64,000 nucleotides of DNA from a virus. Position numbers and translations under genes: made by a program. A model generated the notes under the pieces. The model saw only the letters and a list, made by a program, of their open reading frames with translations, had not been told where the DNA came from and did not search any database. Location: IMG/VR virus record IMGVR_UViG_3300034198_024692, positions 1-64,000 of that record; one strand, 5' to 3'. Positions 1 to 64,000 of the stretch are shown piece by piece; position 1 is the stretch's first letter; each line of letters begins with the position of its first letter.

Positions 1-27
1 GTAACTCATTGATACTCAACGACTTAC
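1..27. repeat. 27-bp imperfect palindrome, copy 1
   Basis: First of six related 27-bp elements in the left 650 bases. The left half (GTAACTCATTGA) is nearly the reverse complement of the right half (TCAACGACTTAC) around a central TAC. Identical to copy 2 and separated from it by a GC-rich hairpin. Confidence 0.85.
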
Positions 28-35
28 ATCGATGG

Positions 36-52
36 GGCCCCCGCAGGGGGCC
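36..52. other. GC hairpin between palindromes
   Basis: Perfect 7-bp stem (GGCCCCC / GGGGGCC) with a 3-base loop, followed by GTTTC. It lies between palindrome copies 1 and 2. A similar hairpin lies between copies 4 and 5, so palindrome-hairpin-palindrome is a repeated composite unit. A transcription terminator or a folded mobile/intergenic element are both possible. Confidence 0.6.
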
Positions 53-60
53 GTTTCTGC

Positions 61-87
61 GTAACTCATTGATACTCAACGACTTAC
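61..87. repeat. 27-bp imperfect palindrome, copy 2
   Basis: Exact duplicate of the element at 1-27. It closes the palindrome-hairpin-palindrome unit at the left edge of the window. Confidence 0.85.
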
Positions 88-148
88 GGATTCGCACCCA
101 TTACAATTTTTTTTCATTTTGTCAAGTTTTTTTTTCTGGAAAAGGCAC

Positions 149-180
149 AAAAAAATCGCTCCTTTCGGAGCGATTTTTCT
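149..180. terminator. Bidirectional intrinsic terminator
   Basis: Stem AAAAATCGCTCC / GGAGCGATTTTT with a TTTC loop, and A/T runs on both sides. It sits just past the stop codon of the minus-strand ORF ending at 185, which it would terminate. Confidence 0.8.
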
Positions 181-184
181 TGAC

Positions 185-445
185 TTAGCGGTCGTCTCGC
201 CAGTTGTAGTTCTCGTATGGATCGCATTCCCCGTATGGGTAATCTTTGCCGTTCATGAACTCATTCACAAACTCTTCATTACTCATGGCAGAGATACGCT
301 GCATTTCTTTTTCGATGTCGAGAGCGAGGGCGGCTTCATCGGCGGCGGTGGTGGCGGTCGGAATAACCATGCGCAGAGAGTAGGACATGAACCGACTTGT
401 TGCAAGCTTTTCTTTGTATTTTTCGACGAAAAAAACACTGCGCAT
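185..445 (-). CDS. Small hypothetical protein of left-edge cassette 1
   Basis: An 86-residue product with no recognised family. I start it at the ATG giving MRSVFFVEKYKEKL because exactly this segment is duplicated, in frame, at the start of the minus-strand ORF at 700-1065. A later ATG (MVIPTATT) is also possible. After the shared leader come a short Thr/Ala-rich stretch, an acidic helix-like middle (AALALDIEKEMQRI) and an Asp/Asn/Tyr-rich tail ending NYNWRDDR. A terminator hairpin follows immediately. The base composition is GC-richer than the phage genes to the right. It could be a real accessory protein or a host-derived fragment. Confidence 0.45.
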   Translation of the reverse strand: MRSVFFVEKYKEKLATSRFMSYSLRMVIPTATTAADEAALALDIEKEMQRISAMSNEEFVNEFMNGKDYPYGECDPYENYNWRDDR

Positions 446-464
446 TTCTTGCTTCGTGCTTGAC
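403..464 (-). repeat. 62-bp direct repeat, copy 1
   Basis: This 62-base segment recurs at 1023-1084 with a single mismatch. Read on the minus strand it covers the start region of both small left-edge ORFs (MRSVFFV...KYKEKL) and keeps the same frame. It is either a duplicated N-terminus or a shared leader/promoter segment that recruits different ORFs. Confidence 0.85.
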
Positions 465-496
465 GAGTAGGCATAAAGACCTTTTTGTGTCATGAC

Positions 497-523
497 GCAA
501 GTCGTTGGTTTTCAACGAGTTGC
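497..523. repeat. 27-bp imperfect palindrome, copy 3
   Basis: Diverged member of the family: GCAAGTCGTTGG, TTT, TCAACGAGTTGC. The halves are near reverse complements. It lies upstream of the minus-strand ORF at 185-445. Confidence 0.75.
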
Positions 524-530
524 AAAGATC

Positions 531-557
531 GTAAGTCGCTTAGTATCAACGACTTAC
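531..557. repeat. 27-bp imperfect palindrome, copy 4
   Basis: Member of the same family, ending in the TCAACGACTTAC half-site also present in copies 1 and 2. It is followed after a few bases by a GC hairpin. Confidence 0.75.
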
Positions 558-565
558 GCAGACGC

Positions 566-581
566 GGCCCCCTCGGGGGTC
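566..581. other. GC hairpin between palindromes
   Basis: Short stem of five to seven pairs (CCCCC / GGGGG core) between palindrome copies 4 and 5, followed by GTTTCG. It matches in position and sequence style the hairpin at 36-52. Confidence 0.55.
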
Positions 582-589
582 GTTTCGAT

Positions 590-616
590 GTAAGTCGTTG
601 ATTTTCAGTGAGTTGC
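590..616. repeat. 27-bp imperfect palindrome, copy 5
   Basis: GTAAGTCGTTGA, TTT, TCAGTGAGTTGC: a diverged copy that closes the second palindrome-hairpin-palindrome unit. Confidence 0.75.
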
Positions 617-623
617 AGCTGTT

Positions 624-650
624 GTAACTACTTAAAGATCAATGAGTTAC
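624..650. repeat. 27-bp imperfect palindrome, copy 6
   Basis: GTAACTACTTAA, AGA, TCAATGAGTTAC: the most diverged copy, without a hairpin partner. It is followed by an unrelated perfect inverted repeat at 664-689. Confidence 0.7.
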
Positions 651-663
651 AAGACATATGAAC

Positions 664-689
664 GGGAGATAGGCTTTCGCCTATCTCCC
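664..689. other. Perfect hairpin downstream of cassette 2 ORF
   Basis: Ten-base stem GGGAGATAGG / CCTATCTCCC with a CTTTCG loop, just past the stop of the minus-strand ORF ending at 700. No clear T-run follows on either strand, so it is a terminator-like hairpin rather than a canonical intrinsic terminator. Confidence 0.6.
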
Positions 690-699
690 ACTTATGTCA

Positions 700-1065
700 T
701 CAGATAGACTCTTGAGCTTCCGCTTGGGTGGCGAGAGCCTCCAAGATCTCGAAAAGTTTTTCGCGGGAGATGCTTCCATCTTGAGAATAAACCTCAAGAT
801 CGATTCCCAAAAGCGTCATGAATGCAGTCATTCGCCCGAATTTGCTTGCATAGCATTCCCCCTTGGTTGCAACCGCTTTGGAAATGCGATTGGCAATCGA
901 AACCAGCGAAGGCGCGGTGGTGGTGGTGACGGTGGTGGTGACGGTGGTGGTGACGGTGGTGGTGGTCATGGTGGTGATGCGCTCGGCGCGGCAGCAGAGT
1001 AACGCGAAAGCGGACCTTGTGACAAGCTTTTCTTTGTATTTTCCGACGAAAAAAACACTGCGCAT
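700..1065 (-). CDS. Small hypothetical protein with Thr-repeat, cassette 2
   Basis: About 121 residues, unrecognised. It begins with the same MRSVFFV-KYKEKL segment as the ORF at 185-445, passes through a Cys/Arg stretch, then a low-complexity TTTTVTTTVTTTVTTTT tract encoded by near-perfect 12-base tandem repeats. The rest looks like a compact helical domain (SIANRISKAVATKG, TAFMTLLGIDLEVYS, SREKLFEILEALA). The helical tail suggests a real gene. The start could instead be the ATG directly before the Thr tract. Composition is GC-rich compared with the phage genes. Confidence 0.45.
   Translation of the reverse strand: MRSVFFVGKYKEKLVTRSAFALLCCRAERITTMTTTTVTTTVTTTVTTTTAPSLVSIANRISKAVATKGECYASKFGRMTAFMTLLGIDLEVYSQDGSISREKLFEILEALATQAEAQESI
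916..966. repeat. 12-base tandem repeat (Thr tract)
   Basis: Tandem units of GGTGGTGGTGAC-type sequence. On the minus strand they encode TTTV repeats in the ORF at 700-1065. Whole-unit changes keep frame, so copy number could vary by slippage without breaking the ORF. Confidence 0.75.
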
Positions 1066-1084
1066 TTCTTGCTTCGTGCTTGAC
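1023..1084 (-). repeat. 62-bp direct repeat, copy 2
   Basis: Second copy of the element at 403-464, with one mismatch (position 1043 versus 423). It provides the start region of the minus-strand ORF at 700-1065. Sequence to its right (1085-1240) is C-rich and then A-rich and unrelated to sequence beyond copy 1. Confidence 0.85.
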
Positions 1085-1147
1085 ACCCCCCCATTTCTCA
1101 AAAAAAAATCTATCACAGAGTTGCGAAAAGGGCGGGGGGTGCCTTTT
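1084..1147 (+). terminator. Possible long-loop terminator
   Basis: ACCCCCC (from 1085) can pair with GGGGGGT (to 1140), after which CCTTTTTT follows. The loop is over 40 bases, so this is a weak candidate. It marks the shift from GC-rich left-edge sequence to AT-rich phage sequence. Confidence 0.25.
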
Positions 1148-1238
1148 TTCAATCTCCCCTCCCCAATCCTACCAAACCATACCCCTCCCCCCATTGTTCG
1201 AAAACGTAGCACCCTCATCGACATTCACTCAAATAAAA

Positions 1239-1252
1239 GTGTAAAAAAAATA
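1239..1252 (+). promoter_or_regulatory. Possible GTGTAA-type phage promoter
   Basis: GTGTAA followed by an A-run and TAAAC, upstream of the gene at 1290. It matches the motif found before many other genes here but is farther (about 50 bases) from the start codon than usual. Confidence 0.4.
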
Positions 1253-1289
1253 AACACACCCTTTTTCGGAAAACCAAAAAATAAAAAAA

Positions 1290-2087
1290 ATGCCAGTAAT
1301 AAAACACAATCAAGTACCAGTGATTGCAGAATATTTTGGAGAAGATTATTTCGCTGTCGCAAAATCTGTAAGCATATCTTATGCAGCATCTTTAGAACCA
1401 TCTCGCATTTTAGCTCCAAATCAAAACAATAACTTCCGAATTGGTGGACCTACCGCTACAAAAATATCTATTAATATGGTGGCAGATAAACCAAGTCAGT
1501 ATCCATTTCCAAGTCTTTTGTTTGAGGCTCTTACTGGAGATAGAGCAGCTTTATTAAAAATAGGATCATCACAATTCTCTTCTTGTTATTGCAGTAGCGC
1601 AAGAATTGATATATCTCCATTTGCGCCGATCTTAATCTCTGCGGAATTTATAAGCAACAATCCCCCAATCAATCAACCGTTTGTTGGCACCACAAATGAA
1701 CCTCCAAGCAGCTCTTTATCTCATGGGTACAAAACATTAATCACTAATGGCGATTTACTATCTGATAAAAACTATTCTTCCATATCTTACCAAGTTTCTT
1801 GTAATAGAACTCCTGTATTTAATTTGGGGGAAAAGTTTGCTCAAAAAATGTTTTTAGACAGTGTTGAAAAAGAATTATCAATCAAAGCAACAAACATAGG
1901 CAATTTTATTGATTATACTGGATATGGAGATGTGATAAGTATAGACGTTAAAGCTGATGATAATAGCTCTATATTTATTCAGCCTTTATCCATGTCATCA
2001 AATTCGCGCATTGTTTCTCAAAATATTTCCATGGAAGAAGGAGGCATTTTAGCAGGAGATATTTCATTAAGAGAGATCGTTCTTTGA
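1290..2087 (+). CDS. Tail-tube-like virion protein
   Basis: A 265-residue beta-rich protein with no signal peptide or membrane segment. The layout resembles three other proteins in this window (14742-15878, 28229-29020, 29961-31148): an early VSISY strand, a mid-region strand pair, then a glycine/serine-rich middle (TGYGDVISIDVKADD), and a final beta hairpin (NISMEEGGILAGDISLREI). I infer a structural tail-tube or virion-surface role from this shared architecture; no family signature is certain. It is the first gene of AT-rich phage style after the left-edge segment. The next gene begins 23 bases later behind its own promoter motif. Confidence 0.5.
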   Translation: MPVIKHNQVPVIAEYFGEDYFAVAKSVSISYAASLEPSRILAPNQNNNFRIGGPTATKISINMVADKPSQYPFPSLLFEALTGDRAALLKIGSSQFSSCYCSSARIDISPFAPILISAEFISNNPPINQPFVGTTNEPPSSSLSHGYKTLITNGDLLSDKNYSSISYQVSCNRTPVFNLGEKFAQKMFLDSVEKELSIKATNIGNFIDYTGYGDVISIDVKADDNSSIFIQPLSMSSNSRIVSQNISMEEGGILAGDISLREIVL

Positions 2088-2094
2088 TTTGTGC

Positions 2095-2107
2095 GTGTAA
2101 ATATATA
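2095..2107 (+). promoter_or_regulatory. GTGTAA-type phage promoter before phoH
   Basis: GTGTAAATATATA ends four bases before the ATG at 2111. It is one of the best matches to the recurrent motif in this window. Confidence 0.6.
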
Positions 2108-2110
2108 TGA

Positions 2111-2839
2111 ATGGCAAAGAAAAAACTCGACAAGTCGGGTTCTCTTGAGTTCCACCCTCAACTAGAACATAAGATCAGAACAAAAGCCCGTAAATTCAAA
2201 TTTACAGACAAACAAGTTCAATTCTTAAATATCATATTGAATCCAGACAATTCTATCATTTTTGTTTCTGGACCCGCAGGATCTTCTAAAACATACATGG
2301 CGATTTATGCCGCGATTCAGATTATGGCGGCAGATCGAGATAAGGAATTGTTGTATGTTCGAAGCATTGCTGAAAGTGCAGACAAAGGACTTGGAAGTTT
2401 ACCAGGAGATATTGCGGAAAAGTTTGATCCGTTTTTAATGCCTTTATACGACAAGCTTGAAGAAATTGTTCAGCCGCAAGATGTTGCTTGGTTAAAAAAA
2501 CAAGAAATGATCAGTGCTGTGCCAATTAACTTTTTGCGCGGAGCAAGCTGGACAGACAAGATTGTTGTTGCTGATGAATGCCAAAACTTCACTTTAAAAG
2601 AACTTACCACTCTTATCACAAGAGTAGGCGAAGGCACTAAGCTTATCATCTGCGGCGACATCATGCAAAGCGATATCGGGCAGCGCTCAGGCTTCAAAAA
2701 TATCTTCAATTTGTTTAACGATAAAGAAAGCAAAGACAAAGGAGTTCAAACTTTCATGTTTAATCATAACGATATTGTGCGTAGTGAAATTCTTAAGTTT
2801 TTAGTGTCTAAATTGGAAAAAATCGGAGCAGCAGTGTAA
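2111..2839 (+). CDS. phoH: PhoH-like P-loop ATPase
   Basis: A 242-residue protein of the PhoH family, cytoplasmic ATPases common in phages whose exact role is unsettled (phosphate-stress link, RNA metabolism). An N-terminal helical lead (KFTDKQVQFLNIIL) is followed by Walker A GPAGSSKT at 54-61, Walker B IVVADECQN at 151-159 with the DEcQN signature typical of PhoH/superfamily-1-like proteins, and a GDIMQSDIG sensor-type motif at about 178-186. The length fits the short phage form. The ATG at 2111 is chosen because the overlapping ATG at 2107 is out of frame. The start lies directly behind a GTGTAA motif, and a strong hairpin follows the stop. Confidence 0.93.
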   Translation: MAKKKLDKSGSLEFHPQLEHKIRTKARKFKFTDKQVQFLNIILNPDNSIIFVSGPAGSSKTYMAIYAAIQIMAADRDKELLYVRSIAESADKGLGSLPGDIAEKFDPFLMPLYDKLEEIVQPQDVAWLKKQEMISAVPINFLRGASWTDKIVVADECQNFTLKELTTLITRVGEGTKLIICGDIMQSDIGQRSGFKNIFNLFNDKESKDKGVQTFMFNHNDIVRSEILKFLVSKLEKIGAAV

Positions 2840-2846
2840 ATACATA
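2834..2846 (+). promoter_or_regulatory. Possible GTGTAA-type promoter at phoH stop
   Basis: GTGTAAATACATA overlaps the stop codon of the PhoH gene. Because the terminator hairpin follows at once, its use for the next gene is doubtful. Confidence 0.3.
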
Positions 2847-2848
2847 TA

Positions 2849-2910
2849 GACAAGGCTACCACAACGCACGCAGCGGATGCTTAAATATACAGGTGGTAGC
2901 CTTGTCTTTT
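2849..2910 (+). terminator. Long-stem terminator after phoH
   Basis: Fourteen perfectly paired bases (GACAAGGCTACCAC with GTGGTAGCCTTGTC) followed by TTTTCG. The 30-base loop is unusually long for a terminator and contains its own small inverted repeat, so the structure may have an extra RNA function. Confidence 0.75.
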
Positions 2911-2960
2911 CGTCGAAAAAAATAACTAGAAAAAACACTATATAATTGCATTATAATAGT

Positions 2961-3320
2961 ATGAATTCTATGTTTTGTCCAAATTGCGGCATGAAGCATT
3001 CTTATAATTATTCTAAGCCTAAATTTTGTTCGGGCTGTGGTAGTTCACTAGGACTTTCTTTAGCCAAACCTACAAATTCCAAAACCAGAGCTTCTGAATA
3101 TGAAGACGAAGATGAAGAAAATTTCGATCCCGAAAATTCAGATGCTGAATATGTTCCTTCTATTAGAAAGTTGCAAGTAGAAGTTGAAAATTACTCTGAA
3201 TCTAATTGTTTTTCTTTAGGTTCTATTTTTGGCCAATCTAACAACGAGCCAAGAACTACCAGACGCAGAAAAGCTTCTAGCGTTGATGATTTCGTTAGCA
3301 GCAAAACTCGTCGTGAATAA
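2961..3320 (+). CDS. Zinc-ribbon protein
   Basis: A 119-residue product if started at the ATG at 2961; an upstream TTG at 2946 is possible but less likely. The N-terminus is a zinc ribbon with CPNCG (Cys6, Cys9) and CSGCG (Cys23, Cys26). A strongly acidic low-complexity linker (EDEDEENFDPENSDAE) and a basic C-terminus (TTRRRKASS...SKTRRE) follow. Such ribbons bind nucleic acid or act as adaptor modules; the partner is unknown. Its last 35 bases overlap the start of the sigma-like gene, so the two are probably translationally coupled. Confidence 0.7.
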   Translation: MNSMFCPNCGMKHSYNYSKPKFCSGCGSSLGLSLAKPTNSKTRASEYEDEDEENFDPENSDAEYVPSIRKLQVEVENYSESNCFSLGSIFGQSNNEPRTTRRRKASSVDDFVSSKTRRE

Positions 3321-3999
3321 TAGTTTGAAAAAATACGAAGACTATTCTTTGGTGATAGATGCTGTTATTCAGCGCTTTAGAAAGAAGTGGCAATTAAAAG
3401 CTATCAACTGGTTTGATTTCGACGATGTTTCCCAAATAATAAAAATCCACATATATAACAAATGGAGCATGTGGGATCAATCAAAGCCGCTTGAGCCTTG
3501 GATTGCTAGAATAACATCGAATCAAATTAAAAACATCATTCGCAACAATTATACAAATTATGTAAAGCCTTGTATGCAGTGTAAGTTTAATATGGGAGAT
3601 AATCTTTGCGCCATGACTAAAAATGGAACACAAAACTCATCATGCGCAGATTACTTAAAGTGGACAAAGCAAAAACAATCAGGATATGGTGTTAAGCTTC
3701 CATTACCAATGGAAAACCACGCTCAGGAGATAAATCGAAAACAAGATTCGAACGTAGACTTTTCTGATTCTGTTTCAAAATTAAACGAACTGCTAAAGTG
3801 CCAACTTTCCGAACCTCATTACACGGTATACATAATGCTTTTCTTTGAACATAAAAGCGAAGAAGAAGTTGCTAAATTCATGGGTTATAAAAGCAATGAG
3901 AAAAACAGAAAAGCAGGCTACAAACAAATCAAAAACCTAAAAAAAATGCTTAAGCAAAAAGCCGAAGCAATCATTAGAGAATATGACATCATATTATGA
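3286..3999 (+). CDS. Sigma-70-like transcription factor with Cys-rich insertion
   Basis: A 237-residue protein resembling phage/ECF-type sigma factors that redirect host RNA polymerase. Region-2-like helices occupy about 41-90 (WFDFDDVSQIIKIHI, then LEPWIARITSNQIKNIIRN). The C-terminal 90 residues look like region 4, with an EPHYTVYIML helix and an EEEVAKFMGYK helix-turn-helix. Between them is a segment with Cys96, Cys99, Cys108 and Cys120 that could bind a metal. I start at ATG 3286; GTG 3313 is an alternative. It overlaps the zinc-ribbon gene upstream and, by four bases, the HTH gene downstream. It is a candidate reader of the GTGTAA motif, an inference not shown by sequence alone. Confidence 0.75.
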   Translation: MISLAAKLVVNNSLKKYEDYSLVIDAVIQRFRKKWQLKAINWFDFDDVSQIIKIHIYNKWSMWDQSKPLEPWIARITSNQIKNIIRNNYTNYVKPCMQCKFNMGDNLCAMTKNGTQNSSCADYLKWTKQKQSGYGVKLPLPMENHAQEINRKQDSNVDFSDSVSKLNELLKCQLSEPHYTVYIMLFFEHKSEEEVAKFMGYKSNEKNRKAGYKQIKNLKKMLKQKAEAIIREYDIIL

Positions 4000-5048
4000 A
4001 TCTAACCGACGAACAAAAAGAACTTATTAAAAGCACTTACCGCAAAACAACCGATCTTAACGAGATCGTTCGTATTGTATTCGATAATCCAGAAATCGAT
4101 GGAAGAAGCAAAGAAGGAAGACTTATTCGATCTTATATGATCGAAACTGGATTGAAGTTTAAAACTTCTACTCGCAAAAAAAAGGAAGGCATTGAATTCA
4201 CAAAGGAGCAAGTAAGCTTTATCGTTGAACATGCTAACGCAGGTTCTTCTTCCTTGCGTATTGCTGAAATTCTATTTCCAGATAGAGAGGTGAAACCTCT
4301 TTCGCTGGAACAAAGAGCAGTTTACTCGGTGATAAAAGAAATCAATCCAGACTATTCTCCATCGCAAGATAGTGATGTTGGCTTGAGTAGTTATGTAGCG
4401 CCGAAATCGACGAGCCGAATCGTTAAAAAGATCAACGACGCAACTGGTAGTGAATTGCAGGAAGATAAGATTAATAGGCAACATAAAGTGTGCGTAGAGA
4501 GGCTTGGTGTTAATTTAAATAACTCAAGATTTTTGAAAATTGTTAATAATTATACATCAAAAGAAGATCGGGAATTATTTGAGCAAGAGTTTATTCGTTT
4601 AACTTGGGATAAGCCAGATTTAACAGCAGATGAAATTAACTTATACATGAATGTGTGTAAGGAAATCGTTAATCTAGAAGTTGTTAGCAAACATTTAAAT
4701 AAGTTAAATGATATATTTGATATCACAAACGATCAAGAGGAAATGAGTGTTCGTTTGTCGGAAATTATTAAAGCAAAAAGTTCAGAGTATCATCAGTGCG
4801 AAACTCGAATTGAAAATTTAACAAAAAAGCTTCAGGGTGATCGTGCTGAGCGCATGAAAAGCAAGCATAAAGAAAATGCCTCTATCCTTTCTTTGATTCA
4901 ATATTTTCAAGATGAAGAAGAGCGTCTTAACATGGTTAAGATTGCGGAGATGCAAAAAGCTCTCGTTAAAGAAGAAGCTCATCGCTTAGAGGGTATGCCA
5001 GAATGGAAGAGTAGAATTTTAGGAATTTCTCAAGAAGATGTCATTTGA
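3996..5048 (+). CDS. HTH and coiled-coil protein, possible small terminase
   Basis: A 350-residue protein with no firm family match. Two helix-turn-helix-like units lie at the N-terminus: roughly residues 4-55 (TDEQKELIKSTYRKT...) and 69-115 (TKEQVSFIVEHANAG...LRIAEILFPD). A long helical, probably coiled-coil C-terminus (residues 240-340, Glu/Lys/Arg-rich) follows. DNA-binding N-terminus plus oligomerising helices, directly upstream of the nuclease and large terminase genes, fits a small terminase that recognises packaging sites. That role is inferred from position and architecture. It overlaps its neighbours on both sides (four bases upstream, 11 downstream), so it belongs to the packaging operon. 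Confidence 0.5.
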   Translation: MNLTDEQKELIKSTYRKTTDLNEIVRIVFDNPEIDGRSKEGRLIRSYMIETGLKFKTSTRKKKEGIEFTKEQVSFIVEHANAGSSSLRIAEILFPDREVKPLSLEQRAVYSVIKEINPDYSPSQDSDVGLSSYVAPKSTSRIVKKINDATGSELQEDKINRQHKVCVERLGVNLNNSRFLKIVNNYTSKEDRELFEQEFIRLTWDKPDLTADEINLYMNVCKEIVNLEVVSKHLNKLNDIFDITNDQEEMSVRLSEIIKAKSSEYHQCETRIENLTKKLQGDRAERMKSKHKENASILSLIQYFQDEEERLNMVKIAEMQKALVKEEAHRLEGMPEWKSRILGISQEDVI

Positions 5049-5976
5049 TTGTAAAGAATGCGAAGAGTCTTTTGGCTCACTAAAAAGCTTACATGCTCAT
5101 ATTAAAAAGCATGGTATGATCTTAGGAGATTACTATGTAAAACATTTTGCAAGAAGAAATAAGCTTTCTGGAGACTTATTGCAATTTAAAAACTATGAAG
5201 ATTATTTTGAGAAAGATTTCTCAAATTATAAGCAGTTAATAGAATGGTGCGAGTCTGCTCCAGCTAACGAAGTCCAACCGTATATAATTTCTTGCTTGAA
5301 AAACAGAATAAAAAAGAAAGAATTAAAATATGGCCCGAATACTATTGAACTTTTCACTTCCAGTTTACCTACTATACAGCTATATAAGAAGTTTTTTGGA
5401 AGCTATTCAAATGCTTGTAAAGCTTGTGACATTGAACCTATGTTTAATGCAAATTTGCCGAAATCATTTCACTCTGATTTTCGCAATATCAAGATTTATA
5501 TAGATACTAGAGAGCAGCAACCTTTAGAATTTAAAAATTCAGAAAAGCTAAAACTTGATGTTGGAGATTATGCAGTTGGCGGCGAAGATTATAATTATAC
5601 TTATGTAGATAGAAAGTCATTTGCTGATTTTTGCTCAACAATGACCGTTGAGTATAAAAGATTTAGAAGAGAGTTACAGAGATGCAGAGATCTTGGATGT
5701 TATCTTTTTGTTGTGACAGAAAGTAATCTTTACAAAATGGCAGAAAGAAACCTCTACTCTCCCAAGAGATATAATCTTGATTATGCATTTCATAACATGA
5801 GAGAAATTCAGTCTGAGTACAGAGATTGCTGCCAGTTTGTTTTTAGCGGAAATAGAAGCAATAGTCAGATTCTAATTCCTAAGTTATTAGTTAATGGAAA
5901 AAAGTTATGGAATACTGACATACAATATTTCTTAGATACAGGAGCAATGAACTATTACGAAAGGAATTTAAAATGA
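5038..5976 (+). CDS. Zinc-finger / ERCC4-type nuclease
   Basis: A 312-residue two-module protein. Residues 5-25 form a C2H2 zinc finger (Cys5, Cys8, His21, His25) followed by LGDYYVKHFARR, an arrangement seen in phage and MucR-like finger proteins. Residues 150-260 form an ERCC4/XPF-family nuclease core: DTREQ at 156-160, GDY at 176-178 and VDRKS at 190-194, matching the family's metal-binding D...GDY...(E/D)RK signature. It would cut branched or structured DNA. Position between the putative small terminase and TerL, with overlaps on both sides, suggests DNA processing linked to packaging or resolution of replication intermediates; this is an inference. Confidence 0.82.
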   Translation: MSFDCKECEESFGSLKSLHAHIKKHGMILGDYYVKHFARRNKLSGDLLQFKNYEDYFEKDFSNYKQLIEWCESAPANEVQPYIISCLKNRIKKKELKYGPNTIELFTSSLPTIQLYKKFFGSYSNACKACDIEPMFNANLPKSFHSDFRNIKIYIDTREQQPLEFKNSEKLKLDVGDYAVGGEDYNYTYVDRKSFADFCSTMTVEYKRFRRELQRCRDLGCYLFVVTESNLYKMAERNLYSPKRYNLDYAFHNMREIQSEYRDCCQFVFSGNRSNSQILIPKLLVNGKKLWNTDIQYFLDTGAMNYYERNLK

Positions 5977-7832
5977 GTTGGCACGAAGGATCGCAAAAAT
6001 TAAATAAAAAATTCAAGAATATAAATCAAGAAATCATTGATTGTAAAGGATTCATTGATGAAAAAAAAGCAAAGGTTCTTTTGTATAAGTTCTTGCGAGA
6101 AAATCCATCTTTTTCTTCAGAATTAATTACTGGGGTAAGTCTATTTCCATTCCAGCACATGGCAATTAAAGCGATGATGGAAACAGATTACTTTTTGGGT
6201 ATTTGGAGTCGAGGTCTTTCAAAGTCATTCTCCACAGCTGTATTTGCTATTTTAGATGCGATATTTAATCAAGGTGTTCATATCGGGATTATTAGTAAGT
6301 CGTTCAGACAGTCTAAGATGATTTTTAGAAAGATTGAAGATATCGCTAAGAGTCCGAAAGCCTCTCTACTATCTCAATGTATTACCAGAATATCTAAAAG
6401 CAATGATGAATGGGTCATGGAAATTGGCAGAAGTAAAATTACAGCTCTGCCATTAGGCGATGGAGAAAAGCTTCGTGGTTTCAGATTCCAAAGAATGATT
6501 ATTGACGAGCTTCTTTTGATGCCAGAAAAAATTCTAAATGAAGTTATTTTGCCGTTCTTGGCTGTTGTAGAAAATCCAACTGAAAGACAACAAGTTTACG
6601 ACTTGGAAACCAAGCTTATAAAAGAAGGCAAAATGGAAGAATCTGAGCGTCATATTTGGCCTCATAACAAAATCATTGGACTTTCATCTGCAAGTTATAG
6701 ATTTGAATATTTATATAAGCTTTATTTGCAGTATGAAAATCTGATAATGAATCCAGACCAAAAGGATAAAGCTCATCGAGTAATTATGCATTTGAGTTAT
6801 GATTGCGCTCCTGAACAGCTTTATGATGCAAACCTTTTGGACCAATCTAAAGCAACAATGAGCGTTGCTCAATTTGAGCGAGAATTCGGCTCTGTATTCA
6901 CTGATGATAGTTCGGGATACTTCAAGGTTAGTAAGATGTCACAATGCACTATAATCGACGGAGAAGGGCAGTGTGTCGAAGTTATAGGAGATCCAAAAGC
7001 CAAGTATATTGTTTCTTTCGACCCTTCTTGGTCCGAGAGCGATGGCTCAGACGATTTCTCGATGCAAGTCATCAAACTTATCCCAGATCAAAGAACAGGC
7101 GTTGTAGTGCATTCCTACGCGCTTTCTGGAACGAATCTAAAAAGGCACATTGAGTATTTTTATTACTTAATGAAACACTTCAACGTTGTTGCTGTTGTTG
7201 GAGACTATAACGGTGGAGTTCAATTTTTGAATTCCTGCAACGAAAGCGAGTTATTCAAAAAGAATAATTTTAAACTAGATTGTTTCGACGCTGATTTAGA
7301 CAACACCCAAGAATATGATAAAGCTTTGCGAGATGCTAGAAATCAATACAATTTAGAAAGCAGAAGAATAGTATTCTTAAGAAAACCAAGCTCTTTCTGG
7401 ATTAGATATGCAAACGAGCTTTTACAATCGGCATTTGATCATAAAAAAATATGGTTTGCGAGCATGGCTATGAATGATGATTTCTCCAAACAAAAATCCG
7501 CCAATATTCCAATTGCAGATTTAAAATACTCTAGAATAGAAGGCGAGAAAGAGTCGGGTGCAAAAATGATTGATTTTATTGAGCATTTAAAAGATAACGT
7601 TGACATGATTAAAGTTCAATGTGCTTTAATTCAAGTAACCAGCTCAAGCCAAGGTACTCAAAGTTTTGATTTACCAGCAAACCTTAAAAAACAAAGAGGA
7701 GCTGACAAAGCAAGAAAAGACTCTTACTCTACATTGGTTCTAGGAAATTGGATGATGAATTTATACTATGACATGATGGCGTCTCCAGTTGAAAACACTC
7801 AAGCAACATTCACTCCAATGTTTATTAATTAA
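5973..7832 (+). CDS. terL: Terminase large subunit (TerL)
   Basis: A 619-residue DNA-packaging motor. The ATPase half has a Walker A-like loop WSRGLSKS (78-85) and Walker B RMIIDELLLMP with Asp178-Glu179. The nuclease half has VSFDPSWSE with Asp350 and VVGDYNGG with Asp411, the expected RNase H-fold metal ligands. The length is normal for TerL. It powers translocation of DNA through the portal encoded next and cuts concatemers. The start overlaps the ERCC4 nuclease gene by four bases. The portal gene follows after 42 bases containing a small AACTTTTAAAGTT inverted repeat and a GTGTAA promoter motif. Confidence 0.95.
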   Translation: MSWHEGSQKLNKKFKNINQEIIDCKGFIDEKKAKVLLYKFLRENPSFSSELITGVSLFPFQHMAIKAMMETDYFLGIWSRGLSKSFSTAVFAILDAIFNQGVHIGIISKSFRQSKMIFRKIEDIAKSPKASLLSQCITRISKSNDEWVMEIGRSKITALPLGDGEKLRGFRFQRMIIDELLLMPEKILNEVILPFLAVVENPTERQQVYDLETKLIKEGKMEESERHIWPHNKIIGLSSASYRFEYLYKLYLQYENLIMNPDQKDKAHRVIMHLSYDCAPEQLYDANLLDQSKATMSVAQFEREFGSVFTDDSSGYFKVSKMSQCTIIDGEGQCVEVIGDPKAKYIVSFDPSWSESDGSDDFSMQVIKLIPDQRTGVVVHSYALSGTNLKRHIEYFYYLMKHFNVVAVVGDYNGGVQFLNSCNESELFKKNNFKLDCFDADLDNTQEYDKALRDARNQYNLESRRIVFLRKPSSFWIRYANELLQSAFDHKKIWFASMAMNDDFSKQKSANIPIADLKYSRIEGEKESGAKMIDFIEHLKDNVDMIKVQCALIQVTSSSQGTQSFDLPANLKKQRGADKARKDSYSTLVLGNWMMNLYYDMMASPVENTQATFTPMFIN

Positions 7833-7859
7833 CTTTTAAAGTTAACTTTTAAACTTTTG

Positions 7860-7872
7860 GTGTAAAATATAT
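7860..7872 (+). promoter_or_regulatory. GTGTAA-type phage promoter before portal
   Basis: GTGTAAAATATAT ends two bases before the portal ATG at 7875, too close for a standard ribosome-binding site between them. It is one of the clearest copies of the motif. Confidence 0.6.
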
Positions 7873-7874
7873 AA

Positions 7875-9878
7875 ATGCAACAGCCAAAGCGCAAATACAA
7901 TAAAAAATCTCAGTATTGGGATAATTTAAGCCAGTCAAAAAATAACTTGCCGAATTTTAATGCTCAACCTCAATACGAGCCTGAATTATGTGGAGAACCG
8001 TTTTATGTTTCCAGTGCTTCTATGGGAGTATCTAAAGCTTCTTATGCAAGATCAGCAAACACAGAAAAAAGCAGCAGCAGAATCAATAGATCAGCGATTA
8101 ATAGAACGATTGATAGATTCAGTAGCATAAGAAATGGACTACTTCCCTACAGCTATGCGATGGATGGAGTTAATGTGCGCGAAGCAATCGAGCTTTGTCA
8201 AAAAGCATATGCTAATATAGCTATATTTAGAAATGCTATTGACATTATGGCTGAGTTTGCGAACACAGAGATTTATTTTGAAGGAGGATCTCAAAAAAGC
8301 AAAGACTTTTTTACTGAATGGTTTAAGAAAATTAAACTATGGAATTTAAAAGACCAATACTTCCGCGAATACTATAGAAGCGGTAATATTTTCTTATACA
8401 GAATTGATGGCAAATTCCAAATTGATGATTTTACAAAGATCACTCGACAGATTGGAGATCTACCTGCGCTGGTAAATAAGATTCCCGTAAAGTATATTCT
8501 GTTAAATCCGTTTGATGTTGTTGCAAAAAGAGGATCTACCTTTAATACTGGAGCGTATGAAAAAATTCTATCTGAATATGAATTAGCTGGACTTCAAAAT
8601 CCAATCACACAAGAAGATGAAGATATTTTGAATGGTCTTCCAGCAGATGTTAAAAAAGACATCAAAAAAGGAGCGTATTATCAAGATGGTTTAAAAATTG
8701 AGCTTGATCCTAAAAAGTTAACATACTCTTTTTATAAGAAGCAGGATTACGAGCCATTTGCTGTTCCATTTGGATATCCTGTGCTAGAGGATATCAATGC
8801 TAAGATGGAGTTAAAGAAGATGGATCAAGCCATCACAAGAACTGTTGAAAACGTTATTCTCTTAATTACCATGGGAGCTGAGCCTGATAAGGGAGGTATC
8901 AATCAAAATAACTTGATGGCGATGCAGACATTATTCAAAAACGAAAGTGTTGGCCGAGTATTAATTTCTGATTATACAACTAAGGCTCAATTCGTTATTC
9001 CAGAGTTAAATAATGTTCTTGGTCCAGATAAATACAAAGTTTTGAATGAAGATATTAAACAAGGTCTTCAGAACATTGTTATCGGTGAAGAAAAGTACAG
9101 CGCTACAGAAGTAAAAGCTCAAATTTTCATCGATAGATTAAAAGAAGCAAGAAACGCATTCTTAAATGATTTCTTACAACCTGAGATTCGCAGAATAGCT
9201 AAGGACATGGGCTTAAAAAACTATCCTACGGCTCACTTCAGAGATATTGATATCAGAGATCAAACTCAGCTTATGCGCGTTTCTACACGCCTTATGGAGC
9301 TTGGAATCATTACTCCACAGCAAGGAATGGAAATGTTTCATACTGGACAGTTTCCAAAGGCGGAAGATATCGCTCCAGCTCAAGAGGGATTTGTTAAAGA
9401 AAGAGAGGACGGATATTATAATCCAATTGTTGGTGGCGTTCCTCTTATTTCGCCTCCGACAGATCCAAATACTGACAAATCAACAGTTAATCAAACAAAT
9501 AAAGTTGCAGGAAGACCAGAGGGAACAACTGGCATACCAATTACAAAAGCCAATTTTTCTATAAAAAATATTCAAGCAGTAATCAAGAATATCGAAGCTG
9601 TTAAAGCTAACATGGAAAAAGAACTAAAGAATAAGTTAAAGTTGAAAAAGTTAAATAATCAACAGCACGAAATGCTCGAACAGCTATCTCATTCAATAGC
9701 AGTTTCTAAAGAATTAAATTGTTGGGAAGCTACCGCATCTTCTTGTGTAAACAACTTTGACGAGATAGCCTCTTTATCAACAATGCCAGAAGTTCTAGAA
9801 ATAGCTTCTGAGCATCAAATAGAAGATGATTATTCAGCTGCTTTACTCTATCACTCTCAAAAAATAAATGAAAATTAA
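7875..9878 (+). CDS. Portal protein
   Basis: A 667-residue protein that should form the dodecameric portal at the capsid vertex. Supporting features are the N-terminal segment REAIELCQKAYANIAIFRNAIDIMAEFANTEIYF (split here as a helix then strand), the YYRSGNIFLYRIDG strand pair about residues 170-185, a long stem-like helix region (MELKKMDQAITRTVENVI), and a lysine-rich helical C-terminus (about 570-610), all typical of large phage portals. TerL is immediately upstream and the protease/scaffold downstream. A GTGTAA motif directly precedes the start. The first 100 residues are Ser/Asn/Lys-rich and probably disordered. Confidence 0.88.
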   Translation: MQQPKRKYNKKSQYWDNLSQSKNNLPNFNAQPQYEPELCGEPFYVSSASMGVSKASYARSANTEKSSSRINRSAINRTIDRFSSIRNGLLPYSYAMDGVNVREAIELCQKAYANIAIFRNAIDIMAEFANTEIYFEGGSQKSKDFFTEWFKKIKLWNLKDQYFREYYRSGNIFLYRIDGKFQIDDFTKITRQIGDLPALVNKIPVKYILLNPFDVVAKRGSTFNTGAYEKILSEYELAGLQNPITQEDEDILNGLPADVKKDIKKGAYYQDGLKIELDPKKLTYSFYKKQDYEPFAVPFGYPVLEDINAKMELKKMDQAITRTVENVILLITMGAEPDKGGINQNNLMAMQTLFKNESVGRVLISDYTTKAQFVIPELNNVLGPDKYKVLNEDIKQGLQNIVIGEEKYSATEVKAQIFIDRLKEARNAFLNDFLQPEIRRIAKDMGLKNYPTAHFRDIDIRDQTQLMRVSTRLMELGIITPQQGMEMFHTGQFPKAEDIAPAQEGFVKEREDGYYNPIVGGVPLISPPTDPNTDKSTVNQTNKVAGRPEGTTGIPITKANFSIKNIQAVIKNIEAVKANMEKELKNKLKLKKLNNQQHEMLEQLSHSIAVSKELNCWEATASSCVNNFDEIASLSTMPEVLEIASEHQIEDDYSAALLYHSQKINEN

Positions 9879-10260
9879 TCCAGAAGATATTAAAGTGCCA
9901 CTTGAAAAAACAGTGGAAATTAAAAACGGAGAGGTTCAAGTATCTCTTGCTAAGATGGCAGATAAAAAAGCCGCTGTATACAAATCATTCATGAGTGCAT
10001 GCGCTTCAGATGATAAAGCTCTTGTTGATACAACTGATATGGACGATGAATCAACAACAAAAGCTTGTATGCTTCAATTTGATAAAATGCAAGCTACACT
10101 TATGGAAGAAAGTGATTCTGGGGAATTGACTCCAGCACAGAAAAAACTTCCACCAGCTCTTCAAAAAGCTATTCTTAAAAAGATGGATAAACCATCAGAT
10201 CCAGCTTCTCATGAGAATAAAGAAACAAAAGAAGAGGAAGAAATGGAAGAAGAAGACTAA
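9868..10260 (+). CDS. Small acidic head-module protein
   Basis: A 130-residue protein of unknown family, starting inside the last codons of the portal gene (11-base overlap). A short strand-rich N-terminus (VPLEKTVEIKNGEVQVSLAKM) is followed by a helical part with a PAQKKLPPALQKAILKKM segment, and a strongly acidic tail (ETKEEEEMEEED). The LTPAQKKLPPALQKAI stretch is common as a disordered peptide in phage head or scaffold-associated proteins. Position between portal and protease suggests a role in head assembly, for example as a scaffold or portal-associated factor; that is inference. Confidence 0.6.
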   Translation: MKINPEDIKVPLEKTVEIKNGEVQVSLAKMADKKAAVYKSFMSACASDDKALVDTTDMDDESTTKACMLQFDKMQATLMEESDSGELTPAQKKLPPALQKAILKKMDKPSDPASHENKETKEEEEMEEED

Positions 10261-10272
10261 TGATTTTTAAAT

Positions 10273-11835
10273 ATGAAGCATAAATACACCACGAAATTTG
10301 AATCGTCAATTCTTTCTTGTGTCAAGGGAGATGAGTCTTTTATTTCAAAAGCTTCTTTAGAAAATTTAAAACCATTGCTTCCAAAAGATATCGATTTTTC
10401 TGAAAATATAGATATTCTTGGAACCGCTTTCAATGCCGCAGTTATTAATAAGTTTAATAAGAATGACGACGGCATGGATTCCGCTACAGCAGCAAGAGTA
10501 ATTAAAAATTTCTTACATAAACCAACAAACATAGAACACGATAAGTCTAAAGTAGTTGGGCATATTGTTAGCGCTGGATTTAGTGAATATGGAACCAACT
10601 CGATGATAGATATCGAGGAAGCTATTAATAAAAACGATCCATACAATATCTCATTAGGAGCAGTTGTATACAAATACGCAAACAAAGAGTTTGCAAAATT
10701 AATTGAGCGCTCAGTAGATCCTGAAGATACTATGTATCAATCTATTTCAACAAGTTGGGAAGTTGGTTTCAGCGATTTCGTTATTGCTGTTGGAAGTTCT
10801 GATTTAAAAGATGCTGAGATAATAAAAAATCCAAAGCAGTTTGAAGAAATGAGAAAAAGACTTAAGGCTTATGGTGGATCTGGAAAATTAGACGATGGCA
10901 CAAACATCTATCGTTTGCTTAAAGGAGAAATTTATCCTTTGGGAATTGGCTTCACAACTAATCCAGCCGCAGATGTAAAAGGTTTATATTCAGATAATGA
11001 ATCTTCTTCTATGGTTGAAATAAAAGATAAAAGAGATAAAAAATTATATTTCGATATAAAAAAGAAAGATTTATTTAAAAAAACTGAATCGTCTATTTCC
11101 CAAATAGATTTAGCTAATGTAAAAAACAAAAAAGAAACTATTATGGATATTGAAAAAGTCCTTTCCGAACTTAAAGATCTTCTTGTTGAGAAGAAATTCT
11201 CAGAAGAAGCTGTGGCAAATATGACTAACACATTTGCTGAAGCTATTAAACAAAAAGATGTAGAATATCGTGCTTCTCTTACAAAAGCAGAAGAAGAAGC
11301 TGCCGCAGCAATCAAAGAGCGTGAAGAACTTAAAGCTTCTGTAGAAAAGCTTCAAGCTCAAATTGGCGAAGCATCTCAGAGAATTTCCGAATTCGAAAAT
11401 TTCAAAAAGCAAGAAGAGGCAGTTGCTCGTTTCAACGCAAGAATGGAAGCTATCGACAACAGCTATGATCTTGATGACGAAGACCGCAAGGTTCTTGTTG
11501 ATGATCTCAAGTCTCTTGATTCTTCGGAAGAAGCTTTTGCTTCTTACCAAGAAAAGCTTTCTATCATGTGGAAGCACAAGAATAAAGAAGTTAGAGCTTC
11601 TTATGAAAAAGACATTCAAGAAAGAATCGATGCTGAAGTTGCTAAAAAGCTCGCTTCTGTTTCGACAGCTTCTGAAGTAAAAACTGATAAAGAACTTGCT
11701 GAAGAAGCCTTGGAAAAGGCTCAAGCTTCAGAAAGCGCTCTCCCAAACTCTAATGAAGAATCTTCAAAAGAAAATAAATCTTTACGCGAAAAGTTTGCAA
11801 GTGCATTTTCTCGCAACAACATTACTATTTCCTAA
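10273..11835 (+). CDS. Prohead protease-scaffold fusion
   Basis: A 520-residue protein that appears to join a capsid-maturation serine protease to a scaffold. The N-terminal 250 residues carry a probable catalytic His in NIEHDKSKVVGHIV (His89) and Ser in SISTSWEVGF (Ser158 or Ser160), the spacing and context of phage prohead proteases. From about residue 290 the sequence is a long charged coiled coil (AEEEAAAAIKEREELKASVEKL and beyond), as expected for a scaffold. An internal ATG at codon 291 (11143) begins the coiled-coil part and could give a free scaffold. Capsid genes follow directly. Confidence 0.82.
   Translation: MKHKYTTKFESSILSCVKGDESFISKASLENLKPLLPKDIDFSENIDILGTAFNAAVINKFNKNDDGMDSATAARVIKNFLHKPTNIEHDKSKVVGHIVSAGFSEYGTNSMIDIEEAINKNDPYNISLGAVVYKYANKEFAKLIERSVDPEDTMYQSISTSWEVGFSDFVIAVGSSDLKDAEIIKNPKQFEEMRKRLKAYGGSGKLDDGTNIYRLLKGEIYPLGIGFTTNPAADVKGLYSDNESSSMVEIKDKRDKKLYFDIKKKDLFKKTESSISQIDLANVKNKKETIMDIEKVLSELKDLLVEKKFSEEAVANMTNTFAEAIKQKDVEYRASLTKAEEEAAAAIKEREELKASVEKLQAQIGEASQRISEFENFKKQEEAVARFNARMEAIDNSYDLDDEDRKVLVDDLKSLDSSEEAFASYQEKLSIMWKHKNKEVRASYEKDIQERIDAEVAKKLASVSTASEVKTDKELAEEALEKAQASESALPNSNEESSKENKSLREKFASAFSRNNITIS
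11143..11835 (+). CDS. Possible nested scaffold protein (internal start)
   Basis: In-frame ATG at 11143 inside the protease-scaffold gene would produce a 230-residue protein, MDIEKVLSELKDLL..., containing only the coiled-coil scaffold. The junction is preceded by a Lys/Asn-rich linker that separates the two domains and by a weak purine stretch (AAAGAAA). Lambda and related phages make scaffold from such nested starts. This is a candidate only: no strong ribosome-binding site is visible. Confidence 0.35.
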   Translation: MDIEKVLSELKDLLVEKKFSEEAVANMTNTFAEAIKQKDVEYRASLTKAEEEAAAAIKEREELKASVEKLQAQIGEASQRISEFENFKKQEEAVARFNARMEAIDNSYDLDDEDRKVLVDDLKSLDSSEEAFASYQEKLSIMWKHKNKEVRASYEKDIQERIDAEVAKKLASVSTASEVKTDKELAEEALEKAQASESALPNSNEESSKENKSLREKFASAFSRNNITIS

Positions 11836-11855
11836 AAATCTAAAAAACTAATTAT

Positions 11856-12509
11856 ATGGCACTTAGAACATTACCATTCAGACAATATAACGAAACTGAC
11901 GTTATCAACATGTTCGCTCTTGGAACTGGATACGTTAATGAATATACTAACGTTACTGGCAACGGAGACGCTGGCGTTTTCGTTACCATTGAAAGCGGCA
12001 ACTTAAACCTTGATACAATTACCTATGATGATGCTTATTCATCATATCTTGGCAAGACTGATTATCCACATGTTGGAAGAAACCAATACCCAAGAGTTAC
12101 CTTAAGCCTTAAGCCAGCTACTTCTGGTGATGCGCTTGTTGGTATGACTCTTTGCCAAACTGCAAAGCTTGACGAAAACGGCGAGAAGCTTCTTTACTAC
12201 CCACAAAAAGCTGAAGAGCTTATGTGCATGCTTCCAGGTCAAGCTGTTCCAGTTGCAACTCGCGGTGTCTTCACTCTTGCTGCTTCCGCATTTGCTGGAG
12301 CTATCGGAACTGGCGCTGGTCAAATCGGTGTTGGTGGAGGTCTTAAGCTTCCATCTGGTGTTAGCGGAAAGCTTACTGGTTGCGCTATTACCGATCCAAC
12401 AAGAGTTGCTCTTGTTATCGCTACTGGTTCACGCGCTGCAAGCACTTCAACCGCTAACCTTTCTGATCCACTTACAGGAAGCTACGCTATCGTTGGTCTT
12501 GGTCTCTAA
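11856..12509 (+). CDS. Capsid decoration / stabilisation protein
   Basis: A 217-residue protein encoded between scaffold and major capsid protein, the usual place of a capsid decoration (head-stabilising) protein. The sequence is Gly/Ala/Thr-rich and beta-like throughout. It opens with LRTLPFRQYNETDVINMFAL, has a central GQAVPVATRGVFTLAASAF strand region and a glycine-rich loop (GAGQIGVGGGLKLPSG), consistent with trimeric decoration proteins. I infer the role from position and composition; no catalytic motif is present. Codon use is GC-richer at third positions than most genes here, like the capsid gene after it, as expected for very highly expressed products. Confidence 0.65.
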   Translation: MALRTLPFRQYNETDVINMFALGTGYVNEYTNVTGNGDAGVFVTIESGNLNLDTITYDDAYSSYLGKTDYPHVGRNQYPRVTLSLKPATSGDALVGMTLCQTAKLDENGEKLLYYPQKAEELMCMLPGQAVPVATRGVFTLAASAFAGAIGTGAGQIGVGGGLKLPSGVSGKLTGCAITDPTRVALVIATGSRAASTSTANLSDPLTGSYAIVGLGL

Positions 12510-12531
12510 TTTAACCTAGAAAAATTTAAAT

Positions 12532-13656
12532 ATGAAAATTACTTTAAAAAGAACTCCTGAACAAATCGAACTAATCAAGGCTATGGCTTCAAAAAATCGC
12601 AGTGTTGCGGTTGAAGCTCAAGTTGCTCTTGCTGAATTCATCGGTCCAGTTTTAGCTGAAGTTATCAACAATGCTCCTACCTTGAGCAACTTGTTCACTC
12701 CACTTCAATTCAATGCTGATGACAGCCCAAGCATTCCGCTCGATTTATACTACGACGTAGCTGCTGAAGACTATATTACAGTATATAGCCAAAGCGCAGC
12801 TGGTGGCCTTCCTCAGAACCAAGTTTTACCAACTGTTTCTGAAATGAAGATCCACACCTATACTCTTGATTCTGCATTGAGCTTCGACAAGCGCTATGCT
12901 GCTAAGAGCCGTATGGATGTTATCAGCAAGACATTTACTCGTCTTGCACAAGAAATTCTCTTCAAGCAAGAGAAGACTTCCGCTAACCTTCTTTTAGGTT
13001 CACTTGCTAACGCACAAACCAATGGTAAGAAGCACGTTCAGCGTGCAAATACTAATGGTCGCTTCTTGCTTGCGGATCTTAACGAACTCTTCACTCTTGC
13101 CAAGAGAATCAATACCTCATGGCTTGGTGGTACTCCAGAAGCTCGCCAAGGTCGTGGCTTGACTGATATCATTGTTTCTCCAGAAGTTGTTCAAGAACTT
13201 CGTGCAATGGCTTACAATCCAATCAATACCCAAGGAACTAAGACAGATATTCCTGCTCCAGAAGATATGAGAACCTCTATCTACAACAGCGCAGGTATTC
13301 CTGAGTTCTACGGTGTTTCCATCATGGAAATCAATGAGCTTGGTAAGGGTCAGCGCTTCAACACTGTCTTTAACGCAGTTGCTGGAACTACTGCATTCAC
13401 AAATGCTGCTGGTGGCAATTCCGCTCAATTCGATGATACTGCTGAAGAAATCATCATCGGTCTTGATCGTAGCCGTGATTCTCTTATTCGCGCAGTTGCT
13501 GTTGATTCTGAAAACGGTTCTGAGTTCTCTCTTACCGCTGATGATCAATACAGCGTTCGTCAGAGCAAGATCGGTTACTTCGGCTCTCTTGAAGAAGGTC
13601 GTATGGTTCTCGATACTCGCGCTCTCGTTGGTAAGATCGTTTCTGGTCTTGCTTAA
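12532..13656 (+). CDS. Major capsid protein (HK97 fold)
   Basis: A 374-residue protein with the order expected for HK97-type capsid proteins: an N-terminal helix (EQIELIKAMASKNRSVAVEAQVALAEFIG), an extended E-loop region around 60-100, the long spine helix (about 135-160, TFTRLAQEILFKQEKTSANLLLG), and a P-domain/A-domain strand pattern in which a DIIVSPEVVQELRAM helix is followed by AGIPEFYGVSIMEINEL. It follows protease-scaffold and decoration genes and ends at a very strong terminator, consistent with high-level late expression. Codon use is biased and GC-richer than the surroundings. A separate N-terminal delta domain is not obvious; the scaffold is supplied by the upstream gene. Confidence 0.88.
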   Translation: MKITLKRTPEQIELIKAMASKNRSVAVEAQVALAEFIGPVLAEVINNAPTLSNLFTPLQFNADDSPSIPLDLYYDVAAEDYITVYSQSAAGGLPQNQVLPTVSEMKIHTYTLDSALSFDKRYAAKSRMDVISKTFTRLAQEILFKQEKTSANLLLGSLANAQTNGKKHVQRANTNGRFLLADLNELFTLAKRINTSWLGGTPEARQGRGLTDIIVSPEVVQELRAMAYNPINTQGTKTDIPAPEDMRTSIYNSAGIPEFYGVSIMEINELGKGQRFNTVFNAVAGTTAFTNAAGGNSAQFDDTAEEIIIGLDRSRDSLIRAVAVDSENGSEFSLTADDQYSVRQSKIGYFGSLEEGRMVLDTRALVGKIVSGLA

Positions 13657-13674
13657 TAGCGATAAATCCTCCCA

Positions 13675-13706
13675 AGAGCCGCCCTTAACGGGGCGGCTCT
13701 TTTTTG
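13675..13706 (+). terminator. Strong intrinsic terminator after capsid gene
   Basis: Stem AGAGCCGCCC / GGGCGGCTCT with a TTAACG loop, followed by TTTTTTG. It ends the head operon 19 bases past the capsid stop codon. Confidence 0.95.
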
Positions 13707-13739
13707 TTTAAAAACATGAGTTTTAAGATATAATAAAGT

Positions 13740-14195
13740 ATGCCTAGAAAAAAGAAAATCGAAGAAACCAACGGCGCATTGAAGCCAGAAATTCAAACAA
13801 CAAACGGATCTAGCAATCCACAAGGATTGATTGAACGAATTTCGCATATGAGAGCCAACGGTCAAGTGAATACTCCAGAATTCGTTCAAAACATGAGAGA
13901 ACTAGAAGTTATTCTCGGTGTATCTCAAATCAGTCCATTCGGAACAAATGAACTTGAGATTTTTGAGCAGAATCTCAAAGAAATGTCTATCACTGATTTG
14001 CAAAGACTCGCAAACAAGATCGGCATTAATCCATTTCATGAATATCCCACTTTAAAGAAAAATCTAATCAGAGAATTCCAAGCGTATACAAAGAACAGTC
14101 GCCGCAACATTATGCCATCACCAGTGAATAGTTTTGTTCCAGATCCAAACAATCCAAAACATGCTAAATTATTAAAAATCCTTGGAGATATTTAA
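13740..14195 (+). CDS. Unknown head/connector-region protein
   Basis: A 151-residue protein with no recognised family. The N-terminus is basic and low complexity (PRKKKIEETNG). The middle (ITDLQRLANKIGINPFHEYPTLKKNLIREFQAY, about 81-113) resembles a SAP-like helix-extended loop-helix DNA-binding fold, a motif frequent in phage head-completion and terminase-adjacent proteins. The C-terminus is Pro/Asn-rich. It is expressed from its own region after the capsid terminator (TAAGATATAATAAAG precedes the ATG) and sits directly before the connector gene, so a neck or head-completion role is plausible but not shown. Confidence 0.55.
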   Translation: MPRKKKIEETNGALKPEIQTTNGSSNPQGLIERISHMRANGQVNTPEFVQNMRELEVILGVSQISPFGTNELEIFEQNLKEMSITDLQRLANKIGINPFHEYPTLKKNLIREFQAYTKNSRRNIMPSPVNSFVPDPNNPKHAKLLKILGDI

Positions 14196-14207
14196 GTGTA
14201 ATATATT
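14196..14207 (+). promoter_or_regulatory. GTGTAA-type phage promoter before connector
   Basis: GTGTAATATATT overlaps the end of the intergenic space, two bases before the ATG at 14210. Confidence 0.55.
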
Positions 14208-14209
14208 GT

Positions 14210-14665
14210 ATGAGTGTTCTTAGTGATTTGGCATTAAATATTTTTCGAACAGAGTTTGACGGAGATACAGGAAATATGTATCAATCTTATATTGAGGCTT
14301 GGCTTTTTGCTAATCTCGGGGAATTAAACGCAAGAATTAATACTTCTTATAGTGGAGTTGATGCTGAGTTAGATCTTGAGTCTCAAGCTATTTACAAAGA
14401 ATTATACATGGGAAACTACTATAGAAAACAATCTCGTAATGCTTTAAGAGGATTAGTTGGCAACACCAATGGCTCTGATATTCTAAGTTTGAGAGATGGC
14501 AATAGCTCTGTTACATTCACTAATAAAAACGAAGTATCCAAGGTTTATAAAAGTCTTGCAGAAGAAAGTGATAAGAAGGTTGAAAAGCTTTCTCATTACT
14601 ACAATATATACCAATCGCAGCCTCTACAACTTGGGGGAATAGAAGCTGACAATATTACTATATAA
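14210..14665 (+). CDS. Head-tail connector / adaptor protein
   Basis: A 151-residue helical protein matching the layout of phage head-tail connectors (gp6/gp15-like adaptors): an N-terminal helix (LSDLALNIFRTEF), a conserved-looking IEAWLFANLGELNARINTSY segment, then a helical middle containing SQAIYKELYMGNYYRKQS and a C-terminal loop region. It would bind beneath the portal. The LGELN segment is commonly seen in connector families. Genes for head closure, tail completion and tail tube follow on the opposite strand, across a bidirectional terminator, completing the neck module. Confidence 0.7.
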   Translation: MSVLSDLALNIFRTEFDGDTGNMYQSYIEAWLFANLGELNARINTSYSGVDAELDLESQAIYKELYMGNYYRKQSRNALRGLVGNTNGSDILSLRDGNSSVTFTNKNEVSKVYKSLAEESDKKVEKLSHYYNIYQSQPLQLGGIEADNITI

Positions 14666-14690
14666 GTTATATTTCAAAATAAAGTATACA

Positions 14691-14720
14691 AAAAAAGCTG
14701 GCATTTCTGCCAGCTTTTTT
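14691..14720. terminator. Bidirectional terminator between convergent operons
   Basis: Twelve-base stem AAAAAAGCTGGC / GCCAGCTTTTTT with an ATTTCT loop. It serves the connector gene on the plus strand and the tail tube gene on the minus strand. Confidence 0.95.
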
Positions 14721-14741
14721 GTTATTTGATGAGAGTTATAA

Positions 14742-15878
14742 TTAGAATACTGAGCCGCTTCCAATACCGCTTACAAAGACACCATGATCAAGATCGTTGG
14801 GTCCACCGATTTGAGTAGAGAAAACAAGATCAACAGTCTTATTAGAACCAATGCTTGAGCTGAATGATTCACTATCAAGCTTAGCTCCTTTAATGTTATA
14901 AATCATAGCATTAGTAGCTCCTGAAGTTCCTGGCTTTTTGATAGTTAATGTTAAATCAGTTGTAATGTTCGAATCAAGAACTGCTGCTAAGTTTTCAGCA
15001 GTGATTTCATTAACAATTGCATTAACTGTTAAAGTTGAGCTTACTGGGAAATCAACTGTTCTAGCAAATGGGAATCTAGTTCCAAGACGCTGCAATGGAC
15101 TGCGTGAAAGAGGAATTGACAAGCTTGCGCTTTGAATGTGAATGCCGTCTGCATTGTTTGCTAAATCCGCAATAACACCAGATCCAGCGCCAGTAATATT
15201 TCCAAATGTAAGAGTTACATCACCAGGTCTAAGAGCGCTAATTCCGCCATTTCCAAGATTGCTAGCTCCAGATGGAAGAGCAATGCCAGTTGAAGCATAA
15301 GATGCGCCATCAGTAGGATTGATTGCTGGATTAATACCTGAAATTCCAGATCCAGTTGTTAACGTTACTCCAGTAGCTACAATGTTAGCAGCTTCAATCG
15401 TTACAGAAACAGTTGGCAAGCTTCCAACAGCTAAATCAAGAGTATAATCAGACAAGAATCCATTACCGATGCCAATAACTGACTTAGTGTTTGCGATTGT
15501 TGTGTTGCTATTATGATCATTTCCTTCTGCTGTGGTAACAATGAAGAAGTTCTTGCCGCTGGTAGCAGTCATGTGACCAGAAGGGAAGTTTCCAGTAGTG
15601 CCTCCAGCTCCAGTTTGTACATAGAATCCTAAAGCTCTTTCGTTTGTACCGTCAGTTAAATAGTAAGAAAAGTCAAGATTAACAGTTGGTGGATCAAGAA
15701 CAACAGAATCAATACGAGCTAATTCACCGTATTGGTTAATATCTTGACGACTAATTGAAAAGTTATAATTAGCGCTTTGAACGCGATCAAGCTGTCTATG
15801 CTTTCCAGTAGCAGTGGAAAGAATGTCTTCACTAACATATAAAGCTTCTGATTGGTAAATTACTCGGTTACGTGCCAT
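14742..15878 (-). CDS. Major tail tube protein
   Basis: A 378-residue beta-rich protein, the last gene of the minus-strand neck/tail operon and the best candidate for the tail tube subunit. It begins MARNRVIYQSEALYVSEDI, then shows a YNFSISRQDINQYGELARI strand pair and VNLDFSYYLTDG, with long Gly/Ser/Thr-rich loops in the middle (about 170-240) that may be an inserted Ig-like domain. The final strands (DSESFSSSIGSNKTVDLVFS) recur in similar form in three other proteins in the window. Codon bias toward frequent codons fits high expression. A terminator follows directly. A TGTAAACAAAATAAAG stretch upstream could be a weak promoter copy. Confidence 0.75.
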   Translation of the reverse strand: MARNRVIYQSEALYVSEDILSTATGKHRQLDRVQSANYNFSISRQDINQYGELARIDSVVLDPPTVNLDFSYYLTDGTNERALGFYVQTGAGGTTGNFPSGHMTATSGKNFFIVTTAEGNDHNSNTTIANTKSVIGIGNGFLSDYTLDLAVGSLPTVSVTIEAANIVATGVTLTTGSGISGINPAINPTDGASYASTGIALPSGASNLGNGGISALRPGDVTLTFGNITGAGSGVIADLANNADGIHIQSASLSIPLSRSPLQRLGTRFPFARTVDFPVSSTLTVNAIVNEITAENLAAVLDSNITTDLTLTIKKPGTSGATNAMIYNIKGAKLDSESFSSSIGSNKTVDLVFSTQIGGPNDLDHGVFVSGIGSGSVF

Positions 15879-15932
15879 AATTTTTTATCTTTATTTTGTT
15901 TACATTTTCAAATACTAAACGTGAAATTATTT

Positions 15933-16781
15933 TTATTCTCTAGGCATTCTTTGTTGATGTATTTCGAAATCAATGAAGCCAATATACAAATCATTTGCTA
16001 AAGATTTTCGAGCTTTATCTGTCAACTTTGAAGTATCAACTTCTTCAATAAAAAAGAATTGATTTCCTGCATATTGAGTTTTTAAATTTTCGTAAGAAAA
16101 GTTCCCATTTTTAATATCTCCATACTCAGTAATTGGATTGCCAGAATATGGAATATTAGGAATAACTTCATTGTAAGAATCAGCAAAAATAGAAAGAACT
16201 CCATCTAATTGATAAGGATTTTCAGCAAGCACAACAGCTTTCATTGAGATCTTAGTAGTATCTTCGCCGCCGAAAGCAAAAGGATCATTCCTCATTGATT
16301 GGCTCGAAATGAATATAGCTGGAACTACTTGATCATATGGTTCTACATATGTATTTGGCGCAGAATAAACTCTTGGATTAGAATTGTACTTTTTATCTAC
16401 GAGCAGATCATCTTCTCCATCATTTGTGAAGTATATGTTAAAGTCTTTTACCGCAAAAGATCCAGTAACTGATGCAGCGTTAGATACTCCACTAATTAAA
16501 GCTCGTCCATTTTCAAAATCCAAAAGAAGACTATTACTTCTTGGTTGAAAAACTCCGTTTACATAAACACCAGAAGGAACAACAGCTCCATTGATTGAAG
16601 AGTCAGTAACCCACTGTTTATAAGCACTGCCAAAAGCTTTATATCTATCATCTAATCTATCGTCAGAATACCTGTGAAATACACCCGTTTGATTGCTGAA
16701 TGCTTGACCTTTTTTTAGCAAAAAGTTGTCAAACCAAAGCATGAATGATGTTGTTGCTCTGTGTTGAAATTGTTCAATCAT
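15933..16781 (-). CDS. Tail terminator-like / neck protein
   Basis: A 282-residue protein between the HK97-gp10-like protein and the tail tube gene, where tail terminator (tail-end capping) proteins usually lie. It starts MIEQFQHRATTSFMLWFDNFLLKKGQAFSN in two helical parts, then is beta-rich with a central TGSFAVKDFNIYFTNDGEDDLLV section and a C-terminal strand region (LYIGFIDFEIHQQRM). No catalytic motif is visible. The role is inferred from gene order; it is longer than classic tail terminators, so an additional domain is likely. It overlaps the upstream gp10-like gene by four bases. Confidence 0.5.
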   Translation of the reverse strand: MIEQFQHRATTSFMLWFDNFLLKKGQAFSNQTGVFHRYSDDRLDDRYKAFGSAYKQWVTDSSINGAVVPSGVYVNGVFQPRSNSLLLDFENGRALISGVSNAASVTGSFAVKDFNIYFTNDGEDDLLVDKKYNSNPRVYSAPNTYVEPYDQVVPAIFISSQSMRNDPFAFGGEDTTKISMKAVVLAENPYQLDGVLSIFADSYNEVIPNIPYSGNPITEYGDIKNGNFSYENLKTQYAGNQFFFIEEVDTSKLTDKARKSLANDLYIGFIDFEIHQQRMPRE

Positions 16782-17377
16782 GATAATTTTATTTTTATTT
16801 GTTCGTAATTAATTTTAGAGAAAAGTGCTCTGTACTTATTTATTAAAGCTGATATGTATGGAACGTTTTTAAAGCGACCGCTTCTCATTTTTGATTCAAC
16901 TTGAATACCAGCGTTAGAGTTGCCTTTTCCGTAAGAATTAAGATAAAATCCTAATCCAGAAATTCCAGATTCTATTCCTTTGGCCCAACTTCTTCCATTG
17001 GCCCAAGGCATAGGAGTTTGAGCAAATATTTCGCGGGCAGACGGAATAAAAATGTTAGCAGTTGTAATGTTTTTAGAAGTTCTATTAAATGATACGTTTG
17101 TTTTTTCCAGCATTTCAATTATAGGAATAATTGGTGCATCGCCAGAATCAAACCCAATAAAAGAAAATAAATTACCATAACCGCCTAAAGTATTAGATGT
17201 GTTTTGGGCATTGTAGCCATTCATAATTTCTTCAGTTATGGGATGATTCATAAATTCTTCAATCATTTGTTTTTTTATATCATTGACGATATCTCGCAAA
17301 TCATCTTCTACTTGAGATCTTAGAATCTTACCAGCTTGAGAATTAATACTGTCTAATACTTGCTTTGGTATTTTCAT
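16778..17377 (-). CDS. Tail completion protein (HK97 gp10-like)
   Basis: A 199-residue protein with the look of HK97 gp10-type neck proteins: an N-terminal amphipathic helix (DSINSQAGKILRSQVEDDLRDIVNDIKKQMIEEF), a middle beta region, and a C-terminal segment MRSGRFKNVPYISALINKY near the end. Many gp10-like proteins have a similar basic C-terminus. It would help join the tail to the head. One base overlaps the head-closure stop codon upstream and four bases overlap the tail terminator-like gene downstream, so the three are translationally coupled. Confidence 0.6.
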   Translation of the reverse strand: MKIPKQVLDSINSQAGKILRSQVEDDLRDIVNDIKKQMIEEFMNHPITEEIMNGYNAQNTSNTLGGYGNLFSFIGFDSGDAPIIPIIEMLEKTNVSFNRTSKNITTANIFIPSAREIFAQTPMPWANGRSWAKGIESGISGLGFYLNSYGKGNSNAGIQVESKMRSGRFKNVPYISALINKYRALFSKINYEQIKIKLS

Positions 17378-17835
17378 TATTCATCTAATGGAGTTAAAAA
17401 GAATTCGTAGTATTGATTTTCAAAAAGACCCATTGGAATTCCGTCGCTTTTGATTGAAAAGGTTTTTCCATCAAACTCAACCTTTCTTGCTTCTTTTATA
17501 AAAAGATAACCAGCTGGATCTACAACAATCTTAACAGATCCTTGTGGCATTATTATCTTGTTCTGAGATCCTTTATTGGAGCTTGAGTCTGACAAGAATT
17601 CTTCGTCCATCTTTATGTAGTAGATTCTCGCCATGAATTTGGAAGACACTGTTTGATTTGTAGTGTTGCTATAAGCTCCAGCATTTCCATAAATAGAATT
17701 ATATTGAGCAGAACTTGAGATAGTTACTTGTTTAGAATTTTTATAAACAGTAATCTCTCGTGAGAATGTATCGTGCAAATTTGCAAAAGCGGATGTTACT
17801 TTTAATTGATTTGCGATATTTATTAAACTTGGCAT
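17377..17835 (-). CDS. Head closure protein
   Basis: A 152-residue, mainly beta protein, first gene of the minus-strand neck operon. SREITVYKNSKQVTISSS, KFMARIYYIKMDEEFL and GSVKIVVDPAGYLFIKEARKVEFDG form the strand pattern expected of head-closure (gp16/FII-like) adaptors, which often carry a five-stranded barrel. The final strand ends YYEFFLTPLDE, as is common in this class. Identification rests on size, fold pattern and gene order; there is no diagnostic motif. Its ATG is 9 bases from a minus-strand GTGTAA motif. Confidence 0.6.
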   Translation of the reverse strand: MPSLINIANQLKVTSAFANLHDTFSREITVYKNSKQVTISSSAQYNSIYGNAGAYSNTTNQTVSSKFMARIYYIKMDEEFLSDSSSNKGSQNKIIMPQGSVKIVVDPAGYLFIKEARKVEFDGKTFSIKSDGIPMGLFENQYYEFFLTPLDE

Positions 17836-17836
17836 A

Positions 17837-17849
17837 TTGAATTTTACAC
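17837..17849 (-). promoter_or_regulatory. GTGTAA-type promoter for minus-strand neck operon
   Basis: On the minus strand GTGTAAAATTCAA precedes the ATG at 17835. It shows that the motif follows gene orientation, which supports a promoter rather than a chance repeat. Confidence 0.6.
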
Positions 17850-17880
17850 TTTTTTATCTATTATAAATTAAGGCATAAGG

Positions 17881-18174
17881 ATGAATGGTCAATTTTTTTT
17901 AGAAAAACGGTATAAACAGTCAGTAACGTCTATATTTAAAGACATGTTAAAGATTGTTGAAGATATGAAGGCGGATCATGATTATCATTATGATAAGCTT
18001 TATGATAATATTCCACAAGAATATCATTCTATCATAAATACTGCAAATCACTTTGACGAAAAGAAGTTTGCATGGATAAGAAAAAAAATACTTGACTGTG
18101 GCAACGATTCTTTAAGAGATTTCTCATCTGAAATGGAAAATTATACAGTAAGCTTTATATTTAAAAATAACTAA
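17881..18174 (+). CDS. Small hypothetical helical protein
   Basis: A 97-residue charged helical protein of unknown family (SIFKDMLKIVEDMKADHDYHYDKLYDNI, then FAWIRKKILDCGNDSLRDFSSEM). It is preceded by an AAGG purine stretch just before its ATG and begins a plus-strand operon that runs through the tail chaperones into the tape measure. It ends one base before the next start codon. A tail-assembly accessory role is suggested only by position. Confidence 0.6.
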   Translation: MNGQFFLEKRYKQSVTSIFKDMLKIVEDMKADHDYHYDKLYDNIPQEYHSIINTANHFDEKKFAWIRKKILDCGNDSLRDFSSEMENYTVSFIFKNN

Positions 18175-18175
18175 A

Positions 18176-18937
18176 ATGGAAAACAAAATCAAAGAGCTAT
18201 ATAGCTTCAGTGTTGATAAGGAAATCGAAAAGGAAGAAGTAACAACAAAGATTGACAAGAAGACCAAAGAAGAAATCACGGTCAAAAAGAAGATCAAAAC
18301 TTCAGTTCCAGTTACGATTAAATTGAAGAGACCTTCTCGTAGAGAATTAGAAGAAGCTGAACTTGAGTTTAGTGTTGAAATGAGTAAGTGTGTCAAAAAG
18401 GGCATCCTGACAAAAGCTATGTTGGCTAAAAAGTATAGTGATACAGGAGGCTTAATGAGCGAAGATGATGCTAAGTCTTTGGTAGATTCTTACAAAAAGG
18501 TTTTTGATATTCAAAATGAGTATTCAAGATTAGAGATTATTCAAAACAAGACTGACAAGCAAAAGGCGCGAGTTGAAGAAATTACAACTGAACTCGCAAA
18601 TGTTCGTCGCCAAATTGTAGAATTTGAATCTAATTATCAATCACTCTTTGATCATACCGCAGATGTTAAAGCTCAAAATAGACTTATTCTTTGGTATGTT
18701 ATTATGTTGACTTACATTCAAGAGGAAGGGGAAGAATCTCCATCTTCATATTTTGGCAGTGGGGATTTTGAAGATCGTCTTGAAGAATATTATCGTAGAG
18801 AAGAATCTGAAGATCCGTTGTATTTCTTGATTACTAAGAAGGCTGCGACAATTCTAGCTTTCTGGTTCTTTAATCAAGCTTCTGACAAAGATTCATTTGA
18901 TTCTTTGATGACAAGATTAGAAAGTAACGAACTGTGA
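18176..18937 (+). CDS. Tail assembly chaperone-like protein 1
   Basis: A 253-residue protein in the position of tail assembly chaperones, directly upstream of the tape measure. Its N-terminus (IKELYSFSVDKEIEKEE...VPVTIKLKRPSRRELEEAELEF) resembles a domain that binds tail peptides in related phages. A middle coiled-coil (about 100-160) and an acidic C-terminal domain follow. A KKGILTKAMLAKKY...GGLMSEDDAK segment is matched in the next gene (KKGIPTEKQML...DGLWSEEDD), so the two look like paralogues sharing one module. They overlap by four bases (GTGA), so re-initiation rather than frameshifting seems to link them. Confidence 0.6.
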   Translation: MENKIKELYSFSVDKEIEKEEVTTKIDKKTKEEITVKKKIKTSVPVTIKLKRPSRRELEEAELEFSVEMSKCVKKGILTKAMLAKKYSDTGGLMSEDDAKSLVDSYKKVFDIQNEYSRLEIIQNKTDKQKARVEEITTELANVRRQIVEFESNYQSLFDHTADVKAQNRLILWYVIMLTYIQEEGEESPSSYFGSGDFEDRLEEYYRREESEDPLYFLITKKAATILAFWFFNQASDKDSFDSLMTRLESNEL

Positions 18938-19911
18938 GCGAAGAAGAATATATCGCTATCGTAGGAGAGATATTTGATGGATATACAGAGTTTGATTACA
19001 AAGGTCAACCTGTTTATCTAAAGCATTTTTCTATTCGCGATCAAAGATATATTCATAAGTACTACGAAAAATACAAAAACATAGCCATCAAAAAAGGCAT
19101 ACCAACTGAAAAGCAAATGCTTGATCAGTTGGTTGCCGATGGTTTATGGTCGGAGGAAGACGATAGAAAAATAGCTGAATTAGAAAGTGAGGTTTCTAAT
19201 CTTAAACAGACAAAATCTAATTTAGTTCTTCCTTCTCAAAAAGAGAAAACTCAAGAATCGATTGACGAAAGATCAAAAGATCTTCACATCCTTAAAGTAA
19301 AAAGAAAAGAGGTTGTGGGTAAAACTGCTGAAGATTATGGATCTTCAAGATCTAATGAGGAATTTATTCGCTATATTATATACAAAGATCCTTCTTTAAA
19401 AGAACATTTATTTACAGAAGAAAGTTTTGCAGAAATAAATGATTACGATATTGGTTATTTGATAAAGCAGCATCAAATGTGCAGCAACAGATTAAACGAA
19501 GATCATATTCAACACGCAGTCTTGAGAGATTTCTTCAATATGTATTTATCTCAAACTGAAAACCTTTTTTCTTTCTATGGAAAGCCCATCATTCAACTTT
19601 CCGTTTATCAATTGAAACTTGCTTTATACGCTAGAATATTCTTCAACATCTTCCAATATAACGAAGACATACCAGATAGTATAAAAAAGAATCCATCTGA
19701 TGTATTAAGATTCTCAGAATCCAAGCGTAATTCTGGAAAGGTTGCTGAAAAATTCAAAAATTCTGATAATGGAGCGACTGCTGTTTTCGGAGCAACAAAA
19801 GAAGATTTATCGTTTGTTGATCCAAGTGCTAAAAAAATTAGTCTTTCAGAAGAGCTTAGTAAAAATGGAGGCAGTATGAATATGGAAGATTTGATGAAAT
19901 TAATGGGATGA
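18934..19911 (+). CDS. Tail assembly chaperone-like protein 2
   Basis: A 325-residue protein starting at GTG inside the previous gene's stop codon. An N-terminal beta segment (GYTEFDYKGQPVYLKHFSIRDQRYIHKYY) is followed by the KKGIPTEKQMLDQLVADGLWSEEDD module shared with chaperone 1, a coiled coil (ELESEVSNLKQTK...), and a helical C-terminus (residues 175-250, including a DIGYLIKQHQMC segment). The last 40 residues are low complexity with a final SMNMEDLMKLMG. It replaces the usual frameshift-made long chaperone as a separate coupled gene. Partner: presumably the tape measure protein encoded next. Confidence 0.58.
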   Translation: MSEEEYIAIVGEIFDGYTEFDYKGQPVYLKHFSIRDQRYIHKYYEKYKNIAIKKGIPTEKQMLDQLVADGLWSEEDDRKIAELESEVSNLKQTKSNLVLPSQKEKTQESIDERSKDLHILKVKRKEVVGKTAEDYGSSRSNEEFIRYIIYKDPSLKEHLFTEESFAEINDYDIGYLIKQHQMCSNRLNEDHIQHAVLRDFFNMYLSQTENLFSFYGKPIIQLSVYQLKLALYARIFFNIFQYNEDIPDSIKKNPSDVLRFSESKRNSGKVAEKFKNSDNGATAVFGATKEDLSFVDPSAKKISLSEELSKNGGSMNMEDLMKLMG

Positions 19912-19924
19912 AAAACGCTTTTTT

Positions 19925-19935
19925 GTGTAAATAGT
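19925..19935 (+). promoter_or_regulatory. GTGTAA-type promoter before tape measure
   Basis: GTGTAAATAGT lies upstream of a good Shine-Dalgarno (AAGGAGTAAGG) and the ATG at 19957. It is one of the few copies with a separate ribosome-binding site between motif and start. Confidence 0.55.
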
Positions 19936-19956
19936 GAAAAGGAGTAAGGACTATTT

Positions 19957-22900
19957 ATGCCAGCGTCAGTTCAGATACCAGTAACACAAACAGGGTTAGA
20001 AGCAAGCATTCAAGCAGCATTGAAAAATGCGGGCAAGGGCGCTCAAATTAATTTGGGAACGAATTCCCGTCAAATTAATGCATTAGCTCAACCTCTTGGC
20101 CGCATTACTGGACAAGCTGACGAATTCACTAAGTCGATGGAAGCGGCAAATGCTCGCGTATTTGCGTTCGGAGCTTCTGTTGGTATTATTAATAGTGTAT
20201 CTAGCGCTTTTAGTTCTTTGGTTAAGAACACTATTGCAGTTGAAAAGTCTTTAACAGAAATCAATTCTGTCTTCCAAAAAAGTTCTTCTGAATTAGACAA
20301 ATTCGGAAACTCTTTATTCAACGTAGCTAAAAATACAGGTCAATCATTTGATGCTGTTGCAAAAGGCGCTCTTGAATTAGCTAGACAAGGTTTAAGTACT
20401 GAAGAGTCTCTTAAAAGAATTAATGATGCTCTTATTCTAACTCGCCTTTCTGGATTGGATGCAGAAAGATCTGTTTCTGGTTTAACTGCGGCAGTTAATG
20501 CTTTTAAAAGCACAGGCATTACAACATCTGAAGTTTTAAACAAATTAGTTACTGTTTCTCAAAAATATTCAGTTTCTGAAAAGGATTTGATTGAAGGTCT
20601 TAAGAGATCGTCATCTGTTGCGAAACAGGCTGGAGTTTCTTTTGATGAGTTGGTTGGTATTATTACGGCAGTTCAAGAAAAGACATCAGTTGGTGGAGCA
20701 GTTATTGGTAACTCGTTTAAAACGATCTTCACAAGATTGCAAAGAACAGATACATTAGAAGCTTTACAACAGCTTGGAGTTTCTGTCACAGATGTTCAAG
20801 GCAAGATACTGCCAGCTACAAAACTTCTCGAAAACTTAGCGGCAACAATTAAAAGTCTTAATCAAGTACAGCTCGCAGAGATTACTGAAAAAGTTGGTGG
20901 CGGATTCCAGATTGATAAATTATTAGCAACTTTAGAGGATTTGAGCAGTCAATCTTCAGTAGCTTTTAAAGCTACCGAAGTATCTTTGAAAAGCACCAAT
21001 CAAGCTTATGAAAAGAATGCGGCTCTAAATGTTACATTAGCTGCTTTAATCAATAAGACATCTTTAAGTGCAGAACAGCTTGGAGCTACATTGGGAAAAA
21101 TTGGCATCACTGACAGTGCTAAAAGTTTACTTGGATTCTTTAATGGCCTTCTAGAAAGTATCCAAAAAATTCTTGGCGAAGAAAGTGCGTTGGGAGATGT
21201 TTTCAGAGGTTTAGCTAAAGGTATTGGAAATCTTGTTACAGGTCCAGGCTTAGCTTTATTTGCAGCTATTATCTTAAAGCTTTCAAAAGATCTTGCGCAA
21301 TTTGGTTTTGCAAGCTTAAAAGGTTTCTTTGGAATTGGTAAAGCAGCAAAAGAGATTCAAAATGTTGAACAGTCTATTGCTTCAGCTCTTTCTAAGAATA
21401 TCAATCTTCAGCGTCAACTTTTTGCATTAGAAGGAAATCGCACGGCTCAGATCAAAGTCATGTCTGACGCTATTGTAATGCAAGAAGCAGCAATGAGAAG
21501 AATGGCTTCTACAGCAAGCTCGCTAGCAGCTCCTCTTTATCAACAAGGAGTAAGAAGCTCTGGAGAAGGCTTAAGAGTTCCTAAAGCGGCTGGCGGATAC
21601 ATGCCTGCTGTATCGCAAGAATCATCCGACATTAAAAAAGGTGTTGGTGGTGCAAAAGCTGGAGATCGTCCAGTTGTTATTCCTAATTTTAATTTTGGTC
21701 AAGGCAAAAAAGGATCTATTGTAGCTCATACTGGAGAATATGCGGTTCCTAATTTTGGAGGAAGTGGCGGAACAGCTATCTTTAACAGAGACATGGTTCG
21801 CTCTATGGGCTTGCCATCTGGAGCTAAGAAGATCACTGCATCTGGCGGATTGATTCCAAATTTTGCAAAAGTTTCTGAAATAGTAAAATATTTTAGTACG
21901 ACTCTTGTGCCAAAAATTAATATATCTCAATCTTCAGATGGAAGATTATCAAAAGACGATAATGTTAACTTGATTGGAAATGGATATCAAAAATTGTACG
22001 TCCCTAGAAATAAAGGAGAATCAACTAATGATTATGAGAAAAGAATCGCTAAGCAGTATGGATATACTACTGGAGGAATGTTCGGAAAGGAAAATTCAGC
22101 AGTGGACGGCTTCAAAGGTCCAACTTCTCTTTTAGAGGTTAAAAGTGGGTCTTGGGACGATAGTGATGTAAAATTAAAATTTTTAAGAGCGAATATAGAA
22201 AATTATGGTCGTAATTTACCTTTAGATGTTTGGACAAAAAATAAAGATAATATCAAAGTAAATGGTTTGCTAGTTCATTCTGATGAATCAGATAGAGGAA
22301 ATTTTTCAAAAGCAAAAACGTTAAAACAAGATTTAATCAATACTGATAAATATAGATCGAATAAATATGGAAGACCTAGAAAAATTGATGATTTTGGGAA
22401 ATATATAAAAAATCTTTCTTTTGGATTTATACCAAACTTTGCTGATTTAGCAGACACTATTAGACAATATTATCCAGATTTAGAAAGCTACAGAAAAGAA
22501 CCAGGTGGAAAAAAATTCGTTTTCCCTAATGGCCTAGAAACTTACCAATCAAATATTGATAACGTTCTTAAAAGAAATCCATCTATTGCTACACAAAGAA
22601 AACAAACAGAAGATAAGGTAAGACAGCAGAAACTTAAAGAAGGCGCTCTCGATTTCAAAATTGACGCAAATACTTTAGGAGGAATCGCTTTAGTCACTCC
22701 GAGGAATGGAGATGCTTCTGGATATGTTTCGGCAAAACTAAAAGGTTCTGATTTTAAAAAAAATAAGCCGCGAGGTATTTTAGATGATGATCAAATCATT
22801 TTAAGCAATATTCAACAAACTGGAGTTCCTACTAAAAAGAATTTCGAACAAATATCTTCAGAAATCAATAAACTTTTTGCTGGTCCAATCGTGACGCTCG

Positions 22901-25900
22901 CTCAATCTTTATATGGGCGACTTTATTCTGGAATGCAAGCGGGAGAATTTGCAGATCAATTAGGAAATCTTAAATCTACATCCACAGGAGGAATTCTTCC
23001 TGCGGGTGCAGAAGGTCAGCTTTTTGAAGCTGCTAGTAAAGCTGCATTGACTACAATGAAAGGTCTTTCTGATTCATTTGATCCAAAAAATGAAAATAGA
23101 CCATTTGATTTTACTAACCCAGCTGCAATGAATCAAATGTTGGGAGTAAAAGCTGTAAGAGGTGATGCGAAAAGAGGAGGTGGGTCTACGGAAAATTTTC
23201 AAGGTCAAGTTAATACTCTTATCAAAAAGTCAATGAACGATGGAGACATCGCTCCAAAAATATTATCTCAAATAAGTCAACAATCCAAAGCTAGAAAATC
23301 TCCTAATGCCGCTAAGGGTTACATCCCAAACTTTGTTAGCAAAAGTAGAGAAATTGGATCTGGTGCAGAAGCTAGATTTTTAAGACTTGGAACAAAAGAG
23401 GGAATAGATGTTGGTGTTAAGAAGTTTTATAAAGATGGTCCAAAAAACGCACTTTCTCAGGAATGGTTGATCAGTCAGTATATCAATAGATATTTGAACA
23501 TCCCAGGTATTTATGGTCCAAAAACATTGTCTGGTTTCAATGAATCCAACAGACGAGGAGCAATAAGAAAAGAAATTATATCTGGTAAACTTGGAAAGAT
23601 AGCACTTGGTTCTGACAAAGCTAGATTGTTTGGACTTGGAACTCTACGCTCCGCTGTAAAAACCAAAGGTTTAGATCTTACTGATTTACATGGATCTAAT
23701 TATATACTTAATAAAAACGCTGAGAATTACTTGAGTAAGTTTTCAACTTATCCTTCAGATCCGATTGGATCGCTGACTTTATTGAGAGAAATGGCATCTA
23801 ATGGTGGAGTTGCTAGTCTTATTGATCCAGGTTTTGCGCGAATTACTGGATCTCCAGCTAGAGACGTAGTTGATAAAATGCTCAACTATATAGACAGCAA
23901 AAAAAAGAAAACAGCCGCAAAAGGCTTCTTGCCAAATTTTGCAAATCCTCTTAAAGATGCAGTTAACCGTGAAATGGCTGCGGGAGTTCCTGCTTCTCAA
24001 ATCTACATAGACAAAAATTCATCTCTTAAAAACGCGGCTAATCCAATGGGATTAATGGTTGCTAATCGCCGTGATGAACCAGCAGGTGGATTTCAAGGAA
24101 TCAATAGAGCAAGAAAAGAAGGCATGAATCCGCAAACATATGGTGCGGCAAGTGGATTTGTGCCGAATTATGCAGATGCGCCAGACATTTCTGGATACGT
24201 AGGTAAAACAAGAAGTGATGCTTTAGCGGAAGAATCTAGAAATTATGGAAAAGCTTATGCAGATCTTATAACTGAATTAAGAAAAGCAACGGCTGATGAA
24301 AAACAAGCTAGAGGTAAAAACAAAAAAGCAGCGCAAGATAGAATAAAAGCTCTAGAAGATGATAGAGAAGCTCTTAAAAAATCTTCAGATGCAACTCGAA
24401 AAGCAATCATTGAACAGTCAAAAGGAGCTTTTGGTAAAGGCAAAACCTTAACTGGTAAAGAAGCTACTGTTCAAGCACAAGGTGGACAAAAAGATATGCT
24501 TGGAACTATCTTTGCGTTGCAAGGAGCATTTAGTATATTGACTGGAGCTACAAGTGATGCTTCATCACAACTTGCAAAATATACTAATATAGTATCAGAA
24601 AGTGCTGGAGGTTTTGTGACAGCAGCATTCGCTATTCAAGGTTTAGGCCAAATTGGCGGAAAAGTAGGTCCAGCGTTAGCAAAGTTAGGGCCATATGGAT
24701 TAGCAGCAGCTGGAGCAATAGCATCTTTTTCGGCTGGTGGAAAAATAATGGATGAATATTATGGTATTACTAAAGCAGCTACAGCTAATATAGCCAAGAT
24801 GTCCGAAGCGGTGAAAAATGCGGCATTTACATTTGAAAATTTATCTGAACCAGGAAAAAAGAAAATAGAATCTTCGGCAATAGGTTTAGTCAGAGGAGCA
24901 GCAAGAGAGAGCATGACAGCTCGTTTTATGGCTGATTTTGAAGGCTCAGATTTCTTTACAGCTGGAGAATTAGAAAAAAGTTTAGTAGATGTTGTTAAAA
25001 ATGCAGACGCTGCTGGTGTGAGCTATAACAGAATGTGGGATGAAATAAGAAAAAAATCAGCAGATGGGAAAATAACTGTTAAAGAAGTAGATGAATTAAC
25101 AGGTTCTTTTTCTAAATTAATATTTACATCATCGCAGTTAAAAAATGCAAAAAGAAATTTAGATTTATCTCCAACAGGAACTATTGGAAAAGAGTTTATT
25201 GGTAAATCTAGACAAGATATAATGTCTGATTTGGAAAATTTAAAAAGTGGATCTACTCCAAATCCAAATACAGGGATAGGAATGATTCAAAATGCAATTT
25301 TAAGCCAATTAACGGATGATCAAAAAATAGGATTTGACATAAATAGCGAAGCTGTAAAAAGTGAAATTCTTAGAATATATGATGCAACTATAGATCTTAA
25401 GAATGCATTTGCAGATACTGCTAAAGAAGCATTAGATTTAATGAATATTTCTTATGCTCAAAATCAATTAAAGAATACTATTGATCTTTCAATTGCACAA
25501 CAAAGAACTACTCAAGAATTAGATCTTCAATTGCTTTCTGCCAAGGAGCTTAATAATTTAAGCGAAAAAGATATTAGAAGTTTAGAGAATAAAATAGCTT
25601 TGCGCGATTTAGATAGAAAATTAATAGACGAAACTTCTAATCTTCTCAAAGGACAGATTGATAAAGCTAAATTGCTTGTAGCAGATAAAAAACAAACAAT
25701 TAAGCTAGAAGAACAATTAAAAACTTTTTCAGAAGATGATTTCAAAAATAAAGATACAGTTACTAAATTACTAGGAGAAATAAATATATTGTTGGGTACT
25801 GGAACTAATCTCACAGAAGCTCAGAGAAAAGAAAATGAACAGATTTTAGATAATCTTCTAAAGAAATATAATTTAGATAAGGAAGATTTAAAAACTCAAC

Positions 25901-28227
25901 AACAAAAAACAGAGGAATATAAAAACCAAGCATCAACAATAAAAGATATAATCTCTTCCGCACAAAGAGCTTCCCAACAAAGAGCTTTTGGTATAGACAT
26001 ATCTTCAAGAAGATCTGAGTTTTCAAATACTCAGCGAATTTCTCAATTACAAGCTTCAAAATTAGGTAGATCAACTGAAGAAATTAGAGTAATAGACGCT
26101 CAAATCGCTGCGATTGAAGCTAATACTGTGGCTGTGCAAAATGCTGCAAATTATAATAAAATGCTCGAAGAAAAAAGGGGGGAATTGTTGGGTTTAGCAA
26201 AACCAACAGATGATATTTCAGCAATGACATATAGGAATGCTTTTGAAAGCGCGAAAACTATGAGCAGCTTAATAACAGAAGCTGAAAACCTTATTGGCGC
26301 GACTAGATTTAATGAAGAAGATAATCAAGCTATCAAAGACTTTATCCTAAAATTGAAACAAGAATCTGAAAGTCTTCAATTAGACGCTGAATCATCCCAA
26401 GCGGCAGCAGATGCTCGCACAAGAGAAGCTGGAGCAATAGAGCCAGTTATATCAGCTTTAGAAATGTTTAGAAGATCTCTGCTTGATTCTACAGATATCA
26501 TTGATCGAAAAATTCAAGATTTAGAATTAGAAAAATTAACTTCTATATCTGGAAGAAGAAACGCTGAAATTGCTTATGAAATAGAAACTCTTAATCAGCA
26601 AAGAGGACAAAGCCCAGAAGAAGCGGCAAGAATAGCGAGAAAAAGACAGGTAAAAACAATCCCTCAGTTGTTTGCAGAAGAGTTTAGTAAAACTAACGAA
26701 GAAAGAACGTTGGAGCTTAATAAGACAATCGTTGATGCTTCCGTTCAATTTAAAAATAATTTAGTAGATGGTATTTCTGAAGCTATTGAAGGTGGAAAAT
26801 CATTAAGTGATACTCTTAGAGCTGGAGCTTTAGATTTTGTAAGACAATTGAACAAGAAATTAATGTCTAATGCTATAGATTCGATTCTTGGATCAAATCC
26901 AAATTCATCTTCAGGAGTATTTTCATCCATTTCTAAAATTTTTGCAGGAAATGGCAAAGCCTCTGGAGGAATGATTTCAGGTGGATCGGGAACCAAAGAT
27001 GATGTCCCTGCAATGTTAATGGGCGGCGAATATGTTATCAACAAAAAGTCAGTTGGTAAATATGGACCTCAATTTTTAGAAGCAATCAATAATGGAACAT
27101 TAGGCGGTTACGCAAAAGGAGGAATGATACAAAGTGGTCAAGGAGGTTTCTTTACTCCAGGAACTTATGGACTTGGCGGAATTCAAGGAACTCGCAACTT
27201 ACTTAAGTTTGCAACTCAAGGATATACTTCTGGATCTAGAGATCAGATAATAAATCAAGGAAATTATGCTTCTATAAACTTGGAACCAGAAAGTGTTAGA
27301 TTGACAAATTTTGGACGCAATAACAGTCCTCAAGCTGAAGCAACTAGAGCTGCGAAAGAACAAGCTTTTGGTTTGTATATGCAAGAAATGCAAGCTCAAG
27401 CTGAAGCAAGAAAACAAGCAGAAGCGGAAAAAGATGCACTGAAAAAGCAACTCATATTGTCGGTGGTATTAGCTGCTGGATCTGGATTCTTTAAGGCTTA
27501 CGCTGGATCTGGTGCAACTGGAACAGCACGATTAACTGATGCGGCTAAAGGAATTTGGAGTGGTTTTGAAGGAAAAGGTGGTTTATCTAATTTATTTAGT
27601 TCTGGGGGATCATATTCAACATCAAAAAATAAAAATGCTCCAAATGGATATAATGTGAATCCATATGATAATGATCAAATAAATGAAGTAAATTCTGCTT
27701 TGGGAGGTTTAGGAGTTTCTCCATTAAATTTTGGAGGATCTAATAATGGTGTTTATAATAATAACATACCAGCATTCACTACTGGTCCATTTGACGCGCA
27801 AGGACAGTATATAGAAGAACGCGCAAACGAAAGATTTGCAACTGGAGGTTCAATTCCTTTCAGAGCTGGAATCGACACAGTTCCAGCAATGCTTTCAGGC
27901 GGCGAATTCATTATGAATCGCTCTGCTGCTCAAAACATTGGTGCTGGTAATCTACAAGCGCTCAATGCTGGCGCAGGAAGCATCGTCACAGAAGAAAAGA
28001 CTGAAGAGTTGAACGAGAAGCTCATCGCCAAGCTTGACGAGCTTATTGAAGCTTCTAGCGCAGCTGGAAATATCACCATCAATGTTGATGGATCAACTGG
28101 CAAATCTTCTCAAACAACCGATGGAGGCGCATCAGAACAAAAACAACAGCTTGCACGACAAATCAAAGATGTTGTTCTTAAAGTTATTCAAGACGAAAAG
28201 AGATTGGGAGGCTCATTGAGAAAGTAA
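19957..28227 (+). CDS. Giant tape measure protein with embedded enzyme-like domains
   Basis: A 2756-residue tape measure that sets tail length. Residues 45-350 form a TP901-type tape-measure domain (EKSLTEINSVFQ, GQSFDAVAKGALELARQG, SVGGAVIGNSFKTIFTRL), followed by a hydrophobic segment near 430-460 (LALFAAIILKLSKDL). From about 545 to 1405 globular insertions are separated by a recurring motif, Gly-aromatic/hydrophobic-(V/I/L)-P-N-(F/Y): GLIPNFA (632-638), GFIPNFA (823-829), GYIPNFV (1121-1127), GFLPNFA (1323-1329), GFVPNYA (1400-1406), plus weaker copies near 575 and 597. The insertions look like nuclease, nuclease, kinase and a short module. Residues 1420-2290 are coiled coils; the end has two copies of a D-(D/T)-VPAML-GGE(Y/F) segment typical of tape measures. 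It is preceded by two chaperones and followed by distal tail genes. Confidence 0.93.
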   Translation: MPASVQIPVTQTGLEASIQAALKNAGKGAQINLGTNSRQINALAQPLGRITGQADEFTKSMEAANARVFAFGASVGIINSVSSAFSSLVKNTIAVEKSLTEINSVFQKSSSELDKFGNSLFNVAKNTGQSFDAVAKGALELARQGLSTEESLKRINDALILTRLSGLDAERSVSGLTAAVNAFKSTGITTSEVLNKLVTVSQKYSVSEKDLIEGLKRSSSVAKQAGVSFDELVGIITAVQEKTSVGGAVIGNSFKTIFTRLQRTDTLEALQQLGVSVTDVQGKILPATKLLENLAATIKSLNQVQLAEITEKVGGGFQIDKLLATLEDLSSQSSVAFKATEVSLKSTNQAYEKNAALNVTLAALINKTSLSAEQLGATLGKIGITDSAKSLLGFFNGLLESIQKILGEESALGDVFRGLAKGIGNLVTGPGLALFAAIILKLSKDLAQFGFASLKGFFGIGKAAKEIQNVEQSIASALSKNINLQRQLFALEGNRTAQIKVMSDAIVMQEAAMRRMASTASSLAAPLYQQGVRSSGEGLRVPKAAGGYMPAVSQESSDIKKGVGGAKAGDRPVVIPNFNFGQGKKGSIVAHTGEYAVPNFGGSGGTAIFNRDMVRSMGLPSGAKKITASGGLIPNFAKVSEIVKYFSTTLVPKINISQSSDGRLSKDDNVNLIGNGYQKLYVPRNKGESTNDYEKRIAKQYGYTTGGMFGKENSAVDGFKGPTSLLEVKSGSWDDSDVKLKFLRANIENYGRNLPLDVWTKNKDNIKVNGLLVHSDESDRGNFSKAKTLKQDLINTDKYRSNKYGRPRKIDDFGKYIKNLSFGFIPNFADLADTIRQYYPDLESYRKEPGGKKFVFPNGLETYQSNIDNVLKRNPSIATQRKQTEDKVRQQKLKEGALDFKIDANTLGGIALVTPRNGDASGYVSAKLKGSDFKKNKPRGILDDDQIILSNIQQTGVPTKKNFEQISSEINKLFAGPIVTLAQSLYGRLYSGMQAGEFADQLGNLKSTSTGGILPAGAEGQLFEAASKAALTTMKGLSDSFDPKNENRPFDFTNPAAMNQMLGVKAVRGDAKRGGGSTENFQGQVNTLIKKSMNDGDIAPKILSQISQQSKARKSPNAAKGYIPNFVSKSREIGSGAEARFLRLGTKEGIDVGVKKFYKDGPKNALSQEWLISQYINRYLNIPGIYGPKTLSGFNESNRRGAIRKEIISGKLGKIALGSDKARLFGLGTLRSAVKTKGLDLTDLHGSNYILNKNAENYLSKFSTYPSDPIGSLTLLREMASNGGVASLIDPGFARITGSPARDVVDKMLNYIDSKKKKTAAKGFLPNFANPLKDAVNREMAAGVPASQIYIDKNSSLKNAANPMGLMVANRRDEPAGGFQGINRARKEGMNPQTYGAASGFVPNYADAPDISGYVGKTRSDALAEESRNYGKAYADLITELRKATADEKQARGKNKKAAQDRIKALEDDREALKKSSDATRKAIIEQSKGAFGKGKTLTGKEATVQAQGGQKDMLGTIFALQGAFSILTGATSDASSQLAKYTNIVSESAGGFVTAAFAIQGLGQIGGKVGPALAKLGPYGLAAAGAIASFSAGGKIMDEYYGITKAATANIAKMSEAVKNAAFTFENLSEPGKKKIESSAIGLVRGAARESMTARFMADFEGSDFFTAGELEKSLVDVVKNADAAGVSYNRMWDEIRKKSADGKITVKEVDELTGSFSKLIFTSSQLKNAKRNLDLSPTGTIGKEFIGKSRQDIMSDLENLKSGSTPNPNTGIGMIQNAILSQLTDDQKIGFDINSEAVKSEILRIYDATIDLKNAFADTAKEALDLMNISYAQNQLKNTIDLSIAQQRTTQELDLQLLSAKELNNLSEKDIRSLENKIALRDLDRKLIDETSNLLKGQIDKAKLLVADKKQTIKLEEQLKTFSEDDFKNKDTVTKLLGEINILLGTGTNLTEAQRKENEQILDNLLKKYNLDKEDLKTQQQKTEEYKNQASTIKDIISSAQRASQQRAFGIDISSRRSEFSNTQRISQLQASKLGRSTEEIRVIDAQIAAIEANTVAVQNAANYNKMLEEKRGELLGLAKPTDDISAMTYRNAFESAKTMSSLITEAENLIGATRFNEEDNQAIKDFILKLKQESESLQLDAESSQAAADARTREAGAIEPVISALEMFRRSLLDSTDIIDRKIQDLELEKLTSISGRRNAEIAYEIETLNQQRGQSPEEAARIARKRQVKTIPQLFAEEFSKTNEERTLELNKTIVDASVQFKNNLVDGISEAIEGGKSLSDTLRAGALDFVRQLNKKLMSNAIDSILGSNPNSSSGVFSSISKIFAGNGKASGGMISGGSGTKDDVPAMLMGGEYVINKKSVGKYGPQFLEAINNGTLGGYAKGGMIQSGQGGFFTPGTYGLGGIQGTRNLLKFATQGYTSGSRDQIINQGNYASINLEPESVRLTNFGRNNSPQAEATRAAKEQAFGLYMQEMQAQAEARKQAEAEKDALKKQLILSVVLAAGSGFFKAYAGSGATGTARLTDAAKGIWSGFEGKGGLSNLFSSGGSYSTSKNKNAPNGYNVNPYDNDQINEVNSALGGLGVSPLNFGGSNNGVYNNNIPAFTTGPFDAQGQYIEERANERFATGGSIPFRAGIDTVPAMLSGGEFIMNRSAAQNIGAGNLQALNAGAGSIVTEEKTEELNEKLIAKLDELIEASSAAGNITINVDGSTGKSSQTTDGGASEQKQQLARQIKDVVLKVIQDEKRLGGSLRK

Positions 28228-28228
28228 A

Positions 28229-29020
28229 ATGTTTGGACAAATTTCAAATTACGAAAACAAACTATTTATATCTGGCCAAGAAGTAATTGGTGTAGAGAAT
28301 GTAGAATTTTCGTATTCTCAATCTTCTAACGTTTTAAAAGCTCTTGGGTATTCAGTTGGCCAAACTGTTGTTAGTGGTCCTCCACAACAAAAAGTATCAA
28401 TATCGCAAAACTTAATACACAGCGGCGGATTGATTAATTATACTGGAGAAAACAATATAAGCGGAAGTATAAATTACGATGGCAATAACTATGGATTTCG
28501 CAGTGGATACTTAACTGAATACTTAGTTAATTGCGCGGTCGGATCTATTCCAAAAATCACAAGCAATATTGTTGTTTATGATGATATGGTGACTGGAACA
28601 AAAAATGCATCTGGATCTATTGCTTCTCCAGCGATTCATATTCCAAATCAAGGATCTATATCTGTCACATGCGACAATACTTCTACGAATAGAGTTGTTG
28701 GTTTTGATTATTCTATTAAAATAGATAGGATACCAATTTATTCAATAGGATCTATCTTGCCAAAAGAAATAGTAACGATGCCAGTTGTAGAATACTCCGC
28801 TTCTGTTCAAATAGATGTGGACGATGCTTTCTTATCTAACAGTACTGGATTTTTAAACTCTCGCCAAAACAAAACAGTATCATTTGCAATTAGATCCAGA
28901 GATAACTCCACTGTTCTTCAACAGTTAACAATTCCAAAAGCATCTTTAGTTTCTGAATCTTTATCAAGCTCGGCAGATGGTGGAGTTAAATTAACATTAA
29001 ACTATATAGGACATTCATGA
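28229..29020 (+). CDS. Tail-tube-like distal tail protein
   Basis: A 263-residue beta-rich protein one base after the tape measure stop codon. VIGVENVEFSYSQSSNVLKALGYSV, VSISQNLIHSGGLINYTG and the closing LVSESLSSSADGGVKLTLNY match the strand pattern of the putative major tail tube protein and two other proteins here. In this position a tail tube paralogue probably forms a distal tail or tube-tip ring. No enzymatic motif is seen. The next gene starts inside the last codons (ATGA overlap). Confidence 0.6.
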   Translation: MFGQISNYENKLFISGQEVIGVENVEFSYSQSSNVLKALGYSVGQTVVSGPPQQKVSISQNLIHSGGLINYTGENNISGSINYDGNNYGFRSGYLTEYLVNCAVGSIPKITSNIVVYDDMVTGTKNASGSIASPAIHIPNQGSISVTCDNTSTNRVVGFDYSIKIDRIPIYSIGSILPKEIVTMPVVEYSASVQIDVDDAFLSNSTGFLNSRQNKTVSFAIRSRDNSTVLQQLTIPKASLVSESLSSSADGGVKLTLNYIGHS

Positions 29021-29964
29021 GTACATTTTACGATAGAAGTAATAACATATTACTTAGTTCTGGAAATAGAATTACTGGATTAACATATAGTCCAGTTTAT
29101 GGATCTAGAGTTTCGTTTTCTTCTAAAGCAAACGTTTATGAAACTCAAGATGGATACTATAATTTAATTCCATTATCAATAAATAGTCTAGATGCGAAGT
29201 TTGAATTAAGATTTGATTTAAATCAATTTGATTCTCAAAAACTTGTAAATTTTATAGAGTCAAAGTCTGGATGTGAATTATATAGATTCTCTGATGCTTC
29301 AGCTTTTTATAAGCCAATCAGTGGAGTAACTGATAATTATGCAGTAAATCACATTAATAAAAACCACTATGAAGTGGCAATATCAATTGATGTTAATCAA
29401 GCTCCGACTTTATTAAATTGGTCTGGAATGACATTTATAAACTCTGGTTTGCAGCATTGGTCAACAGGAAGATCATATAAAAAGTATGATATAATTTATA
29501 GCGGCATAAGCAGCAACAAATTAAACAACTATTATTATTGTTCAGGAGATCACACTTCGTCTTCGCCAAGCATAGACGGTCCAACTGGATCAAGTTCAAA
29601 GTGGACTCAATCTTTCTTTTTTGAACCAGATATCGGTCTTCAAAATGATGTTCAGATTAAAGTAGATAAAATAGAATTTAAGAATTCATTTATTCAAAGA
29701 ATCAAAACTAGAAAACATTTGGCTCCAGTAAACCTATCTTATAAATTCACAAATATACCAACAATTGAAGCTAAGTCTATAATGCACTTTTTAGAAAATA
29801 AAGCTGGGTATAGAAGATTTTTACATCAGATACCATCTGTTTATAATAGACCGAAGGTTTTTTACGCTCCATCTTGGAGTCATTCTTGGAACTACTTAGA
29901 TTCCCATAATATTGAAATCAATCTAATTGAAGACCCACTGGGCATAATACCTACAGGAACATGA
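29017..29964 (+). CDS. Minor tail protein, duplicated gpM-like domains flanking a carbohydrate-binding-like module
   Basis: A 315-residue protein with two similar halves. Residues 20-135 and 225-315 both show a beta domain in which a long strand region leads to a helix (FDSQKLVNFIESKSGCELYRF versus EAKSIMHFLENKAGYRRFLHQI) and a final strand before a proline turn, resembling lambda gpM-like tail-tip domains. Between them, about 145-205, lies W..GRSYKKYDIIYSG...NNYYYCSGDH...W TQS, the spacing of the small chitin/cellulose-binding (CBM5/12-like) fold. The protein thus may combine a tail-tip ring with cell-surface sugar binding. It overlaps its neighbours by four bases each side. Confidence 0.6.
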   Translation: MSTFYDRSNNILLSSGNRITGLTYSPVYGSRVSFSSKANVYETQDGYYNLIPLSINSLDAKFELRFDLNQFDSQKLVNFIESKSGCELYRFSDASAFYKPISGVTDNYAVNHINKNHYEVAISIDVNQAPTLLNWSGMTFINSGLQHWSTGRSYKKYDIIYSGISSNKLNNYYYCSGDHTSSSPSIDGPTGSSSKWTQSFFFEPDIGLQNDVQIKVDKIEFKNSFIQRIKTRKHLAPVNLSYKFTNIPTIEAKSIMHFLENKAGYRRFLHQIPSVYNRPKVFYAPSWSHSWNYLDSHNIEINLIEDPLGIIPTGT

Positions 29965-31148
29965 ATCGACAAGTATTAAAAAGTAATTCTGCGTTTATCG
30001 CAATGGGAGATTTTCCAGCTTGGAAAACAACAGGAGATACTGCAAGATTATTTCCTCTCGTTCAAAAGTGTGATTTTTCTATTTCAAACGAGCACCAAAA
30101 GATAAAACAAGTAGGAAGCCAGTCTTATGCTGTAAATCATATTGTTAGAGCGCCACAAGCGAATGTAAGTTTAAGTTACTACTTAAATCCATATTGCAGC
30201 AATGAGATATTGTTTGGATTTAATGCTAGCGGATCTGGATATGCGCCATGCGTTAGAGATCTTAAAAATAGAGATCAAAACATATATGTAATCGTTGATC
30301 CAGAAGATATTAAAGATGGATTTGATGATTTTAAAAAGCCAGCTTCTTCAGTTAATTTTAGCGGAATGCAAGCTTTAACTTTTGGCAATTGCTTCTTAAA
30401 CAGTTATTCTGTTTCATTTAATTTAAATTCTGTGCCAGTTGTGGATGTTGGATTTTCTGCTTCTAATGTTAGATTCGAAAATATAACTGGAGGAAGAATA
30501 TCTATTCCAGCAATTAACAGTATATCTGGAAACAATAGTGGATCTGGATTTTTAGATCTTTCTGGATTATATGATAGTTTAAAAGATGGATATATATCCA
30601 ATGATCCAAAACTAAGAAACGAATTCAATCCTCCAGTAGTCGTATCTAATAATAGCTCATTTCAACTAAACAATCTGCAAGTAGGAGGTATAACATTAGA
30701 TGCTGTAGGAAATCCAATATTGCAGAGTTTTGATTTAAATTTGGATTTATCTAGAACTGATTTATATGGTCTTGGCAGCAATTATGTTTATGGTCGCAAA
30801 TTAGAATATCCAGTTAATGGAAAAGCTGGAATATCTTGCTTAGTGTCTGGAATATCAAGTGGACAATTTCAATCTATACTAACAAGTGAAAGCGGTTATT
30901 CTTTTGAAGTATCTTTTAGAGATTCTGATAGATTAGTTACAGGTTTTTATAGAATAGAAAATGCAAAGCTAGAAAATTTAAGTTTTTCTTCAACAGTTAA
31001 TAATACTATTTCATTCAATGCTGATTTCTCTTTTGAAGCTAATGAAACTGGTGGATTTCTCATGAAGAGAAATATTCCAAATGCTATTACTTGGAATAAT
31101 TTAAACTTTTTATGGCAAAACATAACTGTTAATTGGAACGATATATAA
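29961..31148 (+). CDS. Tail-tube-like distal tail protein, long form
   Basis: A 395-residue beta-rich protein starting inside the previous gene's stop codon. CDFSISNEHQKIKQVGSQSY, VSLSYYLNPYCSNEILFGFN and NVSFNLNSVPVVDVGFSASNV-type strands parallel the putative major tail tube protein (there SISRQDINQYGELARID, VNLDFSYYLTDGTNERALGF). The C-terminal LENLSFSSTVNNTISFNADFSF also matches its last strands. It is therefore probably a third tube-fold paralogue, placed at the tail tip. Its middle contains Gly/Ser/Asn-rich loops. No catalytic residues were noted. Confidence 0.6.
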   Translation: MNRQVLKSNSAFIAMGDFPAWKTTGDTARLFPLVQKCDFSISNEHQKIKQVGSQSYAVNHIVRAPQANVSLSYYLNPYCSNEILFGFNASGSGYAPCVRDLKNRDQNIYVIVDPEDIKDGFDDFKKPASSVNFSGMQALTFGNCFLNSYSVSFNLNSVPVVDVGFSASNVRFENITGGRISIPAINSISGNNSGSGFLDLSGLYDSLKDGYISNDPKLRNEFNPPVVVSNNSSFQLNNLQVGGITLDAVGNPILQSFDLNLDLSRTDLYGLGSNYVYGRKLEYPVNGKAGISCLVSGISSGQFQSILTSESGYSFEVSFRDSDRLVTGFYRIENAKLENLSFSSTVNNTISFNADFSFEANETGGFLMKRNIPNAITWNNLNFLWQNITVNWNDI

Positions 31149-31154
31149 TAATAA

Positions 31155-31166
31155 GTGTAAAAATAA
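31155..31166 (+). promoter_or_regulatory. GTGTAA-type promoter before fibre gene
   Basis: GTGTAAAAATAA ends four bases before the ATG at 31171. Confidence 0.5.
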
Positions 31167-31170
31167 AAGA

Positions 31171-31767
31171 ATGAACTTAGGTCCAAATCCAGTTAATACT
31201 ACTTTTCAGTATTTATTAAATCAAAGTGGTACCAATATAACATTGGGTAATAATGCAGCAGTCAATTGGGATGGAGCTAATGTTGTTACTAGAACTGGCG
31301 CACAAACTATAAGTGGAATTAAGACATTCGCGAGCAATATAGCTGCTGCAAGTTTTGGTAATGGAGCATCAAATAATAGTTTTGGTGTTATAGCATCAAC
31401 TAATGATTTTGGAGGTTTCGCAACTAATTATTTTGGAAATTCATCTCTTAATAATGAGTTTGGGCAAGATGCTCAACAAAATACTTTTGGTGTAAATTGT
31501 CTAACAAATGCTTTTGGAGACCAAAATGAAGGAGGAGATACAATAAATAATTTTGGCTCAAGGGCTCAAAATTTTTTTGGAGATCAAGGATTTAATACTT
31601 TCGGTGGAGGATCATTTAATTCTGGAATCAAAGTCTTATTGCCTCAATTCAGTGGAGCTTCATCTCAAGCTGGACAATTTGGAGAATTGAGAGTTAGTGG
31701 TAGTGGTTTATATGTATGCACTGGCACAGCTGGAGGATGGAGAAGAACTTTTTTACAATCTTTCTAA
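31171..31767 (+). CDS. Tail fibre protein with NxFG repeats
   Basis: A 198-residue fibre-like protein. After an N-terminal segment (NPVNTTFQYLLNQSGTNITLG) comes a GAQTISGIKTFASNI motif also seen in the fibre gene at 61908-63062 (DQSIAGNKTFSDNI), which is common in trimeric phage fibres. Residues 70-150 consist of short repeats around N-x-F-G (NSFGV, NDFGG, NEFGQ, NTFGV, NAFGD, NNFGS, NTFGG) about every 8-12 residues, as expected of a beta-helix or triple-beta-spiral shaft. A C-terminal GELRVSGSGLYVCTG...GWRRTF module resembles fibre tip domains. It is short, perhaps a tip or side fibre. Confidence 0.68.
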   Translation: MNLGPNPVNTTFQYLLNQSGTNITLGNNAAVNWDGANVVTRTGAQTISGIKTFASNIAAASFGNGASNNSFGVIASTNDFGGFATNYFGNSSLNNEFGQDAQQNTFGVNCLTNAFGDQNEGGDTINNFGSRAQNFFGDQGFNTFGGGSFNSGIKVLLPQFSGASSQAGQFGELRVSGSGLYVCTGTAGGWRRTFLQSF

Positions 31768-31770
31768 TAT

Positions 31771-32064
31771 ATGTTAATACAAAATACATCACCAGTTATA
31801 GTGCCTTCTTCAGAAGAAGTAGTTTTTGACTCTCTATGGATATCAAGAGTTATTATAGATACTCCAAATGCAAAATCAGATGGAAGAGCAATTATAGAAG
31901 TGCTACCTTATAATGCAGGCAAAAAGGAAGTGCTGAATCAACCTAGGCATTTTCGTATTGAAAATCTATGGCATAAAATAGAAGAAATTCCAGAATTTTC
32001 TGAAGCAATGGCCAAAATTATTGAAGTAGTTCAACTTCTTGAATCAGAAAATCAAGCAAGTTAA
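31771..32064 (+). CDS. Small hypothetical protein after fibre gene
   Basis: A 97-residue protein with an N-terminal beta part (SPVIVPSSEEVVFDSLWISRVIIDTPNAKSDGRAIIEVLPY, in two strands) and a C-terminal helix (EEIPEFSEAMAKIIEVVQLLESE). Unrecognised. It is four bases from the fibre stop codon and overlaps the tail end of the convergent minus-strand gene by four bases. A fibre-associated chaperone or attachment adaptor is possible from position only. Confidence 0.6.
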   Translation: MLIQNTSPVIVPSSEEVVFDSLWISRVIIDTPNAKSDGRAIIEVLPYNAGKKEVLNQPRHFRIENLWHKIEEIPEFSEAMAKIIEVVQLLESENQAS

Positions 32065-32480
32065 CTTTTGCCGAAGTCAACTTTGACTTTATTATTTTCG
32101 AATGATTTCATTTGATCTGGATGCCTTGCTCCCTTACGTTTCGCAGAATAATCAGAGAAGTATTTCTCTTTAACTGGATCTTTACCTCCAGCTAAAGCCG
32201 CTCTCTTATCGCTCAGTTCTGCGCTTCTATCAAGAAGGTCTCCATATGTGCCTTTTTTGTTTTGTGTTTTATCTACAAATTGCTTAGATGAAAAGGGGTC
32301 TACTTGAGAATCAATTGAAGCATTCGGAACAGTAAATACTCGCTTCCAAGTATTCTCATCTCCGTTTTTACCAAAGTATTCATGAACTTCGTTCATAGAC
32401 TGAACGATTTCAATATACTCATCTGTTTCCGTATTGTGATATATGTAGATTGGCAAGTTAGACCTCCTTTTATTATTCAA
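32061..32480 (-). CDS. FmdB-like small protein without cysteines
   Basis: A 139-residue protein whose start, LPIYIYHNTETDEYIEIVQSMNEVHEYFG, resembles FmdB/zinc-ribbon regulatory domains (usually P-x-Y-x-Y-x-C-x-x-C) but with the metal-binding Cys replaced, so the ribbon cannot bind zinc in the usual way. The C-terminus is basic and low complexity (KRKGARHPDQMKSF). It is the last gene of the minus-strand operon, overlapping the glycosyltransferase gene by eight bases. Such proteins are common in large phages; function unknown. Confidence 0.6.
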   Translation of the reverse strand: MNNKRRSNLPIYIYHNTETDEYIEIVQSMNEVHEYFGKNGDENTWKRVFTVPNASIDSQVDPFSSKQFVDKTQNKKGTYGDLLDRSAELSDKRAALAGGKDPVKEKYFSDYSAKRKGARHPDQMKSFENNKVKVDFGKS

Positions 32481-33552
32481 AAATGGAGCTGAGTATTTTA
32501 TCAGCAGTATTCTTATATGTCATTTCTTTAGAAAGGTTTAAACCTTCTGTGTTAACTGATCCATATTTATCAGCCGCAATTTGCATAGCTGAAATAACTT
32601 CGTCTTCATTCCAATCAAAGATTTCTCCTTGATTGTATTCAGATCCTTTAGAAAAGAAGAAGTTATCGTAAACTGGAATTTTTCTACTTGGCTCAACTAA
32701 GATACTGTTTTGTGAATTTGCCCAATCTTTGTGAGATGTAGCATTCAAAATAACGCTCCACTTGCCAAGACAAGTTGCATTAAAGCTTGGAAGATTCCAG
32801 CCTTCTGCGCCACTAAGACCAGTCAAGTCGATATCAATAGCATTCATTAGCTCATTGACTTCTTTGTTTGTCTTCAGATATGGAAGGAAGTTTATATTTG
32901 TATATCTCTTTCCATCTAAGACAGAAGCAATAATTGCCTGCATCTGCTCTGGCTTGAAGAATGGGTTCGTAACACAGCAAGTAAGCTGATATCTATTATC
33001 ATTGCCAAATTTCTTGAGCCAAGCCTTGATGATTTTCTCAGTATGCTTCCTCTTCTCAAATTTTCCCATCAAACCAAAGTGGATAACTCCACTTAAATAG
33101 GTTTTGTTGTTTACGTGGAAATCACTATCAAATCCCATTGGGACAAAACTGCAATTATTGCAGCCAGAATCTTCAAACAAAGATTTCGCGTAATTAGAAC
33201 TAAAGAAAGTTCTGTCCTGAGACTTACAGACAGATACTTCTTGTTTAGTGGGCTCGCTACACTCATAAAAAGTCAAAAGACTTTGATTTTGAGACTTGCG
33301 ATTTTCGCTACCATTAAGATGCCACAACTTAAAAGAAGCTGGCTTATCAGCTAGAATATCCCATCTTTGATTAATCGACTTTTGAAGCCAATCATTAAAT
33401 AGAGAATCTTGTTCAAATGCAGAAAGATCTGGATTCCCAACTGGGAAAAGCCCAACGTCGATTTCCATCTTCGAGATTTCACGAAGAATGTTATAAGAGA
33501 CGTTGCCAAAACTCAAAGAGTTCAACGGAGCTTCAATAAGTAGTTTTTTCAT
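32473..33552 (-). CDS. GT-B glycosyltransferase (GT4-like)
   Basis: A 359-residue GT-B-fold glycosyltransferase. The linker into the C-terminal Rossmann domain (VIHFGLMGKFEKRKHTEKIIKAW, about 150-173) matches the family 4 pattern, and SGAEGWNLPSFNATCLGKWSVI near 255-276 corresponds to the donor-binding E-x7-E region (Glu258 kept, the second Glu replaced). It probably transfers a sugar from a nucleotide donor to DNA, a virion protein or a host glycan; the acceptor is unknown. It lies in an early-looking operon with SSB and sigma, away from the sugar locus at 40-48 kb. The start overlaps the SSB stop codon by one base. Confidence 0.78.
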   Translation of the reverse strand: MKKLLIEAPLNSLSFGNVSYNILREISKMEIDVGLFPVGNPDLSAFEQDSLFNDWLQKSINQRWDILADKPASFKLWHLNGSENRKSQNQSLLTFYECSEPTKQEVSVCKSQDRTFFSSNYAKSLFEDSGCNNCSFVPMGFDSDFHVNNKTYLSGVIHFGLMGKFEKRKHTEKIIKAWLKKFGNDNRYQLTCCVTNPFFKPEQMQAIIASVLDGKRYTNINFLPYLKTNKEVNELMNAIDIDLTGLSGAEGWNLPSFNATCLGKWSVILNATSHKDWANSQNSILVEPSRKIPVYDNFFFSKGSEYNQGEIFDWNEDEVISAMQIAADKYGSVNTEGLNLSKEMTYKNTADKILSSIFE

Positions 33553-33935
33553 TAGAACGGAATATCTTCGTCGGTGTCGCTTGATTCAGAATCGACAACT
33601 GCTGCGGAAGTTGTAGGCTTATCGCTTTTTTGTCCACCACCAAGGAACTTAACCTTATTTCCCTTGATGAACATCTTGCTTTGAGCATTTCCATCTTTTC
33701 CAGTCCAACTAGACATGGAAAGTTCTCCTTCCACCATTGCTTCACGACCCTTTACCAAATACTTTTGGCAAACTTCAGCAGTCTTCTCCCAAGTTTCCAC
33801 ATCAATAAAACACTTATTCTTTGCGTTACTTTCAGAGATACAAATTCGGAAAGTGCAAATAGACTTTCCAGTATTCGTGACGCGAGTTTCTGGATCTTTA
33901 ACAAGATGACCGATTGCGATAATTGTGTTATACAT
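33552..33935 (-). CDS. ssb: Single-stranded DNA-binding protein
   Basis: A 127-residue SSB of bacterial type. The OB-fold core runs from MYNTIIAIGHLVKDPETRVTN to about residue 95, with FIDVETWEKTAEVCQKYLVKG and REAMVEGELSMSSW as typical SSB strand/helix elements. An acidic disordered tail ends DEDIPF, the conserved tip that recruits replication partners in bacterial SSBs. It coats single-stranded DNA during replication and recombination and would work with the RecA-like, primase and polymerase proteins encoded at 48-57 kb. It overlaps the sigma factor gene upstream by eight bases. Confidence 0.93.
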   Translation of the reverse strand: MYNTIIAIGHLVKDPETRVTNTGKSICTFRICISESNAKNKCFIDVETWEKTAEVCQKYLVKGREAMVEGELSMSSWTGKDGNAQSKMFIKGNKVKFLGGGQKSDKPTTSAAVVDSESSDTDEDIPF

Positions 33936-34497
33936 TTTTTATTTCGTTTTTTGCTTTGTTGATAAACTTATTATGAATATCAATACATCCTTGAATACTC
34001 ATATTAAGTTCTTTGGAGATTTCTTTCCAAGAATGAGCTTTATTATATCCGAAAGAGTATCTCATGTCAATAATCTTTTTCACTCTTGAATCTGAATTTT
34101 TTTCAGCCATGTCTAAAACTCTTTTCAAGATTTCCTTAGACTGAACATCTGACAAGAAATCCTCTGAGCTTTGTTTTTCCTTGATTGAATCATCAAGAGG
34201 CTCTTCAATCATTTTTTTATTCTTATTATATAGATTGAGGCACTTCCAGCGAGTTTCATTTGCCAAATAAGTTGGGAATTTTGTATTTTTATCTGCTTTA
34301 TATTTTAAAGCGGCAGAATAAATAGAAAAGTCTTTATCTAGTATTATATCTGCTTTATTAATAAAGTTACAACTATCAGATACAGTTTTATTAACCATAT
34401 CAAGATAAATACCAGAGTGCCTATTTATCAACTCTTTTAGACTATCACTGTCCTGATTATCTTTTATTTTGATTATAAGCGACAAGTCTGAGTCCAT
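33928..34497 (-). CDS. Second sigma-70-like factor
   Basis: A 189-residue protein with sigma-70 architecture. Region-2-like sequence covers roughly 12-95 (DSDSLKELINRHSGIYLDMV, then KFPTYLANETRWKCLNLYNKNKK). A linker follows, then a clear region-4 helix-turn-helix at about 138-185 (RVKKIIDMRYSFGYNKAHSWKEISKELNMSIQGC, shown in two parts). It should bind host RNA polymerase core and direct it to phage promoters. It lies in the sigma70-driven operon with nucleotide-metabolism genes, so it may be made early and switch transcription to the GTGTAA-type promoters. The window therefore carries two sigma-like factors. Confidence 0.78.
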   Translation of the reverse strand: MDSDLSLIIKIKDNQDSDSLKELINRHSGIYLDMVNKTVSDSCNFINKADIILDKDFSIYSAALKYKADKNTKFPTYLANETRWKCLNLYNKNKKMIEEPLDDSIKEKQSSEDFLSDVQSKEILKRVLDMAEKNSDSRVKKIIDMRYSFGYNKAHSWKEISKELNMSIQGCIDIHNKFINKAKNEIKNV

Positions 34498-35060
34498 AAT
34501 TCTAATTCTTTTTCTGGAACAAGCTTATGAAGTGTTTCATAAGCTACGGCTGTTAGCCAGTTTAAATTTTCAACAGTAGTCCAAGATAATTGGAAATCAG
34601 AACGATTTATGAGAATATCGTTATTCTCAGATTCTGTTTCATTTGCTGGTTCAACCATAGCGCCATTTTCTAGATATCTGCTTACAAAAACAGAATATCC
34701 TCCTTTGTCTTTAAGCCAATCCATTTCATTACCAAACCTAACATCAGTTATAATGTTAACTTTGTTTTCATCAAGTTGAGATTCAACATGATCGATCCAG
34801 ATATTTGGATTCTGCTTTCTCCGAACTTCAGTTCCCCATGTTACTAGAAATGGTCGGATTATCTTTTTTTCCTCATCATCTTGAGTAAAAGAGTCAATTC
34901 CGATTGTCTTTTGCAAGAAGTCTTTTACTTCGATCTTTAATTGATTTGCGAAAGACATTTTATGAGAAGCGATGTTCATGCTGCTCAAAACTTCGATCAA
35001 ACAATCAGCAAATGTATCTTTGCCGCTTCTTGCGGCACCAGAAATTCCAATAATTTTCAC
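34473..35060 (-). CDS. Deoxynucleoside monophosphate kinase
   Basis: A 195-residue P-loop kinase of the T4 gp1 (dNMP kinase) type, which phosphorylates dNMPs for DNA synthesis. P-loop GAARSGKDT lies at 8-16. PFLVTWGTEVRRKQNPNIWIDHV (about 90-112) and NIITDVRFGNEMDWLKDKGG (about 122-141) are the substrate-binding and lid elements seen in this family. It overlaps dUTPase upstream by four bases and the sigma gene downstream by 25 bases, so expression is coupled. Confidence 0.88.
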   Translation of the reverse strand: MKIIGISGAARSGKDTFADCLIEVLSSMNIASHKMSFANQLKIEVKDFLQKTIGIDSFTQDDEEKKIIRPFLVTWGTEVRRKQNPNIWIDHVESQLDENKVNIITDVRFGNEMDWLKDKGGYSVFVSRYLENGAMVEPANETESENNDILINRSDFQLSWTTVENLNWLTAVAYETLHKLVPEKELELWTQTCRL

Positions 35061-35581
35061 GCTCCAGTGCTGCCAAAGCCTCCCGAATTTCTATTGGTTT
35101 CTTCAAAAGATGAAACAAGATGAAGATCTGGAGTATATGTTTTTGCGAACACAAGCTGCCCGATCTTATCGCCCTTCTTATAAATCTTAGATTTATCTAC
35201 TTCAAGTAGTAGACCGCCATGCCCAATAATATAATTATCTGGCTGAGGCACATATTTAAATCTAAACTTAATAGTACCTCTATACCCGTTATCAATAAGA
35301 CCAATACTATTAGCCATTGTTAAGTTAGTCTTAGAAATTGAAGACCTTGGGAAAGCAAAAGTATGATATCCTTCTTGCGGAGAGATAATTAAATCTGTAT
35401 CGTATTCTATATAATCAATAGAACTATAGTAATAGTCAAGTTGTCGCTTGCCAACAATAATTGGATCTGAAGCAGCTATTACATCGTATCCAGCATCACC
35501 AATATGAGCAGGCTTCAATACATTAGATTCAGAGTTAATCTGAACAATAGATAAGTTATTATTTTCAATCATCTTTGTCAA
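35057..35581 (-). CDS. dut: dUTP diphosphatase
   Basis: A 174-residue trimeric-type dUTPase that hydrolyses dUTP to dUMP, keeping uracil out of DNA. The family motifs are visible in order: AGYDV (about 29-33), PRSSIS (79-84), GLIDNGYRGTI (94-104), a GDKIGQLVF motif near 137-145, and the C-terminal RNSGGFGSTG. Residues 42-65 contain a slightly longer insertion (KRQLDYYYSSIDYIEYDTDL) than in the shortest dUTPases. It overlaps the gene on each side. Confidence 0.94.
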   Translation of the reverse strand: MTKMIENNNLSIVQINSESNVLKPAHIGDAGYDVIAASDPIIVGKRQLDYYYSSIDYIEYDTDLIISPQEGYHTFAFPRSSISKTNLTMANSIGLIDNGYRGTIKFRFKYVPQPDNYIIGHGGLLLEVDKSKIYKKGDKIGQLVFAKTYTPDLHLVSSFEETNRNSGGFGSTGA

Positions 35582-35846
35582 TATGTTTAATTAATTCAGC
35601 AGCATATTTATGCATACCGATATCTGCCAAAACAGAAGGTGAGTATATAAGACGAGTTTCCTCTATGTCTTTTTTGATTGGAATCACTGAAATGACAGCT
35701 CCAACTGAAAATTTATCGCCATCGGATTCCAAAAGCTTTTCTAAAGCTAAAGAAGCAGCAGTTTCATGAGATACTGCATCGTCGATAACGATATTCCAGT
35801 CTGCGCTAGAGCAGAGGTACGACTGATATACGGTTTCTTTTGACAT
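35565..35846 (-). CDS. Small hypothetical protein, first in early operon
   Basis: A 93-residue protein of unknown family, mixed alpha/beta: YLCSSADWNIVIDDAVSHETAASLALEKLLESDG followed by FSVGAVISVIPIKK and a final helix (MHKYAAELIKHIDKDD). It is the first gene behind the consensus sigma70 promoter at 35855-35883 and overlaps dUTPase by 17 bases. Being first in an early operon it could be a regulator or host-takeover factor; that is only suggestive. Confidence 0.6.
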   Translation of the reverse strand: MSKETVYQSYLCSSADWNIVIDDAVSHETAASLALEKLLESDGDKFSVGAVISVIPIKKDIEETRLIYSPSVLADIGMHKYAAELIKHIDKDD

Positions 35847-35854
35847 GTCAATGT

Positions 35855-35883
35855 AATATATCAGATGTTCTCAAATTTGTCAA
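35855..35883 (-). promoter_or_regulatory. Consensus sigma70-type promoter
   Basis: On the minus strand TTGACA, a 17-base spacer and TATATT. The -10 box ends nine bases before the ATG at 35846, so the transcript would have almost no leader. It differs from the GTGTAA class and would be read by host polymerase early in infection. Confidence 0.75.
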
Positions 35884-36137
35884 TAATCAAAATTTTCATG
35901 CATTAAATTAATTTTGGATAACTTTAGAAAGGAAAACCGAATACGCATAGAACAACTTCACTTAAAATTAATTTAATCGTATTCGTAGTATATTAATCGT
36001 TGTTTGTTCTTGGCTCATCAAAAGTTCTTTGTTTTTTAATCGAAAAGCAACTACGTAATCGTAGTATATTTTTTCTAGTTGTCAAGAAAATAATTAAGAA
36101 AAATTTTCAGTTGCAAAAGAGCTGGATCTAAAGTACC

Positions 36138-36149
36138 GTGTAAAATATA
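36138..36149 (+). promoter_or_regulatory. GTGTAA-type promoter before nrdB
   Basis: GTGTAAAATATA ends five bases before the ATG at 36155. Confidence 0.58.
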
Positions 36150-36154
36150 CTACT

Positions 36155-37126
36155 ATGATTTTTACCGAGCAAGTTTCAAGAAAGCCAAATAGATACCCAT
36201 GGACAGAGCAATTTATAGAGGCAATGCATAATGGCTTTTGGACTGACAAGGAGTTCAATTTCAAGTCTGATGTTCAACAATTTAAGGTCTCTCTCACCGA
36301 TCAAGAAAGAGAAGTGATCGTGAGAACCCTTTCGGCAATTGGGCAAATAGAAGTCGCCGTAAAGACCTTTTGGGCAAAGCTTGGAGACAACCTCCCACAC
36401 CCATCCATGCAGGATTTAGGCTACGTTATGGCCAACGTGGAGGTTATTCACAACAATGCATATGAAAGGCTTCTTAACGTTTTAGATTTAGAAGATATTT
36501 TTGAAGAAAACCTTAAGCTTGAGTGGATTCAAGGTAGAGTTAAATACCTCAGAAAGTATACTCACAAATTTTACAAAGATTCAAAAAAACAATATTTGTA
36601 TGCTTTGATTCTTTTTACTCTTTTCGTTGAAAACGTTTCTTTGTTTAGTCAGTTCTATATTATTAATCATTTTGCTCGTTTCAAAAATGTATTGAAGGAT
36701 ACTGATCAACAAGTCAAGTACACTCGCAATGAAGAAAATATCCATGCTCTAGTTGGCATCAAAATTATCAATACTATCAGAGAAGAGTATCCAGAACTAT
36801 TTGATTCTGATCTTGAGTCAAAGATCGCTCATGAAGCAGTTCAAGCTTTTGAATCTGAAAGCAAGATTGTAGACTGGATGATCAATGGATTGAATGAAGA
36901 GTTTTTGTCTGCACCAATTCTCAAAGAGTTCATCAAAAACAGAATCAATGAATCGATGGCTCAAATTGGCTTTAAAAAAGTCTTTGAAATTGATCAAGAT
37001 CTGTTATCATTAACGACTTGGTTCGATGAAGAGCTTTTAGGGAATAACATGACCGACTTCTTTCATAGTAAAGATATTGGGTATTCTAAAAAATCTCAAT
37101 GTTTTGATGAACTTGAATTATTTTGA
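36155..37126 (+). CDS. nrdB: Ribonucleotide reductase small subunit (class I)
   Basis: A 323-residue R2 subunit carrying the di-metal/tyrosyl radical cofactor. Likely ligands are Glu66, Glu96 and His99 (EVIHNNAY), Glu159 (FVEN), and Glu194 and His197 (EENIH). Tyr103, four residues after His99, sits where the radical tyrosine is expected. Length is typical of phage R2 proteins. It works with the NrdA encoded at 37875, from which it is separated by a homing endonuclease gene. The reaction supplies dNDPs, complementing the dNMP kinase and dUTPase of the divergent operon. Confidence 0.94.
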   Translation: MIFTEQVSRKPNRYPWTEQFIEAMHNGFWTDKEFNFKSDVQQFKVSLTDQEREVIVRTLSAIGQIEVAVKTFWAKLGDNLPHPSMQDLGYVMANVEVIHNNAYERLLNVLDLEDIFEENLKLEWIQGRVKYLRKYTHKFYKDSKKQYLYALILFTLFVENVSLFSQFYIINHFARFKNVLKDTDQQVKYTRNEENIHALVGIKIINTIREEYPELFDSDLESKIAHEAVQAFESESKIVDWMINGLNEEFLSAPILKEFIKNRINESMAQIGFKKVFEIDQDLLSLTTWFDEELLGNNMTDFFHSKDIGYSKKSQCFDELELF

Positions 37127-37144
37127 TATTCAACAGGTCGTTTG

Positions 37145-37157
37145 GTGTAAAACATAT
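37145..37157 (+). promoter_or_regulatory. GTGTAA-type promoter before homing endonuclease
   Basis: GTGTAAAACATAT ends one base before the ATG at 37159. The free-standing endonuclease thus brings or uses its own promoter motif. Confidence 0.5.
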
Positions 37158-37158
37158 T

Positions 37159-37869
37159 ATGACACAGCCGTATTTTTATATTATAAAACATATTCCAAGT
37201 CAAAAATATTATGCTGGCTGCAAAATTAATTCTTCAGCAGATCCATGTAACTTAATGACTCAAGAAGGTTATAGAACAACCTCTAAAGTAGTCAAAAAAT
37301 TAATTGAAAAAGATGGAATTAATTCATTCTTAGTATTAAAAATTAAAGTTTTTGAAAATGGAAAACAAGCTTTAATTTATGAAAATAGATTTCTTAAGAA
37401 GGTCAATGCTGCTGAAAACGAAAAGTTTCTTAACTTACATAACGGCGGAAAAGATTTTGTTAATAAGGGCGGATACAAACTATCTGAATCTACAAAAAAC
37501 AAAATGAAAAAACCAAAATCAAAAGAAACAATCGAAAAACAAAAAGAAGCTCTCAAAAATAGATCAAAAGAATCTTATAGAAAAATGATTGAAACTAGAA
37601 AGAATAGCGGCAAACCATGGATCTCTGAAGAGCAGCGTGAAAAAATTAAATTATTTAATGCTAAGTATTGGAGTGATGAAAAAAAAGAACAGCATAGAAA
37701 AATAATGATTGATTACTATAAAAAAAATTCAATTTCAGAAGAAACTCGAAAAAAATTACAAAATTTAAACTCTGGAGAGTCGAATAATATGTATGGAAAA
37801 AAACATAGCGAATCTGCTAAAGAAAAAATGAGAGCGGCTTGGGAAAAGAGAAGGAATAAAAATAAATAA
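37159..37869 (+). CDS. GIY-YIG homing endonuclease with NUMOD3 repeats
   Basis: A 236-residue free-standing homing endonuclease. The N-terminal nuclease domain has FYIIKHIPSQKYYAGCK, a variant of GIY...YIG, a conserved-type glutamate in ALIYENRFL, and an NLHNGGK turn. The C-terminal half has repeated DNA-binding NUMOD3-type units (SESTKNKMKKPKSKETIEKQ, SEETRKKLQNLNSGESNNMYGKKHSES read in two parts). ATG 37159 is chosen over the in-frame TTG at 37123 because it follows the promoter motif. It lies between nrdB and nrdA, a classic site for such elements, and would spread by cutting genomes lacking it. Confidence 0.87.
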   Translation: MTQPYFYIIKHIPSQKYYAGCKINSSADPCNLMTQEGYRTTSKVVKKLIEKDGINSFLVLKIKVFENGKQALIYENRFLKKVNAAENEKFLNLHNGGKDFVNKGGYKLSESTKNKMKKPKSKETIEKQKEALKNRSKESYRKMIETRKNSGKPWISEEQREKIKLFNAKYWSDEKKEQHRKIMIDYYKKNSISEETRKKLQNLNSGESNNMYGKKHSESAKEKMRAAWEKRRNKNK

Positions 37870-37874
37870 AATAT

Positions 37875-39527
37875 ATGACTGAAAAATACTATTGGCTTAA
37901 TGCAGACTCAAGAAAGTTTCTTGAGAGAGGTTACTTGCTTGCTGGCGAAACCGCCGAGCAAAGAATTTTAGAAATCGCGAACACAGCTGAGAACCTTCTA
38001 GGCATCTCTGGTTTTGCAGAAAAATTCGAATTTTATATGTCTCGTGGTTTTTATTCTTTGTCTTCTCCAATTTGGAGTAATTTCGGAAGATCAAGAGGAT
38101 TGCCTATTAGCTGTTTTGGTTCTTATATCTCTGATAAGCTGGAGCAGATTGCTGGGCATAAGCTTTCCGAAGTCGCAATGATGACGAAAGCTGGAGGTGG
38201 CACCTCTGCATACTTTGGAGAGCTTCGTGGACGAGGAGCGCCAATTAGTTCTGGAGGCGAATCAACTGGAGCTGTGCATTTCATGGAGCTTTACGATAAG
38301 CTTATGAATGTTGTATCTCAGGGCAACGTTCGCAGAGGATCTTTTGCAGCTTATCTTCCGATTGATCATCCAGATATTGAAGAATTCTTGAAAATTCGTT
38401 CTGATGGTCATGAAATTCAAGAAATGTCTATTGGTGTTTGTGTTTCTGATGAATGGATGAAGAAGATGCTTGATGGAGATAAAGATCTTCGAAAGATTTG
38501 GGGTCTTGTCATTAAGAAGAGATTTGAAAGTGGATATCCATATTTGTTCTTTTCTGATAATGCTAACAATCAAGCTCCACAAGTGTATAAGGATAAAAAT
38601 CTTAAGATCAATGCAAGTAACCTTTGCAATGAAATCATGCTTTCGAGTTCCGAAGATGAATCTTTTGTTTGTAACCTGTCTTCTCTGAATCTTGAAAAGT
38701 GGGATGAAATTGAAAAGACAGATGCTGTAGAAACTCTTGTTTTCTTCTTGGACGCGGTTATGACCGAGTTTATTAACAAAACGCAGGATATGCCGTTTAT
38801 GGAAGCTCCACGACGTTTCGCTATTAATCAGCGTGCTCTTGGAGTTGGTGTCTTAGGTTGGCACACATACCTTCAATCGAAGATGATTAGCTTTGAATCT
38901 ATGGATGCTAAGCTTCTGAATTCTTCAATTTGGAAAAGCATTAGAACTCGCGCAGACAAAGCTTCCGAAGAGCTTTCTAAGTTGTTCGGCGAAGCTCCTC
39001 TGCTAAACGGTTATGGTCGCAGAAATTCTACGACTTTGGCTGTTGCTCCAACAACATCAAGTTCTTTTATCTTAGGACAAGTTTCTCCGTCGATTGAACC
39101 ATTAAACAGCAACTACTTTGTAAAAGATCTTGCAAAGGGAAAATTCACTTACAAAAACCCACACTTGAAAGAGCTTCTAAATTCTAAAGGTTTTGACACT
39201 ACTGAAATTTGGAAATCTATTCTAGTTCACGGTGGAAGTGTTCAGCATCTTGATTTCTTAACTGAGCAAGAAAAAGAAGTTTTCAAAACTTTTGGAGAGA
39301 TTTCTCAAAAAGAAATCGTTATTCAAGCAGCGCAAAGACAAAAGAGTATTGATCAAGGACAGAGCTTAAATATCATGATTCCTCCAAATGCATCTCCAAA
39401 AGATGTAAATGAATTAATGATTTTTGCTTGGGAAAATGGAATCAAGGGCATGTATTACCAAAGAAGCGCTAATCCAGCTCAAGAATTAGCTCGTTCTATC
39501 ATGTCTTGCAAAACTTGTGAGGCATAA
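37875..39527 (+). CDS. nrdA: Ribonucleotide reductase large subunit (class I)
   Basis: A 550-residue R1 catalytic subunit. Cys80 (LPISCFG) and Cys266 (VCNLSSLNL) form the substrate-reducing pair. NLCNE at 249-253 supplies the Asn-x-Cys-x-Glu active site with the thiyl radical Cys251. The C-terminus ends SCKTCEA, the CxxC that shuttles electrons to the active site. The protein starts close to the catalytic barrel, so the usual N-terminal ATP-cone that senses dATP is missing and allosteric shut-off is probably absent, as in several phage enzymes. It is separated from nrdB by the homing endonuclease gene. Confidence 0.95.
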   Translation: MTEKYYWLNADSRKFLERGYLLAGETAEQRILEIANTAENLLGISGFAEKFEFYMSRGFYSLSSPIWSNFGRSRGLPISCFGSYISDKLEQIAGHKLSEVAMMTKAGGGTSAYFGELRGRGAPISSGGESTGAVHFMELYDKLMNVVSQGNVRRGSFAAYLPIDHPDIEEFLKIRSDGHEIQEMSIGVCVSDEWMKKMLDGDKDLRKIWGLVIKKRFESGYPYLFFSDNANNQAPQVYKDKNLKINASNLCNEIMLSSSEDESFVCNLSSLNLEKWDEIEKTDAVETLVFFLDAVMTEFINKTQDMPFMEAPRRFAINQRALGVGVLGWHTYLQSKMISFESMDAKLLNSSIWKSIRTRADKASEELSKLFGEAPLLNGYGRRNSTTLAVAPTTSSSFILGQVSPSIEPLNSNYFVKDLAKGKFTYKNPHLKELLNSKGFDTTEIWKSILVHGGSVQHLDFLTEQEKEVFKTFGEISQKEIVIQAAQRQKSIDQGQSLNIMIPPNASPKDVNELMIFAWENGIKGMYYQRSANPAQELARSIMSCKTCEA

Positions 39528-39539
39528 AACAAAAAAAAA

Positions 39540-39552
39540 GTGTAATATATCT
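39540..39552 (+). promoter_or_regulatory. GTGTAA-type promoter
   Basis: GTGTAATATATCT ends five bases before the ATG at 39558. Confidence 0.55.
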
Positions 39553-39557
39553 TATAT

Positions 39558-40529
39558 ATGGAAGTTGACTTTTCTTTAAAAATTAAAGAGTTATTTGATA
39601 ACTCAGAAGCAAAAAGATCTGGGCCAAAAAGCGCAGCTCAAACTCCCGCTCCAAAATCAGATCAAAAAACAGGTTCAGATAAAAACAAAAAAGGATCTGC
39701 TGGAACTGATGGCGGGAAAATAGAATTTGCTGAAAAAGTTGTTAATTCTCTTCAGGAAAAAGTCAATTCTCATAATGAAAAGTACGAAAAGAAAGTTTCT
39801 TTATCTCAATTAAAGAAAGTTTATAGAAGAGGTCTTGGAGCTTTTTCGTCTTCTCATCGTCCAGGTCAAAGCAGAAGTAGTTGGGCTATGGCTAGAGTAA
39901 ATATGTTTTTGAAGATGATGAGAGGTGGAAAAGTGAAAGATTCTTATCGTGCCGCAGATCAAGATGTCGCTAAGGGCGAGGAGTTGTATTACGAGCAAAA
40001 ACCAGAAGATGTTTTTTGGCAGTTTGATTCTATTGATTTTGATTTAGCTCGAATTGATTTGATCAAAGCGAATGTTGATCTTGATGAAGAAGCTAATATC
40101 GATTTATTTGATATAGATTATTCCGAAGCTGAAAAGAAGACTCTTAACAAGCCGTTCAGGCTTCCTAGCGGATCGAATAAGAAATTCGGCGTATATGTTA
40201 AGAATGACAAGGGGAACGTTGTTATGGTCAAGTTTGGAGATCCAAATATGGAAATTCGAAGAGACGATCCAAATCGCAGAAAAAATTTCAGAGCCCGTCA
40301 TCAATGCGATACCAATGTTGGGCCAAAGTGGAAAGCTCGCTACTGGAGCTGTAAGTTTTGGAGTAAGAAACCTGTTTCTTCTCTAGCTTCAGAAGAAATT
40401 CTTTTGAGTGATGAAGATGATACAGAATGGGATTGGGATGATTCTACCTTTGTAGATCAAGAAGAAATCCTTGGAGAGTGGACATATTTGTCAGAGGTTC
40501 AAGTTTTTATTGAAGAAGACGATCTCTGA
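39558..40529 (+). CDS. DUF5872-like phage protein
   Basis: A 323-residue protein. Residues 80-120 (VSLSQLKKVYRRGLGAFSSS, then a Ser/Arg-rich turn and WAMARVNMFLKMM) form a domain common in large phages, often annotated DUF5872. Residues 210-270 contain KKFGVYVKNDKGNVVMVKFGDPNMEIRRDDPNRRKNFRARH (read in two parts), followed by CDTNVG...ARYWSCKFWS. This second unit is likewise common beside phage head proteases and fused to head proteins. The N-terminus is disordered and the last 50 residues are very acidic. The role is unknown; a virion or capsid-internal protein seems likely from the associations of both domains. Confidence 0.7.
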   Translation: MEVDFSLKIKELFDNSEAKRSGPKSAAQTPAPKSDQKTGSDKNKKGSAGTDGGKIEFAEKVVNSLQEKVNSHNEKYEKKVSLSQLKKVYRRGLGAFSSSHRPGQSRSSWAMARVNMFLKMMRGGKVKDSYRAADQDVAKGEELYYEQKPEDVFWQFDSIDFDLARIDLIKANVDLDEEANIDLFDIDYSEAEKKTLNKPFRLPSGSNKKFGVYVKNDKGNVVMVKFGDPNMEIRRDDPNRRKNFRARHQCDTNVGPKWKARYWSCKFWSKKPVSSLASEEILLSDEDDTEWDWDDSTFVDQEEILGEWTYLSEVQVFIEEDDL

Positions 40530-40549
40530 TTTATTATCATGCATTGAGC

Positions 40550-41350
40550 ATGGTTAAAAAAGTATCAGTATTTTGTATTTGGAGAGATTCAGAACAGACA
40601 ATTTTTAAAACTCTCAAACAATTAGAGGATTTAGAGTCTATTGATGGCTTTGAGTTCTCTTATTTTTTTTACGAGAATGACTCTAAAGACAAAACAGTTG
40701 AAATTTTATCTGAATGGATGAGTAAAAGAAATGGGTCTTTTTTGTCTGAGATTTTAAATGCTCCTAAATTTGGAAGTACTGCCGATCCAGAAAGAATGAA
40801 ATTTCTTTGCGAGTGTAGAAATAAATGCAAAAGTCTAGCTCAAGAAAATCAGTTTGACTATTCTTTATTGATTGATTCTGACATAGAATTCAATAATGAT
40901 AATTTTCTGATGCATTTCGAAAACATAAATCAATTAGATGATGCTGTTATGGTTACAGCCAATGTTAGACAAAATATAGCAGATTTAACTTTCAATAGCT
41001 CATTAGATTCATATTATGATACGTATGCATTTAGAGATGCATATGGTAATGCTGGATTATACTGGAGTGATTCTCCATTTATTAGAGAAGAAGATAGATT
41101 TAACTGGTCATTAGGAAAGCCAATCATAACAATGAGTTCTTTTGGTGGTTTCGCTTTTATTAAATCAGATATTTTTAATAAAGTTAGATGGCATAGCGAC
41201 TTTCATTGTGATCATGTGAATATGTGTTATGACATATCTAGATATGGGAAAATTTATGTATTGCCTCGCTCTAAAGTTTACGTAAACATATACCTTAGTC
41301 AATCCGACTTAGACTCATTTAAAAAAGCAGCAAAACAACAACTTTTATAA
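40550..41350 (+). CDS. Glycosyltransferase, GT-A type
   Basis: A 266-residue GT-A-type glycosyltransferase. VKKVSVFCIWRDSEQTIFKTLKQLE starts a Rossmann-like half, YENDSKDKTVEIL is a donor-binding turn, and SLLIDSDIEFNNDNF near 108-122 supplies the D-x-D metal/nucleotide-sugar motif. The pattern resembles fungal-type Anp1/mannosyltransferases and bacterial relatives. I start at ATG 40550 rather than the upstream TTG. It opens an AT-rich sugar locus that continues to 47.8 kb. Confidence 0.75.
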   Translation: MVKKVSVFCIWRDSEQTIFKTLKQLEDLESIDGFEFSYFFYENDSKDKTVEILSEWMSKRNGSFLSEILNAPKFGSTADPERMKFLCECRNKCKSLAQENQFDYSLLIDSDIEFNNDNFLMHFENINQLDDAVMVTANVRQNIADLTFNSSLDSYYDTYAFRDAYGNAGLYWSDSPFIREEDRFNWSLGKPIITMSSFGGFAFIKSDIFNKVRWHSDFHCDHVNMCYDISRYGKIYVLPRSKVYVNIYLSQSDLDSFKKAAKQQLL

Positions 41351-41352
41351 AA

Positions 41353-42081
41353 ATGAATAAATTTAAATTTAAACCTAGGGCTACGGTAATTTGTTCAATA
41401 TATAATGGTGAAAAATTTCTTCATCAGTTTCTTAAAAACGTGTTAAATCAAGATTGCATAAATGAAATAGAAATTTTACTACTTGATGCAGATTCTACAG
41501 ATTCGACAAGTGATATAATTAATAACTATCAACATAATAGCATTGTATATAAAAAATTACCAGAAAGAATTTCTGTAACTGATACTCTAAATATTGGAAT
41601 CACTTTATCGAGTTCAGATATTATTTCAATTTGGAATGTAGATGATAGAAGAAGTAATTTTTCATTAAAAAGACAAATTGACTATATGGAAAATAATCCA
41701 CTATGTGATATTTGTTATGGTTATGTAGCATGGAGTTATAAAGAAAATGAGAGTTTTGAAGATAATAACTTAAAAGATATATATCCATGTGATATTGTAA
41801 CTCCAGAATCAATGATGATAAATAATTCTCCTCATTGCCTTCCCGTTTGGAGAAAAAGTCTTCATACTAAGTTAGGCTATTTTGATAATAAATACCCAAC
41901 AGCTTCTGATTTCGATTTTTGGCTAAGATGTTTAAGCCAAGGAGCAAGATTTGATAAGATTTATGAAATTATTGGATCTTATTACTATAATCCAAATGGT
42001 TTATCTACAAATAGTCAATCTTCAAATTCAAAAGAAGCTGAAATAATTAAAGAAAAATATAAATATTTACTTAATAAATGA
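41353..42081 (+). CDS. Glycosyltransferase family 2
   Basis: A 242-residue GT2 enzyme. RATVICSIYNGEKFLHQFLKNVL is the standard first strand and helix, EILLLDADSTDSTSDII the second strand with acidic turn, IISIWNVDDRRSNFSL the D-x-D-like region near 92-100, and ASDFDFWLRCLSQGARF the acceptor-site acidic motif at about 177-193. It would add a sugar to a glycan, lipid or protein. The gene is extremely AT-rich and overlaps the transketolase half downstream by four bases. Confidence 0.85.
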   Translation: MNKFKFKPRATVICSIYNGEKFLHQFLKNVLNQDCINEIEILLLDADSTDSTSDIINNYQHNSIVYKKLPERISVTDTLNIGITLSSSDIISIWNVDDRRSNFSLKRQIDYMENNPLCDICYGYVAWSYKENESFEDNNLKDIYPCDIVTPESMMINNSPHCLPVWRKSLHTKLGYFDNKYPTASDFDFWLRCLSQGARFDKIYEIIGSYYYNPNGLSTNSQSSNSKEAEIIKEKYKYLLNK

Positions 42082-42818
42082 AAAAACTTATAAAAAATAT
42101 AATAAAAACTTCTTATTTAAATAAAGAAGGACATATAGCTAGCGCTCTTTCTATATTAGATTTTTTGTACTTTTTATATTTCAATAAAAAAACAGATAAT
42201 GATGAATTCGTTCTGAGCAAAGGTCACGCAAGTTTAGCTCTATATGCTATTTTTCTCGAAAAACAAATTATAACAGAAGATGACTTTTATAGTTTTTCTC
42301 AAGAGAGTTCTATTTTAGGAGGGCATCCTTCTTCTAAAAAAATTAAAGAAATTAAATTATCTACTGGATCACTTGGCCACGGACTTCCTTTTTGCGTGGG
42401 ATTAGCATTAGCAAAGAAAATGAAAAATGAATCTGGTAATATTTATTGTTTAATTGGCGACGGAGAAGCTAATGAAGGCACAATTTGGGAATCAGCATTA
42501 ATAGCATCTACTTATAAATTAGATAATTTAATATGTATCATGGACTTTAATAAGTCAGGCGAAAGAGCTATTAAACTAGATTCTTGTGTTAATAAATTTA
42601 AATCATTTGGATGGGAATCATTTTTAGTAAAAAATGGAAATAATCAAAAATCTATATCAAAAATTTTTAATAAATTTGAAAATAATGAATTGCCAAAATT
42701 CGTTCAATTAAATACTGTTAAAGGTTTTGGATGTAAAATAATGGAAAACAATCCAGAATGGCACCATAAATATCCATCATCAGAAATTGAATATCTGAAT
42801 ATAATAAATAACTTATAA
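42078..42818 (+). CDS. Transketolase-like, ThDP-binding half
   Basis: A 246-residue protein equal to the N-terminal half of transketolase. LSKGHASLALYAIF, GGHPSS, STGSLGHGLPFCVGLALAKK, and GDGEANEGTIWESALIAS followed by LDNLICIMDFNKSG are the pyrophosphate/Mg-binding motifs of thiamine diphosphate enzymes. It needs the pyrimidine-binding half encoded directly downstream. In a nucleotide-sugar locus such split transketolases usually transfer a two-carbon unit to or from a sugar; the actual substrate cannot be read here. Very AT-rich, likely acquired. Confidence 0.88.
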   Translation: MKKLIKNIIKTSYLNKEGHIASALSILDFLYFLYFNKKTDNDEFVLSKGHASLALYAIFLEKQIITEDDFYSFSQESSILGGHPSSKKIKEIKLSTGSLGHGLPFCVGLALAKKMKNESGNIYCLIGDGEANEGTIWESALIASTYKLDNLICIMDFNKSGERAIKLDSCVNKFKSFGWESFLVKNGNNQKSISKIFNKFENNELPKFVQLNTVKGFGCKIMENNPEWHHKYPSSEIEYLNIINNL

Positions 42819-42824
42819 ATCAAT

Positions 42825-43718
42825 ATGAGAAAACATTTTTATAATTATCTTAATAAATTATTTAAAAATAATGAAAAAATATCTATTTTATTAGGAGATA
42901 TAGGAGTTTTTTCATTTAAAGATAGTTTTGATTTAGATTGCAGAAGAATATATAACATGGGTATTATGGAGCAATCAATGATTGGAGTTGCTTGTGGACT
43001 ATCTAAAAGTGGATTTATACCATTTATTCATTCAATAGCTCCGTTCATAACAGAAAGATGTTATGAACAATTAAAATTAAATTTTGGGTATGAAGATGTA
43101 AATGCTTTTGTTGTTAGTGTCGGCAATTCATATGATTATGCAGCATTAGGATGTACTCACCATTGTCCAAATGATCTTAGAATAATTTCATCTATACCAA
43201 ATTTTAAAACATATTGTCCTGGAAATTCAAAAGATGTAGAAAATATTATTAATGAAAATATTAATATCAAACATCCTAAATATATTAGATTATCAGAAAC
43301 TGAAAATAATTTAAATTTAATAAAAAATAATTATGAAGACCTTGAGATTTTGAATTTAAATAAAAATGGCATATGTATTATTGTTGGAAATGCAATAAAA
43401 GACTTTAATAAATTGTCAAATTTAAATTGTACCATTTTATATACAACAAATATTTCAGAATTTGATATTTTTAAATTAAATAGCATTATATACAATAACG
43501 ATATTATCAAAAATATAACAATAATAGAACCATGTTATGATTCTGGTATTTTATCTAAAATAGCGACAAGTGTTAAAAACATAGAGTCAATAAATTGTAT
43601 TTCAATTCCTAAATTATTTATTGAAAAATATGGAAAAAAAGAAAATATAGATTGTTATTTGCAATTTGATGATGAATCAATAATCAAACAGTTACAAAAA
43701 ATTTATGAAAAAAATTAA
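42825..43718 (+). CDS. Transketolase-like, pyrimidine-binding half
   Basis: A 297-residue partner of the preceding half-enzyme. YNMGIMEQSMIGVACGLSKSG at about 45-65 carries the catalytic glutamate that activates ThDP, followed by FIPFIHSIAPFITERCYEQL and a YAALGCTHHCPNDLRIISSI segment, all typical of transketolase middle domains. The C-terminal 100 residues form a smaller domain, AT-rich and more diverged. It starts six bases after the previous stop codon and overlaps the next gene by 14 bases, so the pair is expressed together. Confidence 0.85.
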   Translation: MRKHFYNYLNKLFKNNEKISILLGDIGVFSFKDSFDLDCRRIYNMGIMEQSMIGVACGLSKSGFIPFIHSIAPFITERCYEQLKLNFGYEDVNAFVVSVGNSYDYAALGCTHHCPNDLRIISSIPNFKTYCPGNSKDVENIINENINIKHPKYIRLSETENNLNLIKNNYEDLEILNLNKNGICIIVGNAIKDFNKLSNLNCTILYTTNISEFDIFKLNSIIYNNDIIKNITIIEPCYDSGILSKIATSVKNIESINCISIPKLFIEKYGKKENIDCYLQFDDESIIKQLQKIYEKN

Positions 43719-44427
43719 TATTAGTGCTTATATGACATCTATTAGACCCTATAGATGGATGAGAATACACGAAATGATTGCTAAAACAAATTTAAATTTT
43801 GAAATAGTAATTGTTGGTCCAATTGAACCAGATTTTGAATTGCCGCCTGAAATTAGATTTTTTAAAAGTGATTTAAAGCCATCTCAATGCCAACACGCTT
43901 CAGCATTTTTTTGTGAAGGAGAAATGTTATTGCAGATTGTAGATGATATTGATTACCAAGATGGAGCTATTGAAGCAATGTATGATGTGGTAAAAAATAA
44001 TCCAAGTTCTATGGCCACATGTCATTACTATCAAGATATACATCTCGATTATACTCAATATCAAAATATTGCTGGTCAAGCTTCAAATTATTTACCTCTT
44101 TTGCCTGTCTGTGGGCTCTACCCTAGAGAGGCTTATAAAAAAGTTGGAGGAATAGATAGAAGATTTATGGGAGTAATGGGTGAATTAGATTTATATATGA
44201 GGCTTTCTTTAGCTGGGTATAAAACAGTATTTGTTGATTATATCTGCAATGAAAATACTGAATTTCAAAAAAAAGATAATAGCAGTCTATGCAGTAAATT
44301 TTGGGGTGTAGATAGGCCAGTTATAATTAATCTTTGGTCTGAAAATAATCAATTTTCTTTAACAAGAAATGATGAAGTGAAAGAATATTCCGAATCTAAT
44401 ATATTGACTGTAGAGCAAAATTTATGA
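43705..44427 (+). CDS. Glycosyltransferase-like protein
   Basis: A 240-residue GT-A-like protein. NISAYMTSIRPYRWMRIHEMI and FEIVIVGPIEPDFE begin the nucleotide-binding half; LLQIVDDIDYQDGAIEAMYD has the D-D-x-D acidic motif near 78-82; and FMGVMGELDLYMRLSLAGYKTVFV (about 150-173) corresponds to the acceptor-binding end of GT2 enzymes. The fit to family 2 is looser than for the gene at 41353. It overlaps the transketolase half upstream and the epimerase downstream. Confidence 0.72.
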   Translation: MKKINISAYMTSIRPYRWMRIHEMIAKTNLNFEIVIVGPIEPDFELPPEIRFFKSDLKPSQCQHASAFFCEGEMLLQIVDDIDYQDGAIEAMYDVVKNNPSSMATCHYYQDIHLDYTQYQNIAGQASNYLPLLPVCGLYPREAYKKVGGIDRRFMGVMGELDLYMRLSLAGYKTVFVDYICNENTEFQKKDNSSLCSKFWGVDRPVIINLWSENNQFSLTRNDEVKEYSESNILTVEQNL

Positions 44428-45344
44428 ATAGTTTTTCTTTTTTAAATAACAAAAAAATATTAATTACTGGTGGATCTGGGGTTATTGGCTCGAATTTGGC
44501 TAAGTCTATCAGATCATCAAGTAATTGTGAAATCTTTTTAAACTATTTATCAGATATAGCAGAAGATTTTAAAAATAATTCATTTATCCTAAATCGTTTC
44601 GACATAACAGACTTAGATGCCATCAAAAGGCTACCAATGTTTGATGTCATTTTCCATTGTGCTGGTTATGGTCAACCGCAAAAGTTTTGCATGAATCCAG
44701 AAAAGACTTTTTCTTTAAATACACTATCGACTCAAAAACTTTCTGAAAAAGTTATTGATGGTGGGAAGTTTATTTTTATGAGTAGTAGCGAAGTATATTC
44801 TGGATCAGAATTAAATACCGAAGACTCTCCAATCACAATCAACCCTCATAACTCAAGAAATTGTTATATTCTTAGTAAACTTTTTGGTGAGTCTATTTTA
44901 AGTTTTAATTCTAGGATTGAAGCTAAAAGTTTGAGAATATGCCTTTGCTACGGTAAGGGATTCAAAGAAGACGATAAACGAGTCCTTTCAGAGTTCATAA
45001 ACAAGGCTAGAAGCGGGGATATCCAATTAATGGATGATGGCTCAGCGATCCGAAGGTATATCCATATCGATGATTGTATAACAGCTATTGCTAATATTAC
45101 AAAATCTAGTAAAAATAATCTATATAACATTGGAGGATCAGAAAAAACAACAATTAAAGAAATAGCTCAAATTGTTGCCGACGTATTTAGTAGAAAAATA
45201 AAACTTGGCGATCCAAAAAATAGCTTTAAAGATAGCCCTAAAGATGTTATAGTATCTATCGAAAGATATGAAAAAGAATTTGGAACGCTCAACACAATTC
45301 CTTTATATCAAGGCATAAAAAATCTCGCTCATGATAGTCAATAA
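44424..45344 (+). CDS. NAD-dependent sugar epimerase/dehydratase
   Basis: A 306-residue extended short-chain dehydrogenase acting on nucleotide sugars. KKILITGGSGVIGSNLAKSI contains the GxxGxxG NAD(P) loop, MSSSEVYSG supplies the catalytic Ser, and NCYILSKLFGES the Y-x3-K pair. AIRRYIHIDDCITAI and YNIGGSEKTTIKEIA are typical late motifs of UDP/GDP-sugar epimerases. The precise sugar cannot be told. It overlaps genes on both sides and sits with glycosyltransferases and transketolase. Confidence 0.88.
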   Translation: MNSFSFLNNKKILITGGSGVIGSNLAKSIRSSSNCEIFLNYLSDIAEDFKNNSFILNRFDITDLDAIKRLPMFDVIFHCAGYGQPQKFCMNPEKTFSLNTLSTQKLSEKVIDGGKFIFMSSSEVYSGSELNTEDSPITINPHNSRNCYILSKLFGESILSFNSRIEAKSLRICLCYGKGFKEDDKRVLSEFINKARSGDIQLMDDGSAIRRYIHIDDCITAIANITKSSKNNLYNIGGSEKTTIKEIAQIVADVFSRKIKLGDPKNSFKDSPKDVIVSIERYEKEFGTLNTIPLYQGIKNLAHDSQ

Positions 45345-46242
45345 AAAAACAATTGAAAAAAGTTTAGGATTCCGAATCAAGAATAGAAATTTGATTAAAA
45401 GAATAGCAAGTTCGCGCTTGATCTATAATTATCTTTCAATCGAGGATCTTAAAGACTATATTCTCGAATATATCAAAACCCTTAACAAAGACTTGATTCA
45501 AGCAGGAGATTCGCGTAAAGATCAATGGGAAAGAGGTTGGGCTGAAAATGTTTCCGAGTTCGTAGATTCTGGTGAATTTTCTTCATTAATTCCAAAGTAT
45601 CATACGAAAAATAATATTGCTAAATTTAATGGCAAAATTATTAAAAATTATATTCAAGATTTTGATTACCAGTTAAATTCTTTTTTTGTTGATGCTGTAC
45701 TTTTTGAATATGCAGAAAAGTTTGACAAAATATTTGAATTTGGTTGTGGAACAGGATATCATCTTTTCCGTTTGAGAAAAGAATGGGGAGATAAACAATT
45801 TTGCGGTCTAGATTGGACGGATTCATCTCAGCAAGCTATTCGCTCTTATTGCGAATCTAATCAAATAAAAAATGTAGATGCTAAAAATTTTAATTATTTT
45901 GATCCAGATTATTCAGTAGATATTTCTGGCTCATGCATTTATACAGTAGCATCTCTAGAACAAATTGGAGAAAAACACGATAAATTTATTAATTATATTC
46001 TTGATAAAAAGCCAGATCTTTGTATTAATTTTGAGCCTATTTCTGAAGTTTTAGACGATAATATTTTGCAAGATTATCTTACAAAGAAATATTTTGAAAA
46101 ACGCAATTATTTAAAAAATTATTTAACAAGACTTCGAGAACTTGAAAAAGAAGAGAAAATTATTATCTTAGATGTAAAGCGCCTTAATTATGGAAGTAAA
46201 TTCATAGAAGGTCACACCCTCGTAATATGGAAGCCAATATGA
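45331..46242 (+). CDS. SAM-dependent methyltransferase
   Basis: A 303-residue protein. Residues 131-142 (FDKIFEFGCGTG) are the SAM-binding motif I of class I methyltransferases, followed by FCGLDWTDSSQQAI as motif II and DISGSCIYTVASLEQI as the motif IV region. The N-terminal 115 residues are a helical domain (LKDYILEYIKTLNKDLIQAGDSRKDQWERGWAENV in two parts) perhaps binding the substrate. In this locus it may methylate a sugar. It overlaps the epimerase by 14 bases and the cupin epimerase by 16. Confidence 0.78.
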   Translation: MIVNKKTIEKSLGFRIKNRNLIKRIASSRLIYNYLSIEDLKDYILEYIKTLNKDLIQAGDSRKDQWERGWAENVSEFVDSGEFSSLIPKYHTKNNIAKFNGKIIKNYIQDFDYQLNSFFVDAVLFEYAEKFDKIFEFGCGTGYHLFRLRKEWGDKQFCGLDWTDSSQQAIRSYCESNQIKNVDAKNFNYFDPDYSVDISGSCIYTVASLEQIGEKHDKFINYILDKKPDLCINFEPISEVLDDNILQDYLTKKYFEKRNYLKNYLTRLRELEKEEKIIILDVKRLNYGSKFIEGHTLVIWKPI

Positions 46243-46718
46243 AAAGCTTGAACGATATAAAAGAATATACACTTACATCTTTCGAAGATTTTAGAGGAGA
46301 GATTTATACTATTTTTGATCAAAAAGATCATCAAATTAAATTCAATCATGATAAAATCGCTACTAGATGCAAAAATAGCTTAGTAGGAATTCACGGAGAT
46401 TTTTCTACAACAAAATTAATAACATGTCTTTGGGGCAAAATTTTTGTTGTAATAGTAGATAATAGAAAAGATTCAAAAGATTTTGAAAAGCATAAAACTT
46501 TCATTTTAAGTTCTGAAAATAAAAAACAATTATTAATCCCAGCTGGATTTGGAAATAGTTTTTTGGTTCTTTCTGATTTTTGCGTTTATAATTATAAATT
46601 ATCATATGATGGAAATTATATTGACTGCGACGATCAATTCACATTAAAATGGAATGATCCAAAATATAATATTCATTGGCCAATTGATAATCCTATTTTA
46701 AGTAAAAGAGATTCATGA
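46227..46718 (+). CDS. RmlC-like cupin sugar epimerase
   Basis: A 163-residue cupin of the dTDP-4-dehydrorhamnose 3,5-epimerase type. DFRGEIYTIFDQ, NSLVGIHGDFSTTKLITCLWGKIFVVIVDNR (two strands with the His of the active site) and LLIPAGFGNSFLVLSDFCVYNYKLS follow RmlC order, including the PAGFGNSF turn. It would epimerise a 4-keto sugar such as the product of the dehydratase encoded next. It overlaps the methyltransferase upstream and shares four bases with the dehydratase gene. Confidence 0.82.
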   Translation: MEANMKSLNDIKEYTLTSFEDFRGEIYTIFDQKDHQIKFNHDKIATRCKNSLVGIHGDFSTTKLITCLWGKIFVVIVDNRKDSKDFEKHKTFILSSENKKQLLIPAGFGNSFLVLSDFCVYNYKLSYDGNYIDCDDQFTLKWNDPKYNIHWPIDNPILSKRDS

Positions 46719-47764
46719 AAAAAATAATCATAACTGGAGTAACAGGTCAAGACGGCTCATTCTTGGCGGAATACCTCATCAAAAATACAAATCATATCAT
46801 TATTGGTGGAGTAAGAAGATTGAGTGTTCCAAATCATAAAAACATTCAAAATCTCATACATAATCCAAGATTTAAGTTAGTCGATCTGGATATAACTGAT
46901 CAGGGAAATGTTGAAGAAATAATAAGGCAAGAAAAACCAGATTATTTTATTAATTTTGCTGCAAATTCTTTTGTCGGTAATAGCTGGACTATGGCAACAC
47001 ATCACTTTAATACAAACTGTATGCCAGTTTTGTATCAACTAGAAGCTATTAGAAAATTTGCTCCAAAGTGTAAATACTACAATGCTGGCTCTTCTGAAGA
47101 GTTTGGCGACGTAGTGACTGTTCCTCAGTCAGAGGAGCATCCTCTTCGTCCACGTAGTCCTTATGGAGCAGCAAAAGCCTCTGCTCGACATTTGGTTAAA
47201 GTATATAGAGACTCGTATGATCTTTATGCAATTCAGGGCTGGTTATTCAATCACGAAGGCACTCGCAGAGGAGAAGAATTTGTAACTCGCAAAATCACTA
47301 AAAATGTAGCGAGAATAAAAAACGCAATAGACAAACAAGAATCCTTTTCTCTTCTTGAATTAGGTAATCTAGATGCGCTTAGAGATTGGAGTGATGCAGA
47401 AGATTTTGTAGATGGAGTTTGGAAAATGCTTAATCAAAAAGAACCAAAGGAATACGTTTTATCTTCCAATGAAACCCACTCCATTCGTGAATTCGTTGAA
47501 TTAGCGTTTGAAGCTGCTGGAATAAAAGGAACTTGGTTTGGCGATGGTTTGCAAGAAGAATTTCGTCAAAACGAAACTGGTAGAGTTCTTTTAGTTATTA
47601 ATTCTAAGTTTCATAGACCAGCAGAAGTGGAACTTTTATTGGGAGATTCTACTAAAGCTCGCAATGAATTAGGTTGGACTCCAAAAACTTCGTTCAAAGA
47701 TTTGGTCAAAAAAATGGTTGCAAATGATTTGAACGAGTATAAACTTGAGCATGGCCAAGTCTAA
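46715..47764 (+). CDS. gmd: GDP-mannose 4,6-dehydratase
   Basis: A 349-residue member of the GMD family, making GDP-4-keto-6-deoxy-mannose. ITGVTGQDGSFLAEYLI has the NADP loop, NAGSSEEFG the catalytic Ser/Glu, SPYGAAKASA the Tyr-x3-Lys pair. FNHEGTRRGEEFVTRKIT and LGNLDALRDWSDAEDFV match GMD's diagnostic FNHE-x2-RRGE and LGNLDA-RDW segments. With the cupin epimerase and the reductase-like epimerase it could make a fucose- or colitose-like GDP sugar; which product is inference. GC content here returns towards the phage average. Confidence 0.92.
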   Translation: MKKIIITGVTGQDGSFLAEYLIKNTNHIIIGGVRRLSVPNHKNIQNLIHNPRFKLVDLDITDQGNVEEIIRQEKPDYFINFAANSFVGNSWTMATHHFNTNCMPVLYQLEAIRKFAPKCKYYNAGSSEEFGDVVTVPQSEEHPLRPRSPYGAAKASARHLVKVYRDSYDLYAIQGWLFNHEGTRRGEEFVTRKITKNVARIKNAIDKQESFSLLELGNLDALRDWSDAEDFVDGVWKMLNQKEPKEYVLSSNETHSIREFVELAFEAAGIKGTWFGDGLQEEFRQNETGRVLLVINSKFHRPAEVELLLGDSTKARNELGWTPKTSFKDLVKKMVANDLNEYKLEHGQV

Positions 47765-48095
47765 AATCAACAAAAAACACATACTTGCCAGACTTACGCT
47801 TGTTCCTCAAAAGGACAAGCGTTTGTTTTATATGCGAGAAATGAAGTTTTTAAATGATCTATGCGAAAGGTATTCTCTTGAGTTTATGAATATCGTTTCT
47901 TTTGACAGAAAGTTTGATTCTTTGGCTTATATAGCATGCGATAAACTAAAAGAAACTATGGATCAAAAATTCAGAGCTTTTAATTATTGTGTTGATCTTT
48001 CTAAGTATGAAGATTATCATCTAGGTGATAAGGTTGGGGATGACTGTCATGTTCCCAAATTAACTAAAACAATTAAAGATTTTTTACATGAGTAA
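47751..48095 (+). CDS. Small hypothetical protein upstream of recombinase
   Basis: A 114-residue basic protein (MAKSKINKKHILARLTLVPQ, then LFYMREMKFLNDLCERYSLEF and FRAFNYCVDLSKYEDYHLGD). No family recognised. It starts at ATG 47751 inside the dehydratase gene and overlaps the RecA-like gene by eight bases, so it is probably part of the replication operon. Such small proteins next to phage UvsX genes can be recombination mediators, but no sequence evidence supports that here. Confidence 0.6.
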   Translation: MAKSKINKKHILARLTLVPQKDKRLFYMREMKFLNDLCERYSLEFMNIVSFDRKFDSLAYIACDKLKETMDQKFRAFNYCVDLSKYEDYHLGDKVGDDCHVPKLTKTIKDFLHE

Positions 48096-49221
48096 AGCCA
48101 AAGAAAAAGAAGTCCAGAAGTCAAGCGATATTTTAAATTCGTTTTTAAAGCAAAACGCTACAGATCACTACAATTTTGAAGAAGCCATTGACTACAAAGT
48201 CTCTAGCGGTTCTCTTCAATTAGATCTTCATTTAGGAGGTGGTCTTGGGCCAGGTCTGCATAGATTTGTTGGAATGAATGAGGGAGGCAAGACAAGTGCA
48301 GCTCTTTCCTTTATGAAAAATTTCTTAGAAAAGACTCCAAAAGCAAAAGGCTTTTATATTAAAGCAGAAGGTCGGCTTTCTCAAGAAATGCAGGAGCGAT
48401 CTGGAATCAAGTTTGTTTTTAGTGCAGATGAATGGGAACAAGGAACTTGCTTCGTATTTGAAAGCAATATTTATGAAACAGTTGTCGATGTAATGAGACA
48501 ATTGGTTGCAAAAAACGAAGAAGGAAATGTTTATTATTTCCTTCTCGATTCTGTTGACGGTCTCATTTCCAAAGGGGACTTAGACAAAAGCTTTGAAGAT
48601 TCAAATAAGGTTGCTGGAGGAGCTGTAATTGCTGCAAACTTCATGAAGCGTCTTTCTATTGGTTTGGCAAAGCGTGGGCATATTGCTGTATTCATTAGTC
48701 AAGTTCGAGCGGATATTAAGCTAGATCCATATTCAAAAGCTCCTATTCGTCAAACTTCTGCAACAGGAGGAAACGCGCTTCTTCACTTTGCCAACTGGAT
48801 TCTTGAATTTGAACCGAGAAACAAGGGAGATTTGATTCTTAAAAATCCAGCTGAAAACAAAATCGATTTGGTGAACAATCCAATTGTTGGACACTTTGCA
48901 AAAGTCACTGTCAAAAAATCACCAAACGAAAAAACAAATCTAACAATTCCCTATCCAATTAAATATGGAAGAACAAATGGAAGCTCTATTTGGGTGGAAA
49001 AAGAAATTGTTGATTTGCTGTTCCTTTGGGAATTTTTGACCAAAAAGACTTCTTGGATTTCTCCGACAGAAGAGTTTAATGAGCTTCTGCAAGAAAATGG
49101 ATTCCCTCCGTTTGAAAAGATCCAAGGTCAAGACGCTCTTTTCAGCTTTATCGAGTCAGACAAAAAGCTCTGTGATTTCTTGACTAATTACTTTAAAAAA
49201 ACAATTTCTAATGAAGTTTAA
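48088..49221 (+). CDS. RecA/UvsX-like recombinase
   Basis: A 377-residue strand-exchange ATPase. The Walker A loop is GMNEGGKT (62-69), followed by an AEGRLSQEM segment in which Glu aligns with the catalytic glutamate of RecA-type ATPases, and YYFLLDSVDGLISKGDL as Walker B. VFISQVRADIKL and RQTSATGGNALLHFANWILEF are the L1/L2 DNA-binding region, matching UvsX and RecA. Its C-terminus (about 300-377) is helical. It would pair DNA strands for repair and recombination-dependent replication, with SSB. It overlaps the small nuclease gene by 11 bases. Confidence 0.92.
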   Translation: MSKAKEKEVQKSSDILNSFLKQNATDHYNFEEAIDYKVSSGSLQLDLHLGGGLGPGLHRFVGMNEGGKTSAALSFMKNFLEKTPKAKGFYIKAEGRLSQEMQERSGIKFVFSADEWEQGTCFVFESNIYETVVDVMRQLVAKNEEGNVYYFLLDSVDGLISKGDLDKSFEDSNKVAGGAVIAANFMKRLSIGLAKRGHIAVFISQVRADIKLDPYSKAPIRQTSATGGNALLHFANWILEFEPRNKGDLILKNPAENKIDLVNNPIVGHFAKVTVKKSPNEKTNLTIPYPIKYGRTNGSSIWVEKEIVDLLFLWEFLTKKTSWISPTEEFNELLQENGFPPFEKIQGQDALFSFIESDKKLCDFLTNYFKKTISNEV

Positions 49222-49618
49222 AACTCTTTCTGGATCGACAGCTGAGCTTAGAAATGCAAGGAAGTATTTGGTAAAATGGGAAGCGGAAAGTAAGAGCAAG
49301 TTTCAGTTCTCTGTTAAGGATTTTTTATATCCTTACTGGAGATCTGATATTGTTTTTGAGGAATTCAAATTAGTCGGAACTCGGCTTTCTTTTGACTTTT
49401 ACAACGCAAGCAAAAAAGTTGCAATTGAAGTGCAGGGCGCTCAGCATACTAAATATGTTAAATTCTTTCATGGAAATCGAATGAAGTATCTTGAGCAGTT
49501 AAAGCGAGACGATAAAAAACTCAGATTTTGCCAAATAAATAATATCAATCTCGTGGAGATTTATCCAAGCGATAAAATTTGTGCTGAGCTTTTTGAGTCG
49601 TTTGGGGTGATTTTGTAG
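49211..49618 (+). CDS. Vsr/DUF559-like PD-(D/E)XK nuclease
   Basis: A 135-residue protein with a restriction-endonuclease-like core. LSFDFYNASKKVAIEVQGAQH supplies Asp (SFDFY), then Glu-Val-Gln at about 71-73, and LEQLKRDDKKLRFCQINNINLVEIY corresponds to the helix and last strand of Vsr/DUF559 nucleases. The usual lysine of E-x-K is replaced by Gln, as in E-x-Q variants seen in that group. It is probably a nicking or repair nuclease acting with the RecA-like protein whose gene it overlaps; the substrate is unknown. Confidence 0.75.
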   Translation: MKFKTLSGSTAELRNARKYLVKWEAESKSKFQFSVKDFLYPYWRSDIVFEEFKLVGTRLSFDFYNASKKVAIEVQGAQHTKYVKFFHGNRMKYLEQLKRDDKKLRFCQINNINLVEIYPSDKICAELFESFGVIL

Positions 49619-49652
49619 ATTGACTTTTCGAAATACATAGCAATAATTGGAT

Positions 49653-51161
49653 ATGATATATAATCTTGAGTTAGAAAAACAACTTCTTGCGGCTTTGATT
49701 AAAGAGCCAGAAAGCTACTCTGAAATTTCTAATTTTATTAGCTCGAAAGACTTTTATTCAGAAGATTCTAATCTTCACAGCACAATCTTTACGATTGTGA
49801 AGCAATCTATTGATTCTGGGGAGCAGATCGATGAAGTCATTATCGCTCAAAGAATTAGCACTTTGGGTTTGTCTTTTGAGGATCGAGTTAATCCATCAGA
49901 TTATATTCGCTCTCTCGCTTTGAGAAAAGTTCCAAAAGGCAACTTGATCAAAACTGCTAAAGAGTTGAAGAAGTTTACGATTAGGCGCGAGATTTTTGAG
50001 TCTGCTCAGGAAATTGCGAAAAAGATGAAGTCGGTTTCTCCAGAAACTCCTTATTCTCAAATTATTGAGCAAGCAGACAATGTTTATAATTCTCGTATTA
50101 ATCTATACGAAATTGGCAATGACACTCCAGAAAACATCTATGATGAGATGGAGGCTATGATTGAGGAGCGCGGAAACAATCCGATTAAAGAATTCGGGAT
50201 GATGGGTCCGCATGAAAAGATCAATCAGATTTATGGTTCTTTGCTTAGACCTGGCAACATCACAGTTGTTGTTGCTCGTTCTGGTGTTGGTAAGACTCAG
50301 TGGTGCATGGATTATAGCACTAAGGTCGGCATTAAATATGGTGTTCCCGTTCTTCATTTTGATAATGGAGAAATGAGCAAAGAAGAACTTATCATGCGTC
50401 AATGCGCTGCCATTACTGGTGTTCCCATGCATTTGCTCGAAACTGGAGATTGGCGCAGAGCTGGTCAAGATGTGGTAAACAAAGTTCGTGAAGCTTGGCC
50501 AAAGATCAAGTCTATGAAATTCTATTACTACAATGTTGGCGGTATGGATGTAGATTCTATGATTAAAACTCTTAAGAGGTTTTACTACGGTAAAGTCGGC
50601 AGAGGCAATCAAATGATCTTTTCTTTCGACTATATCAAAACTACATCAGAAGCTTCTGGAGGAAAGAACGAATGGCAGATCGTTGGCGAAATGGTTGATA
50701 AATTCAAGAAGTGTATCCAAAAAGAAATTCTTCATGATGGAAATCCAGTTATTCCAATGATTACTTCTGTTCAATCTAACAGAAGCGGTATTACAAATAA
50801 TCGTCAGTCTCAAAATATTGTTGACGATGAAAGCATCGTCTCTCTTTCTGACAGAATCACTCAGTTCTGCTCCCACATGTTTATCTTGAGAAATAAAACA
50901 GCTGATGAAATTGAGATCGAAGGTCGCAGCTTTGGAACTCATAAATTTATCAACGTAAAAGCTCGACATCTTGGAAAAGATATTGCTGGAGCAGTTGAAC
51001 CAGTTCAGATTGGCGATACTCTTAGAAAGAATTTTATCAATCTTGAATTCAAAAACTTCTGTATTACAGAAAGAGGAGATCTTCGAGATATTGCTGCTCT
51101 TGCAGAAGGACGCTTGGAACTAGACGAAAATGACAACGACTCAATCCCAGACTTCGGTTGA
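49653..51161 (+). CDS. DnaB-type replicative helicase
   Basis: A 502-residue hexameric helicase. The N-terminal DnaB domain begins YNLELEKQLLAALIKEPESY and includes DFYSEDSNLHSTIFTIVKQ; the ATPase has Walker A ARSGVGKTQ near residue 206-214, Walker B-like QMIFSFDYIKT, and a late ATSVQSNRSGI-type motif preceding LSDRITQFCSHMFIL. I start at ATG 49653 inside the longer TTG-started frame. The primase gene begins inside its last 30 bases. It unwinds DNA ahead of the split polymerase encoded further on. Confidence 0.93.
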   Translation: MIYNLELEKQLLAALIKEPESYSEISNFISSKDFYSEDSNLHSTIFTIVKQSIDSGEQIDEVIIAQRISTLGLSFEDRVNPSDYIRSLALRKVPKGNLIKTAKELKKFTIRREIFESAQEIAKKMKSVSPETPYSQIIEQADNVYNSRINLYEIGNDTPENIYDEMEAMIEERGNNPIKEFGMMGPHEKINQIYGSLLRPGNITVVVARSGVGKTQWCMDYSTKVGIKYGVPVLHFDNGEMSKEELIMRQCAAITGVPMHLLETGDWRRAGQDVVNKVREAWPKIKSMKFYYYNVGGMDVDSMIKTLKRFYYGKVGRGNQMIFSFDYIKTTSEASGGKNEWQIVGEMVDKFKKCIQKEILHDGNPVIPMITSVQSNRSGITNNRQSQNIVDDESIVSLSDRITQFCSHMFILRNKTADEIEIEGRSFGTHKFINVKARHLGKDIAGAVEPVQIGDTLRKNFINLEFKNFCITERGDLRDIAALAEGRLELDENDNDSIPDFG

Positions 51162-52206
51162 TCCATCTCAAATCCAATCTACTCTAGAAACAATTGGATA
51201 TACTCTGGTTGATTTTGGAAATCATTGGAGAACCAATGCTTTGTATAGAGGCGGCGACAATAGAATGTCGATTCGTATCTATAAAAATACTGGAGTCTGG
51301 ACTGATTTCGTAAATGGAGGAAAATCTCTTCCTTTCGAAAAGCTACTGCAACTTACTATTGGTTCGGATAAGAAAAAGATCAATGAAATCACAGCTTCTT
51401 TGAAGAAGTCCGATGAATTTGTTTACATTAAAAAAGAAACTATCGAAATGGAAGAAATATACCCAAAAGAAATCCTTCAAAAACTTTTCCCAAATTATAA
51501 CTTTTACACCAAAAAGGGCTTCTCAGAAGACACTTTGAAGTTCTACAAAACTGGACTTGCTGGTGCTGGAAAAATGTATCGAAGAATGGTATTTCCTATA
51601 TACAATGAGCATTCCCAAATTATTGGGTTTAGTGGTCGTAAAATTGACGAAGGAAATGAACTTTCTCCAAAGTGGAAGCATCTTGGGAAGAGAAAGAACT
51701 GGGTATATCCAGCTTATATTCCAAACGAATCTTCTATTGATTCTGTGATTAAAGAAAAGCAAGAAGTTGTTCTTGTGGAAAGTATCGGAGATAGCATGGC
51801 TCTTTTTGAATCTGGAGTTAAAAATAATATTGTTACTTTTGGAATTGGATGCAGCTCTTCAATTATTGCTTATCTAAATTCCATGCCAATCAAGAAGATT
51901 ATTATTTCTACAAATAACGATTTTCATTCTTCCACAAATCATGGATACAAAGGAGCGGTTAAGATTTTGATGTCTCTTCGTCCTTATTTTGACTTTGATT
52001 GTTTGGAGATCCGAATGCCGCCAGAAGGATTTAATGATCTATCTGATGCTTATCAAAGTGGAGAAGATCTTAAATCTTGGTATAATACAGAAACTGATAA
52101 AAAGAATTATCTTCAAAATCTTCATTCGTATGTTAAAAAATACATGAACTTTTTTAAACAGAAAGAGGCTGCTTCTTTGATCAAACTAATCGAAAATTAT
52201 GAGTAA
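51130..52206 (+). CDS. DNA primase (TOPRIM), atypical
   Basis: A 358-residue DnaG-like primase. The N-terminus (YTLVDFGNHWRTNALYRGGDN...TGVWTDFVNGGKSLPFEKLLQL) matches the CHC2-type zinc domain in order but has no cysteines. A helical linker (GFSEDTLKFYKTGLAGAG, RMVFPIYNEHSQIIGFSGR) leads to TOPRIM with VVLVESIGDSMALFESG and IIISTNNDFH. The second acidic motif, usually D-x-D, reads NND, so one metal ligand may be lost. It makes RNA primers with the upstream helicase. It overlaps both neighbours. Confidence 0.88.
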   Translation: MTTTQSQTSVDPSQIQSTLETIGYTLVDFGNHWRTNALYRGGDNRMSIRIYKNTGVWTDFVNGGKSLPFEKLLQLTIGSDKKKINEITASLKKSDEFVYIKKETIEMEEIYPKEILQKLFPNYNFYTKKGFSEDTLKFYKTGLAGAGKMYRRMVFPIYNEHSQIIGFSGRKIDEGNELSPKWKHLGKRKNWVYPAYIPNESSIDSVIKEKQEVVLVESIGDSMALFESGVKNNIVTFGIGCSSSIIAYLNSMPIKKIIISTNNDFHSSTNHGYKGAVKILMSLRPYFDFDCLEIRMPPEGFNDLSDAYQSGEDLKSWYNTETDKKNYLQNLHSYVKKYMNFFKQKEAASLIKLIENYE

Positions 52207-53302
52207 TCCAGAAACACCTTTGTCTGCCAGTAGAATCAAAACCGCTCAATCTTGTAGTTGGTTGTATTGGGCAAAGTATAAATTGAGCCTGCCTGATTCA
52301 TCAAACGATGGAGCTAAGAGAGGATCAATCTGTCACTTAGTTTTTGAATTGTTGGGCGAGCCTCGTCGAAAGAAGACATACCAAAAAATTATTGAAGAAG
52401 AAGATATCTTTGCCGTTGAGTCTGTGAAGCGCTTGGTTTTAAAACACGCAAAAAAATCTGGCGTAGATGATGAAGAGAATATTGAGATGATCAAGGAAAT
52501 GACCTTAAATGGTCTAGAATATGATTTCTATGGAGAAAACTCTAATATCCCAACAGAAGCTATTTCAGAAAAAGATTTCGAAATCGTTCATGTTTCAGAG
52601 GATGAGGGGATTAAGTACAAAATCAAAGGGTTCATTGATAAGCTGTTCTTGTATAAAGAAAACAAGTTTGCTTTGATTCGAGACTTTAAAAGCAGCAAGC
52701 AAGTCTTTAAAGGTAAGGAAATTTCTGATAATCTTCAAGACTACATGTATAGTCTTGCTGTGAAACATCTTTATCCAGATTATCAAAATAGACAGAGTGA
52801 ATTCTTGTTTTTGAAATTTGATCTTGATGATAAAAAATCAGCTAAGCTTAGGTATGGTGCAAACAGCCTTCTTGATAAGAAGAGGGAAAAAGGCTGTGGA
52901 GTCGTTTTAATGCAACCTATCTCAGAAGACGATCTTTCTGGATTTGAGTATCAGTTAAGCGGAATGCAGGCTTATCTTGATAATTTCACAGAAAAAGATT
53001 CCTGTGGAAACCTTGCAGCAACTCAACCATTTCCATCTGATAACTCATTTAGCGGTCCACTTCAATGCGGTTTCGCAAAAGTCAAAGGGCAACTTAAGAA
53101 AGATGGAACTCCAATGTGGCATTGTCCAATGAAGTTTGATTTTCATTATATTGCCATTTTAAATGAAAGTGGAAAGCTTGTAAAATCATATCATGAAAAT
53201 GAGTTTGAAATTTCTTTAGTTCCAGAAAAGCATACTTTTGAGAAGCGTTATTATGCTGGATGCCCAGCATTCAATAAAAAAGCTTATTCTTCTAAAAAAT
53301 AA
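52199..53302 (+). CDS. RecB/Cas4-type PD-(D/E)XK nuclease
   Basis: A 367-residue nuclease of the PDDEXK_1 (RecB/Cas4) group. LSASRIKTAQSCSWLYWAKYKL with a Cys near residue 19 and RGSICHLVFELLG start the fold; IKGFIDKLFLYKENKFALIRDFKSSKQ (two strands) supplies the catalytic Asp and D-x-K; LQDYMYSLAVKHLYP is the QxxxY motif of RecB nucleases. Cys near the ends (GCPAFNKKAY) may complete an iron-sulphur site as in Cas4/AddB. It would process DNA ends for recombination. It overlaps the primase gene by eight bases. Confidence 0.85.
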   Translation: MSNPETPLSASRIKTAQSCSWLYWAKYKLSLPDSSNDGAKRGSICHLVFELLGEPRRKKTYQKIIEEEDIFAVESVKRLVLKHAKKSGVDDEENIEMIKEMTLNGLEYDFYGENSNIPTEAISEKDFEIVHVSEDEGIKYKIKGFIDKLFLYKENKFALIRDFKSSKQVFKGKEISDNLQDYMYSLAVKHLYPDYQNRQSEFLFLKFDLDDKKSAKLRYGANSLLDKKREKGCGVVLMQPISEDDLSGFEYQLSGMQAYLDNFTEKDSCGNLAATQPFPSDNSFSGPLQCGFAKVKGQLKKDGTPMWHCPMKFDFHYIAILNESGKLVKSYHENEFEISLVPEKHTFEKRYYAGCPAFNKKAYSSKK

Positions 53303-53319
53303 AAATCCTGCATTAATGA

Positions 53320-53347
53320 TTGACTTGCGGCGTGGTTATGGTATTCT
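53320..53347 (+). promoter_or_regulatory. Possible sigma70-type promoter
   Basis: TTGACT, 16-base spacer, TATTCT, with a TGG just before the -10 (extended -10). It lies immediately upstream of the ATG at 53353 and makes a longer TTG start for that gene unlikely. Confidence 0.5.
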
Positions 53348-53352
53348 CTTCA

Positions 53353-54096
53353 ATGAGAATGATTCCACTATTTAAATCTACCAATTCAATTGGAAAAAGT
53401 ATTCTGACTCTGGACCATCCCGACAAAGTTCGCGATGATGGTCCAGATAGTATTTTTTCTATAGCGCAAGATGCAAAGCTAGATACTGTCTATCTAGTAG
53501 AAGATTCAATGATCGGCTTCTTTGATGCCTTCAAGAAGGCAAAGGAGCTTGGATTTAAGCTTATTTTTGGTTATAGATTCTCTTGCTGCACAGATAAGAA
53601 TTCTTCAGATTCTCATCACAAGCTTATCGCATTTGCTCTTAATGATCAGGGTTGTCGAGATCTGTATTCCTTTTACAGCCATATTAATACTGAATATGAT
53701 GGCGTCGTGACAAATGAAGATCTCTGTCGCTTGTGGACTCAGAATATGCTTTTGGCTGTGCCATTTTATGATTCTTTTATTTTTAGGAATCATCTTTATC
53801 TAGCAAACTGCACTCCAGATTTTCAAGATATTAATCCAGTATATTTTGTCGAAAGAAACGGTCTACCTTTCGATGAAATGATTGAAAAGGCTGTTGTAGA
53901 TTACGCTTCAATAAGAAATAGTAACGTCCAGTTGGCAAAATCTATTTACTATAGGTATCGGTCTGACTGTGAAGCTCTTCAAACTTATAAAGCTATTTGT
54001 AATCGTAGCTTCGGAAAGCAAGCTACGCTCTCATCCCCCAACCTAAACCATTTCGGCAGCGAGGAATTCTGCTGGGAATCATTTGAAGAACAATGA
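53353..54096 (+). CDS. PHP domain of split DNA polymerase III alpha
   Basis: A 247-residue protein matching the PHP domain that is normally the N-terminus of DnaE/PolC. SIFSIAQDAKLDTVYLVEDSMIGFFDAFKKAKELGFKLIFGYRFS (read in two parts) follows the domain's helix-strand order, and the C-terminal RYRSDCEALQTYKAICNRSF and HFGSEEFCWESFEE parts match the join to the polymerase. The HxH metal motif is absent, so phosphoesterase activity is probably lost. It is followed, with four-base overlaps, by the exonuclease and then the polymerase core. I start at ATG 53353; 53359 is possible. Confidence 0.72.
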   Translation: MRMIPLFKSTNSIGKSILTLDHPDKVRDDGPDSIFSIAQDAKLDTVYLVEDSMIGFFDAFKKAKELGFKLIFGYRFSCCTDKNSSDSHHKLIAFALNDQGCRDLYSFYSHINTEYDGVVTNEDLCRLWTQNMLLAVPFYDSFIFRNHLYLANCTPDFQDINPVYFVERNGLPFDEMIEKAVVDYASIRNSNVQLAKSIYYRYRSDCEALQTYKAICNRSFGKQATLSSPNLNHFGSEEFCWESFEEQ

Positions 54097-54725
54097 AAGA
54101 AGAACTACTTAGATTTCAAAAAAATCAAAAATATCTCATTATTGACTGTGAGACAGAAGGCTTAAATTTGGTTCGCTCTCGTCCTTGGCAATGCGCATGG
54201 ATTACTGCGGAAGGCAGAAACATCACAAGTAAAAATGATCGATTTATCAAGTGGGAAAGTTTGCAAGTTTCTGATGGAGCTGCAAAAATCACTGGATTTT
54301 CCGAAGATGAATATGAAAGGCGAGCAGAAGATCCAGTAAAAGTTTGGAGCGATCTTTCTAAATATCTTTTTGATCCTAGTTATATTGTTATTGGTCAAAA
54401 CATTTTGGGCTTTGATGTTTACATGTTGAATGTTTGGCTAAAAGAGATGGGTAGAAAAAGTGACTACTCATATCTTGATCGCATCATTGATACAAAGTCT
54501 TTGTCAACAGCAATCTTTAAAAATATTCTTCCAGACAAATCTAATTTTTTGTCTTGGCAGTATAAGCTTTTAAACCACAAAGAGAAAGGACTCAAGACTT
54601 CTCAAGCTAGTATGTTGAAGCATTACAATATTCCTCACGATCCACACAAGCTCCACGATGCTTTGTATGACATCGAAATGACATTCCAAATTTTCCTAAA
54701 ACAAATTTACGATATTGAAGTATGA
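54093..54725 (+). CDS. DnaQ-like 3'-5' exonuclease
   Basis: A 210-residue proofreading-type exonuclease. Motif I KYLIIDCETEG with Asp18 and Glu20, motif II IGQNILGFDVYMLN, and motif III HDALYDIEMT with His188 and Asp193 (HxAxxD form) are all present. It lies exactly between the PHP gene and the polymerase core gene, sharing four bases with each. In PolC enzymes the exonuclease is inserted in the PHP domain, so this looks like the same unit split into separate chains. Proofreading for the phage replicase is the likely job. Confidence 0.92.
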   Translation: MKEELLRFQKNQKYLIIDCETEGLNLVRSRPWQCAWITAEGRNITSKNDRFIKWESLQVSDGAAKITGFSEDEYERRAEDPVKVWSDLSKYLFDPSYIVIGQNILGFDVYMLNVWLKEMGRKSDYSYLDRIIDTKSLSTAIFKNILPDKSNFLSWQYKLLNHKEKGLKTSQASMLKHYNIPHDPHKLHDALYDIEMTFQIFLKQIYDIEV

Positions 54726-57280
54726 AAGATTTATTTGCAGAATACCAAAACCCATTTCCAGCTGGAGTCAAGCTTCCAAGTATTCACATTGAACAGAAAT
54801 ACTATGACATGCTTGGATGCTCCTCTACTATTAGCAATTTTACGTTCCTTCGAAAGCTATGCTTCATGAAAGTGAAGCAGAAGGGAATTGATTCTTTGCC
54901 AAACAAGCAGGAGTACTACGATAGGCTTTCTATGGAGCTTGGTGTGTTTAATGAATTAGGTTTCATTGATTATGTTCTATTGAACTGGGACGTTATAAAC
55001 TTCTGTCATGAAACTGGCATTCCTACTGGCGCTGGTCGAGGCAGTGCCGCAGGATCTCTTGTGCTTTATGTTATTGGAGTGACGAATATCGATCCAATCA
55101 AGTATGATCTATTCTTTGAGAGATTCGTTTCTAAAAGCAGAGCTAAAAAAATCATTGTTAACGGAGAAGAGTTTCTTGACGGAAGCCTAGCTCCAGACGT
55201 TGATAACGATATTAGTTATGATCGTCGTCAGGAAGTCATTGATTATATTAATAAAAAGTACAAAGGGAAAACATCTAAGATTCTCACTTTAAATACTCTA
55301 AGCAGTAAGCTGTGCATTAAAGAGTGCGGTAAGATTGTTGGAGAAATGTCAGAATCTTCTGTTAATGAAATCAGCGATACTATTCCAAAGAAGTTTGGCA
55401 AAGTTGCAAAATTGTCAGAAGCTTTTTCAGAAAGTGAAGCTTTTAAATCATTTGCTTTAAAAAATAAAAAGATTTTCAATATTGCAAAGAAGATCGAAGG
55501 TCTTGCCAAAAACACTGGCGTTCATCCATCTGGTATTGCCATCAGCTATTATAAAATGGATGAAATCATGCCAATGCAAAACACAGGCGATGGAGCGGTA
55601 ATGTCTGGTTACGACATGAATAATGTGTCTGAACTGACTGTAAAGTTCGATATTCTTGGTCTCCGAACTCTTTCGGTGGTTCATGATGTTTGCCAGCAAA
55701 TTGGAATCAAGGCTTCCGATATTGATGTAAATGATCCGACTATTTACGCTGCGCTGCAAACGATCAAAGCTCCAAGCGGACTATTCCAGATCGAAGCTGA
55801 CACGAACTTCAGGGTCGCTCAGAAGGTTGCTCCTAAGAATCTAGAACAGCTCTCTGCTGTTGTTGCTATCGCAAGACCAGGCGCTCTCGATTTCATGGAT
55901 CGCTATGCAGATTACGCTCGCAATGGAGAGTTCCAATCTGTCCATCCTTTCTTTGATGACGTTCTAAGTTATACGGGAGGAATTCCCCTTTACCAAGAAC
56001 AGTTGATGAAGATGGCTACAAAAGTCGGTTTCAGTTTGGATGAAGCGGAACAGCTTCGTCGAATTGTTGGCAAGAAGAAGGTAGACCAAATGGCTTCTTG
56101 GCAGCAGAAGATTCGAGAAAAGGTTTCTGAGAACCAGCTTGATCCAAACATTGCGGATATTCTTTGGAAGGTCGCAGAAGACTCTGCAAACTATTCATTC
56201 AATAAGAGCCATAGTATTTCTTACGCTAATCTAGCTGCAATTACTGTTTATCTTAAGTTTAACTATCCACAACAATTCTTCCTTAGTCTTTTGAAATATG
56301 CTCAATTTGAGCCAAATCCTCACGAAGAAATTCATAAGATTACTCAAGAGTTGAGCTATTTCGATATCAAGCTTTTGCCGCCTGATCTTTCGAAATCTCA
56401 GATTGATTTTTGCATTGAAGGCAAGAATATCCGTTATGGATTGAATACCATCAAAGGAGTTTCAACCAAAGTTCTCGAATCTCTTTTGGAGTTCAGAGAA
56501 TCTGAGTTTGCCAATAAATACGAAGTATTCATGGCTGCAAAGCAAGTTGGCGTAAATATCGGAGTTCTTTCTGCTTTGATTCAAGCTGGAGTTCTAGACG
56601 CCTTTGTTAAAAAGGATAGATGCCGACTTGTTCTAGAAGCTCAGACCTTCAACTCTCTAACAGACAGAGAAAAGAGAAATTTTATTTCTTTGGGCGAAAA
56701 ATACGATTTCGATATTCTGGAATCTATCAGTGCGGCAGTCAAAGAATCTTTGATTGGAGACGACAACAAAAAAATCTTTTCAGAAAAGAGATTTGAAACA
56801 TTTAAAAAGAAATACTCTCCATACAAAGAAATTTACGAAAAAAACCGCAAGCACTTAAAATTCGCTAATTGGCATTTTGAATCTAAACTTCTTGGATATA
56901 GCTATTCGCAAAATATTCGAGAGATCTTTAAGCATGAAGTTGGTGGAGAATTGTTGTCAAGTGGCACGATTTCTGATCAAGAAAATAATAGCATTGTTCG
57001 CTTTGTTGGAACAGTGAGCGATACTGTAGCAAGAACTAGTTTGAATGGTAATAAGTATGCTCGTATCGAAGCTTACGATGAGTGCGGCAGAGTCACTGGT
57101 TTGTTTTTGGACTCCGCTCGCGAATCAAAATACTCTCAATACATTAAATCTGGAAAGAAGCTTCCCAAGAAGGGTGACGTATTTGTTTTGATTGGCAAGA
57201 AAAGCAACGATATCGTGATTATCGATAAATTGTCCTTGCTTGAAGATAAAATCTATATGAAGCTCTCAGAAGTTAAATAA
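54722..57280 (+). CDS. DNA polymerase III alpha-type catalytic core
   Basis: An 852-residue C-family polymerase lacking the PHP domain. The palm has GAGRGSAAGS at 103-112 and the catalytic PDVDND at 158-163. The fingers region includes LPxYQEQL-type GIPLYQEQLMKMATKVGFSLDEAEQLRRIVGKKK (two parts) and FNKSHSISYANLAAI. The C-terminal end is an OB fold (IVRFVGTVSDTVARTSLNGNKYARIEAYD). With the 247-residue PHP protein encoded upstream it adds up to a normal DnaE length. It is the main replicase, working with helicase, primase and SSB encoded in the same region. Confidence 0.94.
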   Translation: MKDLFAEYQNPFPAGVKLPSIHIEQKYYDMLGCSSTISNFTFLRKLCFMKVKQKGIDSLPNKQEYYDRLSMELGVFNELGFIDYVLLNWDVINFCHETGIPTGAGRGSAAGSLVLYVIGVTNIDPIKYDLFFERFVSKSRAKKIIVNGEEFLDGSLAPDVDNDISYDRRQEVIDYINKKYKGKTSKILTLNTLSSKLCIKECGKIVGEMSESSVNEISDTIPKKFGKVAKLSEAFSESEAFKSFALKNKKIFNIAKKIEGLAKNTGVHPSGIAISYYKMDEIMPMQNTGDGAVMSGYDMNNVSELTVKFDILGLRTLSVVHDVCQQIGIKASDIDVNDPTIYAALQTIKAPSGLFQIEADTNFRVAQKVAPKNLEQLSAVVAIARPGALDFMDRYADYARNGEFQSVHPFFDDVLSYTGGIPLYQEQLMKMATKVGFSLDEAEQLRRIVGKKKVDQMASWQQKIREKVSENQLDPNIADILWKVAEDSANYSFNKSHSISYANLAAITVYLKFNYPQQFFLSLLKYAQFEPNPHEEIHKITQELSYFDIKLLPPDLSKSQIDFCIEGKNIRYGLNTIKGVSTKVLESLLEFRESEFANKYEVFMAAKQVGVNIGVLSALIQAGVLDAFVKKDRCRLVLEAQTFNSLTDREKRNFISLGEKYDFDILESISAAVKESLIGDDNKKIFSEKRFETFKKKYSPYKEIYEKNRKHLKFANWHFESKLLGYSYSQNIREIFKHEVGGELLSSGTISDQENNSIVRFVGTVSDTVARTSLNGNKYARIEAYDECGRVTGLFLDSARESKYSQYIKSGKKLPKKGDVFVLIGKKSNDIVIIDKLSLLEDKIYMKLSEVK

Positions 57281-57283
57281 CTT

Positions 57284-57296
57284 GTGTAAAAATATT
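57284..57296 (+). promoter_or_regulatory. GTGTAA-type promoter before Clp gene
   Basis: GTGTAAAAATATT ends directly at the ATG at 57297, so the transcript may be nearly leaderless. This argues against the upstream TTG start at 57282. Confidence 0.5.
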
Positions 57297-59570
57297 ATGA
57301 TGGACGTAGGAAAGATTAATTTTACCTCTAGTGCTTCTAGATCTCTAGATCAACTAAAAGATTTTGCAGATCAAGAGGGTCACAGCGTGGGAAACTCAAT
57401 GCACATGTTTTATTTGTGCTTTAAAAATTCGAGTGGATGTTTCGAAAGTTTTCTTAAGAGCAGGGGAATCTTGCTTACGCAGAAAAAAATCATCAGTGTC
57501 ATTGACAAAATTGCAAAAGAGAATCCTTCTGCGTTTATTAACAATAATCTTAAGTCTTTCGAAGTTTCAAAGGACTTAGGTGTTCTTCTGATTGCTTCTC
57601 ACAAGATTTCTAAAAAATATGAACATGCATATGTTGGCACTGAGCATATTATTTATTCCTTTTTGGAAAGCCATCCAAGATTTTGCGATTTGCTCTTGGA
57701 AAGAGACATCGACACAGAACATCTAAAACTTTCTGTTCTTGCTTTTATTGCTGGAGAAAATCCAAATACCATGTTTGGAGACGAAGATCTTGTTTTAGAT
57801 GATGAAGACGAGGATGATGAAGATGAAGAACATTCCAGCATTAGCAGTATTAATAAATACTGCTCTCTTCTTAATGAACAAGTAAAGCTTCCATCTTTTT
57901 CAAAAATCTCTGGAAGAGAAAAAGAAATCGGATTAATGCAAGAAGTTTTGTGCCGCAAATTGAAAAGCAACTGTGTTTTGATTGGTGAAGCTGGAACTGG
58001 CAAAACTACAATTGTAGAAGGTCTAGCTCAATTGATTGAAGATCCAGATTACAATGGTCCACTAAAGAACAAGAATATTTATTCTTTGGATGTTGCAGCT
58101 TTAGTTGCTGGAACTAAATATAGAGGTCAATTTGAAGCTCGATTGAATCAGCTTCTTTCTGAGCTTAAAAAAGAAAAAGACTGCATTCTGTTTATTGACG
58201 AAATTCATACTATCGTTGGAGCTGGAAGCAAAGAAGGCGCTCAAGATTTTGCCAATATAATCAAACCTTCTCTTGCTCGTGGAGAAATTAAATGTATTGG
58301 AGCTACAACATCTTCTGAATATAAAAAGCATTTTGAAAAAGATGCAGCTCTTGCTCGCAGATTTCATGCCGTGTATGTAGATGAGCCTGATGCAAAGGAT
58401 ACTCTTTTGATGATTCAAGGATCGCTACCTGGTTATGAATTGCATCACAACATTAAATTCTCTAATGAACTTGGAGAGTTGGCTGTTAAATTGTGCGAAA
58501 CCTATCTTCCAAATCAAAGATTTCCAGATAAAGCTTTTGATGTTATTGACTTGGCTTCTTCCAAAGCGAGAATTAGAAGCAAGAGAAAAAATACAAAAGT
58601 CTCGGCAAATGATATTTATTCAGTAATTGCTGAAAAAATTAACGTTGATATTGAAACAATCAAACAATCGAGTTCTAAAAAGTTCAGCTCTTTTGAGCAA
58701 AGCATTAATCAATATGTTTATGGACAAGAAGAAAATATCTCAAAAATCTATGATTTGCTAGCGTGTGCTAAAGTTGGATTGCAAAGTTCCACTCGCCCAA
58801 TTGCCAGCTTCTTTTTTGTTGGCCCGACAAGCGTCGGCAAAACTTTCACAGCTAAAAAAATTGCAAAAGAGTTTTACGGAAACGAAAAAAGCTTTTTGCA
58901 AATCAATATGAGCGAATACCAAGAGCAATCTTCTATTTCTCGTTTGATTGGAGCTAGCGCTGGCTATGTCGGCTTTGAAGAGGGGGGGCTGCTTACAGAG
59001 TTTGTGAGGAAGAATCCCAATAGTTTGATTTTGTTTGATGAAGCCGAAAAGTGCAATCCAAATGTTTTAAATCTCTTGTTGCAAATTCTAGACGAAGCAT
59101 CTTTGAAAGATAATTTGAATAGGTCTATTGATTTTTCACGATGCATTATCGTCATGACCAGCAATGTAGGCTCTAACTCAGTGCAGTCTAAGCAGCTTGG
59201 ATTCGCTCCAGAACAGATCGACAAGCAAGATGCTTACCAAGCTTCCGTAAACAGCTACCTTGCGCCAGAGCTGGCTTCTCGCATCGATGAGGTGGTAGTA
59301 TTCAACTCTCTGTCTTCAGCATCTGTGTCAAAAATCTTTAGTTTTAAATTGAATGAAATTAAAGAATCCATGAAGAAGAATGGCGTTGATCTGCAAATGT
59401 CGATTGAAGCTTCAGATTTTATTGATTTTAAAAACGAAGATCATGCTCGCGACATCAAAAAGATTGTTCGAAAAAACATCGAGATCCCAATTGCAAAATT
59501 CCTGATTCAAAATCCAAATGCGAAGCAAGTTTCTGCAAAAATGATTGACAACAAGCTGAACATCTGCTAA
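57297..59570 (+). CDS. ClpA/ClpC-type AAA+ unfoldase
   Basis: A 757-residue Hsp100 protein with a Clp_N-like helical domain (about 10-155), an acidic linker (EDEDDEDEE) and two AAA+ modules. The first has Walker A GEAGTGKTT (230-238) and Walker B CILFIDEIHT; the second has Walker A GPTSVGKT (509-516) and Walker B LILFDEAEK. A ClpP-binding IGF/IGL-type loop is not obvious, so it may act as an unfoldase without the host protease, or with a different partner. Such genes in phages suggest remodelling of host or virion complexes. I use ATG 57297, right behind a GTGTAA motif. Confidence 0.93.
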   Translation: MMDVGKINFTSSASRSLDQLKDFADQEGHSVGNSMHMFYLCFKNSSGCFESFLKSRGILLTQKKIISVIDKIAKENPSAFINNNLKSFEVSKDLGVLLIASHKISKKYEHAYVGTEHIIYSFLESHPRFCDLLLERDIDTEHLKLSVLAFIAGENPNTMFGDEDLVLDDEDEDDEDEEHSSISSINKYCSLLNEQVKLPSFSKISGREKEIGLMQEVLCRKLKSNCVLIGEAGTGKTTIVEGLAQLIEDPDYNGPLKNKNIYSLDVAALVAGTKYRGQFEARLNQLLSELKKEKDCILFIDEIHTIVGAGSKEGAQDFANIIKPSLARGEIKCIGATTSSEYKKHFEKDAALARRFHAVYVDEPDAKDTLLMIQGSLPGYELHHNIKFSNELGELAVKLCETYLPNQRFPDKAFDVIDLASSKARIRSKRKNTKVSANDIYSVIAEKINVDIETIKQSSSKKFSSFEQSINQYVYGQEENISKIYDLLACAKVGLQSSTRPIASFFFVGPTSVGKTFTAKKIAKEFYGNEKSFLQINMSEYQEQSSISRLIGASAGYVGFEEGGLLTEFVRKNPNSLILFDEAEKCNPNVLNLLLQILDEASLKDNLNRSIDFSRCIIVMTSNVGSNSVQSKQLGFAPEQIDKQDAYQASVNSYLAPELASRIDEVVVFNSLSSASVSKIFSFKLNEIKESMKKNGVDLQMSIEASDFIDFKNEDHARDIKKIVRKNIEIPIAKFLIQNPNAKQVSAKMIDNKLNIC

Positions 59571-59581
59571 GATCTATACAT

Positions 59582-59800
59582 ATGAAAAACAATACTGAAA
59601 ATAAAATCGTCGAAGCAATGCGTCTTAGTGAAGGTCGATTCTTCAGCCTTAGCACTAAGCATGGACAACTCATCAATGCTCAGTTCGCATATGAAACTCC
59701 AAAGACTGTAGTCATTTACGACCGAAATAACTTCACTCATCGTCGCCTCAATAAGACTAGTCTTTCTAAGTTCGGCATGGGAGCTGTTCAAATCTCGTAA
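59582..59800 (+). CDS. Small hypothetical protein
   Basis: A 72-residue protein (ENKIVEAMRLSEGRFFSLSTKHG, then QLINAQFAYETPKTVVIYDRNNFTHRRLNKTSLSKFGMG in two parts). A short strand-rich fold resembling small phage regulators is likely; no family is certain. It has a good ATG 11 bases past the Clp stop codon, and a strong terminator follows, so it ends the replication operon. Codon composition fits expression. Confidence 0.65.
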   Translation: MKNNTENKIVEAMRLSEGRFFSLSTKHGQLINAQFAYETPKTVVIYDRNNFTHRRLNKTSLSKFGMGAVQIS

Positions 59801-59823
59801 TAAAACTCAACATTCTTTATTCG

Positions 59824-59855
59824 AACCTCAGTCGAAAGACTGAGGTTTTTTTTTA
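59824..59855 (+). terminator. Strong intrinsic terminator ending replication operon
   Basis: Ten-base stem AACCTCAGTC / GACTGAGGTT with a GAAA tetraloop, then eight or more T. Confidence 0.95.
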
Positions 59856-59864
59856 TCATAAGAT

Positions 59865-60932
59865 ATGAGTTTTGATTCTATATACAAAAACGAACCTTAT
59901 TTCTTTGAAATTGAAAAAGATACGTTTGAAGGCGGCGATGAAATAGTTTTTGAAATTTTAAAAAATGCAGCAATAGATCCAAGTAATTTTTCAATTTCTT
60001 TCGTCGCATCGAATCAAGACTACGATGTTTATCGAGCTGACTCTGAAAATAACTCCTACTGCATAAAGTATAGTATGGATTCAAAAAACAGCAGTATAAA
60101 AAGAGAATTTGATATTTTAAATCTACTGCCAAATTACTCAACAGCAAAAGCTGCTCATTATGGATCTAAAGTTTTCGGCGATACAATTCATTATTCAATC
60201 ATTTCTTTTGAAAAAGCTTTTGATCTAAAAAGCTTAGGCATTTCTTTAATCATGGAAAATCTTGATGAGTTCTTTATCAAGTATAACTCTTTGCAGCAAG
60301 AAAATCTCCAACTAAGAAGCTACAACGAGCATTTAAATGATTTTTTAAACTCAGTAAACATTAACAATCTTCCACAAGAAAGCATTGAGGCTATAGAAAG
60401 CTTTAGTGATCTCAACTTAATTAAACAAACAATAAAAAGCGTAGAAGAGGAATTATTTGTTTTATCTGATCCTAAAGTGGTGAGAAAAAACTCTTTGTGT
60501 CATGGAAGATTAAAAGCTTCAAATATTTTATTTAATCGAGGTACTTTCAAATTTGTTGATTTTACTGAAAGCTATCTCGGCAATGTATATTTAGATTTAT
60601 CAGCTTTCTGCATCTACTCTGGCTTTAATGAAGAGCAGGAAAGATTCTTCCTTGATTGCTTTATCAAATCAAACGGCAAAACACCATGTCAACAAGACTA
60701 TTTTGAGTATGAAGTTTGTAATCAAATAAGCCAAAGAAAAATATTCCTAGAGATCTTGACGCAATACTTGAAAGAGGTTTACGTATTCTCTTCTTCTAGA
60801 CCAATGAAGATTTTGGATCTTATTGATTTATTTGCCAGAAACAATAATAAATTCTTTAAGATAGCTTCTGTAAAGAAGCATTATGAGTTTATTTATAAGT
60901 CTATATTAGAGCCAGTTTTGAGTTTTAAGTAG
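59865..60932 (+). CDS. Aminoglycoside-phosphotransferase-like protein, altered active site
   Basis: A 355-residue protein with the APH/choline kinase fold. YDVYRADSENNSYCIKYSMD gives the ATP-binding lysine; LCHGRLKASNILFNRGTFKFVDFTES (two parts) is the catalytic loop and metal site. The catalytic Asp of HGD is Arg215 (HGR at 213-215), while Asn220 and Asp232 (VDF) remain. The enzyme may therefore be inactive, or use a different base; it could be a binding protein. It follows the strong terminator and is convergent with the fibre cluster, overlapping the end of the minus-strand gene by eight bases. Confidence 0.8.
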   Translation: MSFDSIYKNEPYFFEIEKDTFEGGDEIVFEILKNAAIDPSNFSISFVASNQDYDVYRADSENNSYCIKYSMDSKNSSIKREFDILNLLPNYSTAKAAHYGSKVFGDTIHYSIISFEKAFDLKSLGISLIMENLDEFFIKYNSLQQENLQLRSYNEHLNDFLNSVNINNLPQESIEAIESFSDLNLIKQTIKSVEEELFVLSDPKVVRKNSLCHGRLKASNILFNRGTFKFVDFTESYLGNVYLDLSAFCIYSGFNEEQERFFLDCFIKSNGKTPCQQDYFEYEVCNQISQRKIFLEILTQYLKEVYVFSSSRPMKILDLIDLFARNNNKFFKIASVKKHYEFIYKSILEPVLSFK

Positions 60933-61512
60933 ATAATTTTGTGACTGTAATACAACTATTTATCGATAGAGATGTTGTTTGGCCAGCTGTATTATTTTGC
61001 TTAGCCCACTCAAAATCTAAAACTCCAGATTGATTTGCTGTAAAAATAAAAAATCCCGTAAATGCGCGGAATTGAGGAATCGAAATAGCTGACGCAAAAA
61101 GAATAATCTCTGTGTTGCTGTCATTTGAATAAGATAAACTTTTAAATGCGTTAGAAAAATCAACAGCGTTTCCAACATTAAAAACAGATGTACTTATTGT
61201 AGATGGAGTTGTTATTCTACATTTTATTCCATCAGCGCTTGTAGATGATGCTATTAATTGAATTTCTACTTTATAAGTAGAACCAGCATCTATAGAAAAA
61301 TTACTAAGATCGCTTTCTTTTGTATATGTATTATTGTTTCTAGTAGATAAAGAAGTTAATTTTTTAAACTGGATGCTAGAAATTCCACCTCCATCTAAAG
61401 GCTCGCCATTAACTGTTGGCATCTGCTCGAAATTAATTTGAGGCTTTAACGATATACCTGTTAAAGTATTAAAAGAATTCACTTCTTGATTTAATGCATT
61501 TACAATGCTCAT
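60925..61512 (-). CDS. Tail fibre / receptor-binding-type protein
   Basis: A 195-residue beta-rich protein resembling the tip modules of phage fibres: DLSNFSIDAGSTYKVEIQLIASSTSADGIKCRIT (two parts), then IILFASAISIPQFRAFTGFFIFTANQSGVLDFEWAKQN, and a Thr/Ser-rich C-terminus. The pattern (helix-free strands with a DAGSTY turn) is typical of jelly-roll receptor-binding domains. It sits last in the minus-strand fibre cluster. N-terminal region (SIVNALNQEVNSFNTLTG) may attach to the fibre. Identification rests on composition and position. Confidence 0.6.
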   Translation of the reverse strand: MSIVNALNQEVNSFNTLTGISLKPQINFEQMPTVNGEPLDGGGISSIQFKKLTSLSTRNNNTYTKESDLSNFSIDAGSTYKVEIQLIASSTSADGIKCRITTPSTISTSVFNVGNAVDFSNAFKSLSYSNDSNTEIILFASAISIPQFRAFTGFFIFTANQSGVLDFEWAKQNNTAGQTTSLSINSCITVTKLST

Positions 61513-61529
61513 GATTTAATAGGTTTGAT

Positions 61530-61904
61530 TTATATAATTATGTTATCAACATTTTCATCAACAATTTCAGGAACTGGAATTACTTTGAAAGAAAGTATGC
61601 CATCTGTAATTTCTATTTCTTTTGGAGCTGCATCATATGCTCGAACACCTTGATGATTTCCGTTGTTTAATATTGTGTTGATTGCGCTTGCTGCATAATT
61701 ATGATCGCCAAATATTTTTAAAAATGTATTGTCGTCATACATCTTTTGTAGTATTGGAAGCAATCTGTCTTCAGGAAGAGACCAAAGAGCTATATATGCG
61801 TTGTTTAAAGAATGCGCAAAAGCGGAAGCTGCGAGTATGGCAGTTTGAGACATTTGGTCTATATTGTTGATGTCTTTTTCTAGTTGTGTTTTATTCGTTA
61901 TCAT
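61530..61904 (-). CDS. Small hypothetical protein of fibre cluster
   Basis: A 124-residue protein, helical in the first two-thirds (TQLEKDINNIDQMSQTAILAASAFAHSLNNAYIALW in two parts; DRLLPILQKMYDDN) with a beta C-terminus (EITDGILSFKVIPVPEIVD). Possibly a fibre chaperone or tip adaptor; no family recognised. It lies three bases after the fibre gene on the minus strand. Confidence 0.6.
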   Translation of the reverse strand: MITNKTQLEKDINNIDQMSQTAILAASAFAHSLNNAYIALWSLPEDRLLPILQKMYDDNTFLKIFGDHNYAASAINTILNNGNHQGVRAYDAAPKEIEITDGILSFKVIPVPEIVDENVDNIII

Positions 61905-61907
61905 AAA

Positions 61908-63062
61908 TTAAATGTCTTCCCACCAAATTTTAGAACTAACTAAAGTAAGTCTTCTTCTAGTAGCGGTTCCCGTCATGGAGGCTGTATGATTAAAAAATGC
62001 CCCTCCAGCAGCTCCATTTAAATCATTATGCGTTGTTGCTCCAGTTACTTGACCTAATAATGTTCTATTTTTGTATAAATAAGCAGTCCCTGCATCTAAT
62101 ATAATAGCATAATTTCTAGAAAAATGACTAATTCCTGTGATAGTTTCTAAAACCTGTGAGTCTACGCGGGTTCTGTTTTTGTCGCATACCCTTAATCGAA
62201 TTTCACCAGAGTTACATGTTACGCAAACATATGCTCTATATCCAGCCGTGCTTTGTGATATTGGATATAAATTATCCATACTATGACCTGTTATAGCGTC
62301 ATATGTTCCATATGCAAAAGCCCAATCTTGAACCAAAGGATTGAATGAATCTCCTCCGCTTTTTACTAAAAAAGATATTCCAACTCTATTGGACAAATTA
62401 ACATAAGCGTCTCTACCTGCAACTTGTTGGCCTATACATGCAACTTCGCCACCAACCATGTATGCAGTTATTGCGCCAAAACCTATATTACTAGCAGCAT
62501 CTAGTCTTATAAATCCTCTATCTGTAGCAATACTAGTATTTGGCTGCAATGTTGTTACATTACTCCATCCATTTATCATTGGCGCTAATGTTAAAGACTG
62601 TGTGTTTTGTATTATCTGAGCTAATCGATAATTCATAGCAGCATCAGTTGATAATAATTGGTTTGGCAAACGATTAAACATTCCGTTTGCGACTATATTA
62701 TCCGAAAAAGTTTTATTTCCAGCAATTGATTGATCGCCAGTAGTATATACTATATTAGTAATTCCAGTGATAAATCCGCTAGGATTGCTCGCTGGGTAAA
62801 ACGCTCCCGTTTGACTCGGGCGAACTACGTCGCCCGTTACGTATGGCGAAAGATCTACGCCAGTGAGAAATCCGCTAGGATTGCTCGCTGGGTAAAACGC
62901 TCCCGTTTGACTTGCTGTAATAAATCCACTTGGATTACTTAGGGGATAAAACTGCTCCTGATTTAAATCAGTTGGAGCCAATAAAAAATTATTATCATTT
63001 TCTTCAACTGAAATGTTGACGGTTTGATCTGTAATAACGTTTATGGAGATTTGGTCGCTCAT
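61908..63062 (-). CDS. Tail fibre protein with FYPxSNPSGFIT repeats
   Basis: A 384-residue fibre. The N-terminus (SINVITDQTVNISVEEND) is followed by three copies of a Q-x-FYP-(L/A)-SNPSGF-(I/L)-T unit, a repeat known from other phage fibres, encoded in part by a 45-bp perfect direct repeat. Then comes GDQSIAGNKTFSDNI, shared with the fibre at 31171. The C-terminal 260 residues form a large beta domain with KSGGDSFNPLVQDWAFAYG, AYVCVTCNSGEIRLRVCDKN and a Lam-G-like KNRTLLGQVTG turn, likely the receptor-binding head. It probably assembles as a trimer. Confidence 0.82.
   Translation of the reverse strand: MSDQISINVITDQTVNISVEENDNNFLLAPTDLNQEQFYPLSNPSGFITASQTGAFYPASNPSGFLTGVDLSPYVTGDVVRPSQTGAFYPASNPSGFITGITNIVYTTGDQSIAGNKTFSDNIVANGMFNRLPNQLLSTDAAMNYRLAQIIQNTQSLTLAPMINGWSNVTTLQPNTSIATDRGFIRLDAASNIGFGAITAYMVGGEVACIGQQVAGRDAYVNLSNRVGISFLVKSGGDSFNPLVQDWAFAYGTYDAITGHSMDNLYPISQSTAGYRAYVCVTCNSGEIRLRVCDKNRTRVDSQVLETITGISHFSRNYAIILDAGTAYLYKNRTLLGQVTGATTHNDLNGAAGGAFFNHTASMTGTATRRRLTLVSSKIWWEDI
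62772..62816 (-). repeat. 45-bp direct repeat in fibre gene, copy 1
   Basis: Identical to 62868-62912. It encodes the SQTGAFYPASNPSGF unit of the fibre and is GC-richer than the surroundings. Identical copies suggest a recent duplication or gene conversion. Confidence 0.9.
62868..62912 (-). repeat. 45-bp direct repeat in fibre gene, copy 2
   Basis: Second copy, 96 bases from the first, in the same frame. A third, diverged copy of the peptide unit is encoded just downstream on the plus coordinate (near 62925-62955). Confidence 0.9.
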
Positions 63063-63394
63063 TATTTAGTAATATTTTTAATTAAATAAACTGGGCCATA
63101 CATAAGCTTATCAGGACAAGCATTTAACTTATCTGCAAATAAATCCCAACTACAAGGAGACAAATCTATTTGAGCTGTTTCAGATCCACTTAAACTTATT
63201 TTGGCGATACCACTTGGGATGCTAATGATTTCAGTTTTAAAAACTACTTGGAGTTTATTGTCGAAATCTCTTCTAATTTCACCAGTTAAATTTACGCCGC
63301 TTAAATCATAAATAGAGCCATTCTTTGATATAGTTAGGGTCAAATCAAAGCATTCTCTTTGTTCAATAGTTATTCCAGTATAAGCTGCACTCAT
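63062..63394 (-). CDS. BppU-like baseplate/fibre adaptor
   Basis: A 110-residue beta protein. GITIEQRECFDLTLTISKNGSIYDLSGVNLTGEIRRDFDN follows the shape of the small N-terminal domain of BppU-type proteins (extended strand pair then DLSG turn, GEIR), which attach fibres to the tail tip. The C-terminus (CSWDLFADKLNACPDKLMYGPVYLI) closes the sandwich. It shares one base with the fibre gene after it and is therefore likely an adaptor for that fibre. Confidence 0.65.
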   Translation of the reverse strand: MSAAYTGITIEQRECFDLTLTISKNGSIYDLSGVNLTGEIRRDFDNKLQVVFKTEIISIPSGIAKISLSGSETAQIDLSPCSWDLFADKLNACPDKLMYGPVYLIKNITK

Positions 63395-63403
63395 TATATT
63401 TTA

Positions 63404-63811
63404 TTACACCCAATCAATCTCTTTGGGCAAATATTTACAAGTCAATTCATCTCCAATTTGTATATTTTCAATAGCGGAAAAGATGTCTGTTTGTAAATCA
63501 TGATATAAATTTGGAGTATTGGAATGATTTACATAATAAGAGGGATTTACTTTATTGATTGAACAGTCAATCCAAAATCCGTAATCATCATTATTGCAAA
63601 TGCTTTTAATGTGGTTAAATATATTAGATTCTAAACCTTTCAAACTTTCCCATGTAATGAATTCATTTTTTTCGGGACGAAATACCACTTCTCCTTTTTC
63701 GATATTAGTTAAAGCAAAAACTCCAACTCCAGCATTTGTAATCTTGCTCGGAGCCAATTTCACCACGATATCGTGAAGTATTTCTTTTTCAATCTTTTGT
63801 TTGCGGTTCAT
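63404..63811 (-). CDS. SET-domain protein methyltransferase
   Basis: A 135-residue protein that matches a whole minimal SET domain: SKITNAGVGVFALTNIEKGEVVF (residues 22-44) is the first SAM-binding motif, VNHSNTPN (94-101) the SAM/pseudoknot motif, and DELTCKY (121-127) the final catalytic Tyr motif. SET enzymes methylate lysines of proteins. Phages rarely carry them. The target could be a virion protein, since it sits among fibre genes, or a host protein. It overlaps the next gene upstream by 23 bases. Confidence 0.85.
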   Translation of the reverse strand: MNRKQKIEKEILHDIVVKLAPSKITNAGVGVFALTNIEKGEVVFRPEKNEFITWESLKGLESNIFNHIKSICNNDDYGFWIDCSINKVNPSYYVNHSNTPNLYHDLQTDIFSAIENIQIGDELTCKYLPKEIDWV

Positions 63812-63986
63812 TTGTAAATTCAGTTATGTAACTATAGTCCGTGTATTGAATTCTTTTGTTTTCAACACTGTATATATTTAAGTCTATTTGATATCCTGGA
63901 TTTTTTGAAATTGGAACATCAACCCAAGCATCATCATGCCACACAATTCTATTGTTTGGATAAGCATAAAAATTACCATTATCCAT
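63789..63986 (-). CDS. Partial or small hypothetical protein at window edge
   Basis: 65 residues from an ATG at 63986; the frame stays open to the window edge, so the gene may begin beyond it. The visible part reads MDNGNFYAYPNNRIVWHDDAWVDVPISKN (split), beta-like. It shares 23 bases with the SET gene. No family recognised. Confidence 0.5.
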   Translation of the reverse strand: MDNGNFYAYPNNRIVWHDDAWVDVPISKNPGYQIDLNIYSVENKRIQYTDYSYITEFTNEPQTKD

Positions 63987-64000
63987 TTTAAACAAATGAG

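Follow-up and report, generated by a model that had tools for sequence, protein, structure and literature searches.

The middle of the tape measure protein encoded by a virus in IMG/VR (record IMGVR_UViG_3300034198_024692) is an array of domains that is exchanged between related phages and has sharp boundaries. The stretch of DNA analysed, hereafter the window, comprises 64,000 nucleotides, positions 1 to 64,000 of that record. According to its available text, a survey of mosaicism in phage proteins could not confirm recent domain exchange in tape measures (PMC10684548), and the arrays described below are clear cases of such exchange. No description of tape measure arrays of this kind was found in the titles, abstract openings, and passages covered, which came largely from openly available journal papers.

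The tape measure gene and its layout

The tape measure gene (P0001; 19957-28227, plus strand, as are all features of this gene given below) is an intact open reading frame (ORF) of 2756 amino acids, and its initial annotation as a TP901-type tape measure holds. PhageMin_Tail (PF10145) matches residues 124-314 with an E-value of 2.2e-32 (113 bits against a Pfam cut-off of 33.2), and the long protein lies within a tail gene cluster, with a minor tail gene downstream at 29017-29961. Ten tape measure PHROGs align within residues 18-798; the best of them spans residues 31-468, and the match to phrog_167 (residues 34-798) extends into the interior, where no Pfam or NCBIfam model gives a match above its cut-off. 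A second public contig of 112 kb (L002) carries a copy that is 100% identical across all 2756 residues, which argues against misassembly of one record, and this possibility was ruled out on that ground.

The N-terminal scaffold (residues 1-560; 19957-21636), which includes the PF10145 match at 20326-20898, is conserved in relatives, with 38-80% identity to the window protein in an alignment of 18 sequences. It contains a possible membrane segment ahead of the array (residues 422-440; 21220-21276), whose Kyte-Doolittle mean is 1.77 and which is the sole 19-residue stretch of the whole protein with a mean of at least 1.6. A lead-in with pLDDT below 50 follows (residues 561-636; 21637-21864); it holds two looser PNF sites, at residues 576 and 598, and ends in the first strict copy of a motif that we call the seam. 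Five strict seams cut residues 637-1401 into four segments, namely cassette 1 (637-824), cassette 2 or the core (829-1122), cassette 3 (1127-1324), and a terminal segment (1329-1401), and comparison with relatives places the C-terminal scaffold at residues 1406-2756 (24172-28224). The array had been proposed to span residues 545-1405 or so; cargo does run from 637 to 1401, whereas 545-636 is tape measure lead-in and not cargo. The further proposal that the interior consists of compact segments bounded by PNF motifs, and not of a rod, is borne out by the five strict motifs, by more proline and aromatic residues than in residues 1-560 and 1720-2300, and by the confidently predicted core described below.

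Elsewhere in the window, a gene at 57282-59567 (plus strand) encodes a ClpA/ClpB-like AAA+ ATPase (Pfam AAA_2, 2.2e-53), a possible phage-carried unfoldase, and another at 59865-60929 (plus strand), distinct from the kinase-like cassette of the tape measure, gives weak matches to the phosphotransferase models EcKL (5.8e-05) and APH (9.6e-05). Two blocks of minus-strand ORFs, at 14742-17835 and 32061-35846, stand amid plus-strand genes and are possible cargo islands.

The seam motif

The strict seam, G-x-(V/I/L)-P-N-(F/Y), occurs five times in the protein, with the PN pair at residues 634, 826, 1124, 1326, and 1403. Seam 1 (residues 629-637; 21841-21867) marks the abrupt left edge of the array in relatives, and is followed by seam 2 (22417-22443), seam 3 (23311-23337), seam 4 (23917-23943), and seam 5, which reads GFVPNY (24148-24174). 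By shuffling the protein 2000 times, 0.0115 motifs per protein are expected as against the five observed, and this control together with the related arrays rules out a chance origin of the pattern. In six frames, no other window ORF of at least 60 amino acids contains G-x-[VILM]-P-N-(F/Y). A looser DNA pattern searched in four records gave eight matches as against none for its reversed control, and by coordinates all eight fall inside the tape measure match; the seam is a simple search key for such arrays.

Over 211 sites the seam has the consensus A-A-x-G-[YF]-[IV]-P-N-[FY]-A. A count over the seam copies of each gene gave 1482 identical codons out of 2882 that encode the same residue, as compared with 1359.7 expected; this is just 1.09 times the expectation, and a DNA-level repeat was rejected as the cause of the seam. 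Judged by its codons, the seam is selected at the protein level. In AlphaFold models, pLDDT is below 50 for all PN[FY] residues in four of the strict seams and for two of these three residues in the remaining one, and the seams are predicted to be mostly disordered. Since they combine this predicted disorder with selection at the protein level, the simplest reading of a seam is a linker and a recognition site at once, most likely a flexible linker under selection for recognition by a partner.

Exchange of cassettes among relatives

Seventy loci encoding relatives were found in IMG/VR, and a scan for the seam DNA pattern gave at least 120 matches, so that counts of relatives are lower bounds. 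Among 118 motif-bearing ORFs from loci L072-L189, some of which sit on contigs already among the 70, 115 match the window protein by BLAST and the other three run off an end of their locus. The set of at least 189 ORFs (71 plus 118) was reduced by 43 near-duplicates to 146 non-redundant ORFs including that of the window, seven of which have no N- or C-terminal scaffold match at 1e-8. Cutting was done solely at G-x-[IVLM]-P-N-[FY], with nine residues allowed at x, so that degenerate seams are missed, and yielded 400 segments in 69 clusters at 50% mutual coverage. Both ends of the array, that is, a tape measure N-terminal match and the terminal segment, were detected in 96 ORFs; the remaining 50, in which one or the other was not detected, were excluded from the counts of arrays.

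These 96 arrays, each with one to six cargo segments, contain at least 42 cargo families in at least 34 orders, so the comparison of homologous tape measures for swapped or missing insertions, suggested together with the initial annotation, came out in favor of exchange. A single cargo segment is present in 60 of the 96, and arrays like that of the window, with three cargo segments and a cap, are therefore a minority. Of the 26 cargo families represented by two or more members, 19 occur in more than one neighbour context and the other seven in one. The relative L028 shares 93% identity with the window protein in residues 1-636 and 86% in the terminal segment; it has neither cassette 1 nor cassette 3, and its single core cassette belongs to another family.

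The edges of the array are abrupt. In 575 pairs that differ in their first cassette but are at least 0.7 identical in the 60 residues ahead of it (the pairs share sequences and are non-independent), mean identity per 10 residues goes from 0.81 to 0.14 and 0.07 across the left boundary. The right boundary mirrors this, with a rise from 0.08 to 0.67 in 252 pairs, which likewise share sequences and are non-independent. Identity also collapses in pairs that share the first family (501 pairs on the left and 242 on the right), because core sequences of one family are themselves hypervariable; what the sharp step supports is therefore an exact boundary, and the evidence for exchange comes from the family counts. 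DNA identity falls at the boundary too in four of the five pairs examined, in one of which (L001/L028) the register is lost beyond about 105 bases upstream of the boundary, and the fifth (L001/L003) has cassette 1 in common. Searches with the kinase-like cassette and cassette 1 as queries found 15 loci, and in all 13 checked the match lies between seams. The idea that cargo is traded against rod length was rejected: the C-terminal part does not become shorter with increasing cargo (Spearman +0.41, n = 77), and total length including cargo rises with cargo (Spearman 0.74).

In a phage collection, none of the matches listed extended beyond the N-terminal part of the tape measure (best about 26% identity), and kinase, P-loop, and cytidylyltransferase-like segments gave no match at all. 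Of 14 loci on contigs of MAGs or genomes, five have the seam, and these are named Verrucomicrobiales, Neomarinimicrobiota, Halobacteriovorax (two), and Flavobacteriales; they may be binned phage contigs, so that the names point at best to candidate hosts. No seam was seen on the strand read in six loci of other bacteria with 22-30% identity. In one Halobacteriovorax MAG (L207 from 9974 onward and L209 from 1 onward), a tape measure ORF longer than 3800 amino acids contains eight seams. Separately, the arrays at L051:11612-13621 and L055:3925-5694 open with a low-complexity segment of 590-670 amino acids with GSKNQ or PPQER repeats.

The core cassette

The core (residues 829-1122; 22441-23322) carries the pattern E1024, D1051, and D1070-x-K1072, and one of three core families, 1, 2, or 9, is present in 88 of the 96 arrays. 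E, D, and (D/E)xK make up the catalytic pattern of PD-(D/E)XK nucleases, and all three families display it. In family 1 (85 sequences, also aligned as a subset of 35), the positions kept besides the seam glycine are a G, the E (81 sequences, with D in the other four), and the D, D/E, and K, each in 85 of 85. In family 2, whose alignment takes 29 of 30 members at a mean column identity of 24%, G, E, D, K, and a second K are kept, and D/E stands two residues before the first K in all 29. Family 9 has E, D, and D-x-K in five of five sequences, among many other invariant columns. A profile comparison links families 1 and 2 (E-value 4.6e-10), as against values to family 1 of 0.019 for the kinase, 0.022 for cassette 1, and 0.27 for the P-loop family.

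AlphaFold predicts a compact alpha/beta domain for the core, with a mean pLDDT of 87.8. Foldseek gave no significant match to it in PDB (best E-value 0.36) or in BFVD (0.12), VIA returned small GTPases, with a best Z of 2.6, along with a few others in a range down to 2.0, and a profile search against PDB gave nothing convincing; among the Foldseek, VIA, and BFVD matches listed, no restriction-endonuclease-like nuclease was recognised. Because the fold searches gave nothing for the core, the nuclease call relies on the sequence pattern, by which the core is quite probably a PD-(D/E)XK-type nuclease.

The other cassettes of the window and the terminal segment

Cassette 1 (residues 637-824; 21865-22428) is nuclease-like, with E694, VD at 716-717, and EVK at 727-729, all invariant in five of five aligned sequences. 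Its pLDDT is low (10-residue means of 26-68), and no profile link to the core was found (0.022, compared with 0.019 for the unrelated kinase).

Cassette 3 (residues 1127-1324; 23335-23928) is kinase-like. Its kinase-type residues, invariant in five of five sequences, consist of a glycine loop (G1134/G1136), K1155-K1156 as the VK lysine region, E1169 as the helix-C glutamate, D1243-x-H-G-x-N1248 as the catalytic D and N, and D1290-x-G1292 as the metal-binding DxG, with the kinase role of each residue assigned by eye. When the 856-residue model was compared by VIA, 48 of the 50 matches listed were kinase or kinase-homology domains. The other two were a Rab aligned elsewhere and the top match, 7cy2, whose title names no function and whose Z of 4.8 lies in a range that the tool calls common, for chains preselected by Foldseek. 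Three of the 48 we take to be RNase L. The C-lobe has pLDDT of 68-92 and the N-lobe mostly lower values. Foldseek with the same model gave no significant match (best E-value 0.10), and profile searches of the kinase and cassette 1 against PDB gave nothing convincing. None of the three cassettes of the window has a convincing known family in Pfam, NCBIfam, PADLOC, or PHROGs; PADLOC gave weak P-loop matches at most. The fold search weakly supports a kinase-like domain for cassette 3. Structure prediction and fold search of the array, also proposed at the outset, gave divided results: the core was modelled with confidence but cassette 1 was not, and the kinase was matched weakly but the core not at all.

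The terminal segment (residues 1329-1401; 23941-24159) caps the array. It is 75-86% identical in the nine relatives compared, among which it is the best conserved part of the array, its cluster has 101 members, and it gives no PHROG match; it may be a cap for docking or processing.

Cassettes carried by relatives

Other enzyme-like signatures occur in the arrays of relatives. First, a P-loop family has the Walker A sequence P-A-G-x-G-K in 13 of 13 sequences and a PDB profile match to a phosphate-loop protein (4e-5), and this cassette precedes or follows the core depending on the phage. Second, a cytidylyltransferase-like segment matches a cytidylyltransferase-associated Pfam model above the cut-off (6.2e-8) and a PHROG at 3e-05. 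Third, GNAT-like segments match Pfam below the cut-off (0.00089 and 0.0025), and a ParB-like segment in L096 has a Pfam value of 0.043 as its sole support. PDB searches with the cytidylyltransferase-like segment, the HAD-like profile, and the ADP-ribosyltransferase-like segment were empty or at chance level, and none of ten further segments from relatives had a match that passed the Pfam cut-off (best 0.0077).

Some labels were given by eye from known motifs, and these segments are presumed to be HAD-like (L160, L096), HExxH-type metallopeptidase (L073, L077), and ADP-ribosyltransferase-like (L102:7915-8550); the last finds no support in PDB, Pfam, NCBIfam, PHROG, or PADLOC. The array of L102 has no core of family 1, 2, or 9, and a further kinase-like segment seen in it by eye is 19-23% identical to the other five rows of the alignment, L086 among them. 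The domains had been described as enzyme-like, for which conserved catalytic patterns, the one Pfam match above cut-off, in a relative, and the weak kinase fold all speak, but the core remains without a fold match.

Proposed function and alternative readings

It seems moderately probable that the middle of the tape measure is a modular effector array that is delivered by the tail and acts early in the host. On the sequence patterns, the best reading of its contents is that a PD-(D/E)XK-type nuclease would be near-obligatory cargo, with kinase-like, P-loop, acetyltransferase-like, and nucleotidyltransferase-like domains as options. As part of the tape measure, the array would be built into a long non-contractile tail, would leave the virion ahead of the DNA, and would reach the inner membrane or the cytoplasm of the host, where the domains would fold and, early on, weaken host defences or divert host machinery. 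A partner that recognises the seam, be it the lumen wall, a chaperone, or a protease, would allow any inserted domain to be handled alike. Folded domains as large as these may not fit the tail lumen.

As for the tail, a sheath family was found in none of the four records searched, which are possibly fragments, with controls positive in three of 14 genomes. A minor tail family is above its cut-off in a window protein and matches all four records below the cut-off; we take this family to belong to siphophages. Because no sheath family was found and the minor tail family is presumably of siphophage type, a long flexible tail is likely. The hydrophobic segment before the array is compatible with insertion into a membrane. 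The tape measure of phage lambda is labelled by an inner-membrane protein during injection, as reported in the available text (PMC13190303).

Going further, a lineage of siphophage-like, uncultured viruses may, as a tentative proposal, have a plug-in effector system in which the tail tube works as a secretion device for several effectors. The ten-residue PNF seam would then accept nearly any enzyme of about 70-400 residues, and the inserts, nearly always placed around a nuclease, would be threaded out before the genome.

The seam could instead be a protease site at which the array is cleaved, after assembly or ejection, to release its domains as separate effectors. This is compatible with the tail-delivered array and would add one step to it. 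Owing to the way the segments were cut, each domain is separated from the next by a seam, which is predicted to be disordered and is selected as protein, and PHROGs name the window protein encoded at 57282-59567 an ATP-dependent protease (1.8e-198); however, among the 25 Pfam matches listed, that protein has just ClpA/ClpB-type ATPase domains and no peptidase, and a screen of 20 window proteins with PHROGs and 10 with Pfam, in a window that has more genes, recognised no other protease. Cleavage at the seams is accordingly held to be unlikely. The near-universal nuclease-like core (88 of 96 arrays) beside diverse optional cargo also invites the reading that the nuclease is aimed not at the host but at DNA in the particle, incoming phage DNA, or competitors, the other cassettes being accessory. 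The extreme divergence of the core would rather suggest a conflict with a varying partner, and we regard a non-host target as quite unlikely.

The same divergence, which reaches into a single family (501 pairs), would be expected of decoys, that is, variable domains whose surface is selected to evade host recognition of tape measures at injection. According to the available text, SNIPE, a nuclease of the host, is associated with the tape measure of lambda, and a phage escaped SNIPE variants through tape measure mutations (PMC13190303). Nevertheless, the invariants of the core are almost solely residues of catalytic type, which a decoy would not need, and unrelated optional domains carry enzyme signatures, so that decoys are very unlikely. 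Ordinary drift of a loosely constrained, indel-tolerant region with no enzymatic role agrees with the known variability of tape measures and with the empty fold searches of the core, but is most improbable and, on the sequences compared, largely refuted by the sharp boundaries, the re-use of families in different orders, and the invariant catalytic patterns.

Comparison with known systems

If the tail-delivered effector array is correct, the tape measure, usually viewed as a ruler and a channel, is also a delivery platform for interchangeable early effectors, and its cassettes form a catalogue of unstudied candidate counter-defence enzymes. The initial annotation had compared the layout to the cargo array of a polymorphic toxin. 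The 146 ORFs strongly support a modular, swappable layout, but the likeness lies in modularity alone: both have a fixed carrier and variable enzymatic parts, and polymorphic toxins vary mostly at the C-terminus according to the available text (PMC5512222), whereas several internal slots vary here. Sle1-type effectors, as far as the available text describes them, are related to tape measures, are modular with variable domains, and are loaded in contractile injection particles (PMC13277306); they are bacterial and have a C-terminal functional domain, in contrast to the phage-encoded, internal, and multiple domains of the present protein. P23-45 offers a precedent: its virion RNA polymerase is fused to the tape measure, and a role at the pore during entry has been proposed for it (PMC10770324). 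However, the available text describes one N-terminal enzyme, with neither a seam motif nor an internal array of interchangeable domains.

Another close parallel is with polyvalent proteins of phages and conjugative elements, which are thought to be injected with DNA (Iyer et al., 2017; PMC5512222). In the portions available, their domains include peptidases, ADP-ribosyltransferases, DNases, and predicted RNases (PMC5512222), as well as GNAT (PMC7824862). Like them, the window array joins several disparate enzyme domains in one polypeptide, as seen at the level of sequence patterns. In contrast, the polyvalent proteins of phages are placed in the head by that source (PMC5512222), in whose main text neither "tape measure" nor "PNF" occurs, whereas the present domains lie inside the tape measure and each is bounded by a fixed seam. 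The array is best read as a putative tape-measure counterpart of polyvalent proteins.
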